DNA from: Hysterangium stoloniferum
Taxonomy: Eukaryota; Basidiomycota; Agaricomycetes; Hysterangiales; Hysterangiaceae
Direction: 5' to 3'
Length of the DNA stretch: 64,000 bases
Assembly (NCBI GenBank): GCA_015178975.1
Contig: WHVD01000172.1
Location: 62,001 to 126,000 of the forward strand
Below the pieces are notes generated by a model. That model made no database searches. It worked only from the letters and a program-made list of their open reading frames with translations, and was not told the DNA's origin. A program made the translations under genes and the position numbers. Positions 1-64,000 of the stretch are shown here, piece by piece; the stretch's first letter is position 1; every line of letters starts with the position of its first letter.

Positions 1-840
1 GACTTTATGTTTAATGTGTTTCAACGGCACCGGTACGAAAATATCTCATCCAAAAATGTATCGTATTTCTTAGAAGCTGGTTGGGCAATAGTTCAGTTTC
101 TCAGTGGTCTGAGTGACAAGGTGCTGACATTTAACTTCACAAGTTCCGTCGGGTTCTTACAACAGAGTTATTGCTCAGTTGTATGTAGTCGCCTCCAAAT
201 GACAGAAAGGCTGCATTGAAATGCTTTGCAGTTGTAGCGTATATATATGGGAAGAGATTTTGCTGTGGGTTCTCTCTGCCAGGTTATTCACAGCCCTGGC
301 CAACGGACAGTACACTTTTAAGCACTATTATCACCGAAGGTGATTTCTCATTGCCATGCATTAATCGTCCTAAATTAATTTTTCTTTGCTGCAGTCATTC
401 TATCCATCCGAGTGAGCTCCGATCCCATTTTGTTCTTGGACTAGTACTATGATTGATCACTCCAAAATCTTCCCAGCTTTATGCAGTCTATGGGGGTAGT
501 AGAGCACTAATACTAGCTCTCGGAATTTTTCTCCTTATTGGAATAGCCGGGATATGTACTATAATAGGATTGATCAATTTCAGTGGTCAGCAGACGATCG
601 ATATCTTTACCTGATCAAGCAATGTGCCTGATAAATAAACAGCTCAGGCCACATCCCCAGGTGTCACAGGATGTTGGCTCGGAATTGGATCACCAAAATT
701 TCTACCCTTTCTTTAGATACTCCCTATTTGTACAAAAACTATTCTATACGTATTTATGGCTTACAAAGCGTACACAATATACAGAAGCGTGAGGTGTTCG
801 ACGTTGTTGGTTATGTTGACGAGGGACAGGTATGTTTAGG
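1..840 (+). repeat. Left arm of a large imperfect inverted duplication
   Basis: This stretch reappears in reverse complement at 1,888-2,738 with roughly 80 percent identity by eye; the left arm is probably cut by the window edge. Both arms hold the same decayed coding segments. One reads as a hydrophobic segment with the pattern LYAVYGGSRA followed by about 20 apolar residues, best seen in the right arm. Another ends in GYVDEGQ and runs straight into a GTATGT donor-like sequence in both arms. The pattern loosely recalls fungal multi-pass membrane proteins, but I do not recognise the family. Neither arm has a convincing open gene, so this is best read as two pseudogene copies of one gene placed head to head or tail to tail. 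Confidence 0.7.
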
Positions 841-1887
841 CGTCTGTATCAGTATTAGTTGCAAATACTCTCTAATAATTATGACCTGCGGTCCGATATT
901 AATCCCCAAAATGTAATCGGGGAACTAACGCAACACCAAGCAAACGTTGATGTTCGAGCACATTGGCCGTCAGCCATCTTAGACATTAACTTTCGGAAAT
1001 AATTATGTAAGGTTTAAATATCCAGTCATGCCTGTGATCTAGACTAGCCTTATGTCTCTATAGATTAGTACAAATATTAATGACGAAATACATACATTGA
1101 TGTCCAGTATATTAGATGATTTGGATGTAAGAATTTTTTCAAGTTCTTGCAATCCAGAAGGTTGGATCGTTTATCGTACCCGAAACGGTCCCCGGAAATG
1201 CACCGATGGACCAAACTAATTGAAAGATCCACTATGGATGGAAAGGTCCACGGGAACATGGAATTGATAAAAGAACTAATTGCGGCTGACGATGTGTCGG
1301 CAAACTTGGGAAAGGAGTGGGTTATATTGAACATTTTGGCAGTCTAAATGTATGAGGTCAAAACACACTAGAGTACATTTGTAAATATACATATTATATC
1401 TCAGATAACGCCTCTAAGATAATCCTCTGTATCCAGCGTTCCAAAACTTCTATGTCTCGCTTACTGATGCCCTGAGTCGTAGCCCAAAGAGCGGGAATGT
1501 TGCATATTCATCATCTCTATGGCGGTCGTCGTAGGTGGGCGCCGTGCGTTTGTTTTTGGATCACCCCGGCATTTCATTATATTTAAGAGGAGACGACAAC
1601 CCATTGTGGAACAGATTGTAACCGCCCAACTGAGGCCAATGTGCTCATTAACTAATATGAATTAAATAATAGGCCATCACATACCTTGTTGCGAACCCAA
1701 TGTAGGTGCGGGTCTCTTTCATAGACCATATGATGTAGTTGATAAGCATGACTACCACAACACTAGAAATCTCATATGAAAGTTGTCTTTAAATAAATAG
1801 TTTTCGATCGCCACACCTGAAAAAATAGAGCACACTGTGGCAAATTTATTCTAAGGCTTTTATTGATCAGGGTAATATATTCATGGT
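841..1887. other. Spacer between inverted arms, no recognised gene
   Basis: The spacer holds only short reading frames, the longest being a 66-codon frame at 1,147-1,347 on the + strand that matches no family I know. Positions 1,020-1,075 resemble 5,350-5,440 in the same orientation. Beyond the conserved GTATGT donor, the right arm has a polypyrimidine tract and AG near 1,820, then a hydrophobic frame on the - strand near 1,690-1,790. This may be one more exon of the duplicated relic that the left arm lacks. Confidence 0.4.
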
Positions 1888-2738
1888 AAACATACCTGTC
1901 CCTCGTCAACATAACCAATAACGTCGGACACCTCGCGCTCCTGTATATCGTGTACGTTTTGTAAACCATAAAAACGCATAGAATAGTTTCTGTAAAAATA
2001 GGGAATATCCAAATATAGGGTAGAAATCTTGGCGATCCAATTACAGGCCAACATCCCGTGAAACCTGGGGATGCGCCCTGACCTGTTTATTTCTCAGACA
2101 CATTGCTAGGTCAGGTAAAGATACAGATCGTCTGCTGACCACTAAAATTGGTCAATCCTAGGATAGTACTTGTCCCAGCTATTCCAGTAAGGAGAAAAAT
2201 GCCGAGAGCTAGCACCAGTGCTCTACTACCTCCATAGACCGCATAAAGCTGGGGAGAATTTGGAGTGATCAATAATAGTACTAGTCCAAGAATAAAATGG
2301 ACATCGAAACTTACTCGAATGGATAGAATGACTGCAGCAAAGAAACATTAATTTAGGACGATCAATGGACGGCAATCAGGAAATACCTTCGGTGGCAACA
2401 GAGCTTAACAATATACTGTCCGTTTGTCAGAAGGGCTGTGAATAACCTGGAAGAGAGAACCCACAGAATGATCTCTTCCCAGATATATCGGATACAACTG
2501 CAAAGTATTTCAATGCAGCCTTTCTTTCTCATTTGGAGGTGACTACACACAACTGAATAATGACTTGGTAAGAATGCAAGGGATCTTTGTGTAAAATAAA
2601 ATGTCTGCACCTTGTTACTCAGACCACTAAGAAAGTGAACTATTGCTCAATCATCAGCTTTGAAGAAATATAATACATTTTGGGATGAGATATTTTCGTA
2701 CCGACGCCGTTGAAACACAGACAACATAAAGCCGGGTA
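1888..2738 (-). repeat. Right arm of the large imperfect inverted duplication
   Basis: This is the reverse-complement partner of 1-840. The match runs from the GTATGT donor-like end near 1,890 to the segment around 2,700-2,738. Read on the - strand it preserves the membrane-segment-like frame LYAVYGG...LALGIFLLTGIAG near 2,170-2,240 better than the left arm does. Small insertions and deletions separate the arms, so the duplication is not recent. No start codon or full splice model could be supported. Confidence 0.7.
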
Positions 2739-4364
2739 TCGTACCTACTCACGAGTATCCCGTCATTATTCGTTAGTCTATCCCGGCCAAAAACCACTCA
2801 CAATAATGTAGAGCACCTTGCCCACCGTCCATGGCTTTTTCCATACCACCAAAGTCTAAGTGAGAAAGAAACTTATTAAATAAAACGAGTCAAAGCAGCA
2901 ATAGTTCATCAACCTCGTCGCCTATATTTAACACTTAACGGGACGTCAGGGTTGTGCCTTTCGGCACGACTATGAGAGGAAACCTACGATAATCGTATAT
3001 TACAGCAGTGACAGCAGCCACCGTTGAATATTTTGATGCGTTTACTAATAGGCGTACGTTTATTCTAGAGATCCCCCGGGGACATCAAAGATATAGATTC
3101 ACGTACACGCTGTAACCTGAGCCAGTAATTCTTTTGATGCCATTGTTTGAGTGTATTGTTGTCACGGTTGCTGGGAGTTCGTGAGCTGGTTGAAATGTTC
3201 ATATCCATGCACTCTTCTTATGGTTATATAACGCCGACGTCAACTCACTTGCGGGAGCAGGAAGCGCCACCTGAGACGATGGGACTTCTGGGGCTATCGC
3301 TCACCTGACTTGAAGCGGTTGCTTGTCAGAACGTATTTTGCGGTCACCCGGCATATGCCTCTTAGAAGTATTTTCTTTGCTGCCTCACATAGAGATGCAA
3401 GAAGAAAAAGGCCTTAGAAAGTATGGTTTCTCAAGGAGTGTGAGTAATATACGGGATGAAAGTAAAATAACTACACAGAAATATTAGGAATGACTCCTAG
3501 TGAAGCCATATTTTGGATCAGTAGTAGTAATTCTTTATATTATATGTAAAAGAATCCGAAGGCTATTTCAAAGATAGTTTCATAGTTCGAACCGAGACTG
3601 GATGTCAATGGGATCCGAGTGTCGGTTCAATTCAGTTTGGCAAGGCCGTGGGCAGTGCCGAATAGCAGACAGCGATAGTAAGTCAGATAAGATCTCAGAG
3701 TTTCGTAACAACTGACATTAGAAGTGATGCCGCGTTTTGATTACTGATAACTTTGAACTGATGAATTGACTTCCCGCAGGCCTAATATCAACATATTGCT
3801 TGGAAACTTCAGGTTTCGAGCCTGTTTAACCTACGAATACAAGCGTCGAACCTTCTCGGAGTCTCCCCATTTTGCGGCTTAACAGATATCCAATTTACGC
3901 CCCTCGTCATAAGCTTATTTGGGAGTTTCTAGCCTTCAATTTTGCAGCATCCTGCTAATTTGTCTCTGGAGATATGTCTGTCGACGGTACGCAGCCTTGA
4001 GAAAATTGATACATTAGAGGATGTGATCGCAACATGCGCCACATCGAGGATGCTACAGTTGTATGGCTGGCGCGGTATCTGTTTGGAAGAGGAATAACGC
4101 AGGTATTGATTTATGCCGAATACTAAGCTTGCACATATCAATATATATATATATGTATTCATTCAAGACATTTGCAGAGTACGAGCCTCAAGGAAAGAGT
4201 TAAATCAAGCAAAAATAAGGAACGCATATTGGATCCTGGACTGAATACACACCATGGGGTTAGAGAAGGTTTGGAGATGTCGAGTATGAAGAGGATGTCC
4301 AACTTCAAAAGTGACGGAGGGCGGCATATTCTCCAAGCACAGCGTTCATTCATATGTCACTTCC
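2739..4364. other. No recognisable gene
   Basis: Reading frames are short and unlike known proteins. The segment 3,949-4,101 on the + strand gives a short leucine-rich frame ending in LYGWRG, which I cannot place. A short AT run lies at 4,141-4,153. Nothing else stands out. Confidence 0.4.
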
Positions 4365-4790
4365 AATCAAGGTTCTGAATTCATCTCACATTTTTTTCAA
4401 GCCCTTTGGAAAAGCACTCAATATGAAGTTACACTATACTTCCAAATACCACCTCGAAGTTAATGGACAAGCTGAATGAGTTGATCAGATGTTGGAACGA
4501 TATCTCTACATTTATCGTAATTATCAGCAGGATAACTGGAAGTTCCTTCTTCCACTCATGGAATTTGCATACAATAATACATCAAGCACTACCACTGACA
4601 TTTCACCCTAAACACAGAATACACCCCTGATATCATAATCCACCTGGAATGTGATCTTGCATTCACTTGTGCTCAAGACCTCATTACAAATCTCAATATG
4701 AGTTACATCAGGAACTTTGGATGGCTATAGTTTCCATTCAAAAACAATATCAATGTTCTGTGGACAAAAACAGGATTCTGCCACCCAGTC
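4365..4790 (+). mobile_element. Ty3/gypsy integrase fragment (fossil)
   Basis: The translation resembles the integrase-core end of the chromoviruses at 28,469 and 62,300: a SEFISHFF-like segment, a block like YNYQQDNWKxLLPLxEFAYNN, and then a block like LHQELWMAIxSIQKQYQxSxDK. Only about 430 bp remain and no LTRs were found beside it. It is broken, and older than the elements further right judging by its greater divergence. Confidence 0.75.
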
Positions 4791-5502
4791 CCATGATATA
4801 CATTTTCTTGTCAGCTACTAATCATGATGTACAACAGACGGTATTCATTGTATCATTTGTACTGTTGAAACGGTGGCACGGCATTTATACTCGTGTCCTT
4901 TGAATGGACCACATGGATTTTTGATTTTCCAGTGTGGGTTTAGGGCTGTCATCGGTCGATATTATGTGTCTTGTAGGCATCGCCTGCAATGACTCGTTAT
5001 GTTCGTAACGGTAGAAGATTGACTTAATATCAAAGTATTGAAGACCCGGTTTTTCACAAATAGGGAACTTCTGAAACTCCATTTTATTATTAAATCAGAT
5101 ATGGGCATTTCAGCAGAGATGATGTCCAATCTGAAGGGAGACGGACTCGGAGGACGGCACAGTTGCTAACTTTGCCCAGGCATCTCTGAACACTCTAGGT
5201 ACAGTCACTGTCTAAATATTTCTGTTTTACCCAAGTTATTTCATATTGGGGAATACCCAATGTTTTATGAATGACTTTCCTATACATAAAGTATGGGTCA
5301 GGTCAAAAATACCGTCCACTATTTACCAAGGTTACATCTGTTTCAAATTGGCTGCTTAGTGACGATTGGGGATTGATATCTAGTCGTGCCTCGGTGATCT
5401 AGAGTAACCTTGCCTATAAATTATTACAAGCACCTACGACGGAAGTATCCCAGATATTCCTCCAATCGTATATCAGCTAAATATACCAATGCGGTTCTAA
5501 TA
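4791..5502. other. No recognisable gene
   Basis: Short frames only. Positions 5,350-5,440 resemble 1,020-1,075 (shared TGATCTAGA and CTATA-like blocks), suggesting a dispersed or locally duplicated sequence of unknown nature. Confidence 0.35.
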
Positions 5503-5910
5503 TTACCCTGTGAATGACAGAGGTTCGCGAGATGAATCTGTCAGATCAGTGATGCCGGTCACTTCGAGCGTTGTCAATGCTGCGCAACAAAACCTAACTG
5601 GACTAAGAAGAACGTTGGCTTGCTCGACCTTCGACAAGACATTCAAGCTCTGGGATTTTATCCCTGCATTCTCCAGGCATGCTTGAGTATATTCCCGTAA
5701 TATAAAATCAAGCCACCTCCTACCAACTGCAACTAGAGTACTGTCCTTAACGACTATTATTATTAGATCGAAATCAGGGTTGTCAGAACACAATTGACAA
5801 ATGGTATAGGCAAGCGTCAGAATTGCCTTATAAGGAGTGCTCAGCATGAACGCTTGAGCGGCGGAGGATGCCGCCAATCGGACATTGAAACGTGCCATAG
5901 GAACTACCAC
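5503..5910 (-). CDS. Unrecognised 135-codon open frame, possibly chance
   Basis: A single open frame from an ATG at 5,910 to 5,503, with no introns invoked. The protein has alternating hydrophobic patches and one basic-aromatic stretch (GRRWLDFILREY), but no family I recognise. It overlaps the region expected to hold the divergent promoter and 5' leader of the NADPH oxidase starting at 6,027. It may therefore be a chance frame, or a small gene sharing that promoter. Confidence 0.2.
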   Translation of the reverse strand: MVVPMARFNVRLAASSAAQAFMLSTPYKAILTLAYTICQLCSDNPDFDLIIIVVKDSTLVAVGRRWLDFILREYTQACLENAGIKSQSLNVLSKVEQANVLLSPVRFCCAALTTLEVTGITDLTDSSREPLSFTG

Positions 5911-6026
5911 CCGCAGCCCTTAATCACCTCCTCGCCCTCGTCTCGCAGGCTGGTCTCTGTTTCATTCACTCTCTTATACGCAGGACGTCTTCAAGCTAGA
6001 ACAACTACAATTTACAAGCCTTTTAA

Positions 6027-8124
6027 ATGGCCAGTAATCGATCTTCAGGTCTCGACTTTTCAGACGGAGCACCCGCCAACAACCTAGACCTCCGCCATCC
6101 GGATCTCGTTATCAACTCTGAGAATGGCCCAGCTCATCTGCAACGCAACAAGACGGAGCGTAGGAGGCTTCAGGGTCTCATGAGGCCGGAAGTTGCAGCG
6201 ACAACTGCATCCGTGCAGATGGTCCAGCCACGCACTTTCCGTGAGAAATTAGATCGCTGGATGGTCAACGAGGGCGGGAAACGAATTTTCTTTTTCGCCT
6301 GGATTTTCCTTCAGCTTTTGGTGGCTGTTTTTGGCTTCTTCAACTACCAGCTGAAGGATAATAATGAAAATGCTCGTGCCACATTTGGCATTACGTACCG
6401 TTCGTGTATAACCTTGTTTCGACACTTTTTTTCTGCTAATCATAGTATGTAGCAATTGCCCGAACTGCTGCCCTCGTTTTGCACATCGATGTTATCTTCA
6501 TTCTGCTGCCTATCTGTCGCAACTTCATCTCGATGCTTCGTCGTACCCCGTTGAATACCTTCATTCCCTTCGACAAGAACATCACATTCCACAAGGCTAC
6601 TGCATGGTCCATTGTTTTCTGGACCGTTGTCCATATCCTCGCCCACATGGTTAACTTCGGAAGACTTGCAAAGGCGGATCCTGACGCCAAGACCGCCGGT
6701 CAAATAGCAGTTGCATTCCTTGCAGCTAATTTCGCCACAGGACCGGGTATTACTGGTTGGATCATGACTGCCTCTCTTGGCGTTATGGTCTTCTTCGCCA
6801 TTGAGAAACGTCGTCGTGCTCATTTTGAGCGCTTCTGGTACTCGCACCATCTCTTCATTCTGTTCTTTGTGTGTTGGCAGCTTCATGGTATGTTCTGTAT
6901 GATCAAACCCGACAGACCCCCGTATTGTTCATTTAACAACATTGGTGTTTTCTGGGTATGTTCGATAACTTACTTTGCTTTGATTTCATCTTACACTGTC
7001 ACTTATTTCAGCGCTACTGGCTTGTGGGAGGAGTTATTTTCGTCTACGAGCGTGTGCTCCGTGAAATTCGCTCTCGTCACAGGACATACATCTCCAAAGT
7101 CATCCAACACCCCTCCAGAGTCATGGAACTTCAAATCAAGAAAGAGAAGACAACCACTCGCGCTGGGCAATACATCTTTATCTCTTGCCCCGAAATCTCC
7201 TACTTCCAATGGCACCCCTTCACACTCACCTCTGCTCCCGAAGAGGACTACATTTCCGTTCATATCCGTGTGGCTGGTGATTTCACAAGTGCCCTCGCCA
7301 AAGCAGTCGGGTGTGACTTTGACAGTAAGCCGTCCAAAGACGATGAGAAGAAGGCTGCCAGTATGACTGTTAATCCCCCCATTAACCGAGTGCTTCCCCG
7401 TGTCATGGTGGACGGTCCCTTCGGTAGTGCATCTGAGGATTTCCTAAATTACGAGGCAGTTCTTCTCGTCGGTGCTGGTATCGGTGTTACGCCCTTCGCT
7501 TCGATATTGAAGTCAATCTGGTACCGGATGAATAACTTTAATAATTCCAAGTCTACCCGTCTCTCAAAGGTGATAAATCTGTTTCCCCCTTTCTGAATCA
7601 TTTTCCTGACGGTTTGCACTGAAAGGTCTACTTCACCTGGGTAATTCGTGACTTTGGCACCGCAGAATGGTTCCACTCCCTTCTGCACGCAATTGAAGAA
7701 CAGGACACGCAAAACCGGATCGAGATTAGCATTTACCTCACTGCAAAGATCAAGGAGGACGACATGACTAATATTATGGTACAAGATGTGGGCGCGGAAA
7801 AGGATACGATTACCTCGTTGAGGGCACCGACTCATTTTGGCAGGCCGAATTGGGATAGAGTGTTCCCGTCTATTGCGGAGAAGCATCCTGACACGGATGT
7901 TGGTGTGTTCTTCTGTGGACCGCCTGCTTTATCGAAGACGTATGTCTTTATTCTTGGCGAGGTTTCTCGATACTGATTTCTGTGTCTAGGCTTCATCTCA
8001 TGTCCAACAAATATACCAATCCCAAAGGCACACGGTTCTTCTTCGGCAAGGGTGAGCCTTTTAGCCCGTTTTGTCCACTTTCTTGTGTCCATCTTTTAAC
8101 TATCCGTTCACAGAGAACTTCTGA
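6027..8124 (+). CDS. noxB: NADPH oxidase, NoxB/Nox2 type
   Basis: Membrane flavocytochrome that moves electrons from NADPH through FAD and two hemes to oxygen, making superoxide; in fungi it serves development and tip growth. My model has exons 6027-6399, 6453-6955, 7012-7569, 7626-7939, 7990-8051 and 8114-8124, giving 606 aa, the full family length. Residues 1-85 form a cytosolic extension typical of NoxB, followed by transmembrane helices. Heme histidine pairs are H171/H185 and H256/H269 (spacings 14 and 13). HPFTLTSAP at 360-368 binds FAD; GAGIGVTP at 446-453 and CGPPALS at 575-581 bind NADPH. The protein ends in KENF, which I recall for NoxB, whereas NoxA proteins end in KEHF. Intron 1 uses a slightly unusual GTTCGT donor, chosen because it restores TYPIAR. 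The A/B class is from memory; the enzyme family is certain. Confidence 0.93.
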
Positions 8125-8337
8125 GCTCTTTATTCCTTTGTAAATCGAGATCGGATGGAAGGAACGTCGCTGCTCAAGTTGAGTTTAGTTGCAGTTATCA
8201 TATAGAGTGAAACGTCAAGTCAGTTGTCCATCGCTATGCTTTCGTTTCTGTGCTATTCCTCGTCTCTGTTTCTGTCTTTCATGTATGACCCCACTCATTG
8301 ACCGATTAATATCTTGCGTTGAGATGTAATTGTGGCC

Positions 8338-8343
8338 AATAAA
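8338..8343 (+). terminator. Candidate polyadenylation signal of the NADPH oxidase
   Basis: An exact AATAAA lies about 210 bp past the noxB stop codon, inside an AT-rich stretch. This is a reasonable place for 3' end formation, although fungal signals are often degenerate. Confidence 0.5.
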
Positions 8344-8630
8344 TTAATTTAACAGTGGTGTATTTATCTGGATAACGGTTGGTTGATGAAAAATAATCTG
8401 CTTTTGGTCCAATGCTGGTGATTATCTCTAAAGGAGTACGTGGTGGGTTGTTGTGGGTTCGTATCATCCAGACCCAATCTTGCCATAAATGGTTAGAAAC
8501 TGAAACTCAAGCAGGGCGGGCTGGCGGATGTTGAGTGTACCCATTGTTTGAGGAGGGTGGGATTGAGCAAAGGCTCATGAAAGGCTTTATTGCTGTTGAC
8601 TAGGCGGATAGGCAACTCTTCCAATCTTCA
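8344..8630. other. Intergenic, nothing recognised
   Basis: Short sequence between the oxidase 3' end and the copia relic; no frame or repeat worth naming. Confidence 0.4.
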
Positions 8631-9826
8631 AAGTAGTTATTAAAAAAATAGTATGAGTTGGCTTAATGTAAATGCAGAAACTACAAGGGTTTAATAAGTT
8701 TGTAATGAAGTACTTGTATCAATCAATGTGTCAGTCAGTGAATCACCCTATGACATGATTAGTTTGGTGATAGTTTAAGTGTACATGGGTTATACAGCAT
8801 CACACACCAACCTCACTGAGCATGGTCTACAATATGTCTTGTCAAGTATTTGGTAGAAAGGGAAGGGTGAACTGCTCCTAGAGAGGTGGGTGTTTCATCA
8901 CCACTTCCAACACACTCCCTTGATGAAACACCTTTTTAATCCCATATTTCCTTAATTTCCCAATCCCATCATAGACCTGAACCTTTCCACCTTTGGCTTT
9001 GGTAATGCTTTGGTTAGGATGTCTGCTGGCATTTCATTCTTTCTATTTGTTTGTAAGCAGCTAGAGTTGATTGATTCCTTTTCTACCATGTCATGTAACC
9101 AGTAGTAGCATAAGTCCAGCAGTGGATAGTGTCACAATTGGTTGTAGCTTTCCAACATACTGCTCCTCACCTACTTTGATTATATAGTCTGTTGTTGATT
9201 TTCCATTGACCTTGTCTCCACCAAAATTGGCATCACTGAAGCCAACAAATAGATCTGAGTTTGAGATATCTGGACCATATGAAAGTTTCATATCTATAGT
9301 TCCCTTCAAATATTGTAGCAGGTGTTTGACAGCTTTCCAGTGTGTCATGCCAGATTTGAGTTAAATCAAACCAATACTCTTGCAGTGTATACAATATGAA
9401 GATGGGTGGTGGTGGCCAAGTATGTACTGTACATCATGGATCCAAATGCATTCATGTCACTTCTCAATGTTTTTACTGCCATTCACTGGCTTCCACAAAC
9501 AAGTCTCCAATAGCCCAACTTCATCAACCATGCCTTCAATTCTACAGACCATTCTGGATAATTTTGGTTGTTTAGTGGTTTGAATTTTGGTGATGATTCT
9601 GAGGAGGTCAAGCTTGTCACAGTATGGAGGGAGGTTCCAAAAATTGAGTTTTGTTGCTTATGCAAGTAAGAGTGATAGGTTCAACCAAACACAGGTTGGT
9701 TTGTTATGCCTCCAGGTTTAAGTAATTATAGTGATGTATATTACAGTTAGAAGCTGGGGCCCATTGTTAAGATCTAAGCTGAAAAGGTGAAGGGAGGCTC
9801 TAAGTCAGGGGGGTCCAAAAATACTA

Positions 9827-11428
9827 CAGTGACTTACAAAACGTATCCAATGTTTTGTAGTTTCAGCTTATATATGCTATATCCCAGTAGATAAAATAGT
9901 AGAAATCACCAGAATATTTGTTAACATGACCTATCATGTATATATTTATATGGTAGAACTATATTATGTAATATCCATATATGGAAACACTATGAATATT
10001 TCAATGGAGAGCATTCATTGGATACGTTTTGTAACTGACACATTTAGGCAGGAAATTACTAGTATTTAGTACTTAGTGTAGCCACCCTTTGCCTTTAATA
10101 CATCTGAAGCCCTCCTAGGCATACTTTAAATCAAATCCTGACACACCTTTTCATCAATATTGTACCATTCATCCACCACCCTCTCCCACAACTCTTCCAT
10201 CCCCTGGGGTGCATTCTCATACCCTGCCAACCTCCTCTTCAGGTGATTCCATAGGTGTTCAATGGGATTCAAGTCAGGAGACTGTGCTGGCCATGAGAGA
10301 ACCCTGAAACCATTTTCTTGGAACCAATTCTGGGCCTTCTTGCAGGTATGCTTGGGGTCATTGTCTTGCTGGAAGATGATACCATTGGCAGATTTACCAT
10401 AGTCCTTAAGACTGGCTTGCAGGTCATCCTCCAGAACCTGGATGTAGAGATCTATCAATCCTTCCATCAATCTTGCATGCATATCCAACCCCCTCCCACA
10501 GCATGCACCCCCAAACCATTAAAGATCCACCACCAAACTTCAGGGTTCCCTCAACCAGCCTGTCACTCAAGCCCTCCCCTGCCTTTTTCCACACCCACTT
10601 CCTGCCATCTGACCCCAGCCTATTAATTTTGGTCTCATCAGACCACACCACCTTCTTCCAATCCTCCACAGTCCAATCCTGATGTGCCAAAGCAAAATCC
10701 ATCCTCTCCTTCCTATGCCTCTTAGAAAGAAGAGGCCTTTTCTTCTTTACCACAGGCTTCATCCCAGCTGCCTTGAGTCCACGATGCACTGTGTGAGGAT
10801 TGAGTGACTGGTTGGTGATAGTGCAAAGTGCCTTTGTTGCATCTACAGCTGTATCAGCCTTTCCAGAGCTGATAAGGTGTTGTGCAAAATGGATGTTGGC
10901 TGTGGAGAGTTTGGAAGGGTGATCACCAGAGGACTTAGAAAGGTGGGAACAGTGTTTAGAACAAAGTCTAGAGATAGTAGCATAGCTATAGCCAGTAGAA
11001 ACTGAAATATGTCTGGCAGAATGGCCAGCATTAAGTAGAAAAAGGATCTCATACTGGGCAGCAGTGGAAAAGGGATGCATAGTTAGAATTGAGGGAATCT
11101 TAGCTGAGAAAGCCCTTCTACTTATACTGTAGTATAGAATGATCACATGACATGTTGAAAAACATAAACAACTGCAAACAATCAACATAGGCACATGGTT
11201 TTCATGCTAGAACCTGTCAGTTACAAAATGTATCCAATGAACCCTCTCCATTAAAATATTCATAGTGTTTCCATATATGGATATTACATAATATAGTTCT
11301 ACCATATACATATATACATGATAGGTCATGTTCACAAATATTTTGGTGATTTCTACTATTTTATCTACTGGGATATAGCATATATAAGCTAAAACTACAA
11401 AACATTGGATACATTTTGTAAGTCACTA
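9827..11428 (-). mobile_element. Tc1/mariner-type DNA transposon, 1,602 bp
   Basis: The element is bounded by TA dinucleotides at 9,825-9,826 and 11,429-11,430. Its termini are CAGTGACTTACAAAA on the left and the reverse complement of TAGTGACTTACAAAA on the right. The terminal inverted repeats are long, about 215 bp each (9,827-10,042 and 11,212-11,428). The inner end of each repeat carries an inverted copy of the outer tip motif (TTACAAAACGTATCCAATG-like), so each arm is itself flanked by facing copies. Between them is one transposase gene on the - strand. It sits within a copia relic, so it arrived after the copia element. Confidence 0.9.
10075..11080 (-). pseudogene. Tc1-type DD34E transposase, frameshifted
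   Basis: The frame from ATG 11,080 gives an N-terminal helix-turn-helix pair (residues about 1-110, with SARHISVSTGYS), the first catalytic Asp in WSDETKINRLGSDGR, and FGGGSLMVWGC. After one frameshift near 10,450-10,490 a second frame continues with QQDNDPKHT and SPDLNPIEHLW. The second Asp and the Glu are separated by 34 residues, the DD34E signature. An in-frame TAA close to 10,127 stands where the relative at 52,384 has Lys (LIKSMPRR), so the last 20 or so residues are also cut off. The product is probably inactive, although the termini are well kept. Confidence 0.9.
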
Positions 11429-11945
11429 TAAGAGTCATATAGTGAGAGTTTGTGGCTTGCTGAGAATGTCTTTCAGGATACTGAGAAGGGGAGAATGAAA
11501 CTGGGAACTAGTAGAGGGTAATCTAACTTGATTTTCAAACTAAAGAACTGTAGTATACATGAAGAAGATTTATACTATGACAAGATGGATGACCAGAGGG
11601 CCAATCAAGGAAGAAAAGGGTGAAATAGATCATGAGAAGTTGATGATGAGGTGGGGAGACTAGATGTAATATACCAAACATTATTAAAGGGGTCTGAGGT
11701 GGTGTGTGAGATGTGTAAATGGTGATGGTGATGGGGGAGGGAATCGAAACTAAAAGGGTAATCTATAATGAAACAAGAGTTGGGGGCACCATGAGCAGGG
11801 GTTCTGACAGTAAAATGACAAAGGATATTAAGTCCAAAACAAGTAGTGGGGGTCCAAAAACAATGGGGATCCTAACACCCATAACCTATTAAAAGATAGT
11901 ATGAGTTGGCTTATTGTAAATGCACAAACTACAAGAGTTTTAAGA

Positions 11946-12599
11946 CTTGGAGGCAAACATCAGGAAAGTGGGAAGATCAGTAAGTCTCCCATCTATACTG
12001 CCTAGAGCCATCTAGAAGAGCTAGCTAGCTCAGTTAGACTCGGCTAGACACACTACTTTTGTGAAATCCCTATTTACTAGTCAGTATAAAAGCTTACTAT
12101 AGATTTAGGGAGTCTACATAATGGGTGTAGACATTCCCAAATCCCTGATGAATAAAGCAGTCCGAGACTCCGAGATCACGAAGTTAGGGCACAGTCTATA
12201 TAGGTTCTTTCAGCCATTTAGGTTTCGCATCTTGCGCCTCTTATGACAAGCGTTTATGGAACAAAGAGCAGAAGCAAGTTCGAAACTATGGGAATTAATG
12301 TGATTATCCAATGACAACGGAAACTCATTGTCAGTCATATGAAGAGCAGCCAAAGGATCACTTAGCAGTACTCAATAGAGATGATGAGGTCGCCGTTTCC
12401 GTTTGCGGCATCAGCACCATTGAGGCCATGAGAATAGTATCAACTAAGCAATTACTGGCCAGAAGCATTGAACGAACCGTGTGGACTATCAGAGTCCTTG
12501 TTAAAGAGGCTCAACACAAGTAGCACAATCATGCTACTTTCGGAGTACATCGAGGGTGACCAATAGCAATAAAGACGCATTAATTGAGGGGGTCATTAT
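11946..12599. other. Intergenic, partly decayed P450 tail
   Basis: No open gene. On the - strand, about 12,450-12,700 may hold remnants of the middle of the P450 gene described next, but I could not align a convincing stretch. A small CTAGCTAGCT palindrome lies near 12,020. Confidence 0.35.
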
Positions 12600-13427
12600 A
12601 ATGCTTTGGATTTTTTGGGGATATACACTTCCCCTCCGTTACACCACGTCCGGTCCAAGCATAGATTCTGTGTCCAGAAATATCATTACTGGTGACCTTC
12701 TTTTGGATTACATGAACATTTGGATCATCACAAGCTACAATACACACATACAAAAAAGAACACTGTGCTGTTCAACTTCCGATGAAGAACATATCGGTGC
12801 TGTCGCCATCGTCCGCCGTAGGGCATCAAGCTGACTGCCCAGGACCATCCTACTCTTGACGACGGAGAAAATTCGACTTTTTTGAAGCATTTGATTATAA
12901 CAGGATAGGACATACAAATCAGCCATAGGAATGGTTGGACGATCAGAATAGATCGCCGATCTTTTATCGAATAGTTCATACGCCATTTCAGTGGAATTAA
13001 CATACAGCAGAGAGTTTCCCAAGAAATTGAGATATACAAGGTCACCTAAGAGAAATTTTAGAAATGTATTGAGCTTCTACAGGGAGGACATTTACCATAT
13101 TTGTCATGCCATTTAGAGTATGTTTCCCATTCGTTATGAGATGGAACATCTCTTAGATTACCTATCACAAAATCACCACGAGGACCTGGGGGTAGCTTCA
13201 ATCCTGGCAGAAGGAGGAAGAGTTGGTATTCGATAAAAGTCATATATCAAGGGCATCAACAGACCTTTGGGAACCCGTGTTCGAAATATTAATCGCAACA
13301 TTATAAAAAGTGCACCAATGGTAGTACAAATACATATGGCATTGAATGAGAGTATCATGGAGAGTGCGAGCGGAGCTGCTATGCTGTCGAGCTCGCTATG
13401 AATCTGGACTCTTTTGTACGTCCCCAT
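12600..13427 (-). pseudogene. Cytochrome P450, intact N-terminal third then decayed
   Basis: The first four exons read well: 13265-13427, 13096-13203, 12916-13045 and from 12,854 down to about 12,735, all with consistent phases and GT-AG borders. They encode an N-terminal membrane anchor (residues about 17-47), the proline hinge LPPGPRG, DKRSAIYSDRP in the substrate-recognition region, and the helix C motif WRQHR that contacts the heme propionate. After about 180 codons the frame is lost. The I helix, ExxR and Cys-ligand heme-binding loop, expected at lower coordinates, are absent before the copia relic at 11,945. The sequence resembles fungal CYP clans active on small lipophilic substrates. 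It is a truncated relic of a host gene. Confidence 0.85.
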
Positions 13428-14824
13428 GGGTACAGAGACGCTTAATCTCCACTGGTAATTTCAAATTCTAAGATCTGTCTCCATTACTATCTACTCTTAT
13501 CCTGGGATGTATCCGGGTGCAGATTTATCTTGTGGCAGGAATTGCAAGATGTCTGGGTTCAACGTGCGTTGGATGCCGTTACGTAGAAGGCAGCAGGATG
13601 TACTGTCATACTAATATTCTTTCCGATAGCCGGTATAGGCAGACAAGACGGTTATGGGGAGTTCAGAAGCAGGAAATCGAAATTCGACAGCCAATGAGAA
13701 TATTTGATTTTCCGAGTCCGTTAGTAGCGCATGCCATCTTTTCCCTTTCTGGTGGCGTCACAGACTCACAGACTCAAAGCTTCACATAATTAATGTTGCG
13801 ATGAGGTATGGAGATTAATTGGTGCTTGGTCATATCTCCCACTGATTTGGTATTATTTTGATCCTCTCAACTTTTGGCCTATTTCTAATTGGTAAATTAA
13901 CCCCTTCCCTCTCCTTTCAAGAGCTCTATCTGTAAAACACTTTCTCATCCGGAAAACTTCAGTTCATTTCCTTCACTAAATAGAATGAAATATATCCTCA
14001 CACCACCTCTTAGGCTCAAAATATGAAGCACACACTACCTCCATGAGCTCCAATTCTGTCATGTTCCCCGAGTAAGATCGAACGGCTTTCCCCGTGCAGT
14101 TGTTCGATTAAAAATGTCATCTAGCTTTTGATATCCACTCATTGACCGCTCGTTTCGAGCGTCTAGCGACGGCTTGCGGTGGCGATTCACTTGCGTTAAT
14201 TATTTCCATTTCTTCCTCAGGCTTCACGGCTAATGCTTCTCTATGTTTTCGGCGGTCCCTTTTCTCCCGGTACCTTAATATTCACTAGGCAGGTCTGCTG
14301 GGCCGCTCATCCCTTCATTCCTAACCCACTTCGGGTATTATGTCCCGCCTCTAGTGGTGTTAACATTAGATGTTGCCATCGGAAATAAGCACTGATACTT
14401 AGGCATGAGCATGAAAGACCCTGAAGTGATCGTGCGATTTCATGCACAAGGACATGCCTTATTGTGAATTTGAAATTTACAAGTGAGGTGTTCCGGTGAT
14501 CAGGTTTTTCTCTCAGCGTGATATTTCGAGTTCTGACGTGACTTGTGCTGTCATGAGGGATTGTGATTTCGATCCCTATACATATTACTGTCAGCCTTCT
14601 GGGTTTCCAAGGTTTGCGATTATCTGCATTTGGGGAGCCCGAAATCCTTCTAACTTCTGCTACCGCCATGGTCACACTTAGCACAACATAGATGGCAGTT
14701 TGGTTCTTCTAATTAATTTTTTCTGGAAATGACAGTGATACCGTAATCACACTATTAGACCCATCCAAAGAACCTCACACACCCATTACCCAGCATTATA
14801 CATACACCGCAAACCGTCATCCTT
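13428..14824. other. Intergenic between P450 relic and VWA8 3' end
   Basis: Only unrecognised short frames. The longest is a 125-codon frame on the - strand, 14,307-14,684, which lies just past the VWA8 stop and may simply be its 3' untranslated region. Positions 13,780-14,040 are AT-rich. Confidence 0.4.
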
Positions 14825-17800
14825 CTACGAGATCATGTCGCTTAAAATGCTACGTAAGACATTTGGAATGTCGTGAGTGTTGGCAACACGGAATCCTCGC
14901 CCAGGAAAAGCTTTCGGAATCCTGTAATGTCAAGCATAATGATAATGAGCATTTGCTGACAAGCTCGAGGAGGGGTTTACCAAGTAGCTTCTGCACCTTC
15001 ACCGATACAGATCAACGCTGTTTTCACCTAAAATCGTGTAAGCGATGGCTTGTCCCTCTGGGGAGAGAGGACCATACCTTAGGATCGCGATAAAGCGACT
15101 TTTTCAGCTCGGCAGCAGTGATTTCATAACGCGCAAAATTCGCATCCGAGACTGCGATTACAAACCAATCGTCCGCGTCGTACTTGGCTACTTGCGTCAC
15201 AGCTTTCTCGATGGCTTCAACTACACATACACATACTTAGTATGCTATTGATATAAAGGACTCGACGAACCTGTATAATCGCCTGCAAAGGCATACTGGC
15301 TGATCATCTCCATTTTCTCTACTACTTTCCAGCGTTCCGAGATGTCTGGCGTCGAGCCGGCTTCAAGCAAAAGTATAGAAGATCCATCTCCTGACTATAT
15401 CCCATCATCTCGACTTGCAACGAACACGTTTGCATGGTATAAGAAAAACGTACATGGCCGTAAATCTGCAGAAAGTCAATACAAATATTTCCGTGACCGA
15501 ATAGGCGGTGCTCACATCCCAGACATATTTCTGTTTATTAGATAAGCGATCGAAAGTTTCCATTAACATAACAGCTGAAACATTATTCAGAAAAGAACTC
15601 AGGAATGAAATACACTCATCTGACCTGTTTCAAGGCTTCGCTGCAAGCGTCCGTCGTACTGGAAGCGATACATTGAGCCACTAACATCGAACAAGAAACG
15701 GATGCGTTTTGGTCTGTAAAGGAACTTTGATCAACTCATACTAGTCGTCGGTATTCATTGAAATTTTACTTGATCTGAGGCCGTCCAAGCTCGGGTTTTG
15801 CCATTCCCCGTCTTTTATATACAGCCGCTTCACCCGTCAAGCCATCAGCCAGGCGACTATCATCGAGTTCCCCATCGGTCTGTCGTTTCACCCAGACTCG
15901 CTCTTCTTCTTTCGCCTCAAGGTCTGTTTAAAAAGATCCACGGTCAAAAGAAGGAAGAAATGATAAATAAATAAAAACGACACACTTTCTAGTAGATCTA
16001 ACAGGCGAGAAATGTGGGAATCGACGGCGCCGAGTAGGTGAGAATAGCCCTTTGCCTCGTTCTTGCTGAGATTTAGTTCTTCGAGTCTCCGTGCGAGCTC
16101 TTCGCGTGCCATTTGGCGGGCTTGTTCTCTGATGTGATCTGGTACCTTTTCTTTGAGTTCGTCTGAAACCTATATGAACATTATTTTTGTTGGGGGATTA
16201 TTACGAAAAAGTGGGGAGGGGAGGCTGGACTTATACCTGCTTTACATTGTGGCCCGTGAATAATCGCATGTATCCTCCACGGCCGCCAAGTCCAGCGGTG
16301 TCTCTACCCCCGGTCTAGCATTGGTACAAAAATGTTCAATCTCCACACAAGAAGTTTTAAATGAGAGTGCCTGCACTTACACCTCCGGCCCATGTGTTCC
16401 CCCCGCTATGTTCCTCGTTCTTCGGATCCTCTTTTCCAAATTTAGGTTCGTTAAGCTCCTTGGGCCCTTTGGGCTCGAAGGAAATCTCCTTGATCTCCTT
16501 TCTATCCTCGCGAACTGCGTCAAGGCCTACTCGCTCGACTTTCAAGCTGTTGAGAGGTTATGTCAGTCGATCATCTGCTAAAGGAACTACATAAAGATAA
16601 GATGCATACCCATGGTGCTCCAAAATCTTAAAGAGCGTCTCCGTCGTCTCCGGTCTGTAGACATCGAAATCGAACACATTCCTCAAACTCGTCTCCAGCG
16701 AATCATTCGTATAAGCACGCATATGGCGAATGAGGTTGATTAATTCTATTAATAAAATATTTAAGCCCAGGGGCTGCACTTCTTTTTACATACATACCTC
16801 TCAAAGAATACGGATAAGAGAGCGAGCCCTCTTCGTATCCTTTACGTAGATCCTGGAAGGCACCAACGAGACGTCTAATTAGATCTTCGTTCATGTCAGG
16901 AGCGAGTTGGGCTAATAATCGCCGTTCGGACTGCACGTCAGGATTTGAGACGGAGTGACTGGTCGCATCGCAATCAGAAATGTGTTAGAATGAAATCACG
17001 ATGGTCCTCACCAGCTAAAGTTATCGCCTAAGACCTGAAGGAAATGGTTCCCAAGGAAAGCTATGAAGCAATGCCACATCAGTACTCAACTCTACCTAAC
17101 CCAAAGAAGTAAAAGGCACCCACGATATCCCGGTCGGTTAGCCAACAAAATCATCCTAAAATTTGGATGCACAACTACGTCATCTTCCCTCTGACGATCC
17201 ATTCGTACTCGCCTCCCATCAGCAAGACTAAGCTCCCCCTGGCTGGCTAAACTACGGAAGATCGCCACGACGTGTTCTGGTGCTTTATCCGCCTCGTCAA
17301 TGATGATGGCACGTCCATAGATGATGGCACGGAGGAGGGGAGAGTCTATGTATCGTATGTTGCCGTCTACGAGGTGGGTTGTAAACATTAATTGGTTTAC
17401 TGTTGTGTCGCTGTGGAATTGTTGGGAGCCGTTAGTGGTGTGGGCTTAGATGCGAGAGGGGAGAGCAGTACCGATGGAGCTGGACATATTCTCTCGGACG
17501 GCCCAGGAGCTAGGTTTGGATTGATCAGCTTGTATACAGAAAACACAACGAATTATAAAATACTTGACAAATTCGATCGATAATCTTGTTCTTCCCCACC
17601 CCCTATAATAAGGCAATACGAAAGAAAGAAAAAGACGTAAATCAATAACCACATGACCAAACAACGTTCAACATAATAATCAACTTACCTGGTTACCCAA
17701 CAAAACCAAATGTTCCTTCAATACCTCCAAATCGATCGCAATATCTCGCATGAGACCCGTCTGCAGACTATTATCATAGAAATGATCCATATATGGTACA

Positions 17801-20499
17801 TGCGATGCTACACCTTCCGGATCATGTGTCGTGTCAAAGCGTGGGATGAAGACCGATTTCGTCTTATTGTACGGATCGCTGGCTTCCGGGAAGAAGAGGA
17901 GTCCCTTGTCCGTAGGCGACGGAGGGGGATTATACTACACACATATCGAGTTCAATAATCACCGCAAAAACTAATGTTGAATGCCTAAAACACAGAAGAC
18001 GGACTCACCAACGCTGTCTTCTCCTTAATCCCACACTCCCCGAAAAGTGCATCCAGACTAAGCCGCTCCGTCGCAGGCAAAAAGTCTACCAATAGACTCC
18101 TCCCGAGAATGGTGTACAAATCATCATCCCACGGATACATCGCCAGTCTCCTCGCAATCCTAAATAAACTTCTCGTGCCAAGTTTTCTATTCTTATGTGC
18201 TGCGTCGGAGGTCGCCATGCTGCGGTATTTCTCTGCGAAATTTAAAAGGGTGGTTATGAGTTCGGGTGGGGCCCCTGTGTGGGCGAGGAGGGTGTATTCT
18301 TCAGTTGGAGACATAGGGAGGGAGGGGACGGTGAAGAACATGTTGGCATGTTCTTCGTCTAGCCAGTCTTTGAGGGGGGAGGACTTTGAGGCGGTGGCGA
18401 TTATTCGGAAGGAGGGGTGTGTTGTGGAGAGGGTGTCGTGGGACAGCTGGGGAGAAAGAGACGAGGACGAGGTGAGTGCAGTTGTTTTGGAAGCAGCGGA
18501 ATAACGAGAAAATATTATTGGATGAATAAGGGCTTACCTCTTCTTTCGAAGCCGAGGCAACGATCCTTTTACCTTCCCATAACTCTATTTCGCGATCTTG
18601 GAGTAATCTAGCGATCGAGCCTGCGGTCGGGCCTATGACATCAAGACTCGACAAATGAACAAGACGTCCAGCCCAAGCACCCTGAACTAATGGGCTACCA
18701 AAGAAAAATAAAAATAAACACAATAACTCTATCACAAAGGAAGAGAGAAATGAGACACACCTAGGCTCCCAACTAGTACCCCCCTCGTTCTCAATTTTTC
18801 TCCTCATCAAAATCTCCCTCCCTCCAAGCTCCTTATACAAATGCACCGTATCTACCTCATATCCCAACACCTCCGCAAAAGTCCTGACAAGCAGCGACGT
18901 CGAACACGTCGCCGTGGACGGCACAACAGGCGGGACATACGAAATATCCCACCCAAGCGCATGGCACTGCAAAAACACCGTCAACAGCCCAAAAAACCTG
19001 TTCGACACGACCAGGCCTTCCGAGCTCTTCGGGGGGAAGGGGGGCAAGGCGCGGGGTCCGGCGGGGACGGGGACGGAGAGGACGGGCGACCCGCCCGGTC
19101 GCTCGAAGAGGACGTGGGCGGTCTGGGCTTGCGGGTCGGCGCGGGTGATGGCGACGGCGCGGTAGCCGAAGTATCCGCTTCCGTCTTCGAGGCCTGGTGG
19201 GGATGCGGGCGCGGGGAGAGCACCCAGGCCATTCTTCTCGAACTGGTGGCTTAATTGTGCCCATGCTTCGAAAGGGGCGTGGGCGAGGAAGGGGTGGATG
19301 GTTAAAATGAGGCGGGCGAGATGGGAGGGGAGAAGAGGGTCGTTGTCGTCGTCGTCGGGAGGTGGGAATAGGGAGAACAGCTGAGTTAGCTTTTGGAGGC
19401 TGGTTTGTGGGAACGGAGGGAGGGTTGTGCGAGCGAGGTTATCGAGGGGGTTGCGGAGTTCGCTGGCGTATTGAACGGAGAGGATTATGTTGCGGAGTTT
19501 GGATAAGAGGGAGGTGGTTGAGGTGGAATCGGAAGTGGGGGCGGAGATGGAGGCGGAGGCAGAAGAGGCGTCAAATTTCAGTGAGGGAGCTTTGGAGAGT
19601 GTGACAAGCGGACCGACTGAATCTAGAAATCGTGCTTGAAATCTAGACCTGAAAGGGGGATCTAATGGGAATCCTTTATAAGGCGGGACGGGGACACCTA
19701 GGGCAATAACACGAAATAATTTATGAGCAGGTATAAAAGTTTTCCCAGTAGGATCCTTTCCAACACCCATAAGCGCATATCTATCTGCATGAACAATGTG
19801 AGTCCCATCATCGAGGTTCATCTCCCTATTCTCAAGAAGATTATTCAAAACAGGCATGATTCCTCGTTCGGCCTTTTCGATACCTTCAATGATGAGTATA
19901 CGTCCAAATTTTACGGCGCGTACGGCGGCGCTGTCGACGTAGGCGAGCTTTCCTCCTGAACGGATTTCGCGGCCTTGTTTGAGTTCGGTTTCGCCGACGT
20001 CGCGGTGGAGACTTATGTATTCGTATTCAGAGTTTATCTGTGGTGGTTGTAGTGGGGGTAAAAATAGATATTTTATTAGATGTATAGAGAAAGGATTTTT
20101 TTATCCAGCGTGACTTCGACTTACGAGACTGCAGAATGTTAATGCAAGTCTTCTGGCATACGGCCCGGGCTGGGATATAAGAAACACATCCTGTCCTGTC
20201 CAATACAACAATAACGCATAAACGTCAATATTGCAACATTTACATATATAAACCATGCCAAGAAAAGAAAGACACCACCGACCTAACAAAAATTTCTGAA
20301 ATAAAAAATATAAATGCGCTGCATTAACCGCACCCTGGGGATCTAACATATCCCTGCGCTTCATAAGGGGTAGTCGTGAGGGCGTACTCGATTGAGGGAC
20401 GTCATATGTCAGTCCTCCAAACTTTAATGTGCCTATGGTTGCGGAGGAATTGGTTAGGGTATGGAGGATGGATTTGAGGCGTCGTTCGGGTGGTGACAT
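14825..20499 (-). CDS. VWA8: VWA8-like AAA+ ATPase with C-terminal VWA domain
   Basis: Homologue of mitochondrial von Willebrand factor A domain protein 8, a dynein-like AAA+ ATPase of poorly known role. My 23-exon model is phase-consistent and gives 1,422 aa (human VWA8 is about 1,900). From 5' to 3' the exons are 20499-20283, 20195-20125, 20037-18761, 18694-18538, 18446-18009, 17934-17689, 17602-17564, 17509-17472, 17410-17124, 17060-17012, 16958-16798, 16745-16610, 16546-16381, 16314-16237, 16169-15986, 15923-15770, 15713-15625, 15574-15516, 15465-15454, 15394-15271, 15220-15078, 15027-14981 and 14921-14825. Three AAA-like modules: the first (VFLISQPGP) and second lack a Walker A lysine; the third has GNQGVGKN at about 800-807 and IIIDEAD at about 863-869. 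A linker carries GGNTWAGG and TGGRDTAGLGG. The VWA metal site is DVSGSM at about 1242-1247 with SDAN at 1352-1355. The start is uncertain: the frame is open up to an ATG at 20,703, which would add 68 residues. Confidence 0.93.
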
Positions 20500-21406
20500 G
20501 AGGACTGAGATTATGAGCGGGAATAGAATAGTGGCTGGCCTTGGACGCGGGAACTTGGGATGGGTTAGCCAAGGCGGTGCGGGTAATGAGTTGCCGGTGC
20601 TCCGGTATCTCAGGAGGAGTCTGACAAAGGGTAAATTTATTGGGTATGTAGCTCTGAAATGTGTGAGGTTTAGCTTGGAGTAAGGAGGAACATTTTCGAA
20701 CATACTTGGCTTGATAAACGGAATGCTATGTAAATGGAATTTGCATGCGAGTGTGACGCCCCTAGATGCGAGTTCGACGTCCTATAAGTTATATTATTCT
20801 TGATCTGCTATTTCGGATTTAGTAGCAGCAACATTATATCACAAATATACGTTTGAGTCACCAGTCGATCTACAGAACATGAAGTCGATCAAGCTGGAGA
20901 AAGCTTCCGATCCGAGTCAAGCGCCTGTTTAGTGATCGACGCAACAACAACCAAGCAACAACTACCATTAAATTTTTGCTCGTTAACACCCAAACATGCC
21001 CCCCCTAGCCAGACGTATCTGTCGAATATTTTTTCTACTTGACTGGAGCCTCGAATATGTGCCAATATAAAATAATGCAGGTTATGCCGTTATTTCGTAG
21101 ACGAGTTATTTGAATATAGTGGCGGTGCATGAGTTCCGAATCGGTTCGTGATTTCGTTTTAATTTCACATCACTTACATAGCATCATCCATCCGCTTCGA
21201 CCAAAAGAAGTTATGGGGCCGTTTTCGGTTTGATTTGTTGCTGAATATGATAAAGTAAATCGCACTGAGTAATACTTGTAAGGTGCCAATTTACCTTCCT
21301 GAGGCTTTAAAAGGGAATTCAATGTTATTTTACGGAATCTCACCCTTCAGTATGTCAAGCATCAATTCTAAAATACATTGAGCCAACCCATGCAAATATC
21401 TAACAA
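20500..21406. other. VWA8 upstream region, no other gene seen
   Basis: The first 200 bp stay open in the VWA8 frame and may be 5' leader or extra N-terminus. Beyond 20,704 only short frames occur, and no recognised gene or repeat was found up to the minisatellite. Confidence 0.4.
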
Positions 21407-21615
21407 CCAAGGAAGGGAACTAAGGAAGGCAGAGGACCAAGGAAGGAAGGGAGCTAAGGCAGGAAGGGGACCAGGGAAGGAAGGGAGCTAAGGCAGGAAG
21501 GGGACCAAGGAAGGAAGAGAGCTAAGGCAGGACGGGGACCTAGGAAGGAAAGGAGCTGAGGCAGGAAGGGGACCAGGAGCTGAGGCAGAAAGGGACCAAG
21601 GAAGGAAGGAGACTA
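21407..21615. repeat. Purine-rich minisatellite
   Basis: About six imperfect tandem copies of a unit of roughly 30-37 bp built from GGACCAAGGAAGGAAG and GGAGCTAAGGCAGGAAG. One strand is nearly all purine. Unit length varies between copies, so slippage is likely. Confidence 0.85.
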
Positions 21616-22575
21616 AGTTGGCCGTACTATGATGGTGGTTGCAACACGGCTTTTGTGACCCGGTTCTAAATCGGTCCTCAACAAGCTGGGTTTGGACTGA
21701 GCCAAATTCCACCGCCAGAGGCTCAAAGATCACCATGGCGTCTTACAATTCCAAACCAGTTTGACACTGAGGCAGTGGGGCAGTGCCAAACTTAGGCTTG
21801 ACCTATGTCCTAACAATCAATAGGCACCCCCCTTCATGATCTGTGATGTCAATCTGGATTACGAGCTGGAGTGGTTGCAGTGATTTGTCATCATAGCGGT
21901 GGATGTCGGTGTCAATCACCAATGAGGATTTTCAAGATTTTCTTGCACAATTCAAGAATGCCCGAGAAAGGGCCGAGTTTGATCCTCGGTCTTACGCAAA
22001 TTGTATCTTATCTTTAGTAATAGACCAGTGCAGGCAAAAAGAATTTAAAGCTACTTGGTTCTTATCTTCTCCTGAGACAGTACTAAGGCTAGATCCAGGG
22101 CGATTGAAGTTTAATTTCAAATTGACATAAAAGCTGCATGATCGACGATCGAGATTGGATGGTAGGGAGGGAGAAGGGGACGGGGGCGGGGGCGGGGGCG
22201 GGGTGTGACTGGCTGGAATGGGTCACATTTTTGGGAAAACAAAAAAGATGGACGTACAATAAGACAGAAGATGGCATTCTGAGTGTAGCTATTGGAAATA
22301 TCCAATTAGATGCGATGATCGAGCCATGTAACCGCAGCTGGCTCGGCACGCGATCGGAGTGTCAACACGGAAGTAAATCGAATTCCCCATTCACTTGCCG
22401 AGAAGGTCAGATAGGCGCTGTTCAATTGGGAAGAACATAACAACCAAAGAGTGACAGAACGGACACACAACGACACGAACCATCACCATCTCAGTCCAGT
22501 CCAGTCGTTAGTTGACCACTCTCGTTCGACAGTCAACACCGTCATCATCGTTGTCGTCACCCCCCAACATCAACG
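21616..22575. other. Intergenic; upstream region of the gene at 22,576
   Basis: A 75-codon frame at 21,903-22,130 (+) is unrecognised and may be chance. The stretch 22,440-22,575 is rich in CA and TC runs, as expected of a fungal promoter and leader just before the ATG at 22,576. Confidence 0.35.
22163..22203 (+). promoter_or_regulatory. G-run with G-quadruplex potential
   Basis: At least six runs of three to five G are separated by one to three bases, mostly as repeated GGGGGC units. It lies about 375 bp upstream of the ATG at 22,576. It could fold as a G-quadruplex or act as a GC-box cluster; a functional role is inference. Confidence 0.5.
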
Positions 22576-23182
22576 ATGTACGTCCCCTTCCCCACCCTCG
22601 ATTTCTCCCTGCCTATCCTCCTCGCCGTCTTCTCCCTCTGCACATCAATGCTAGCCGTCCTTGGTACAGTCCAACTCGTCATCTCCTCTCCTGTCCAACA
22701 TCGAGATCAGCTCGAGGCGGGGCTTGGCTCAAGATTGGGGAGTAATGGCTTGGTGTCTGCCTCCCCGTCGGCGTCGAAGCTCGGAAGCATAGGCATGCAG
22801 ATGCAGATGGCCATAGGTATGGCCTTGTCGAGCTCTGGGTCCCAGAATCCGTTTCAGAGGAAGAGTGTCACTCCTAGTGGTATGTGGTGGAGTACTACGA
22901 GCCCTGGGGTGTCACCGACGGGTATGTGCTATTATTGTGGCACTGGTGGTGGTTTGCGGGTGCTGACGTGTATGCTTGGGTTGGTATGTAGGACCTTCGT
23001 TTACCCCGCTTGAGGCCCGTCCACCGTTATCCATGGCGAAGCTTATCATGTTACGGCATGTATGTTCTTATCGTCCCTGTCGTGTGTATCATACTAATTT
23101 AATCTCGTGCACCCAGGCTGACAGCCAACGCCGGGCAAACCAACGCGCAAGAGCCCGCATGGCACAAAGCGTATGTTATTAG
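22576..23182 (+). CDS. Unrecognised small membrane protein, about 159 aa
   Basis: The family is unknown to me. The model uses exons 22576-22921, 22992-23059 and 23117-23182 with consistent phases, GTATGT donors and AG acceptors. Third codon positions near the start are strongly C-biased, as in expressed fungal genes, unlike the surrounding sequence. Residues about 10-38 form one hydrophobic segment (PILLAVFSLC...LGTVQLVI). A Ser/Gly/Met-rich middle with repeated QMQM follows, then a basic Arg-rich tail (SQRRANQRARARMAQS). The last exon may instead splice at 23,171 to an acceptor near 23,303, giving a short proline-rich ending near 23,356. A single-pass or signal-anchored protein is likely. 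I cannot say what it does. Confidence 0.5.
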
Positions 23183-24879
23183 GATCTTCCATGCACTAAG
23201 AGCGGCAACGACATAACGCCAACAATCCAATAACAACCATAACCAACCACCACAGACACCATAACCAACCATCACAGACACCATAACTCTCAACGTGTAC
23301 AGCATCAATCCCCCCCCACCCCATATGATATACATTATTACACCCCTCCACGATAATAACGACATGGGCGTTCAAAACTTCCGATATGCACCAGCTGCGC
23401 GCACATAGCCAAAACACAGCTTCCGTGCCGCCCAGATTGGTGCATGGCTATAGATGTCGGCTACCCTTTCGCACCATCACCTATTCATTCTGTACAGATA
23501 TATCGCACCGCCTCCGCTTCCGGCCTCGCATTTATCTTCATACCTTCAACCCTCCTCATCTCCCGTCCGCCCCTCCACATCATCCCCCCACACCCCCCAA
23601 AAACGCGCCTCCCTGCGTTTTTTATCTGATTTATTTGGACTTGGTTATATTATTCATTTGGTTTTCCCATTCTCGTTCCCCGGCATCGTCATCTTTCGGG
23701 TGCGGTTGCGTTTGCGTTTGCGTTTGCGTTGCGATATGATTGATACCATTCATTTTCTTCACTCCACTGAGACGTGTGATGTGATATGGTGTGATTCTTC
23801 TCTGGGGTGAACGAGCGTGTAAGGGCGTGTGCTTGTGCATAGGTATATCTCGATGGTTACGTATGGGTATGGGTGTGAAGCCGTCAGTCATTATGACTAT
23901 GTATGACGAAAAATCAAGTGCACGTGATCTGTGCAGTATGGTTATATTAAAAGATGTTCTATGGGTACATGTGTCTCAAATGGGTTCCTTCCAAGCACTA
24001 CATATGACAATCTGAGAGCAGCGAGTGCTTGATTGAGAGGGCTGAAATGCGGCTTGGGGATGCATATGGATATGTCAGGATGCTGGTCATGGTGACGCGT
24101 GTCCGGGATGACCGCGTATGCAGGAATGATAACAAGATGTAATCTTGAGACAGCCTTAGTGACAAGTACCACGCATCCGCATGCATATGCTGAGAAGCGG
24201 AGAGGATGATACGATAAGGCAGCTGAATTCTCGCGTAGATATATATATATATATATATATAAATAACAATCAATTAAAGCATCGTGATAGCGTTATGATC
24301 GTGGTATATGACCACAGGAAAATGGGAAAACACCTATAATTACCCGGCTGTGATGACAGCTTCGGTCGACGGACCAACCCCATTTGCAGCCGTGCCGGTT
24401 CTGGACTGGCCGGCGGGCAATTATATCCTCCCCTTCAAATCATGATCATCTCCATATTCAGGGCGACATGTTGAATTTGATGGTACGAAATGAGGCCCAT
24501 CAATGCTGACTTGATGTTCGCATATCACTGCTAATGTGGGGGAATGCGGGGAAGTGATGGGCTCTATGACTATAAGGTCGTTACCAGCGTCCGTATAGTA
24601 AGTAGAGAGATTTGTATTAAATGTTAGATTTCGAAACTGGGAAAACCTGTGGGAGTTCTGAGGATGGATATGATTTGGCTTCAGCTGATGTATGTACTAT
24701 ACCCTTACATGATCATTAGGTCTTAACTTCAGACAGGTTTAAGTACAGGTATGTTGAAGAGTCTGAGAATAAATGAAGAAATCCAAAGTTGGGAGGTCTG
24801 AGGGCTCCAAAATACTGATGCTAGTGCAAGTTTTGTTCAAGTAGTTGCTTTGTGGGTAAGTAGATTGTTAGAATCCCTG
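23183..24879. other. Intergenic with simple repeats, no recognised gene
   Basis: The first part is probably the 3' region of the preceding gene. About five copies of TGCGTT occur at 23,702-23,731. Positions 24,650-24,760 contain a decayed LTR-like block with the GGCTTCAGCTKATGT core seen in the other LTRs of this window. No gene could be supported. Confidence 0.4.
24239..24262. repeat. AT dinucleotide microsatellite
   Basis: About eleven uninterrupted AT units. Confidence 0.9.
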
Positions 24880-26253
24880 TCATTCACCCCCCCTGCAAGT
24901 TTGTTTCACCCTCATAACCCTCTGGCACTCCACTATTGGCACCCCTGACCACAATGTTACTGCCTATGGTGCCCCAACACTTGGTTTACTATAGCTTTCC
25001 CCTTTTGTCATTCCATCCCAATGCCCTCCTATCATCCACTCAATGTGTAAACAATATTTTGCCACCTCATACCTTTTAGTATACTTTAATTACATTGTAT
25101 TCACTTTTAGTTTGATCATTACCCCTTTCTATGCTTCCTTTGATCTGTCACTACTTCTCACTTCCTTACCTCTTGTTACAACTGGAATTCCCACCAGACT
25201 CCAGGCACTAACTTATACACACCCATGCCCTATACGCACCAATTGTCAGTTTACCAGAATTCCTGCTGGACTCCGTACGTCAGACTTGTCCATGTTTGAC
25301 TTCATTACATTGTGTATCAGTCATGGAATACCCACCGGACTCCATCCCTGTCTATGTCCGACCTCGTCCCACACATCAGTCACCGGACCCCACTCAGAAA
25401 ACCCATCATCCCTCTAACAGAGCCCCATTCCCATTTTAGTCAAATGACCTGTCACAATTCGGACTCTGCTCCCACTCCATTTCCTGCTATGGTTTATGAT
25501 TTGTCACAATTCAGACTCCACTCCGTTCTGTCCTGTTCCTAACACCAAATTTGGTGTTTACTATTCTCATTTTATGTTTTGCTAGTTTCATTTCATCATT
25601 ACTGGATTTGGTATGTTATTCATTCCACAGTCTATATAGTCTGGCAGATGTTGTACATACAATCCAGTCAGAAAATTGGCTTAGATTCCCCCCAGTAATC
25701 TAATACATTTTCCACTGTAAACTCCTCCTCAAATTACACTGCTCTCACTAGTCGGAGCCCATGGGCTCTGACGCATCTATCTCTTATTTATCTTGACTCC
25801 CTGACCTCTCAACCCACAACCTCTGATCCACGACCCCTCGACTCACGAACCCCACCTGGACTCCCTGGGATTCCCATCCACCTGTCTGAAATTGGACAAC
25901 ACGATCTTGCGAGGGTGCAGCCTATAAGCTGAAGCCAAGTCCTACTGGATTTCCCATGGGTTTCTCTGGAAACCCACCGTGTACGTACCCTAACACCTCT
26001 GCTCATCCATTACACCTTTGTATAAATTCCCACCATGTACACTACTACCCTTCAGTTTGAATATCAACTTAGATTACCCCCTGTTTAGTCTTCAGCCACT
26101 TTACTCCCTCTCTAATACCCTCAAAGACATCATCAGCAAGCCACAACTCTTTACCCTACAACTCTTAGCATTTCAGCCCTCTGGTCAATTGAGCTAAGTG
26201 TTGTCTTTAGTCCTTATCATACTATCCATTCTGCTTGAAATACTGGAGCACCT
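24880..26253 (+). mobile_element. Ty1/copia leader relic (fossil)
   Basis: Positions 24,880-25,173 and 25,996-26,250 match, in order, the reverse complement of the copia leader at 11,440-11,880. Shared blocks include AGACATCATCAGCAAGCCAC near 26,130 and a block around ATGGTGCCCC near 24,970. A solo gypsy LTR (25,174-25,995) and chromovirus A (from 26,254) are both inserted into it. The copia sequence appears to resume after A at about 34,430. It has no open gag or pol here and is older than the elements inside it. Confidence 0.65.
25174..25995 (+). repeat. Solo LTR, family A/B chromovirus (fossil)
   Basis: 822 bp from TGTTAC to TAACA, related to the LTRs of elements A and B and in the orientation of B. 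A 5-bp target duplication CCTCT lies at 25,169-25,173 and 25,996-26,000. It is more diverged than the LTRs of A. It was left by recombination between two LTRs of a former full element. Confidence 0.88.
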
Positions 26254-27072
26254 TGTTAGGATACACACACAGGGCGGGTTCCCGGAGAAACCCGCGGAAT
26301 ATCCAGTAGGACTTGGCTTCAGCTTATAGGCTGCGCCCTCACTAGATCGTGTTGTCCAATTTCAGACAGGCGGACGGGAATCCCGGGGAGTCCGGGCGGG
26401 GGTTCGTGGGTCGTGAGTCGTAGGTCGTGAGTCGAGAGTCGTGAATCGAGATAGTCGAGAGAGATAGATGCGCTGGAGCCCATGGGCTCCGACTAGTGCG
26501 AGCGGTCTGATAAGAGTAGGGTTTAGAGAGGAAAATGTATTAGATTACTGGGGGGAATCTAAGCTAATTTTCTGACTGGATTGTATGTACAACATCTGCC
26601 AGTTTATATAGACCGTGGAATGCATGACATACCGAATCCAGTAATAATGAGACGAAACGAGCAAAACATAAAACGGGAATAGTAAACACCAAATTGGTGT
26701 TAGGAACGGGATGGAATGGAGCGGAGTCCGAATCATGACAAAGCATAACCCATAAAGGGAAACGGAGCGGGAGCAGAGTCCTAAATCGTGACAGGTCATT
26801 TGACTAAAACGGGAACGGGGCTCGATTAGAGCGGTGACGGGATTCTAAGCGGGTTCCGGTGACTGATGCGTGGGACGAAGACGGACATAGACAGAGACGG
26901 GGTCCGGGGGAAGTCCGGTGACTGATATGTGTCTTAATGAGGTCGAACGTAACGAGTCTTGACGTAACGGAGTCCGGGCGGGAAATCCTATAAACAGACG
27001 ATTGGTGCTTGTAGCGCGTGGGGGCGTACGAGTTAGTGCCCGGAGTTCGGCGGGATTTGTCCGGTCGTAACA
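26254..27072 (-). repeat. 3' LTR of chromovirus A
   Basis: 819 bp, TGTTAGG...GTCGTAACA on the + strand. It contains the core block GGACTTGGCTTCAGCTTAT at 26,309-26,327, which read on the element's own strand includes TATAAGC, a likely LTR promoter TATA element. Confidence 0.95.
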
Positions 27073-27123
27073 GTATCCTCCCTTTATGCCGAAGTCCCAA
27101 AGAGGCTCTAGACCTAAATAAGG

Positions 27124-27232
27124 TTCTTGTCGGCTACACGCATGTGTCAAAAGTCATGTCGGTTACACGTATGTGTCAAAGAGTCATGTGATCTGGAAGG
27201 TAAGGTTCAAATGCAACGAGCCTATATAAAAA
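27124..27232 (+). promoter_or_regulatory. Candidate promoter of the antisense gene in element A
   Basis: A clear TATA box (CTATATAAAAAA) lies at 27,222-27,233, about 50 bp upstream of the ATG at 27,282. Upstream are two tandem 29-bp copies (27,124-27,152 and 27,153-27,181) plus a partial third. Each holds a dyad-like core ACACGYATGTGT. This arrangement suggests a dedicated promoter with duplicated binding sites, outside the LTR. Confidence 0.6.
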
Positions 27233-27281
27233 ATTGAAAAATAGAAATTTCTTCTTCTTCATTACCCCCATCTTCGTCACC

Positions 27282-28263
27282 ATGGGACCAAAACCAACAC
27301 CACGCAAGCCAATGCCGACAGCAGGGCCCTCCACGGGCACTCCGTATCGGGCGCCGTGGACGGCGGCCCAATTGTTGGCGCGGCGAGAAGAGCAGCGCCA
27401 GCTTCGTGAAGCAGCAGAGAGAGAGGCGAGGGAGGCTGAGGAGGCCCTGGACAGAGAGTACCAGGAAGCATTGGCCGCGGAGGAAGAGGCCGCAAAGGAG
27501 AGGGAGCGTGAGGCAGAGGAGGCTGCGCGAGTGGCCGCGGAGAACGCCCGGGTGGCTGCGGAGAAAGCCCGGTTGGCCGTGGAGAGGGCCGCCATTGTTG
27601 CGGGAAAGGTAAGTCCCAAATTCACTTGTCGACTTTTACTGACTTGTGATTTTCAGCGCAAAGCGACAGAGGTGGAGTCCGAGTCCGAGGGGGAGCCAGA
27701 GAGCCCCCAAAAGGTAGGCCTCATGTCCGTGGAGTACCCGTGGAGACTGACCATCTCAACAGAAGGCAAGGAAGGCGGCGCCAGTCCGTCTTCCGATGCG
27801 GAACGAGCCGCGGTGTTCCGGTTGCAACGACCGGAACACGGAATGCAACCGAAAGGCTGGCCAGGGGCCGGGATGTTACCAATGCACGCACCTCAAGGCG
27901 AGGTGCTCGCTTGTGCACGAGCAGGCCACGGGATCTGGGGCACGAGACATAAGCGGGACGGACGGGTTGTCCGGGTTGGACGAGGTTCTTGGACGGATCG
28001 CCGAGGGCATCGAGGCCCAAAACGAGTTGCTCCGGAAGAGCAACAAGGTCCAAATTGTGGTGGCAAAGGAGCTGTCCGGACTCCGCAAGGAGTTTTGGAA
28101 GTTCCTGGTGGAGTATGGTGGCTATGTCTATAAGGAGCCGCAAGTCGGGAGTTCCGAGGATGCCGGATCGGATGAGGACAGGGTTGCCGCGGGGGTCGCG
28201 GAGCTCCCAGAGGAGATAGCAGAGGAAGCAGGGAAAAAGAACAGTCCCATAAATGTAGACTGA
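27282..28263 (+). CDS. Antisense cargo gene in chromovirus A: coiled coil plus Cys6 cluster
   Basis: It lies opposite to gag-pol, between the pol stop (28,469) and the 3' LTR. The start context CACCATGGG is very strong and a TATA box sits 50 bp upstream. Three exons (27282-27608, 27657-27713, 27763-28263) are separated by GT-AG introns of 48 and 49 nt, all in phase 0, giving 294 aa. Residues 1-30 are proline-rich; about 35-108 form a Glu/Ala/Arg heptad-like coiled coil; an acidic linker follows. Residues about 143-173 hold a CX2CX6CX9CX2CX6C cluster, the spacing of fungal Zn2Cys6 DNA-binding domains. The rest is acidic with a second helical stretch. Mushroom genomes carry many such Cys-cluster proteins of unknown role. 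A DNA- or RNA-binding regulator is inference. Element B keeps the same gene as a relic. Confidence 0.72.
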
Positions 28264-28468
28264 AAAAGTAGTATAGAATAAAAATAACTGAATCATAAAA
28301 GTAAAGCGTGAAAGAAAACATAAAAATAAAAGTCAAAGCCAAAGTCCGCGGAGAGTCCGCTTAAAGACTTGATTGACATGTCAGAACCTGTAAAAGCAAA
28401 GAGAGACATAGGGCGACAGGGAATAGTGAAAATGAGTCCAAACGTAACATGGGGTCCGCGGAGTGCGG

Positions 28469-31400
28469 TCAGAGAGACGATAATGGTCCAGGTTTGAGTG
28501 GGTAAGCTGTATGAAAGTCAGTAACGATTTCCGTGGCATTACCGAGTTCCGTGGCCAAAATCCATGAGGTTTCTTCATCAGTGCCCTCGTAACCCGCCCA
28601 CTTGACCAAGTAAAGCAGTTTACAAGTGCGTCGACGCTTGTCAATTTTTGAATCTAAAATCTGCGAGATTTCAAACTCGGGTTCTCCATCAATGACGACA
28701 GGAGGAGGCGGAGATTGCATGCGATCCGGGATAGTGTTAGCAGTACAAGGTTCTAGCATAGAGACATGAAATACCGGGTGTACCGCGCGCATGCTATCCG
28801 GAAGCCGTAGAGTCCAAGAAACTGAACCTACTTGTGCGATAATTTCAAAGGGACCTAAATATTTTTCAGCAAGCTTCTTTGATGGACGGGTAGTCCGGAA
28901 GAATTGAGCTTTGACATAAACACGGTCGCCAATCTTGAAGTTTGGTGGCGGGATCCGGTGTTTGTCCGCTGAATGTTGGTATTGCTCTTGGGCGGACAGT
29001 ATTGCAGTCCGGAGTTCCTCATGGAGCTCGTGGAGGTCCGTGGTGAACTCTTGAGCATGAACAGAGGCGAGATTTCGTTCTGGATGTACTGTAATGTTTG
29101 GATTATATCCTTTATTTGCAAAGAACGGGGAAATGCCAGTAGTGGCCGAGGGTGCATTGTTGTAAGCAAACTCTGCAAGTGGTAACAAGGTTTTCCAATT
29201 GTCCTGTTGATAGTTGCAATATACGTGGAGGTATTGTTCCAATGTCTGGTTGACGCGTTCGGTTTGTCCGTCACCTTCCGGGTGATGTCCGGACGTGAAA
29301 TGTAATGTCATGTCCAAGGATTTTCCGAGGGATCTAAAGAAGTGAGACACGAACTCTGATCCTCTATCGGACGTCATGTGGGACGGAACTCCGTGCTTGG
29401 AAAATACGTGGATAATGAAAAGTTCCGCTAACTGCATGGACATAATTGTATCATAAGTAGGGATGAATATACCTTGTTTTGAGAATCTGTCAACAACGAC
29501 TAGAATAGCGGAAAAGCCTTCGGAATCCGGTAGGTGTTCAATGAAATCCATAGATATAGAATTCCACGGGTGTTCCAGTACCGGGAGTTGTTTCAAAAGG
29601 CCGTATGGCTTGTGTCGCTGAGATTTCGAGTGGGGACAAGTAGTGCAAGATTTACAATAGTGCTTAACGAATCCACGGAGTCCGGGCCAAGTATATTCTC
29701 TTCTTATTAATGATAGAGTTTTGTTGTACCCGAAATGTCCTGAGAGTGGATGATCATGTTTGTATTGAAGGATCCTGAGGCGGAGGCCGTCGGAGTCCGG
29801 TACATAGATACGATCGTCAAGTCTAATGAAACCATGTTGATCAAGAGACCACCGAGGTTGATCGGGGTCCACGGGATTGTCCAGATGAGCTTTAGTAACT
29901 GGGTCTAGCGGAATTGCCGATAGAATATCTTGATGTAACTTCTCGATATCCATAATGATAATTCCACGGACAATGGGATTGACCAGGAAAGTTGCGTGGA
30001 CCGATGCGGTAAGTTGTTGATTCGTGAAAATAGGTTTCAGGTTGTGCGGATTTACCGTTGCATAGTCGTTGCTCCCCTCTTTAGGATAGACGTCCCATCG
30101 TCTAGTTAAAGCGTCGGGTTTGCCGCCGAGACGGCCGGGTCGAAAACGGATAATCATGTTGAAGGCGGAGAGATATTCAGACCAGCGGGCCTGCCGACGG
30201 GTCAAGAGTTTTGTGGTAGAAAAGTATTCCAGGTTTTTGTGATCTGTTACAATGTCAATAGGAGCTCCTGAACCTTCCAAATAGTGTCGCCACGCTTTGA
30301 AAGCTGAAAAGATTGCCAGAAGTTCTTTATCATGAACGTCGTAGTTGAGCTCTGCTCCGGTAAAAGTCCGGGACAGAAAAGCCACGGGGTGGACTTCTCC
30401 GTCGGAGTCCTGGATAGAGAGAATGGCTCCAAGTGCATAGTCGGAGGTGTCCATTTCAACAATGAGCGGGAAGTCCGGTTTCCAATGCGACAGAATAGGA
30501 GCTGTGGAAAAAGAATTTTTTAAAAGATTGAAAGCTTTTTGACACTTATTGTTAAAGTTCCATGGAGTACCCTTACGCGTAAGACGGGTAAGGGGTACCG
30601 TGATGTCGGAATATCCACGGATAAAACGTCTATAAAAATTGGCAAAGCCGAGGAAGGATTGTATATCTTTAACTTTTCGGGGTTCGGGCCAATCTTTGAT
30701 GACTTGCACTTTAGTTTCGTCCATGCGGAGTCCATCGGGTCCCATCATGAAACCTAGGTATTCCACGGAGTCCGTGTCAAAAGTACATTTTTTACCATTT
30801 GCGAATAAACCATGTTGTCTGAGTCTCCGGAGAACCTCATGGACTTGTTTGTCGTGTTCCGCGGGATTCTCGGAGTAGATAAGAATGTCGTCCACGTAAA
30901 CAATGACGCATACATCGAGCATGTCCGAGAAAATGTCGTTGATAAAACGCTGAAAAACAGACGGGGCATTAGTGAGTCCAAAAGGGATGACCAACCACTC
31001 GAAGGCCCCATAACGGGTTCTAAAAGTGGTTTTCCATTCATCGCCTGCGGCAATCCAGACCAAATGATAGGCGTGCTTGAGATCTATTTTGGTGTAAATC
31101 CGGGCATTCCGCGGAGCATTGAGCAGGTCAGATATAAGTGGGAGTGGATATTTGTCCTTTTTGGTGACAGCATTGAGTCCTCTAAAATCAACACATAGTC
31201 GAAGGGATCCATCCTTTTTTCTGACAAACAAAACAGGTGCTCCAAAAGGAGACTTTGAGGGTCGAATAAAACCTATGGACAAATGTTCATCCAGGAAATC
31301 ACGGATTGTGGATAGTTCCGTGGACGAAAGCGGGTAAATATGTCCTAGGGGTGGCTGGGCGCCATCTTCAAGATCAATTTTTAAGTCGTATTCTCTGTGA

Positions 31401-32077
31401 GGCGGAAGCCGGTCAGCTTTTCGCTTGCTAAAAACATCCGCGAAGTCATGGTATTTCTCCGGGATGCCTTCTAGGTCAGCGGCTTGCTCAGATTCAGATA
31501 CCGGGGTTGAAAAACGTCCAGTTGCTTCATCAATTTTTAAATTGATAGTGAACGCCTGGGACCCATCCATTTTTGAAGCCCTAATAAAAGCTGCAGCATT
31601 AATCAGAGAAATGGATGGAGGTGCTGTGGGTTCCGGGGAAGCTATAGGTGCCGTAGGGATCACAGGAGTCCTCGAGACTGCAGGTGCCGGGAAGGCCATG
31701 GGTGCCGTGGAGGCCGAGACAGGCGCAGTTTCCTCAGTCACCGCGGGAGTCCGGAATGTTATACTGTTAGCTATCCAGTCAATCAACGGATTGTAGCGGG
31801 TAAGCCAGTTATGTCCTAGGACCACCGAGCAACTTGAGTCTAACTGGGTCACATAGAAAGTGACCAATTGAGATGTTCCACAAGGGAAACTGATGGGTAA
31901 ATCACAAGCTTGGGTAACAACTGAATTACTTGTGCCATCGAAGAGGCGGAGACCGACGGGATTTATCGAATAAGTTGACAAAGAATTTTTTTGCGTGAAT
32001 TTTGTATCTAAAAAACAATGAGTCGAGCCGGAATCTATGAGAGCTGAAAAAATGAATTTCGGGATCATATTAGACAT
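28469..32077 (-). CDS. pol: Pol polyprotein of chromovirus A
   Basis: One uninterrupted frame of 1,202 codons. In order it holds a retropepsin-like protease (DSG near residue 16), reverse transcriptase ([16 protein letters not shown], then YVDD near 405), and RNase H (with DASDYAxGA- and TDHKNLEYF-type motifs, about 540-660). An integrase follows with an HHCC zinc module and DDE core (about 780-1010), then a C-terminal chromodomain (YLVKWAGYEG, about 1150-1200). The chromodomain places it among chromoviruses, which target insertion to chromatin marks. Pol is in a different frame from gag, with a gap of about 116 nt between the gag stop and the first pol ATG. Expression by a frameshift or reinitiation known in the family is likely. 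Confidence 0.95.
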   Translation of the reverse strand: MSNMIPKFIFSALIDSGSTHCFLDTKFTQKNSLSTYSINPVGLRLFDGTSNSVVTQACDLPISFPCGTSQLVTFYVTQLDSSCSVVLGHNWLTRYNPLIDWIANSITFRTPAVTEETAPVSASTAPMAFPAPAVSRTPVIPTAPIASPEPTAPPSISLINAAAFIRASKMDGSQAFTINLKIDEATGRFSTPVSESEQAADLEGIPEKYHDFADVFSKRKADRLPPHREYDLKIDLEDGAQPPLGHIYPLSSTELSTIRDFLDEHLSIGFIRPSKSPFGAPVLFVRKKDGSLRLCVDFRGLNAVTKKDKYPLPLISDLLNAPRNARIYTKIDLKHAYHLVWIAAGDEWKTTFRTRYGAFEWLVIPFGLTNAPSVFQRFINDIFSDMLDVCVIVYVDDILIYSENPAEHDKQVHEVLRRLRQHGLFANGKKCTFDTDSVEYLGFMMGPDGLRMDETKVQVIKDWPEPRKVKDIQSFLGFANFYRRFIRGYSDITVPLTRLTRKGTPWNFNNKCQKAFNLLKNSFSTAPILSHWKPDFPLIVEMDTSDYALGAILSIQDSDGEVHPVAFLSRTFTGAELNYDVHDKELLAIFSAFKAWRHYLEGSGAPIDIVTDHKNLEYFSTTKLLTRRQARWSEYLSAFNMIIRFRPGRLGGKPDALTRRWDVYPKEGSNDYATVNPHNLKPIFTNQQLTASVHATFLVNPIVRGIIIMDIEKLHQDILSAIPLDPVTKAHLDNPVDPDQPRWSLDQHGFIRLDDRIYVPDSDGLRLRILQYKHDHPLSGHFGYNKTLSLIRREYTWPGLRGFVKHYCKSCTTCPHSKSQRHKPYGLLKQLPVLEHPWNSISMDFIEHLPDSEGFSAILVVVDRFSKQGIFIPTYDTIMSMQLAELFIIHVFSKHGVPSHMTSDRGSEFVSHFFRSLGKSLDMTLHFTSGHHPEGDGQTERVNQTLEQYLHVYCNYQQDNWKTLLPLAEFAYNNAPSATTGISPFFANKGYNPNITVHPERNLASVHAQEFTTDLHELHEELRTAILSAQEQYQHSADKHRIPPPNFKIGDRVYVKAQFFRTTRPSKKLAEKYLGPFEIIAQVGSVSWTLRLPDSMRAVHPVFHVSMLEPCTANTIPDRMQSPPPPVVIDGEPEFEISQILDSKIDKRRRTCKLLYLVKWAGYEGTDEETSWILATELGNATEIVTDFHTAYPLKPGPLSSL

Positions 32078-32193
32078 AAGTTTAACGAAAAATGAATCAG
32101 AATGTGAAAGAGCGGATGCGTTGAGGCGAGTGAACTCTTGAATGCGCAGAGAGGCAACGCAACCCCTAACCCACGCGGAGTCCGCGGGGTTGC

Positions 32194-33483
32194 TTACTCT
32201 TTTTTCGAATCGGCAGCCGGTTTATCCTTCGACGGGGTTTCCGTGGAGGCCTTGGCTGATCGACCCTTTGAAGAGTTTGCTTTTGCCAGCGGACATTCCG
32301 GGACTCGATGACCGGGTTTCCCGCACAAGAGACAGAGGTTGTTGTCCATACGACGTTGTCTTTCTTGTGGAGTCAATTTGCCATCAGTTCCGAGTTTGCC
32401 TGAGAGGTCGGGTTTTCCGGCTTGCTTGCCGGACTGTTGACCCTTGTTGTTGTCCTTGTTGTCCTTATTGTTGTTGTTGTTCGAAGACTTTTTATCGTTC
32501 TTCTTGTCGGATTGTGTGGAGTTCTGGTTGCTGGTTGACGAATTGGTGTTATTGTTTTTGTCCTTGGACTTGTTTATTTTGTCCGCGGATGTCTCGCGGG
32601 CAACTTCCGCGTGACGTTCCCAATAACGTGCATCCGCGTTTTGAGCTTTGAGGCGCATACGGGACAGGGTTTTTGGCTTGCCATCTTCTCCTTTCGAGAC
32701 TTCGTCTTTAAGGCGGGACGGCAGACCGGCGTAGAATTGGTGGCGGAGAGCGGGATCACCCCACTGACAACGAGCTGCAAGATTATTGAATTGGACGATG
32801 TAGTCCGTGATGCGCTGCGTGTCCTTCATGCGAAGATTTGTGAGACTATTCTCGGCTTCTCCTGTCGGGTCATACGGGCCGAAGTTGGTTTCAAGCTCCT
32901 CAACAAAAGCTTCCCAATTTTCAAGCCAGAGCGGCTCTTCCTCGGTAATCCCGCTAAAAGCCAGTTCGAACCATTTCAACGCGGATCCCGACAAATATGA
33001 AAGTGCGTAGTTGACTTTTCGGGAGTCCGTGGAGAATGCAGCGGCGCGATCGCGGAAATTGAAGCGACATTGCATGAGGAAAGTAGAGAGTTTGTTTGGG
33101 TTGAAACCCGTGAAGGGTTCCGGAGCATTGACTTTTGACCGTGGAGGTTCTTGTTCCTTTCTTTTTCGTTCTTCTAGCAGGTGCATCATGAATTTATCTA
33201 TAGTACCTGCTAAAAACTCAGAAGTAGGATCCCTCGTGTGCGGTCGTTGAAAAGGCGGAGGATTTTCAGGAGGGATTTCGACACCTTTGCCCTTGTCGGG
33301 GGCCACGGAATCGTCCTTGCGCTCGGATTCGTCCAGGTCTTCTGGGATTTCTTCGATGCGGGCTTCTTCCATGGGTTCCGACTGGTTCGCAAGCGTCTGA
33401 CTGGTATACAGAGTTAACGGGGAATGAAGAGTCGACGGTCCAGGTATTGATGACTGTGCGCGTGTACTTCTTCTTGGTGGCAT
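32194..33483 (-). CDS. gag: Gag polyprotein of chromovirus A
   Basis: A 429-codon uninterrupted frame starting only 46 nt inside the 5' LTR (on the - strand). It has a Retrotrans_gag-type helical core (about residues 110-260, with ALSYLSGSALKWFE), an Asn/Ser/Lys-rich low-complexity linker, and one CCHC zinc knuckle, CLLCGKPGHRVPEC, near the C-terminus. This is the expected nucleocapsid arrangement for a Ty3/gypsy element. Confidence 0.95.
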   Translation of the reverse strand: MPPRRSTRAQSSIPGPSTLHSPLTLYTSQTLANQSEPMEEARIEEIPEDLDESERKDDSVAPDKGKGVEIPPENPPPFQRPHTRDPTSEFLAGTIDKFMMHLLEERKRKEQEPPRSKVNAPEPFTGFNPNKLSTFLMQCRFNFRDRAAAFSTDSRKVNYALSYLSGSALKWFELAFSGITEEEPLWLENWEAFVEELETNFGPYDPTGEAENSLTNLRMKDTQRITDYIVQFNNLAARCQWGDPALRHQFYAGLPSRLKDEVSKGEDGKPKTLSRMRLKAQNADARYWERHAEVARETSADKINKSKDKNNNTNSSTSNQNSTQSDKKNDKKSSNNNNNKDNKDNNKGQQSGKQAGKPDLSGKLGTDGKLTPQERQRRMDNNLCLLCGKPGHRVPECPLAKANSSKGRSAKASTETPSKDKPAADSKKE

Positions 33484-33529
33484 AATGAAAACAATCTGCG
33501 AGTATTAGTCAGAAAATACTGTTAGGATA

Positions 33530-34338
33530 CACACACAGGGCGGGTTCCCGGAGAAACCCACGGAATATCCGGTAGGACTTGGCTTCAGCTTATAGGCTGC
33601 ACCCTCGCTAGATCGTGTTGTCCAATTTCAGACAGGCGGACGGGAATCCCGGGGAGTCCGGGTGGGGGTTCGTGGGTCGTGAGTCGTAGGTCATGAGTCA
33701 AGAGTCGTGAATCGAGATAGTCGAGAGAGATAGATGCGCCGGAGCCCGTGGGCTCCGACTAGTGCGAGCGGTCTGATAAGAGTAGGGTTTAGAGAGGAAA
33801 ATGTATTAGATTACTGGGGGGAATCTAAGCTAATTTTCTGACTGGATTGTATGTACAACATCTGCCAGTTTATATAGACCGTGGAATGCATGACATACCG
33901 AATCCAGTAATAATGAGACGAAACGAGCAAAACATAAAACGGGAATAGTAAACACCAAATTGGTGTTAGGAACGGGACGGAACGGAGCGGAGTCCGAATC
34001 GTGACAAAGCATAACCCATAAAGGGAAACGGAGCGGGAGCGGAGTCCTAAATCGTGACAGGTCATTTGACTAAAACGGGAACGGGGCTCGATTAGAGCGG
34101 TGACGGGATTCTAAGCGGGTTCCGGTGACTGATGCGTGGGACGAAGACGGACATAGACAGAGACGGGGTCCGGGGGAAGTCCGGTGACTGATATGTGTCT
34201 TAATGAGGTCGAACGTAACAAGTCTTGACGTAACGGAGTCCGGGCGGGAAATCCTATAAACAGACAATTGGTGCTTGTAGCGCGTGGGGGCATACAAGTT
34301 AGTGCCTGGAGTCCAGCGGGATTTGTCCGGTCGTAACA
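33530..34338 (-). repeat. 5' LTR of chromovirus A
   Basis: 809 bp. It is directly repeated with 26,254-27,072, and the target duplication CACCT follows at 34,339-34,343. It would drive the gag-pol transcript leftwards. The core block with the TATAA element is at 33,576-33,607. Confidence 0.95.
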
Positions 34339-34343
34339 CACCT

Positions 34344-34737
34344 TAACAGTTCATATAGGGGTGCAACACATAAGTTGAAGCCAAGCTCCACTTGTTTATA
34401 GAGTTGGACCTCCCAACTAGTATGATCTCTATTGTTAGCCCTCTGACATAGAGCCCCCTTTTACCCCCTTGCTTAGATCTTAACATAGATACTAAGTTGC
34501 TTTTTTAATAATCTGATTGGATTATTGCTACAACATATTCTACACAATATAGAATCCATAGTTATTATATGTATACTAAAAGGAAAACTAAAATAAGGTT
34601 TGAACCTTATGTTATTGTCACATGTGAGTCACATGTCCTTCAATGTGTGACCATGAACAATTGTTCACATGATGCTGTGTGCAGGCATTTGCTTAATGTT
34701 TGCTGCATGCAAATGTTCACATGACATTGTTATGAAT
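34344..34737. mobile_element. Copia and LTR relics flanking element A (fossil)
   Basis: Positions 34,430-34,500 match (in reverse) the copia leader near 9,740-9,800, so the copia relic left of element A seems to continue here. Positions 34,358-34,393 carry the shared LTR core in reverse orientation. There are no open frames. Confidence 0.5.
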
Positions 34738-34742
34738 GTATG

Positions 34743-35489
34743 TGTTAAGAACTGAAAACTGACTAATGTCGGTGGGCCGATGGGGACCGATCAGAAGGAC
34801 TTGGCTTCAGCTTATGTGCTGTGCCCTCGCAGTTATCTGTTGGGTGTCCTTAAATTTTGGGTGGGTGAAGACTAGTCCTAATGAATACCTCTTGGCGAAA
34901 CTACTGATCGGAAATGAAGGATAAGTCGAGTGTCGGGCCAAGGGGTCAGAGGCCGAGAGTGGGTGAGTGCATGTGAAGGCAGATAGTGGGGTACTTTAGT
35001 ATGAGACTTCTGTAGGCATAGGAGGGTATTCTGAGTCGATATTCTGATTGCCTAGTAACTACAACTACATCGGGTTCATATACAAGTATTTGGTGTCTAG
35101 GAAATACTAACTAGGAGAAGAGCGGAAAATGGTATTGACAAATAAGCTTGACTAGGAATGGAAAGGTCATGATTAGTTCAGAGGCTGTGGGATAACCGAG
35201 GGCAGAATTACAAGAAAAGGAAATAGTCTGAGGGTTACAAGTATATATAGACATATGTGAAACATAGAGTAGAGCAGATCATCATAATAAAAGGGACGTA
35301 TCAGAGTTTAACCAGATAGTATGAGTATACATATTTTGACGGGGGCATAAACAGAGTTTGATCACCACAAAGGCATACATCAGCATCAGAAGACCGACAG
35401 CTTCTGATGTGGGGACTTGAGCGATGACTTGAATCGTCGATAGGTGGGGATAACCTCGGGGGCCGTCAGGTTGCGACACAGTCGTAACA
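34743..35489 (-). repeat. Solo LTR, second gypsy family (fossil)
   Basis: 747 bp, TGTTAAGAACTG...GTCGTAACA on the + strand, with a 5-bp target duplication GTATG at 34,738-34,742 and 35,490-35,494. Its reverse complement matches 54,095-54,815. It has the shared core GGACTTGGCTTCAGCTTATG near 34,797. It inserted into the degenerate TGACATCACATG-type repeat tract. Confidence 0.9.
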
Positions 35490-35710
35490 GTATGTATGTT
35501 TGCAGATGTCATGGCAGATGACAGCACACACTGTTGACATCACATGCAGATGACATTGCATGCCAGTGACATCACACACAGACATCATCACATGCCATTG
35601 CAAACAGATGTTTGTGTGATGTTGCATGTTCATGTGACATCATCATGAGCAGACATTTGTGCATTGTCACATGGTGTTGTGTATGTATGCATGATGTTTA
35701 CAAATAAATT
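35490..35710. repeat. Degenerate tract of TGACATCACATGCAGA-like units
   Basis: Many imperfect copies of GACATCACATG, CAGATG and TTGTGTGATGTTGCATG in both orientations. The tract begins before the solo LTR (about 34,615-34,742) and resumes after it, so the LTR interrupted an existing low-complexity region. Confidence 0.7.
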
Positions 35711-36722
35711 ATATAAAATGAATTGAGAAGAAATAAAACTAAATGTTAATTTTTAAATAGTGCCCTTGTAATCCTGGTCATCTTACCACATATACAGACA
35801 AAGCCTCACCACTGATCACCCCACTATTGTTCCATCAATCAGACCATACACTATTGTCTCCCTGCTGTGATCGGATCCCTATTGTTCTCTCTCCGCCTTG
35901 ATCTCCTTTTGTTTCTCACATATCCTTTGTTATCGCGATTCTATTGTTCCATTAGAGATATAAGTACATGAGAACACCTCTAGAAGAGATCGACCACTTA
36001 CTGTATATCTGGACCATTCTAAACACGATAATGTTGTCCCGTCTGTGACTAACTGAGTGAGGTTGATAACGACAACCTTTCAGCCCTGATATTATGTGCT
36101 GCACCCTTGCATGATTATTGTGTCCAACTTCAGACAGAAAAAACAGGAAACCTGGGGAGTTGTGAAGATCTGTTCCTGGAAACTCCACAGAGTATTTTCC
36201 AGATACAATATCAGGTTCTGAACCATCTTCTGGACTAGTGTCAAGATCCAGAATCCACCAGAACCTGACCCTCATCCCTCAACTAGACACCTCCTGTTAT
36301 GACCCAGAACCCAATGGGTTCCACCCTTTGATAGTTGATGCCTCCACATGTCATTAGTCATTTCCTGATGTGGACTTCAGTCAGACTCCCCGTGTTTGTT
36401 CTAGATACATCTTTAATCCATGACCCAACCATCACTCAATTATCCTTATCAACCCTTGTCACTTTCTCCATCCCAATGTTCCAACTTATCTGGAACCTGT
36501 GGCTTTCCAAAATGTGCACACTTAATCATTATAGTGTTAGGATCCTTTTCTGGACAATATCAGATATTCTGACTCCTTTCCTTTGTCCTGCATTTGGTAA
36601 TTGACATGTTCATTCAGTTGTTTATTGTTCCTGCCCTTATTCCCTGATCTGTCCCCATCCTTGTTCCTCATTTATCTGACTTGTTATTATATGCTTAGTT
36701 TGGAAAAAAATCCAAATAGGCC
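35711..36722. other. LTR-like relics, no gene
   Basis: Positions 36,060-36,300 resemble a decayed LTR (TTATGTGCTGCACCCTTGCA and TCCAACTTCAGACAG, as at 48,930-48,990). Positions 35,790-35,960 contain repeated CTATTGTT blocks like those in insertion D. The sequence up to 36,722 continues after element C at 48,696, so C split an older relic. Confidence 0.5.
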
Positions 36723-37361
36723 TGTGAAGGGTATGCATATATCATGATTGGACTGTGGAATAATAGACGTATTATAGTACTTTATTATCTAGTTTTTATT
36801 TCTTTTCTCTAATTCTCTATATCTTTCGAGTATACCCTTATTTCTTAGTTCGAAGCCTTGTGTATATCTATGGGCGCTCTTGGCGTCAAATGACAAGACA
36901 CTTTTACCCAGCAGACACCACCTTGTAATGACTCAGACGTCGAATAGCAAGAGGTGTCAAGGGTAATATCTCTGCTACCCATAAAGGTAGCATCTTCTTG
37001 CATACTAATAATATTTGGACTCGAACCGCGAAGGTCGAGATCCACTCTCAAGACTCTGCACTTGTCGACACTGTAGTCGACTCACACTGCTATCTCTCTA
37101 CCCTAGATATTCAGTCTTTCGCTGATTATCTCTCTTACTTCTAGCTACAAGTTGTACCGTAAGGGTCAACTCTTCTATTCTCTAGTTCTAATCGTCACGA
37201 GCAACTGTACAGTTGCTCTTGTGATGTATAGTGTGTCCTATACTAGTACTATCAGTCTAGTAATCTATAGTATTGAACTGAACGGTCAATACTTTCTAAT
37301 AGTAGTTGAATAAACACTATTCTTCGTATATTGAGTGGTCAGAATCTATTGACTCTTCACA
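36723..37361 (+). repeat. 5' LTR of element C
   Basis: Direct repeat of 48,054-48,690; TG...CA ends. Confidence 0.95.
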
Positions 37362-37438
37362 GTGGTGATCTGAGCTGGACCGTTCTTTTCCTACGAGGAA
37401 AGATCTTATTATTTGACTACTAAGACTCGAACACGTGA

Positions 37439-39909
37439 ATGACTACGGGCAAGAACCAAACACCAAGGTCTTCATCAACTCTGAGTAGTTCCATGCCTCG
37501 TCAAAAATTTGCTAACTTAGAACCACCCCATAATGTCACTTTGAGGAAGTCTTCGTTGACTTTTCAAGGATCAGCTCCTCCGGAGGATCCCTCCGGAGTA
37601 GTAGCTGGATCGTCAATGAACATTCCCCCCGATCCACCTGAGGAACGCTCATCACCTGGGCAGTTGAACACCCCTGGAGTCAACGTTGAGTCTAGTCGAG
37701 CACCCGAGCCCATTCTCATGTTCCCTCCGAGACAGGTTATCCTTAAGCAGTTCCTCGGAGGTCATATGGTTTACGCTCAGCCCATAGACTTGCAATGGGA
37801 TATGTGCTACACTGATCGAATCTCCGAGGATCAGGTTACTCCCTTTGTGGAGGAGTACAATACAGATTACCCCATTTTACCAGTGACTGTAGCAGTCTGG
37901 TTAGGTCATTATCAGGTGATCTTATCGGTGCGGGATTTATTCACGTGACCAGGGAACCTTGAGGACTTGACCCAATTGATCCCTGAATGGTCGAACGAGG
38001 TGACAACCACTATGGAAGGAGGAAGAAGGATTCTCAAGCGGGAGGTGTTCTCTCTATTCCTTGAAGCACTTCGTATGCATGATGATGTGTTGCAGATCCT
38101 ACACGTCCTGCTCAGTGGAGATCATGTTGTGCCTAAGGTTGACTACCAGTACATGTACATCCATATGTTGGAGGAGTCTCTCAATGGAGTCATGCCAAAT
38201 CTATCGTTTGCATACTTCACTTTAAGGGGTCGGCTGAAGTGAAATCAAAGAAGATTCAATAAAATGGTTTTAGAGGTACTCCTCCCCTATAATGACTCGA
38301 TTCAGGTCCCCGATTCACCTCTCTCCATGACTAATTCGTTCATTCGCAACCTAAATGGGTCTCCTGATACTCATTTCCTATATTCTCTCAACTGTCCCGT
38401 GATATTGGAGGATTTTCTGCTGGACATGAGGATGCAGGTGATAGAACATCTTCAGGAAAAGAGGATTGAGGTCTGCACTCCTTTTCATCAACCTCAGCCA
38501 CGTCGACTTCTGAACATGACAGAGATTGAGAGACAAATCACAATGGAATCCAGCTCAGCGCCTCCCCAGGGAGATCATCGTTCTCGCATTGCGTTTGAAG
38601 GAGTCTCGAACAGTCCTAACTTTGGGAAGAGGTGACCACTGTCAGAAACTGATCGGTCGCCAGCAAGGGTCGACTGTCTTTTTCTACAGCATTTACTGAG
38701 GGTATAGCTGGCCCAGTTGCTGGTCAAGGATCGCTGAACTCAGACGGTCCCCACCATTCTCTACCGATCACTTCGAATCCTTTCTTGCCATCTGGAGGAC
38801 CCCCTAGCGATTCATCTGGGAGTTCGAATACTTCAGGCCGAGAAGGGAATTCAGGACGTGGGGAGTGCCACAATGGAGTGCCTAACACCCCCTTTTGAAC
38901 TCCAATGTGGTGTCAAGCTAGCGCACCTATCGATGACTTACCTAAGGACAAGAAGATCACTCTTACCACCAACGACATCAAGATCAAATGGTCTGACCTC
39001 CCTGAATACGATGGAGCCCAATCCAAGGCCCTGGATTATATCATGGACATCATGAGTCTTGTGGAAGTATCAGACTCTTTGAGTGCGCTGTTAGGAGTTG
39101 CTCTGCCAAGATGACTCATGGGCAATGCTAAGGTCTGGTGGAGCACCCTAGACTGTGAGCATCGTACTGAATTCAGTCAGTCTCATGGGTCGTTTCTTTG
39201 GGGAATTGTGGAAGGATTGCTTGGAACTCACTGGCATGAATCCTTAGCCTTAGAATGGGAAGCCATGAAATTTCGACAAGCTGGACACGATTGTGAGACA
39301 CCAGTCCACTATATCCAGTGGAGAGTTAAACTCTATCATTTCATGTACAGGTTCCACCAAGACAGAGGGGATGAAACATGCAGACTCATTCTCACGCTGC
39401 CTACGGAATGGCTCTACCTTCTTCAAGGACAACCCATCGACGACATCATGAGTTTGCAGACTTATGCTAATAACCTGCAGGAGGCTCTGATCAACGCTAG
39501 GGTCCAAATGCACCGGGAATGTTACCGGTTCCAGAAACTGCTTGTAATGTTATCAGAAGGTCAGGAATTGGATTTTAGGGCCATGGATGACCTCTCTTCA
39601 CCTAACCATGTTCTCATCAGTGAGACTAATGAGAGAGCCTCGACGAGAAGGATCGTCCCTGACACTGCTAACCCGATGCAGGGAAAGCATCACGGAAAAA
39701 TGTTCTTTGAGAGGAGTAACAAGAAGAGCTCAGTCAAACCCACCAAGGAATGTTGGATATGTGGAAGTCCGGAGCATTTTAAGATAGATTGCCCCCACGC
39801 TGGCAAAATGTCTCATTATGTCTCTATCAACAAATGCTCCACACAGGATATGTCAGAGGAAACTGAGGAGCAAAGGTTATATGAAGCGGTTCATGGACTA
39901 TCTATATAA
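37439..39909 (+). other. Gag region of element C (fossil)
   Basis: The region holds several open segments. The first is proline/serine-rich and of unusual length for a gypsy gag. The segment from 39,118 resembles Retrotrans_gag (a WWSTL-like start, LEWEAMKF) and ends with one zinc knuckle, CWICGSPEHFKIDCP, near residue 214 of that segment. Broken. Confidence 0.8.
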
Positions 39910-39999
39910 GGACAAGTAAATAGCTCTGATGATGAATTAACTATTGTTCCCATTTATGCACCCCAAGTCAGAGACGATTTAGTAAGGGAGGAAAATCGA

Positions 40000-42900
40000 A
40001 TGATGGGTGAAACTCTTCCATCTGAGGTCTACGTATCCATACTCACTGCAGATTTCTTCGAAAAGGGAGATTGGTTGAGTGCACACCGGCAGGACCTTGA
40101 AGGCCTGACCAAGAACCACCGTCAGACTCAGGGTTATCACGAGCAAATCAGCTCAGACTCACTCTGTTCACCTGGAGCTGACATTGACACATTCCCGTTT
40201 GATCCTGGAAACCCCCCCGATTTACTACTGTACAATGACTCAGATTCAGAGGACAGTGACAGCGATCTGGCATTGGATTCCCCCTCGAAACATATTCCTT
40301 GTCGAAGTGAGTGCAGGAATGTAAGCCTGTCCCTGCGCAAGGAAAGTAGGAGGCCTAGAATCCAATACCCTCGTCCCAGTCGACTAATGAAGGAGGATAC
40401 TACGATCCTTTATCGAAAACGGGATCCCCCCAGTGGTTACTCTAGCATAGGAGTTGCAGTGCTCCATGTTTTCGGTCATGTAGGAACTCCTGATTCACCT
40501 GACTGCATTAAAGTCAGAATGGACATGGGAGTGGATCTTTCCCTCATATCGGAGGAATTCTACAAAGGGCTGCAGGGCCAGTATAAGTTGAAACAGGGAC
40601 TCAAGTTACGTCTAATCCAGCTCACAGGTAATGCCAAGGTCATCGGATATGTTAATATTCCTATTTACCTGGAGGACGACAGTGGCATTTTACTGAAGTT
40701 CGCAGCAGAAACTTATGTCATTAGAGGAATGATGGTGCCAATTCTCTTAGGAGAAGATTTCCATGTTAACTACGAAATTGGTACCCTAAGAGATCAGCCA
40801 TTGGGATCTAGGCTTATTCTCCCAGGACAACAGGGTTTTATTCCAACCAGTTCTTCCAAGGAACCTCAACCTTTGACCTTCACCGTCAACAAGGCCCCTT
40901 TCGGGAAGCATCCGAAGGAGCAACCCAAAATCACCTCTCTTCCTGATAAAGGTGTGTGTACTGAAAGAGTCGCACGAGCCTTGGAAGACTGCACCATTGA
41001 TCTGGAGTCAGCCAGACTAGTGCCTATTTTTGTCGAGGACCTAATGGGTGAGGAGTGGATTGTCGAAGGAATCATATTACAAAATGAGGACGGTTCCATA
41101 TTAGCCACCCCAATCATGGCAATTTCAAGGAATAGCGTGTCAGTACCCTTGGCCAATCTGTCGTTAACCCCTAAGATTATCCGATGAGGGGAGACAATCG
41201 GGATAATTCACGACCCCGCTCATTGGGCTCACAAGCCCAGGTCACTTAAGGAGAAGGATTTAATGGCAGCCAGCACGACCAAGATTGCACACCTTATCGA
41301 AAGTCTCTCTCAACTTGAGGAGGACCATCAATCCACCTCAGAAAGGCCTAAGCCACCTGTTGAACCAGAGATTGCAGATGATTTTGAACCGCCCAGTCCT
41401 AAGACGGCCGCGGTGGCTGAAAATGAGAAACTGGCCTCAGAGGATCTCCACAAGCTGGTCAATTTGGGACCAGATATACCAATGGAAGTTCTGCCACATC
41501 TCAGATCAGTTTTGACTGAGAATTTTAAGGCTTTTGGAGTCGACGGACGGTTAGGGCAAGTGGAATGCAGTGTCCCTATCCCCTTGAAAGAGGGCGCCCA
41601 GCCCATCTCCATGCCTATGTTCCCCTCTTCCCCTGCCAATAGGAGAGTTATAGATGAGCAAATGGATACCTGGTTCGAACAGGGTGTCATCGAGCCATCT
41701 AAAAGTCCCTGGGGGGTGCTGGCTTTTGTAGTATATCGCAATGGTAAACCACGGGTGGTCATTGATTACCGGAAACTCAATCATCTCACTGTTCCAGATG
41801 AATTCCCTTTACCACATCAATCGGAGATCATGCAAGCGCTGTCAGGGTCAAATGTCCTCTCTTCTTTCAACACGTTAGCTGGGTTTATTCAATTAGAAAT
41901 GTTAGAGGACGATGTAGAGAGTTCAATCGGAAAGAGACTAATATGGCAATAGTTTCAAGTCATGTCACAGCACAAATTCTTATATATACTTTGGCACTCA
42001 AGACGACTTCTACACAGCCAAATCAGTTTCACCAAACAGATGACCAAAACTCCATCATGTTCAACACTGCATCGTCCTCCAAAGTAACCCTCAGTTCCTA
42101 CTCGAAACCGACTCTTCACTCCCAAATAGAACTCCAGCCAATAACGTCTCGCTTCTCCTCATCCTCAGACATCATTTCCAAGCCCTTACCAGCCCACTCA
42201 TGCTCCTCCAAGAAATACCATCGCTTCCTCTGTCGACAAGGTATTCGACTCCCATATGCTCCAGACGATCCTGTCTTCATTCGTATAGAGCACTATGATG
42301 GCTCCTCGGAAATCCTCCACTATCGATTTGATCGAGTGTTCCAGCAGGACTGTTCCCCACCGTCATCAGGAATCTATTACATGGCAATGTTCACTCCAGT
42401 AGGAGATCACAGAGGACCCAAGTTATTTAGGACCCCGGTTCCAGAGGGAAGTCAAGTAGAGCCTCGTCGAGGTCGTCGTCGATTCGTGTTCCTTGCGTGG
42501 TTGTGGAGCCTACTCACCACCTGGTTCTAAATGGTGATTGATTGTGTCCCCTCCTTATACTGCAAAACTAGGAACACAATACGTCCAATCTCGGTTCATC
42601 GATTGGTAATATTGTCAAGATTTCGAAATCAAGCATAGCATTTGAGGGTGACGCACTATCGTGGGATTCTTGTGTTTCTGACTCATATCATCGATGTTTC
42701 ATCAGCCATCACTTCTATTACTCCATCATCCCTATTGTCTGACTCACTTCCCCTATTGTTCTATTGTGTTTCCCCATTTATCCGTATCACATGTCTGATC
42801 TCATCTTTTGTTTGTCATTCTCTTATTGTTCAGTGCAGCCTCCCCCTATTTTTGTTCACAGCTTTACTAACACTCCTATTGTGATGACTCAGAGATGACT

Positions 42901-45660
42901 CACACCATATCACATTGTTATTGTGTCGTTGTTTGTAGATGTTTGTTTTTACCTGTGCTCTCTCATGTATATAAGGGCCTCTCTTTGCCCACTATTGAAC
43001 AAGCAATTTCGTTGTATCTCATTTTGAAGCTCATTCTTAAGGACAATCTCTTAAGTCTTACTCTCAGTCTCACTCCTACGGCCAGTAAGGGATACTGTAG
43101 TGTCTCTTATTGTTGAAGTTCTACACTCCTCGACATTAGGCTTATGTCAGCCTTTTGATATCATCTTCGTTTACGTCATCCAAGGTCCGATCTCTAGCCT
43201 CTCGCTCCAAGTGTGTTTGGTTATAGACTGGTTTCAAGAACGACTGTGTCAGTGACCGTCATAAAGACTTGACCGTTGCGTGCAGGTTATTAGGCCTTTT
43301 CCTAGTAACGAACTTACAACGATAAGCCCAAAATAGCCTTCAGAGCTCACAGAGGGCTGTGGCAATTTAAAAGGATGCCGTTTGGGCTTAGAAACGGTCC
43401 CTCCACATTTCAGTGTGTTATGCAAATGGTTTTAGCACCCTACCTATGGATCTTTTGTTTGGTTTACATCGACGACATAGTAATATTCTCTAAGAATTGG
43501 GATGATCATCTGCTTCATCTAAATCAGGTGCTCAGTGCTATTGCTTTGGCTGGCATCACTCTCTCTCCCAAGAAATGTTTTATCGGATATAATTTGATCT
43601 TGTTGTTGGGTCATAAAGTATCCAGGTTGGGTTTCTCGACCCACCAAGAGAAAGTTTGCACTATATTGGAACTGGCCCCACCCACTAAGGTTTCTGAACT
43701 GCAACGGTTCCTTGGTATGGTCCTTTACTTTTTGGCATATATACCATTCTATTCATGGATAGTGTCCCCTTTATTCTCACTCCTAAAGAAGGGAACACCC
43801 TGGACGTGGACCACTGAACATGTCAGAGCTTACGAGGATGTTAAAGCCATGCTAGGAGCAGCACCGGTGCTGGGACATCCAGTTAGTGGGATGCCCCATC
43901 GGCTGTATACAGATGCTTTGGATTTTGCCCTAGGCTGTTGTCTCCAACAAGTCCAGAAGATGGCTTTAGGAGACTTAATGGACACTAAAATCTATCCCCA
44001 AGCCAAGTTGGCTTTCAACTGTACACAGGATGTGCCATCCTTCGGTCATCGGTATAAAACCAAACAGCCCGAGATTGAGTGGTCAGACTCGTGGGGACCC
44101 ACCTTTGAGGCGACCAAAGTTACAATTGAACGAGTCATCGCATATTGGAGTCGCACTCTGAAAAGCGCTGAATGTAACTATTCCGCTACGGAATGGGAAG
44201 CGTTAGCAGCGAAGGAAGGACTAGTCCACTTCCAACCCTTCATTGAAGGTGAACATGTTCTGCTCATTACAGACCATGCAGCTCTGCAATGGGCTAGATC
44301 GTATGAGAACACTAATCGTTGACTAGCTGCATGGGGGGCGATATATGCTGCATTTCCAGGTCTCGAGATTCTACACTGAGCAGAAAGAATTCACAGCAAT
44401 GTGGACCCACTGTCCAGACTCCCTCAAGTACATAACTCTATCTTAAAGTTGGTACATGATAACCCTTTTGAGGGAGCACACACTGGAGGTCAGCAATTAT
44501 TCAAGCTAATGAAAGACCGGTTCTTTTAGCCAAAAATGCTGCAAGATTGCGTGTCGTACGCACATACCTGTGACATCTGCCAAAAGACCAAGGTCGATCA
44601 CACTGCTCGTCAAGGAACCCTCAGACCTGCCGACATACCTTTTAGGCCTTTCAAAGTAGTTTCTATGGACTTGATCACTGGACTACCCAACTCATGAAAG
44701 GATTTGTATTCTGCAGTCTTTGTCGCCGTTGATAAATTGACGTGTTTCGCTATTTCAATACCTACTTTCTCGAACCTTACGGCTGAAGGATTTGCATGAA
44801 TATTTGTCAAACAGGTGGCCAGCCCCTTTGGACTGCCCTCTCGAATAATCTGTGATTGGGACAAGAGATGGACCTGCAGGTTCTGGCGGGAGGTCTGTAA
44901 GATTTATGGTACCACCCTTGCGGTATCTTCAGCTCATCATCCTCAGATGGATGGACAGATGGAGAACATGAATGTGACCATAGAACAGATGCTTTGGGCC
45001 TATTGTGCTTCTGCTAGGGAGAGCTGGTCCCAATGGATTGAGGTGGTTGTCCACACGTACAACTCAACCGTTCACAGTTCCACAAACTACGCTCCAGCCT
45101 CTTATTAATGGGACACCTTCCGAGAGGAATGTCTCGAGTTCTAGGAGGTGACAAACCCCTAGTTCCTAGAGAACTATCAGACAGCCCTATAGCTGACCAA
45201 TGGATTCTCGAACTAGAAAATCATTGACAGATGGCGCGGGCTTCAATCGCTCGAGCCCAAGAAATTCAAGCACGAGCGTATAACAAGAAGCAAAGACCTG
45301 TAGAAGATATCTCTGAGGGAGACCTCATATTGGTGAACCCCCACTCCCTCGAACTGGTGGAAGTCAAGGGAACTGGGAAGAAACTAATACAAAGATGGAT
45401 TGGACCATTCGAGGTCCTGGAGAAATTGAACCCTCAAGTATTTAGGCTTAAGATTCCCCCGGAGTATCCAATGCATCCAGTCATTAAACGGGACCATCTA
45501 TGGAAATACCAACCCTCTCCTCCCAACCTCGGTCCAAGACCCCAACTTGAGAACCTACAAGAGTTGAAACCAGATCATGAAGAATATGAGGTCGAAGCTA
45601 TTGTTGGACATAGAAAACAGCGAAACCGTCTGCTATTTAGGGTGCACTGGAAAGGTTAAG
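40000..45660 (+). other. Pol region of element C, split by insertion D (fossil)
   Basis: Parts in order: a retropepsin-like protease (40,450-40,800, with VDLSLISEEF); N-terminal reverse transcriptase (41,560-41,912); after insertion D, the catalytic part with YIDDIVIFS (43,340-43,800); an RNase H with a long internal insert (43,860-44,320); integrase with a zinc module and core (about 44,450-45,110); and a chromodomain-like end (45,570-45,660, FRVHWKG). Broken in several places. Confidence 0.85.
41913..43318 (+). mobile_element. LTR-type insertion D inside the reverse transcriptase of C (fossil)
   Basis: 1,406 bp with TGTAGAG...CTTACA ends and a 4-bp duplication ACGA (41,909-41,912 and 43,319-43,322). 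It looks like a long solo LTR or a short non-autonomous LTR element. It has a TATATAAG box at 42,969-42,976 followed by CT-rich sequence, and repeated CTATTGTT blocks. A frame of about 195 codons (to 42,530) is open and ends in an Arg-rich, then hydrophobic stretch; I do not recognise it. Confidence 0.7.
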
Positions 45661-45879
45661 GACCTGAAGAGGATTCGTGGTTAAACAGTACTAACCTCAG
45701 AAACGCTCCGGCACTTCTGAGGGCATACAAGGCACTGTTCAAAATCTAACGGAATATATGCACTCGAGGAACCATCTATTCTATCTTTTATTCCATTTCT
45801 TTCATATGTAACTTCCTTTCAGAAACATCTCAGTCGTTCAGTGAGCCATCTCATTGGTATTCTCTTTCATTTTTTCTCT

Positions 45880-48050
45880 CCTTCCGGTTGGTTGGGACAA
45901 CCATTCATTGGTGGTGGACACATTTACCCCAAAACCCAGCCACAATTAATGAATCTCATTTAATGTCCAACCGAGTGGAGTTTCAATTCAATATATATAA
46001 AAAAGTACACGTAAATTCGCATAAATTTTCTTTATCTTTCATACCACATCCTTCACCTATCTGCAGTTCTTCCCTCTACTTTCAACTCCACCACCTTGCC
46101 ACGCTACGATGCTCCCATTCCAACAAAACTAGCAAGTCCTCCCTAAGTTCAAAAAGATCCTGCGGGCCTTGATAGCCAGTACATCCACAACTGGCAGGGG
46201 ATTCATTACCCGCATGCCTCGTACAGACAATGTCAAGAGCAATTGGGGTACCCTAGGACCAACCTCCCTGCTGACTTTCTCCTTTGGTGCTGAGCCGGGG
46301 GGAGATAGCAGTACTGATTGGAGTAAGCCGTTAGGGCAGTCCTTCAGACCATCATCAGAGGAAGTTGCTGCTACTATGCAGAGGCAGGAAACGTTTATGG
46401 AAGACCATAACGCAAGGCGGCTCACCAGCAAAAGAGAAAGACGCGCTGAGTATAGAAGTCAACAGGAGGCAAGGGGAGCAAGAGAGAGAGTCCCCTCCAA
46501 GTGACAGTGGCGTGAGGACAGAGTACGATTCGGAAACAGAGCTTCCGTGCCGATCCTTCCCCCCCAGGAGAGAAATGGGCTGACTTCGTGGAGACAGATG
46601 ATAGCGAGGATGGGACACCTTGCATTAGAATGATGGGAACCAAGAGCTGGAAAGAAAAGGAGGGCACCATCTTCTATGACTGGGAACTACTCCGGCATAT
46701 TAAGTTGCGACGGATAACCCTTACCCGAGGGGATGGTCAAGCACTGCCCCAACAAGAAAAAGGATATCGTAGGGGACCAATCGATTTTTCCTCGGATGAG
46801 GATGAGGAGGAAGACAAGGATAGGAATGATGCATATAGTGTGCAATATCTGGGAGAGGATTGTCATGAAAAGGTTCCTCCTCCCCTCGAAGGTTCGCTTC
46901 GTGACCAGTGACCCCAATCAACGACAAATGCAGAAACCGTCATCCAAAGTATGGAGGGGTCGTTGCCCTAGTCAACCGTCACAGGAACACAAACCTTCCC
47001 CGATTCCAGTCCCACGCCTTTCACCAACTTCGAGGCCCCCTCCCATCCTCCACCCTGCACACACTCCCCCGGCCCTGATTCTAGCGCCTTGTCTACCCCC
47101 TTCCCCCAAGGCTATACCGGCTCCTACCCCACTTCTGCCGTCACCGGCTATCCCTCCTGACTCTCCGTATTCATATTGTGTGTCCTTAGGTAGCCCTATC
47201 CACGACCTTCCACAGGAGCGAATGGACGTCGATTTGGACCCTCTTACACTGGACGTCATCCTTCCCCCGACAAGCGGAAAGGCAAAGGAGATACAGAAGG
47301 CTACCACTCCTCTCCCAGAGTGATCCCCTAGTCCCATCCTTGACAGCTCGCTTCCCCCAACCGAGCTCATCTCCACCACTTTCTGGACACGAGTAGCTAT
47401 CAACTACCCTTCTGAACAGTTTCCTGTCGGAAGGGTGCTATCGCAGCTGGTGCCGGTACTCCAGCAACCCCTCCTTCAAGGGAGCCTTAAGGGTTGTCGC
47501 AGTCTTGCTCCATCGTCTGAGATTATGGAAGACTTCTATCTCTCCTTCGAGGATCCTGTGGAGGGGGAGAACTTTGCGTGAGCAGCTCGGGAGATTAAAC
47601 TCTCTATGTTTCGGCATATCATAGTAGAACCACACCGTCTGCCCCCAGACTCAGCGAGTGTCCTCTCTATTGCTGGCCTTGTAGATTTACTCGAGGCCCT
47701 CGTCCTGATGCCTCCCACAGAGACCACTACCCAGACACCTGTTCCTGCCCCGCTACCCGCGTCTTTGTTTCCCCTCCCCAATGCTCCTCTTCTCGCGTGG
47801 ATTTCTGCTCCGCCAGTTAGTGTCCGTGCAGTCATTCGTTGCAGAGAGAAGGCCTACAGATGCTGGGCCGACTCCTTGCACAGGGATTCTAGTAATTTGG
47901 CTCAGGCGAGAATAGCCGAATCCTTCAGAGTGAAAAGGGAATGGTGGGGAAACATCATTTTGGACCTTGGGGGATCCTCACAGGAAGCTTGGGGTGGTGT
48001 CCCAGATGCTCTTCGACACCTTGTATAGCATATCCCTTTGAACTGGGGGG
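45880..48050 (+). other. Extra 3' region of element C with promoter-like start (fossil)
   Basis: Between pol and the 3' LTR lie about 2.2 kb not seen in ordinary gypsy elements. They start with AATATATATAAAAAAG near 45,990, then pyrimidine-rich sequence, then broken reading frames on the same strand as pol. The frames are charged at first (46,215-46,500, Arg/Glu-rich), then acidic, then strongly proline-rich (47,000-47,300), and end with a leucine-rich helical segment (47,640-48,025). No envelope-like membrane segments are evident. This may be an accessory gene of unknown type. A GGGGGG-containing purine tract lies just before the 3' LTR. Confidence 0.6.
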
Positions 48051-48053
48051 CAC

Positions 48054-48690
48054 TGTGAAGGGTATGCATATATCATGATTGGACTGTGGAATAATAGACG
48101 TATTATAGTACTTTATTATCTAGTTTTTATTTCTTTTCTCTAATTCTCTATATCTTTTGAGCATACCCTTATTTCTTAGTTCGAAGCCTTGTGTATATCA
48201 ATGGGCACTCTCGGCATCAAATGACAAGACACTTTTACCCAGTAGACACCACCTCGTAATGACTCAGATGTCGAATAGCGAGAGGTGTCAAGGGTAATAT
48301 CTCTGCTACCCATAAAGGTAGCATCTTCTTGCATACTAATAATATTTGGACTCGAACCGCGAAGGTCGAGATCCACTCTCAAGACTCTGTGCTTGTCGAC
48401 ACTGTAGTCGACTCGCGCTGCTATCTCTCTACCCTAGATATTCAGTCTTTTGCTGATTATCTCTCTTACTTCTAGCTACAAGTTGTACCGTAAGGGTCAA
48501 CTCTTCTATTCTCTAGTTCCAATCGTCACGAGCAACTGTACAGTTGCTCTTGTGATGTGTAGTGCATCCTATACTAGTACTATCAGTCTAGTAATCTAGT
48601 ATTGAACTGAACGGTCAATACTTTCTAATAGTAGTTGAATAAACACTATTCTTCATATATTGAGCAGTCAGAATCTATCAACTCTTCACA
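48054..48690 (+). repeat. 3' LTR of element C
   Basis: Direct repeat of 36,723-37,361, followed by the target duplication AGGCC. Confidence 0.95.
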
Positions 48691-48695
48691 AGGCC

Positions 48696-49606
48696 TTATT
48701 ATACTCCCTGATTTGTAGTACAATTATTGGAACAACTATATAGTCATGTACTTACTCTCCAGTTTGTATCTTGAATTAGTCTCAATCTAATCTCCTCCTT
48801 TGTTCTTGCACTTGATATTGAGAACTCTTTGGAACTCCAAATATCCATAAACTCTCTGGCTGTTAAGTGTGGGGCTCACATGTAGGTCTCCAGGGGAAAC
48901 CTGTGGAAGCTCTGGGGAAGGACTTGGCTTCAGCTTATGTGCTGCACCCTTGCAAGATCATGTTGTCCAACTTCAGACAGGGTCAGATGGGAAATCTGTG
49001 GGTTCTGAGAATATGCTGAGGCAGATACTAAGTTGAAGCTAAGTTGATTTTCTGATTGGATTGTAAGTACAGATAGTAGCTAGACTATATAGACTAGTAG
49101 GTTATTGTACTACATATCCAGAGAGACAAAAAAGACATAACAAGCATACAATAAGACAATAAACCAGATGTCAAATGGGCAAAGACAGATTGGGAACAAG
49201 GAGTCCAGAATGTCCAGGTAGAGTCCAATGGCTGGTTTGTACAATATAGAGAGTCAGATATCTATAGGATGGGTTCTGGGTCCCAGTGGGGTTTCCTGGT
49301 CCTAACACTGGCATGTATCAGCCCTCTGAAATATGAACACCCAAATGAGTGTATGAAGGTGCAGCACATAAGCTGAAGCCAAGTCCAACTCATAATCTGG
49401 TTATATTCTGATACTCCTGAGACAAATTCCCCAGAACTCTGCAGACTATTTCCCTGGAATATCCACCAGAAAGTTTGACTAGATCTGGAACTTAGCAGGA
49501 GTCCAGGAATATACAAGGTTGGGGGTGAGAGATCCAAGGATTCTGAGAATATGTTATGTCAAGGCAGAATGCCCATGGGCTCCAGGAATACACTGGTACT
49601 GAGTTC
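48696..49606. mobile_element. Overlapping decayed gypsy LTR relics (fossil)
   Basis: A forward relic at about 48,880-49,250 has the shared core (48,919-48,955) and the block GATTTTCTGATTGGATTGTAAG, matching the middle of LTR A. A reverse relic at about 49,260-49,560 has the core in reverse (49,355-49,387). Two LTR remnants in opposite orientations therefore abut here. No coding sequence. Confidence 0.65.
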
Positions 49607-49982
49607 CACTGGAGGCACCCCATGGTTTTTGGAGTTTGAAAACCTTCTGAAAATCCTAATATTTGGCCAAATTTTCTAAGAATTCTTTAAAATAATAAAT
49701 TGTTTGAAAATTTTAAGTTTTATTAATATTTTTCAAAGTGGAGAATCATATCTGAAAACTTTAAATATTTATATTAAGAAACTCTGACTAATTGATGTTT
49801 CCTTAGGTTTCCTTAAACAAATATTTAAAGTTTTCAGATATGATTTTCCACTTTGGAAAATCCTACTAAAACTTAAAATTTTCAAACAATTTATCATTTC
49901 AAAGAATTCTTAGACAATTTGGCTAAATATTAAGATTTTCAGAAACTTTCTCAACTTCAAAAATTTTGGGGTGCCTCCAGTG
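49607..49982. repeat. Fold-back MITE-like element, 376 bp
   Basis: Two arms of about 155 bp are near-perfect inverted repeats around a short centre (about 49,780-49,800). The tips are CACTGGAGGCACCCC. The arms are very AT-rich inside (blocks such as TTTAAAGTTTTCAGATATGA). There is no coding capacity and no clear target duplication. The tip resembles none of the Tc1 tips in this window, so the parent transposase family is unknown. Confidence 0.8.
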
Positions 49983-50664
49983 TTCTTAGAGTGAGAGGTA
50001 TCAAGACAGGTAGAATACTAAGTGGGTGCTAAGTTGATTTTTTGATTAGATTGCAAGTACATGCATAGCTAGAATATATAGAACTAGGGATTATTGTGTT
50101 ACAAATCCAGTAAGACAAAAAGACAAAAAGGGTGAACAAGAAACAAGGCAGTGGTGACCAAATATAGGACAAAGGCCAGGATGATCCAGGAACATACATA
50201 TATAGGGACATAATAAACTAGATGCCAACTATGGTTTGTTTCTGGTGTGACAGACAAGGGCACTATAAATATGAATGCCCTGAGAGGTAAGAGTGGAAGA
50301 GGTCAAAAAAGGCAAAAAAGGAAAGAAAAATGCAAAAATATCAGGAACTGTATTGGCTCTAATGAGCAATAATGACAGCAATTCTGAAAATGAAGGAGTT
50401 TTTTAATCCCTGCACAAGTTACAGGGATATGTGCAGATATTTCCTTTTTTTTCCTTGTCTGAGCTTGTGGAAATGTATTGAATTTCAAGCATCACACAAG
50501 CTCAAGTTCCTTTGTTCCCTACTCCTATTGTCTCAAAGTCCCCTTGTTTCACAGTCTCATTGTCTTCCTTATTTAGAATTCCATTGTTCTTAAGAGTTTA
50601 TATATGTAGCTACTATACATGTGAATACCCTCTGTGATTGTGAGGGTCCTCTGCTACTTGAGTA
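49983..50664 (+). mobile_element. Gypsy LTR and gag zinc-knuckle relic (fossil)
   Basis: Positions 50,015-50,120 repeat the middle part of the relic LTR at 49,020-49,150. Positions 50,225-50,285 encode a zinc-knuckle-like CFWCDRQGHYKYECP on the + strand. The rest has no gene. Broken. Confidence 0.6.
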
Positions 50665-51234
50665 CAGTGACTCAAAAAACCCTTCCAATATGTGGTACTT
50701 CAGATGTATATCCTTGATAACTCAGAGGATAAAATTGCAAAAGTATCAAAAATATTTGTGAATATGCTTTATCATATCTAGATTCTTTAAATACAATGCC
50801 ATTGCATAAGCTCCAAATATGGAAATACTACAAAAATATATATACAGGAGACTCATTGGAAGGGTTTTTTGGCCAGCAGCCTTGATGACTATCCATGCTT
50901 ACTGTATAGTCATGTGACCTTGTTGATTGTCCACCTCCAACTGAGTCCTATCAAGAAAATCACATGATGTCACATGATGTGCCAGAGTATAAATACATGA
51001 CCTTTAGCAACTAGCAATGCCCCAATTCCCAAAATGCACACTTTGTCTCTTGCCAGCCAGAATCATATCCTCTCACTGCTTGATGCTGGCCATACAGCTA
51101 GCCACATTGCAGCTTCTACTGGCCATGGCATTGGCACAGTCTCTAGACTTTGCTCCAAGCATTGTTGTCATCTCTCTAAGTCCATTAGTGTGTTAAGTTT
51201 TGAGACAAGGATATGAAAGGATTGAGTCTGTATA
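50665..51234 (+). mobile_element. Tc1-type transposon, left part only
   Basis: It starts at a TA (50,663-50,664) with CAGTGACTCAAAAAACCC. A left terminal repeat of about 210 bp has an inverted copy of the tip near 50,850-50,875 (CATTGGAAGGGTTTTTTGGC). A transposase start at 51,034 (MHTLSLASQNHILSLLDAGH) is homologous to the one at 11,080. It stops after about 60 codons, with a different sequence following and the next Tc1-type element inserted at 51,235. The right end was not found. Confidence 0.8.
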
Positions 51235-51455
51235 CAGTGACCCAAAAAAGCGTCCGGATGTTTGGTGAAATTGGAAAGATGGGTTTGCAGCTCTAGAAAT
51301 AAAATAGATAAAATTCTGAATAAATAAAAGGTAAGAGGTATACATCTGACCTACATGATGACATAAGCATGACATCATAGCTTTCCTTATCAGGGAAGTA
51401 GGAAATGAACAATGGACATGGTGCATCCGGACATTTTTTTTGCTCTGTCAACTGA

Positions 51456-52253
51456 TGTTAGGATACACACTCAGGCCGGGTTTCCGGAGAAACCCACGGG
51501 ATATCCGGTAGGACTTGGCTTCAGCTTATAGGCTGCGCCCTCGCTAGATTGTATTGTCCAATTTCAGACAGGCGGACAGGAATCCTGGGGAGTCTGGGCG
51601 GGGGTTCGTGGGTCGTGAGTCGTGAATCGAGATAATCGAGAGAGATAGATGCGCCGGAGCCCGTGGGCTCCGACTAGTGCGAGCGGTCTGATAAGAGTAG
51701 GGTTTTAGAGAGGAAAATGTATTAGATTACTGGGGGGAATCTAAGCTAATTTTCTGACTGGATTGTATGTACAACATCTGCCAGTTTATATAGACCGTGG
51801 AATGCATGACATACCGAATCCAGTAATAATGAGACGAAACGAGCAAAACATAAAACGGGAATAGTAAACACCAAATTGGTGTTAGGAACGGGACGGAACG
51901 GAGCGGAGTCCGAATCGTGACAAAGCATAACCCATAACGGGAAACGGAGCGGGAGCGGAGTCCTAAATCGTGACAGGTCATTTGACTAAAACGGGAACGG
52001 GGCTCGATTAGAGCGGTGACGGGATTCTAAGCGGGTTCCGGTGACTGATGCGTGGGACGAAGACGGACATAGACAGAGACGGGGTCCGGGGAAGTCCGGT
52101 GACTGATATGTGTCTTAATGAGGTCGAACGTAACGAGTCTTGACGTAACGGAGTCCGGGCGGGAAATCCTATAAACAGACGATTGGTGCTTGTAGTGCGT
52201 GGGGGCATACGAGTTAGTGCCCGGAGTCCGGCGGGATTTGTCCGGTCGTAACA
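51456..52253 (-). repeat. Solo LTR of the chromovirus A family inside a Tc1 element (fossil)
   Basis: 798 bp, TGTTAGG...GTCGTAACA, with a perfect 5-bp target duplication ACTGA (51,451-51,455 and 52,254-52,258). It is very close to the LTRs of element A. The order of events is therefore clear: the Tc1-type element came first, the chromovirus later, then LTR-LTR recombination. Confidence 0.93.
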
Positions 52254-52383
52254 ACTGATACATGAAACTCAATAAGGTTCATATAACTGTGGGAATTTCT
52301 GGTTAGGTTCAACAATGTCATGTGACCACATGTTTAAATAACACATTTACATGAACCTTTGCCTCAATTCACCCCCCCACCAC

Positions 52384-53357
52384 ATGATGAAGAAGCACTC
52401 TACTGAAACAAGGCTCTCTGTCATTTCTCTTCTCCAGGAAGGTCACTCCTGCAGAACAATTGCTTCTAAACTTCATATTGGGCACTCTACAGTATCAGAA
52501 ATTCGCTTTCAACTCCCTGGTCCACTTCCAACACCTTCCAGAGGTTGTCCTCCCAAACTCTCCCCCAGGGATCATCACCACCTGGCTCGTTCTATCACCT
52601 CTGGACAGGTTGATAATGCCTCCCAAGCCAAGTCCCACCTCTCCCTCAATGTCTGCACACAGACAATTAGAAATGCATTGAAGAAACTCTTCTTGCCTGT
52701 CGACACATCAAGGCTCGATATGAGTTTGCTATCAAGTACCAGCATTGGACTGAGGAGGACTGGTTTAGGGTTATCTTCTCAGATGAGACCAAAATCAATC
52801 GTTTGGGCTCTGATGGGAGGTTGTGGGTATGGAAAAGACCAGGTTCTGCACTCACTCAGCAGCATATCAATGGAACTATCAAATTTGGAGGGGGGAGTCT
52901 AATGATTTGGGGATGTATGACAGCACATGGTGTGGGGTACATGTGCAAGATAGATGGGAGGATGGATGGGGAGATGTACAAGGACATATTGGAGGACTAT
53001 ATCTTCAAAACAGTGGAGTATTATGGGATGGACAGGGAAAGGTTTGTCTTCCAGCAGGACAATGACCCTAAACACACTTGCAAGTTGGCCAAGGATTGGT
53101 TCAAGGACGATCAGGTGGAGGTTTTAGACTGGCCTGCACAGTCTCCAGACCTGAATCCAATAGAACACTTATGGTGGGAGTTGAAGAGAAGGCTTGGAAC
53201 ATACCCTGAGGCACCCAAGAGCATATTGGAGCTCTGGGAGAGAGTGGAGGTGGAATGGGAGGGTATTCCAAGGGAGAAATGCCTTGAATTGATCAAGAGC
53301 ATGCCTAGAAGGGTTGCTGCAGTACTAAAGGCCAAGGGGGGGTACACTAAATACTGA
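52384..53357 (+). pseudogene. Tc1-type DD34E transposase with a small deletion
   Basis: The N-terminal helix-turn-helix half is open from 52,384 (MMKKHSTETRLSVISLLQEG). Near 52,680-52,700 a short deletion removes about a dozen codons expected between the DNA-binding half and the HIKARYEFA-like segment, and shifts the frame. The catalytic half is then open to 53,357: FSDETKINRLGSDGR, QQDNDPKHT and SPDLNPIEHLW, with 34 residues between the second Asp and the Glu. It ends in KAKGGYTKY, the natural C-terminus of the family. Apart from that deletion the gene is well preserved. Confidence 0.9.
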
Positions 53358-53597
53358 AACTGGTAAAAACTAGTAATTAATTACAAGAGCAAAAAAAGTG
53401 TCCGGATGCACCATGTCCATTATTAATTTCCTACTTTCCTGATAAGGAAAGTTATGATGTCATGCTTATGTCATCATGTAGGTCAGATGTATACCTCTTA
53501 CCTCTGATTTATTCAGAATTTTATCTATTTTATTTCTGGAGCTGTAAACCCATCTTGCCAATTTCACCAAACATCCGGACGCTTTTTTGGGTCACTG

Positions 53598-54094
53598 TAT
53601 GTGGCTCAGTGAGTGAATAACTTTCACTATATATTATAGTACCTGTATATGTGGCTACAAGGTGTTTTATAAGTAATAGAATAACAGTAAATGATTGCAC
53701 ACATACCTCAGTGAGTGAATAACCTTCACTGAGGTATGTGGTGAATATTGTGTCTTTTTATTTACTTTGTTTAGGGGAGTCTTTAGGAGAGTAAAAAGGA
53801 GAAATTTAGATACTCGAAGTTTCTAGCCAATTGCATCATTAAAGGAGAGATATATAATCAAAGGAGTTAGTTCCCCTTATGGCACCATAGTATATGTGCA
53901 TACACCCATCATTGCAGATCCAATCCCAGTCTAGGTTTATGCGAAGACTTTGTTATTATCAACACTTCCCCTCAAGTCGAGTGTTAATAAGACCAAGTTT
54001 TGATGTAAAATAGATGAGTTTTGGGCAAGGTAGAGCTTTGGTGAATACATCTGCTGTCATATCTTCAGTAGGACAATATATGAGTGTAACCATG
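53598..54094. other. Copia LTR-like sequence with a perfect hairpin
   Basis: A 15-bp perfect stem with an 11-nt loop lies at 53,700-53,740 (CACATACCTCAGTGA and its complement). A related GTGAGTGAATAAC block also occurs at 53,609-53,622. From about 53,930 the sequence resembles the antisense end of copia pol (as at 8,910-9,060). No gene. Confidence 0.55.
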
Positions 54095-55700
54095 TGTTAC
54101 GACCGTGTCGCAACCCTATCGACCCCGAGGTTATCGCCACTTGTCAACGTTTCAAGTCATCCTCTCGGAAACCATCGGCACCGAAGCTGATGAATGTTTC
54201 GCGAAGATCAAACTCCATTTACGCCCACGTCAAAATAACTCGTATTGTCTGGTCAAACTTTGATACGTCCCCTTTATTATGTTGATCCGTTCAATCTTAT
54301 GTTTCGCATATGTCTATCTATATTTGTAGTCCTTGAACCATTTCCTTTTATCGTAATCCCGCTCTCGGTTATCATCGGCCTCCGAACTAATCATAAACTT
54401 CCCGTTCCTAGTCAAGCTTATTGTTAATACCGTGTTCCGCCCTTCTCCCCATTAGTATTTTCCAGACGCCTGTTACTTGTATATGAACCCGCTGTAATTG
54501 TAGTTACTAGGCAATCAGAATATCGACTCAGAATACCCTCATACGTCTGTAGCAGTCTCATACTAGAAGAACCCCCTTCCGCCTTCGCGTGCGCTCGCCC
54601 ATTCTCGGCCCGATCCCTTGGCCCGACACTCGACCTGTCCTTCGGTTCCGATCGGTATCTCACCGAAAGGTCCTTCTTAGGATATAGTCTTCGCCTGTCC
54701 GAAATTTAAGGACAACCTACGGATATTTGCGAGGGCGCAGCACATAAGCTGAAGCCAAGTCCTTCCGATCGGTCCCCATCGGCCACCGACATTAGTCAGT
54801 TTCCAGTTCTTAACACCATGCCATTTTCCACAATTTTGTATATAAATTTGTATCATATGTCGATGTGCTTTGTATGTCCTTGGAACCTATTATTCTTTGA
54901 TATAATAATAGCAGCTTGATTGTCGCAATATAGTGTAATTGATTTGGTGAATGGACAAAAAACTTCATTCATGAACTTGCAAATCCAGCATGCCTCTTTA
55001 ATAGTGTATGTGGCTGCAATGAATTCAGCTTCAGTGCTAGATAAAGTAATAGGCCTTCATTTGTTTGAACTCCAAGAGAATGCACCACCATCTAATAGAA
55101 AACAGTAGCCTGACATTGAATGGTGATCCAGTTGTTGTCCCCAATCTGTGTCTGTATATTCTATTATTCTTTCTTTGTTCCTCCCCAATGTTAGTTTGAA
55201 GTTTTGTGTCCCTTTCAAATATTTAGTACTCATTTTGTTGCTTCCCAATATACCCATCCCAGATTCTCCATAAATTGAGATAGAATAGATACTGTGATAG
55301 CTATATCTGCCCTGGTACCCATTGCAGCCCACATTAGTGAACCAATGGCCTCACAATATGGGATGTTCTTCATATCTTTGTGTTCTTTTGGTGTAGTAGG
55401 ACATTGCTCTTTTGATAGTAATGGTTTGGGGTCCATAGGTAGTGGAACTGGGGCTGCATCTTGTAGGTTAAAATGTTTGATAATTAGGTCGATATGTATA
55501 TGCAGTTTGCCCAAATGAAATTGTATGCACTTTTATATTGTATTTGACCTCTATGTTTAGTAGCCAATGTAATTTGCCCATATCCTTCATTTTGAAATGT
55601 GATTTGAATTGTTCTTTTGTTTGGATTATCCCTTCATTCATATTTGCAGATCGTCCATGGCTACTGCGATAATGATAATACTATGTGTTAGATTTAGTGA
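53900..55700 (-). mobile_element. Ty1/copia pol relic (fossil)
   Basis: On the - strand, 55,514-55,057 resembles the end of copia reverse transcriptase and RNase H (EAIGSLMWAAMGTRADIA, then YLKGTQN, then DTDWGQQLDHHSMSGY). Only the 3' part of pol remains, it is broken, and the second-family solo LTR (54,095-54,815) splits it. Confidence 0.8.
54095..54815 (+). repeat. Solo LTR, second gypsy family (fossil)
   Basis: 721 bp, TGTTACGACCGTGTCGC...AGTTCTTAACA, with a 5-bp target duplication CCATG (54,090-54,094 and 54,816-54,820). It is the reverse complement of the family seen at 34,743-35,489. The shared core is at 54,729-54,764, with CATAAG in place of TATAAG. Confidence 0.92.
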
Positions 55701-55839
55701 CTCGGCACAGTAGCTACAAGTTGTGTACCATTGTGGGTCTGTAGTGTGTGCTGGTGAAATTTGCATTCACTCATTCGTGTCTGTGTCTGTGTCTGAGCTC
55801 TCACACTTCTTGTGTTACACATCCACCTCCCTTCTTCAT

Positions 55840-56395
55840 TCTAACAGGTTATGGGCCCTGGCTCTTACTAAATAACACCAAATTTACCACCAAACTTCTT
55901 CTTTTTAGCCCTATCACTTCACCACCACCTGTAGCATCACTCTACCAGCATCATGTCTTTGCCCAACTTCCTCACTCCTATCATAGCCAAAGCTCCTCTC
56001 CTTACAGAAGACAATTATTCCAAATGGAGAGATGCAATGTCTATGGTCTTTTTAGGTGCTGGTGCTTTTTGGATTACAGATGATGATGATACTGTTGCCC
56101 CCACATCCTCTACTGCTTCTGTGCAAACAGATAAGCAAATGGCAGCCATCATCTGGTCTACTATTAGTGATGAGTTGCAGTATTTGGTTATAGGGCAGAC
56201 TTCAGGTTTAGCTGCTTGGAAAGCAGTGAGGGAACACTTCCAGAGGTCTACAATGGCTCATTGTTTCAAATTTCATGAGGATTTCTATCATATTGAGCAT
56301 GATCCTTCTAAATCCATTGACATTTACATCCATGCTATTGAAAGTGCTTGTCAAAACCTCATATCCTTAGGTTGTGTTATCAATGATTGTCAAAC
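55840..56395 (+). mobile_element. Ty1/copia leader and gag start (fossil)
   Basis: AGGTTATGGGCCC at 55,846-55,858 is the usual copia-style primer-binding site. From 55,953 a gag-like frame follows (LTEDNYSKWRDAM, WKAVREHFQ), with an N-terminal copia gag and UBN2-like fold. It is interrupted at 56,396 by chromovirus B; the rest of this copia is not visible in the window. It is in the opposite orientation to the pol relic on its left. Confidence 0.85.
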
Positions 56396-57211
56396 TGTTA
56401 CGACCGGAAATCCTGCTGGACTCTGGGCACCAACTTATATGCACCCATGCCCTATACACACCCATTATCAGTTCACCGGAATTCCCACCGGACTCCGTAC
56501 GTCAGACTCGTCTATGTTCGTCTTTGTTATGTTGTGTTTCAGTCACTGGAATACTCACTGGACCCCATCTCTGTCTAATTCCGACCTCGTCCAGCGCGTC
56601 AGTCACTGGACCCTGCTCAGAATACCTGTCATCCCTCTAACTGAGCCCCATTCCCATTTTAGTCAAATGACCTGTCACGATTCGGACTCCACTCCCGCTC
56701 TGTTTCCCATTATGGTTTATGATTTGTCATTATTTGGACTCCGCTCCATTCCATCCCATTCCTAACACCAATTTGGTGTTTATTATTCCCGTTTTATGTT
56801 TTGCTCACTTCGTTTCATTATTACTGGATTCAGTATGACATTTACCCCACAGTCTATTTAAACTGGCAGATGCTGTACATACAATCCAGTCAGAAAATTA
56901 GCTTAGATTCCCCCCAGTAATCTAATCCATTTTCCACTCTAAAACCTTGCTTGATTCACATCGCTCTCACTAGTCGGAGCCCACGGGCTCCGGCATATCT
57001 ATCTCTCTCACCAGTCTGAACTCACAACCCACGACCTCCAACTTACGACTCACAACCCACGACCCCCACCCAGACTCCCCAGGATTCCCATCTGCCTGTC
57101 TGAAATTGGACAACACGATCTAGTGAGGGCACAGCCTATAAGCTGAAGCCAAGTCCTATTGGATATCCCGCGGGTTTCTCTGGAGACCCACCCTGTGTGT
57201 GTATCCTAACA
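56396..57211 (+). repeat. 5' LTR of chromovirus B
   Basis: Reverse-complement relative of the LTRs of A. The core with TATAAGC is at 57,124-57,156, about 60-90 bp upstream of the LTR end. Confidence 0.92.
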
Positions 57212-57238
57212 GTATTTTCTGACTAACACTTGCAGATT

Positions 57239-58534
57239 GTTTTCATTATGCCACCAAGAAGAAATACACGTGCACAGGCATCATTACCTGGACCATCGAC
57301 TCTTCATTCCCCGTTAACTTTGTATACCAGTCAGACACTTGCGAACCAGTCGGAAACCATGGAAGAAGTCCATATTGAAGAAGTCCTGGAAAATAAGGAC
57401 AAATTTGAGCACGAGGACAAATCCGTGACCCCCGACAAGGGAAAAGGTGTTGAAAATCCTCTGCCTGTTCAACGACCGCACTTGGGGGATCCTACTTCTG
57501 AATTTTTGGCAGGTACTATAGATAAATTCATGACGCACCTGCTCGAACAACGAAAGAAAAGGGAACAAGAACCTCCACGGTCAAAAGTCAATGCTCCAGA
57601 ACCCTTCATGGGTTCCAACCCAAACAAACTCTCTACTTTCCTCATGCAATGTTGCTTCAATTTCCGCGATCGATCCGCTGCATTCTCCACGGACTCCCGA
57701 AAAGTCAACTACACACTGTCATATTTGTCGGGATCTGTGTTGAAATGGTTCGAACTGGCTTTTAGCGGGATTTCTGAGGAAGAGCTGCTCTGGCTCGACA
57801 ATTGGGAGGCTTTTGTTGAGGAGCTTGAAACTAACTTTGGCCCATATGACCCGACAAGAGAAGCCGAGAATAGTCTCACAAATCTTCGTATGAGGGACAC
57901 GCAGTGCATCACGGACTATATCGTCCAATTCAATAATCTTGCAGCTCGTTGTCAGTGGGGCGATCCTGCTCTCCGCCACCAATTCTACACCAGTCTGCCA
58001 TCCTGCCTTAAAGACGAAGTCTCAAAAGGAGAAGATGGCAAGCCAAAAACCCTGTCCCATATGCGCCTCAAAGCTCAAAATGTGGACACACGCTATTGGG
58101 AACATCGTGCGGAAGTTGCCTGCGAGACCTCCGCAGACAAAGTAAACAAGTCCACAGCCAATAAAAACAACAACAATAATTCGTCAACCAGCAACCAGAA
58201 CTCCACGCAATCAGACAAGAAGAACGATAAAAAGTCTTCAAACAACAACAACAACAACAATAATAACAACAAGGACAATAACAAGGGTCAACAATCCAGA
58301 AAGCAAGCCGGAAAACCCGACCTCTCAGGCAAACTCAGACCCGATGGCAAATTGACCCCACAGGAAAGACAATGTCATATGGACAACAACCTCTGTCTCT
58401 TGTGCAGGAAACCCAGTCATCGAGTCCCAGAATGTCCGCTGGCAAAAGCAAACTCTTCAAAGGGTCAAACAGCCAAGGCCTCCACGGAAACCCCGTCGAA
58501 GGACAAACCAGCTTCCGACTTGAAAAAAGAGTAA
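57239..58534 (+). other. Gag region of chromovirus B (fossil)
   Basis: Open over its length and collinear with the gag of A: the same start MPPRRNTRAQ, helical gag core, Asn-rich linker (expanded Asn run) and a zinc-knuckle region near the end whose spacing differs from that of A. Confidence 0.85.
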
Positions 58535-58649
58535 GCAACCCCGCAGACTCCGTGCGGGTTGGGGGTTGCATTGCCTCTCCGTACATTCAAGAGTTTACCC
58601 ATCTCAACGCATCCGCTTTTTTGCATTCTGATTCATTTTTCGTTAAACT

Positions 58650-61600
58650 TATGTCTAATATGATTCTGAAATTCATTTTTTCAGCTCTCATAGATTCAGG
58701 CTCAACTCATTGTTTTTTAGATACAAAATTCATGCAAAAAAATCCTTTGTCAACTTATTCGATAAATCCCATCGGCCTCCACCTCTTCGATGGCACAAGT
58801 AATTCGGTTGTTACCCAAGCTTGTGATTTACCCATCTGTTTCCCATGTGGAACATCTCAATTGGTCACTTTCTATGTGACCCAGTTAGACTCAAGTTGCT
58901 CGGTGGTCCTAGGACATAACTGGCTTACCCACTACAATCTGTTGATTGACTGGATAGCTAGCAGTATAACATTCCGGACTCCCACGGGCAGCCGAGGAAA
59001 CTGCGCCTGTCTCGGCCTCCATGGCACCCATGGTCTTCCCGGCACCTGCAGTCTCGAGGACTCCTGTGATCCCTACAGCACCCATGGCTTCCCCAGAACC
59101 CATGGCACCTCTGTCTATTTCTCTGATTAATGCTGCAGCTTTTATTAGGGCTTCAAAAATGGACGGGTCCCAGGCATTCACTATCAACTTGAAAATTGAT
59201 GAAGCAACTGGACATTTTTCAACCCTGGTATCCAAATCTGAGCAAGCTGCTGACCTAGAAGGTGTCCCAGAGAAATATCATGACTTCGCAGATGTTTTTA
59301 GCAAGCGGAAAGCTGACCGGCTCCCACCTCACAGAGAATACGACTTAAAAATTGATCTCGAAGACAGCACCCAGCCACCCCTAGGACATATTTACCCACT
59401 CTCATCCATGGAATTTTCCACGATCTGCAATTTCCTGGATGAACATTTGTCCATAGGTTTTATCAGACCCTCAAAGTCTCCTTTTGGAGCACCTGTTCTG
59501 TTTGTCAGAAAAAAGGATGGATCCCTTCGACTATGTGTTGATTTTAGAGGACTCAATGCTGTCACCAAAAAGGATAAATATCCACTCCCACTTATATCTG
59601 ATCTGCTCGATGCTCTGCGGAATGCCCAGATTTACACCAAAATAGATCTCAAACACACCTATCATTTGGTCTGGATTGCCACGGGTGATGAATGGAAGAC
59701 CACTTTTAAAACCCACTATGGAGCCTTCAAGTGGTTGGTGATGCCCTTCAGACTCACCAATGCTCTGTCTGTTTTTCAGCATTTTATCAATGACATTTTC
59801 TCCAACATGCTCGATGTATGCATCATTGTTTACTTGGATGACATTCTTATCTCCTCCGAGAATCCCGCGGAACATGACAAACAAGTCCATGAAGTTCTCC
59901 GGAGACTCAGACAACATGGTTTATTCGCAAATGGTAAAAAATGTACTTTTGACACGGACTCCATGGAATACCTAGGTTTCATGATGGGACCTGATGGACT
60001 CCAAATGGATGAAACTAAAGTGCAAGTCATCAAAGATTGGCCTGAACCCCGAAAAGTTAAAGATATACAATCCTTCCTTGGCTTTGCCAATTTTTACCAA
60101 TGATTTATCCGTGGACATTCCGACATCACGGTACCCCTTACCCATCTTACGTGTAAGGGTACTCCATGGAACTTTAACGATAAGTGTCAAAAAGCTTTCA
60201 ATCTTTTAAAAAATTCTTTTTCTTCAGCTCCTATTCTGTCGCATTGGAAACCAGACTTCCCACTCATTGTTGAAACGGATGCCTTGGATTATGCACTTGG
60301 AGCCATTCTGTCTATCCAGGACTCCGACAGAGAAGTCCACCCTGTGGCCTTTCTGTCCCGGACTTTTACCGGAGCAGAGCTCAACTACGATGTTCATGAT
60401 AAAGAACTCCTAGCAATCTTTTCAGCTTTCAAAGCATGGTGACACTATTTGGAAGGCTCAGGAACTCCTATTGATCTTGTAACAGATCACAAAAACTTGG
60501 AATACTTTTCTACCACAAAACCTTTGACCCGTCGGCAGGCCTGCTGGTCTGAATATCTATTTGCTTTCAACATGATTATCCGTTTTCGACCCGGCCGTCT
60601 CAGCGGCAAACCCGATGCTTTAACTAGACGATGGGACATCTATCCTAAAGAGGGGAGCAACGACTATGCCATGGTAAATCCGCACAACCTGAAATGTATT
60701 TTCACGAATAAACAACTTACTGCATCGGTCCACGCAACTTTCCTTGTCAATCCCATTGTCCGTGGAATTATCATTATGGAGGATATCTGAAAACTATTAA
60801 GTATACCAAATTCTAATATACTCTAAAGGTCATTTAAACATCTGGGATGTGATTCAAACATAATTTGGTTTTTAAAACTTTCAAAAAGTTTTAAACTCTC
60901 TCATACATTACAAACTAAAGAATCTTTCTGGACACGAGTAGACAATAAAAGAAATTAGTAGTTTGAAACACTAATACTTTTAAAAAGTAGATACCTTTAG
61001 ATAGTCCATTCCATGCATATGTATATCATTGGCACCTCTAAATACATATGTATTACTTTGGAATGGATCTGTCAATCTGAACAGATTTCTACTTGATTCA
61101 ACATACCCAGAATATATAGGTAATTTCACTTAATAAAGAAGGCCATAGGATGAAAAATTTCCAATGACATCTCATATATTTTACTAGGAAATAACTACAT
61201 TACAGCTTTTAAAAGACAAAGTACTAATAAAAGTATTAGTAGACATCTGTAAAAGGAAGGAAATTATATACAATAGAATTTGTTAAATAACTATGGGTTG
61301 TATAAGATGTAATATGGAGAACTATTTCTGATGGTTGTTTTTTGATGATATAATTGTTTCAGAATAGATATCACTATTTAAAGATGGAGTTTTGTAAAAA
61401 TAAGACTTTTATTAGTAAATATTTGAGATTATAGTAATTATAAACACCCTCCTATGGATATTGAGAAGTTACATCAAGATATTCTATCAGCAATTCCGCT
61501 AGACCCAATTACTAAAGCTTACCTTGACAATCCCATGGACCCCAGTCAACCCTGGTGGTCTCTTGATCAACATGGTTTCATTAGACTTGACGATCGAATC

Positions 61601-62900
61601 TATGTACCGGACTCCAATGGCCTCCGCCTCAGGATCCTTCAATACAAACATGATCATCCACTCTCAGGACATTTCGGGTACAACAAAACTCTATCATTAA
61701 TAATAAGAGAATACACTTGGCACAGACTCCGTGGATTCGTTAAGCACTATTGTAAATCTTGCACTTGTCCCCACTCGAAATCTCAGCGACACAAACCATA
61801 TGGCCTTTTGAAACAACTCCCGGTACCGGAACACCCATGGAATTCTATCTCTATGGATTTCATTGAACACCTACCGGATTCCGAAGGCTTTTCTGCTATT
61901 CTAGTCATTGTTGACAGATTCTCAAAACAAGGTATATTCATCCCTACACATGACACAATTACGACCATGCAGTTAGCGGAACTTTTCATTATCCACATAT
62001 TTTCCAAGCATGGAGTTCCATCCCACGTGACTTCTGATCGAGGATCAGAGTTCGTGTCTCACTTCTTTAGATCCCTCAGGAAATCCTTGGACATGACATT
62101 ACATTTCACGTCCGGACACCACCCAGAAGGCGACGGACAAACCGAACACGTCAACCAGACATTGGAACAATACCTCCATGTATATTGCAACTACCAACAG
62201 GACAATTGTAAATCCTTGTTACCACTTGCAGAGTTTGCTTACAACAATGCACCTTTGGCCACTACTGGTGTTTCCCCGTTCTTTGCAAATAAAGGATATA
62301 ATCCAAATATTACAGTACATCCAGAATGAAATCTCACCTCTGCTCACACTCAAGAGTTCACCATGGACCTCCACAAGCTCCACGAGGAACTCCGGACTGC
62401 AATACTGTCTGCCCAAGAGCAGGACCAACATTCAGCGGACAAACACCAGATCCCGCCACCAAACTTCAAGATTGGCGATCGTGTTTTTGTCAAAGCTCAA
62501 TTCTTCCGGACTACCCATCCATCAAAAAAGCTTGCTGAAAAATATTTAGGTCCGTTTGAAATTATCGCACAAGTAGGTTCAGTCTCCTGGACTCTATGGC
62601 TTCCAGATAGCATGTGCGTGGTACACCCGGTATTTAATGTTTCTATGTTAGAACCTTGTACTGCTAACACTATCCCGGATCGCGTGCAATCTCCAAGTTG
62701 AAATCTCACAGATTTTAGATTCAAAAATTGACAAGCATCGACACACTTGTAAACTGCTTTACTTGGTCAAGTGGGTGGGTTACGAGGGCACCAATGAAGA
62801 AACCTCATGGATTTTGGCCACGGAACTCGGTAATGCCACAGAAATCATTACTGACTTTCATACAGCTTACCCACTCAAACCTGGACCACTATCGTCTCTC
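58650..62900 (+). other. Pol region of chromovirus B, decayed (fossil)
   Basis: Parts in order: protease (58,680-58,900), reverse transcriptase (59,450-60,100), RNase H (60,240-60,700), the AT-rich insert, integrase (61,460-62,330) and chromodomain (62,700-62,900). All match element A. Broken. Confidence 0.88.
60781..61452. mobile_element. AT-rich 672-bp insert in chromovirus B
   Basis: Absent from the matching place in element A. It is flanked by a 6-bp duplication TATGGA (60,775-60,780 and 61,453-61,458). The two ends share only GGA, so no convincing terminal repeats. The interior has no gene but several hairpins. One is centred near 61,035, with arms TCCATTCCA and TGGAATGGA enclosing CATATGTAT and ATACATATG. 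Another is ACTAATA-AAAG-TATTAGT near 61,221-61,238. Family unknown; it is probably a non-autonomous DNA element. Confidence 0.75.
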
Positions 62901-63097
62901 TGACTGCACTCCGCGGACCCCGTGTTACGTTTGGACTCATTTTCATTTTTCCCTGTCGCCCTATGTCTCTCTTTGCTTTTACAGGTTCTGACATGTTCTT
63001 AAGTCCTTAAGTGGTTTTCCCGTGGACTTTGACTTTTATGTTTTTTCACGCTTTACTTTTATGATTCAAATTATTCTTTTTATTCTATACTACTTTT

Positions 63098-64000
63098 TCA
63101 GTCTACATTTATGGGACTGTGTTTTTTCCCCGCTTCCTCAGCCATCTCCTCAGGGAGCTCTGTGACCTCCGTGGCAACCCCATCCTCATCTGACCCAGCA
63201 TCCTTGGAACTCCCGACTTGTGGCTCTTCATACACATAACTGCCATACTCTGCCAGGAATCTCCAAAACTCCTCACGGAGTCCGCACAGTTCCTTTCCCA
63301 CCACTATGTGGACCTTGTTGCTCTTCCAGAGCAACTCGTTTTGGGCCTCGATGCCCTCGGCGATCTGTCCCAGGACTTTGTCCAACCCGGAAAACCCGTC
63401 CAACCCGCTAATGTCTCACACCCCGGACCCCGCAGCCTGCTCGTGAATGACTGAGCACCTCGCCTTGAGGTGCGCACATTGGTAGCAGCCCGGACCCCGG
63501 CCGGACTTTCAGTTGCATTCCATGTTCTGGTCGTTACAACCGGAACACCGCAGATCATTCCACATTGGAAGGCAGACTGGCGCCGCCTTCCTTGCCTTCT
63601 GTTGATACGGTCAGTTCCACGGTTATCCCACAGACCTGAGGCTTACCTTTGGGGGGCTCTCTGGCTCCCCCTCAGACTTGGACTCCACCTCTGTCGCCTT
63701 GTGCTGAAAATGCCAAGTCAAAAAAAAAAACAACAAGTTGAAATATTGGGACTTACCTTTCCTGCGACAATCACAGCTCTGTCCACAGCCACCTGCACTT
63801 TCTCCATGGCCACCTGTGCAACCTCCTCCTCATCTCTCTGCCTCTGCCTCTCAGCCTCCTCTGCGGCCAATGCCGCCTGGTACTCCATGTCTAAGGCCTC
63901 CTCGGCCTCCCTGGCTTCCTTTTCTGCCTCTTCGCAAAGTTGGCATTGCTCTTCTCACCGCACCAAGAGTTGGGCCGCACTCCAAGTCGCCTGATGTGCA
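63098..64000 (-). pseudogene. Antisense cargo gene relic in chromovirus B (fossil)
   Basis: It occupies the place matching the gene at 27,282-28,263 in element A: opposite to gag-pol, tail to tail with pol. The acidic C-terminal part is still open (63,403-63,098, ending INVD as in A), and the coiled-coil part is recognisable towards the window edge. At least one GT-AG intron border is kept at the matching point (about 63,706-63,757 on the - strand) although the sequence between the borders has diverged. The copy is broken and its start lies beyond the window. Confidence 0.75.

Follow-up and report, generated by a model that had tools for sequence, protein, structure and literature searches.

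Comparative sequence evidence for a selected, intron-bearing antisense gene and a family-specific excess of CGG-type sites in Hysterangium chromoviruses

INTRODUCTION

Zhao et al. (2011, Virology 417:248) are said to have described brtn, an antisense gene of the Boty-like retrotransposons of Botrytis cinerea. Boty is a fungal chromodomain element whose antisense gene is in print, going by brief citations in three later papers (PMC7264820, PMC8365987, PMC4227169). Its host is an ascomycete, and we liken brtn to the gene treated here by description. As far as those citing papers describe it, the precedent covers an antisense gene in a chromodomain element, not splicing or a zinc cluster. The original prediction of the gene treated here had known of no described chromovirus with such a spliced antisense gene; brtn is a published antisense gene in a fungal chromodomain element.

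Antisense additional open reading frames (aORFs) are described for the plant Gypsy elements Grande (gene23), RIRE2, Retand (TRP28) and PvRetro13; the gene23 product is given as nuclear and its gene as having its own promoter, and DNA binding is proposed for TRP28 (PMC7264820, PMC11963269). According to those accounts they are, like our gene, antisense, placed between pol and the 3′ LTR and kept in most copies. They differ in having other domains, Retand is not a chromovirus, and the CGG-type self-sites of our element do not figure in the aORF descriptions consulted.

HBZ of HTLV-1 is a bZIP protein made from a spliced transcript. It is an antisense retroelement gene (PMC11963269) whose promoter lies in the 3′ LTR (PMC7264820). 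The likeness is that of a retroelement antisense gene for a nuclear regulator, a role that is only putative in our case; no homology is claimed.

VANDAL elements are DNA transposons. In Arabidopsis their protein VANC is described as binding a short motif that has built up within its own family, and as removing methylation (PMC5735166). Our element likewise has a short motif accumulated within itself that differs between related families, although here the match of motif to protein is our deduction (PMC5735166 for VANC, in the part consulted). VANC also differs from our case in being a plant protein of another family.

Gal4-type proteins are Zn2Cys6 regulators. Our gene resembles fungal regulators of this class, such as Pdr1/Pdr3, in its six-cysteine spacing, in a helix-like stretch after the cluster (by eye) and in the CGG half-sites of its element; it differs in that its cluster falls below the Pfam cut-off, sits mid-protein and is encoded by a retrotransposon. 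A literature search over titles and abstract openings, with subscription journals mostly outside it, found no retrotransposon-encoded zinc-cluster gene and, within the same scope, no self-site system in LTR retrotransposons. Another published chromodomain element has an extra ORF too; the word ‘antisense’ is absent from the available text of its paper.

We describe a chromovirus of the truffle-like, ectomycorrhizal fungus Hysterangium stoloniferum in which sequence comparison shows a selected, intron-bearing antisense gene together with a family-specific excess of CGG-type sites. What is new here is the excess of CGG-N3-CCG in one copy of each of three families.

THE ELEMENT AND ITS ANTISENSE GENE

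The window is a stretch of 64,000 nucleotides (contig WHVD01000172.1, positions 62,001 to 126,000) from a 111-Mb assembly of 554 contigs, which was the genome searched. It contains an intact chromodomain Ty3/gypsy element (chromovirus) at 26254-34338 on the minus strand. We call its family F1; F2 and F3 are two further chromovirus families of the same genome. The features of the element are as follows.

26249-26253: target site duplication (TSD) CACCT, 5 bp, left copy
26254-27072, minus strand: 3′ LTR, TG..CA, 97.6% identical to the other LTR
27073-27281, plus strand: putative antisense-gene promoter and leader, from the F1-F3 alignment
27223-27229, plus strand: TATA box-like TATATAA, 53-59 nt upstream of the ATG
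27282-27608, plus strand: exon 1, coiled-coil-like, rich in E, A and R (by eye)
27609-27656, plus strand: intron 1, GT-AG, phase 0, 48 nt
27657-27713, plus strand: exon 2, acidic linker between basic KRK and KKARK
27714-27762, plus strand: intron 2, GT-AG, phase 0, 49 nt
27763-28263, plus strand: exon 3, in which the zinc cluster is followed by a linker, another heptad-like stretch (by eye) and an acidic tail
27814-27906, plus strand: six-cysteine cluster CX2CX6CX9CX2CX6C, CSGCNDRNTECNRKAGQGPGCYQCTHLKARC, read from sequence
28264-28468: spacer from the antisense gene to pol (convergent), with two TCCGCGGA sites at 28345 and 28455
28277-28282, plus strand: AATAAA, which by eye might serve the antisense gene as a poly(A) signal
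28469-32077, minus strand: pol, with protease, RT, RNase H, integrase, SH3 and chromodomain (Pfam)
32194-33483, minus strand: gag with CCHC zinc knuckle (open frame; coordinates placed by hand)
33520-34338, minus strand: 5′ LTR, LTR length 819 bp
34339-34343: TSD CACCT, right copy

Pol gave Pfam scores above cut-off for RVP_2, RVT_1, RT_RNaseH, rve and Chromo. As in chromoviruses, the order is PR-RT-RNaseH-IN with a chromodomain ending the integrase, and the whole is bounded by two LTRs with TG..CA and a short TSD. The LTR pair differs at 20 of 819 positions. Full LTR pairs were found at 8 of the 21 loci examined, seven of them flanked by a 5-bp TSD (the exception is L018), and differences within these eight pairs ranged from 0/821 (L011) to 42/838. 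Copy L011 combines its identical LTRs (0/821) with a TSD and an intact antisense gene. The chromovirus clade with the antisense gene has been recently active.

The antisense gene occupies 27282-28263 on the plus strand, its three exons joined in phase 0 to encode 294 aa free of stops. The element coordinates confirm its orientation opposite to gag-pol and its position between pol and the 3′ LTR; with 43 copies whose exon 3 is stop-free and under selection (below), it has the position, orientation and retention of an antisense additional ORF. It ends 205 bp before pol, with no overlap. The original prediction of three open blocks with two phase-0 GT-AG introns also held, as did the cluster spacing of 2-6-9-2-6. 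The cluster sits mid-protein, flanked by two helix-like regions (by eye). The predicted TATA box is present, although at 53-59 nt before the ATG and not at -50.

Between LTR and ATG, an alignment of seven sequences has blocks common to the three families: GTATC..GCCGAA.TCCCAA.GAGGC..CTAGA, GTCGG.TA, TCATGTGA and ATATAA, the last kept in all six F2 and F3 sequences aligned. This putative promoter region (27073-27281) is the least diverged of the non-coding segments.

COPIES IN THE GENOME AND SELECTION

Copies. An exon 3 query matched at 150 of 150 scored places, these being the best 150 of 1303 first-look candidates. Counted by hand, about 39 of these 150 places carry a stop within exon 3. We compared 43 F1 copies, the window copy and 42 others that span the identity range and lie mostly away from contig ends, all without a stop in exon 3; since they were picked in this way, the intact fraction is biased upward and is no genome-wide estimate. 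With that proviso the gene is wholly intact in 32 of the 43 by our criteria, one of these (L017) having lost a cluster cysteine.

The stops in the roughly 39 decayed copies are TGA in all but two. This bias is expected from C-to-T change at CGA and would fit CpG decay of methylated copies, which may account for part of the change only: CpG transitions make up 31 of 348 single-copy differences.

Introns. Both introns have GT..AG in 43/43 copies. Intron 2 measures 48-52 nt throughout, and intron 1 48-56 nt in 42 copies and 35 nt in L028. Among the 32 intact copies the intron 1 lengths fall into all three modulo-3 classes (10, 17 and 5), so that the frame is kept only when the intron is removed. 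Distinct indels relative to the window copy numbered 0 in exon 2, 2 in the 498 nt of exon 3, 8 in the 327 nt of exon 1 (4 of them multiples of three; 3 copies left out), 13 in the 97 nt of introns (1 multiple of three) and 33 in the 205 nt of spacer (5 multiples of three).

Retro-spliced, intron-less copies were sought with a 15-base junction pattern allowing at most one mismatch, and none was supported: the pattern from the window copy hit 2 places, with one mismatch each, and the reversed controls more (3 and 2). Junctions of greater divergence would escape this pattern.

Substitutions. Among 34 copies more than 1% apart, dN/dS is 0.266 in the gene frame (exon 2, 0.145; exon 3, 0.232) and 1.37, 1.05, 1.26, 0.34 and 1.29 in the other five frames; the adjoining end of pol gives 0.19. 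Synonymous differences number 221 against 144.7 expected (sd 9.7) for the same mutation types placed at random, a count that 0 of 2000 placements reached. Differences common to at least five copies have an N/S ratio of 0.37 of expectation. The frame is thus conserved over synonymous change in other copies (dN/dS 0.27, splice sites in 43/43), as the original prediction needed.

The frame with dN/dS 0.34 lies on the opposite strand and shares the wobble positions of the gene frame. Coding on the minus strand in that frame was rejected, given the lower dN/dS and the GT-AG introns on the plus strand, and because intron indels that are not multiples of three would interrupt any continuous frame on the minus strand.

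RELATED FAMILIES

A pol end with 71% identity, present in L015, led to locus L051, where the antisense gene is degraded. An exon 3 query from L051 found at least 151 matches (150 scored of 442 candidates) in families F2 and F3, F2 being the group about 86% identical to the query and F3 the group at about 60-70%. With pol 78-79% identical, F2 and F3 are two other chromovirus families. The chromodomain end of pol lies beside the gene in six of the seven loci L051-L057, L055 being the exception. Splicing placed by hand gave GT-AG twice in each of five loci, among which the gene is intact in L052, L053 and L054, carries one stop in L056 and is frameshifted in L057. In F2 and F3 the introns occupy the same two positions, again in phase 0, and enclose an acidic exon 2 (KRKA...SPK).

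At the protein level F1 and F3 are 36% identical. All six cysteines are invariant across one sequence each of F1, F2 and F3, and the spacing is 2-6-10-2-6 in F2 and F3 versus 2-6-9-2-6 in F1. Between F2 copy L052 and F3 copy L053, dN/dS is 0.134 at a dS of 1.8. The gene was originally read as cargo. It is not a recent acquisition; it is an old accessory gene common to three diverged families.

Two automatic NCBI gene models of H. stoloniferum, which are not RNA, bear on the splicing. P0003 contains both exon junctions, REGK/HKAATPS and LSPK/KQKQAP (slashes mark the junctions), and P0002 the first (both by eye); the best genomic match of P0003 consists of split blocks in contig C537. Among the matches listed, two protein searches for relatives, each limited to 8000 candidates, returned only the H. 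stoloniferum proteins P0001-P0003; a third search, with zero matches, also missed P0001 of the same genome.

THE CYSTEINE CLUSTER

The spacing of all three families lies within CX2CX6CX5-12CX2CX6-8C, limits taken from the original prediction. Of five core cluster peptides, four had Zn_clus (PF00172) as their best Pfam family (E 0.024-0.15), at 12.6-15.2 bits against a gathering cut-off of 21; the fifth had no match. For the window core peptide it was the sole Pfam match, at 15.2 bits. With longer pieces Zn_clus matched 1 of 3 members (E 1.5), and unrelated families did better (DUF5539, E 0.065). Pfam found no match to exon 1 alone or to most of exon 3 (end removed), and NCBIfam none. A PDB profile search gave no significant match, with XIAP RING fingers at E 0.8 and Pho7, presumably a zinc-cluster factor going by the title, at E 8.5. 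AlphaFold models were of low confidence (pLDDT 45 and 53.5), with no confident fold. A whole-genome Zn_clus scan had 42 matches, none at antisense-gene places among the matches listed (by eye).

The predicted Zn2Cys6-like character therefore stands for spacing and nearest family and falls short of the Pfam Zn_clus cut-off, at best 15.2 of 21 bits. Judged from its sequence the protein is Zn2Cys6-like, not a proven member.

DISPERSED CGG-TYPE SITES

CGG-N3-CCG. One copy of each family was counted. Observed and expected numbers are 18 and 3.5 in F1, 21 and 2.9 in F2, and 17 and 2.7 in F3; the observed counts were unreached in 200 second-order Markov simulations each. The pol genes have 11, 12 and 5 sites (F1, F2, F3) against 1.6, 1.5 and 0.9 in synonymous-codon shuffles, 0 of 500 reaching the count in each case. 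A scan of 31 spacings in three orientations left CGG-N3-CCG outstanding in all three families, and F1 is also elevated at CGG-N5-CCG (20 versus 3.2 expected; 0/200 simulations). Gal4, Put3 and Ppr1 use inverted CGG spacings of N11, N10 and N6, respectively; in the element these had no clear excess (4/4.7, 8/5.1 and 4/4.4). Four CGG-N3-CCG sites lie in the 3′ LTR, at 26722, 26850, 26898 and 26968. The spacer letters vary. CGG itself is over-represented in these elements.

Family-specific words. Within the internal part of F1, the 7-letter words most in excess are CCGTGGA, CCACGGA and CCGCGGA; among those of six letters, CCACGG, CGTGGA and AGTCCG lead. TCCGYGGA occurs 12 times in 27073-33519 versus 0.4 expected, and 0 times in six F2/F3 pieces; each of the 18 sites of the window falls within one or other of its two F1 copies. 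The two strands carry the motif equally (4 and 4), and its excess is repeated in F1 copies L011, L017, L019, L021, L022, L024 and L028. TCGG is in excess in F2 (114/53) and F3 (107/50) and not in F1 (55/61.6). The consensus elements of the yeast zinc-cluster regulators Pdr1/Pdr3 are given as TCCGCGGA/TCCGTGGA (PMC5539612, in part). The F1 word TCCGYGGA is the Pdr1/Pdr3 consensus site.

Controls. No CGG-N3-CCG excess was found at 1-15 kb, at 15-25 kb or in a distant Gypsy element at 41-46.5 kb of the window (1/0.8, 2/1.4 and 0/0.2). The control at 46.5-56.5 kb had one (9/0.5), its nine sites being distributed over a solo LTR of F1, an LTR of F2/F3 type and the margin of the second F1 copy.

Persistence of sites. 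Nine F1 pol sites were looked up in the other families, and 2 were at the same place in F2 and 3 in F3, which suggests that the excess is kept up by new sites in each lineage. Across F1 copies single TCCGYGGA sites are not specially conserved (mismatch 0.072 versus 0.062 in matched 8-mers; 400 of 500 control 8-mer sets had a mismatch as low or lower). RNA hairpins are an unlikely source of CGG-N3-CCG, given that the flanking bases pair no more than by chance. Because F2 and F3 are related, the site excess amounts to about two independent cases, each family being represented by one to nine copies.

NEIGHBOURING ELEMENTS

A second F1 element, 87-90% identical and reversed, lies at 56394-63995. 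The match to its pol is interrupted at about 60780-61453, its antisense exon 3 (63101-63598, minus strand) has two TGA stops, and it carries 6 TCCGYGGA sites. There are two solo F1-type LTRs: one at 51456-52253, about 94% identical and with six CGG-N3-CCG sites, and one at 25174-25995, about 82% identical, inverted and adjoining the 3′ LTR of the element. LTR-like stretches at 54095-54816 and 34741-35493 resemble F2/F3 loci, one of them near an end of the F1 element. The distant Gypsy pol (41563-45740), 25-33% identical and free of CGG-site excess, served as a control. A Gypsy integrase-region fragment at 4326-4789 is 56-64% identical to F1, and a purine-rich repeat array of AAGGAAGG units with 17-bp spacing occupies 21404-21577.

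DISCUSSION

Our main reading is that this is an old accessory gene whose product would bind sites scattered through its own element and thereby regulate or de-silence it; we give it a probability of about 0.6. It proceeds in steps of unequal firmness. The comparison of copies shows a protein-coding, selected, two-intron gene in at least three families of the Hysterangium chromovirus clade. A TATA promoter of its own by the 3′ LTR likely drives a transcript, which would then be spliced. The introns would outlast retrotransposition because the genomic RNA carries them reversed and therefore unspliceable. The product is likely a nuclear zinc-cluster protein that dimerizes via its helical parts. 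From the site statistics we infer that it binds CGG half-sites, mainly CGG-N3-CCG, across the element including the LTR. By analogy with VANC, the closest working model, covering its own copies might activate or tune the LTR and its own promoter, hold off silencing, or both. The families have drifted to their own site flavours alongside their clusters, CCGYGG plus N5 in F1 and TCGG in F2/F3, and each family's protein may recognise only its own kind.

A fuller version is self-recognition: the protein would coat its own element via dozens of CGG-N3-CCG and related sites, coding DNA included, protein and sites would co-diverge, and each protein would activate its own kin, making the system an independently evolved counterpart of VANC in a fungal LTR retrotransposon. 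We put this forward tentatively, at somewhat under even odds. A link between the antisense gene and the element's own DNA, via the CGG-type sites, is possible on the sequence evidence. That the element's own protein reads them is a correlation, and a host zinc-cluster protein could do so.

The last point belongs to a different account, in which the gene is real and spliced but its protein is a nucleic-acid chaperone, a nuclear-import factor or a chromodomain-linked integration-targeting factor, while a host regulator reads the CGG sites. The Zn_clus match of the cluster is sub-threshold, Zn_clus sequences are numerous in the host (42 matches), binding by the element's protein is deduced from site statistics, and a middle part that runs basic-acidic-basic would also suit a role as chaperone or in import. 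Family-specific sites within one host (TCCGYGGA in F1, TCGG in F2/F3) favour element-encoded recognition instead, and sites also lie in coding DNA; we consider this account unlikely.

It is distinctly less probable that base or codon composition, mutation bias or small RNA hairpins produced the site excess and that it has nothing to do with the gene. CGG is itself over-represented in the elements and single sites are not specially conserved, as such an origin would have it. Yet the excess survives shuffling of dinucleotides or of synonymous codons as well as second-order Markov simulation, F1 differs from F2/F3 within a single host, which makes a common mutation bias less likely, and the spacer bases are varied, the flanks have no extra pairing and the motif is strand-equal.

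Antisense transcription, or dsRNA formed with gag-pol RNA, might be the function and the frame a by-product. Retroelement antisense RNAs can feed siRNA, according to one account (PMC7264820), and the antisense gene and pol converge. They do not overlap, however; dN/dS is 0.27 within F1 and 0.13 between F2 and F3, and the frame is kept despite drifting intron lengths, with the indel pattern given above. The purifying selection on the protein already disfavours this explanation, which we regard as very improbable. The idea that the antisense frame and its GT-AG sites arose by chance merits practically no weight: frames antisense to GC-rich coding DNA are often open, but this region lies outside pol, the splice sites are kept in 43/43 copies, deep homologues have the same intron positions, and the 43-copy splice-site and indel comparison, dN/dS and the synonymous excess reject it.

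The function of LTR-retrotransposon antisense genes is treated as an open question in the accounts consulted (PMC7264820, PMC11963269). The present gene has a DNA-binding signature, and its element is correspondingly enriched in candidate sites of two flavours; function thus becomes directly testable. If our main reading is true, this would be a second, independent case of a transposon that marks itself by scattering sites for the protein it encodes, and an intron-containing gene would persist in an RNA-copied element by lying antisense.
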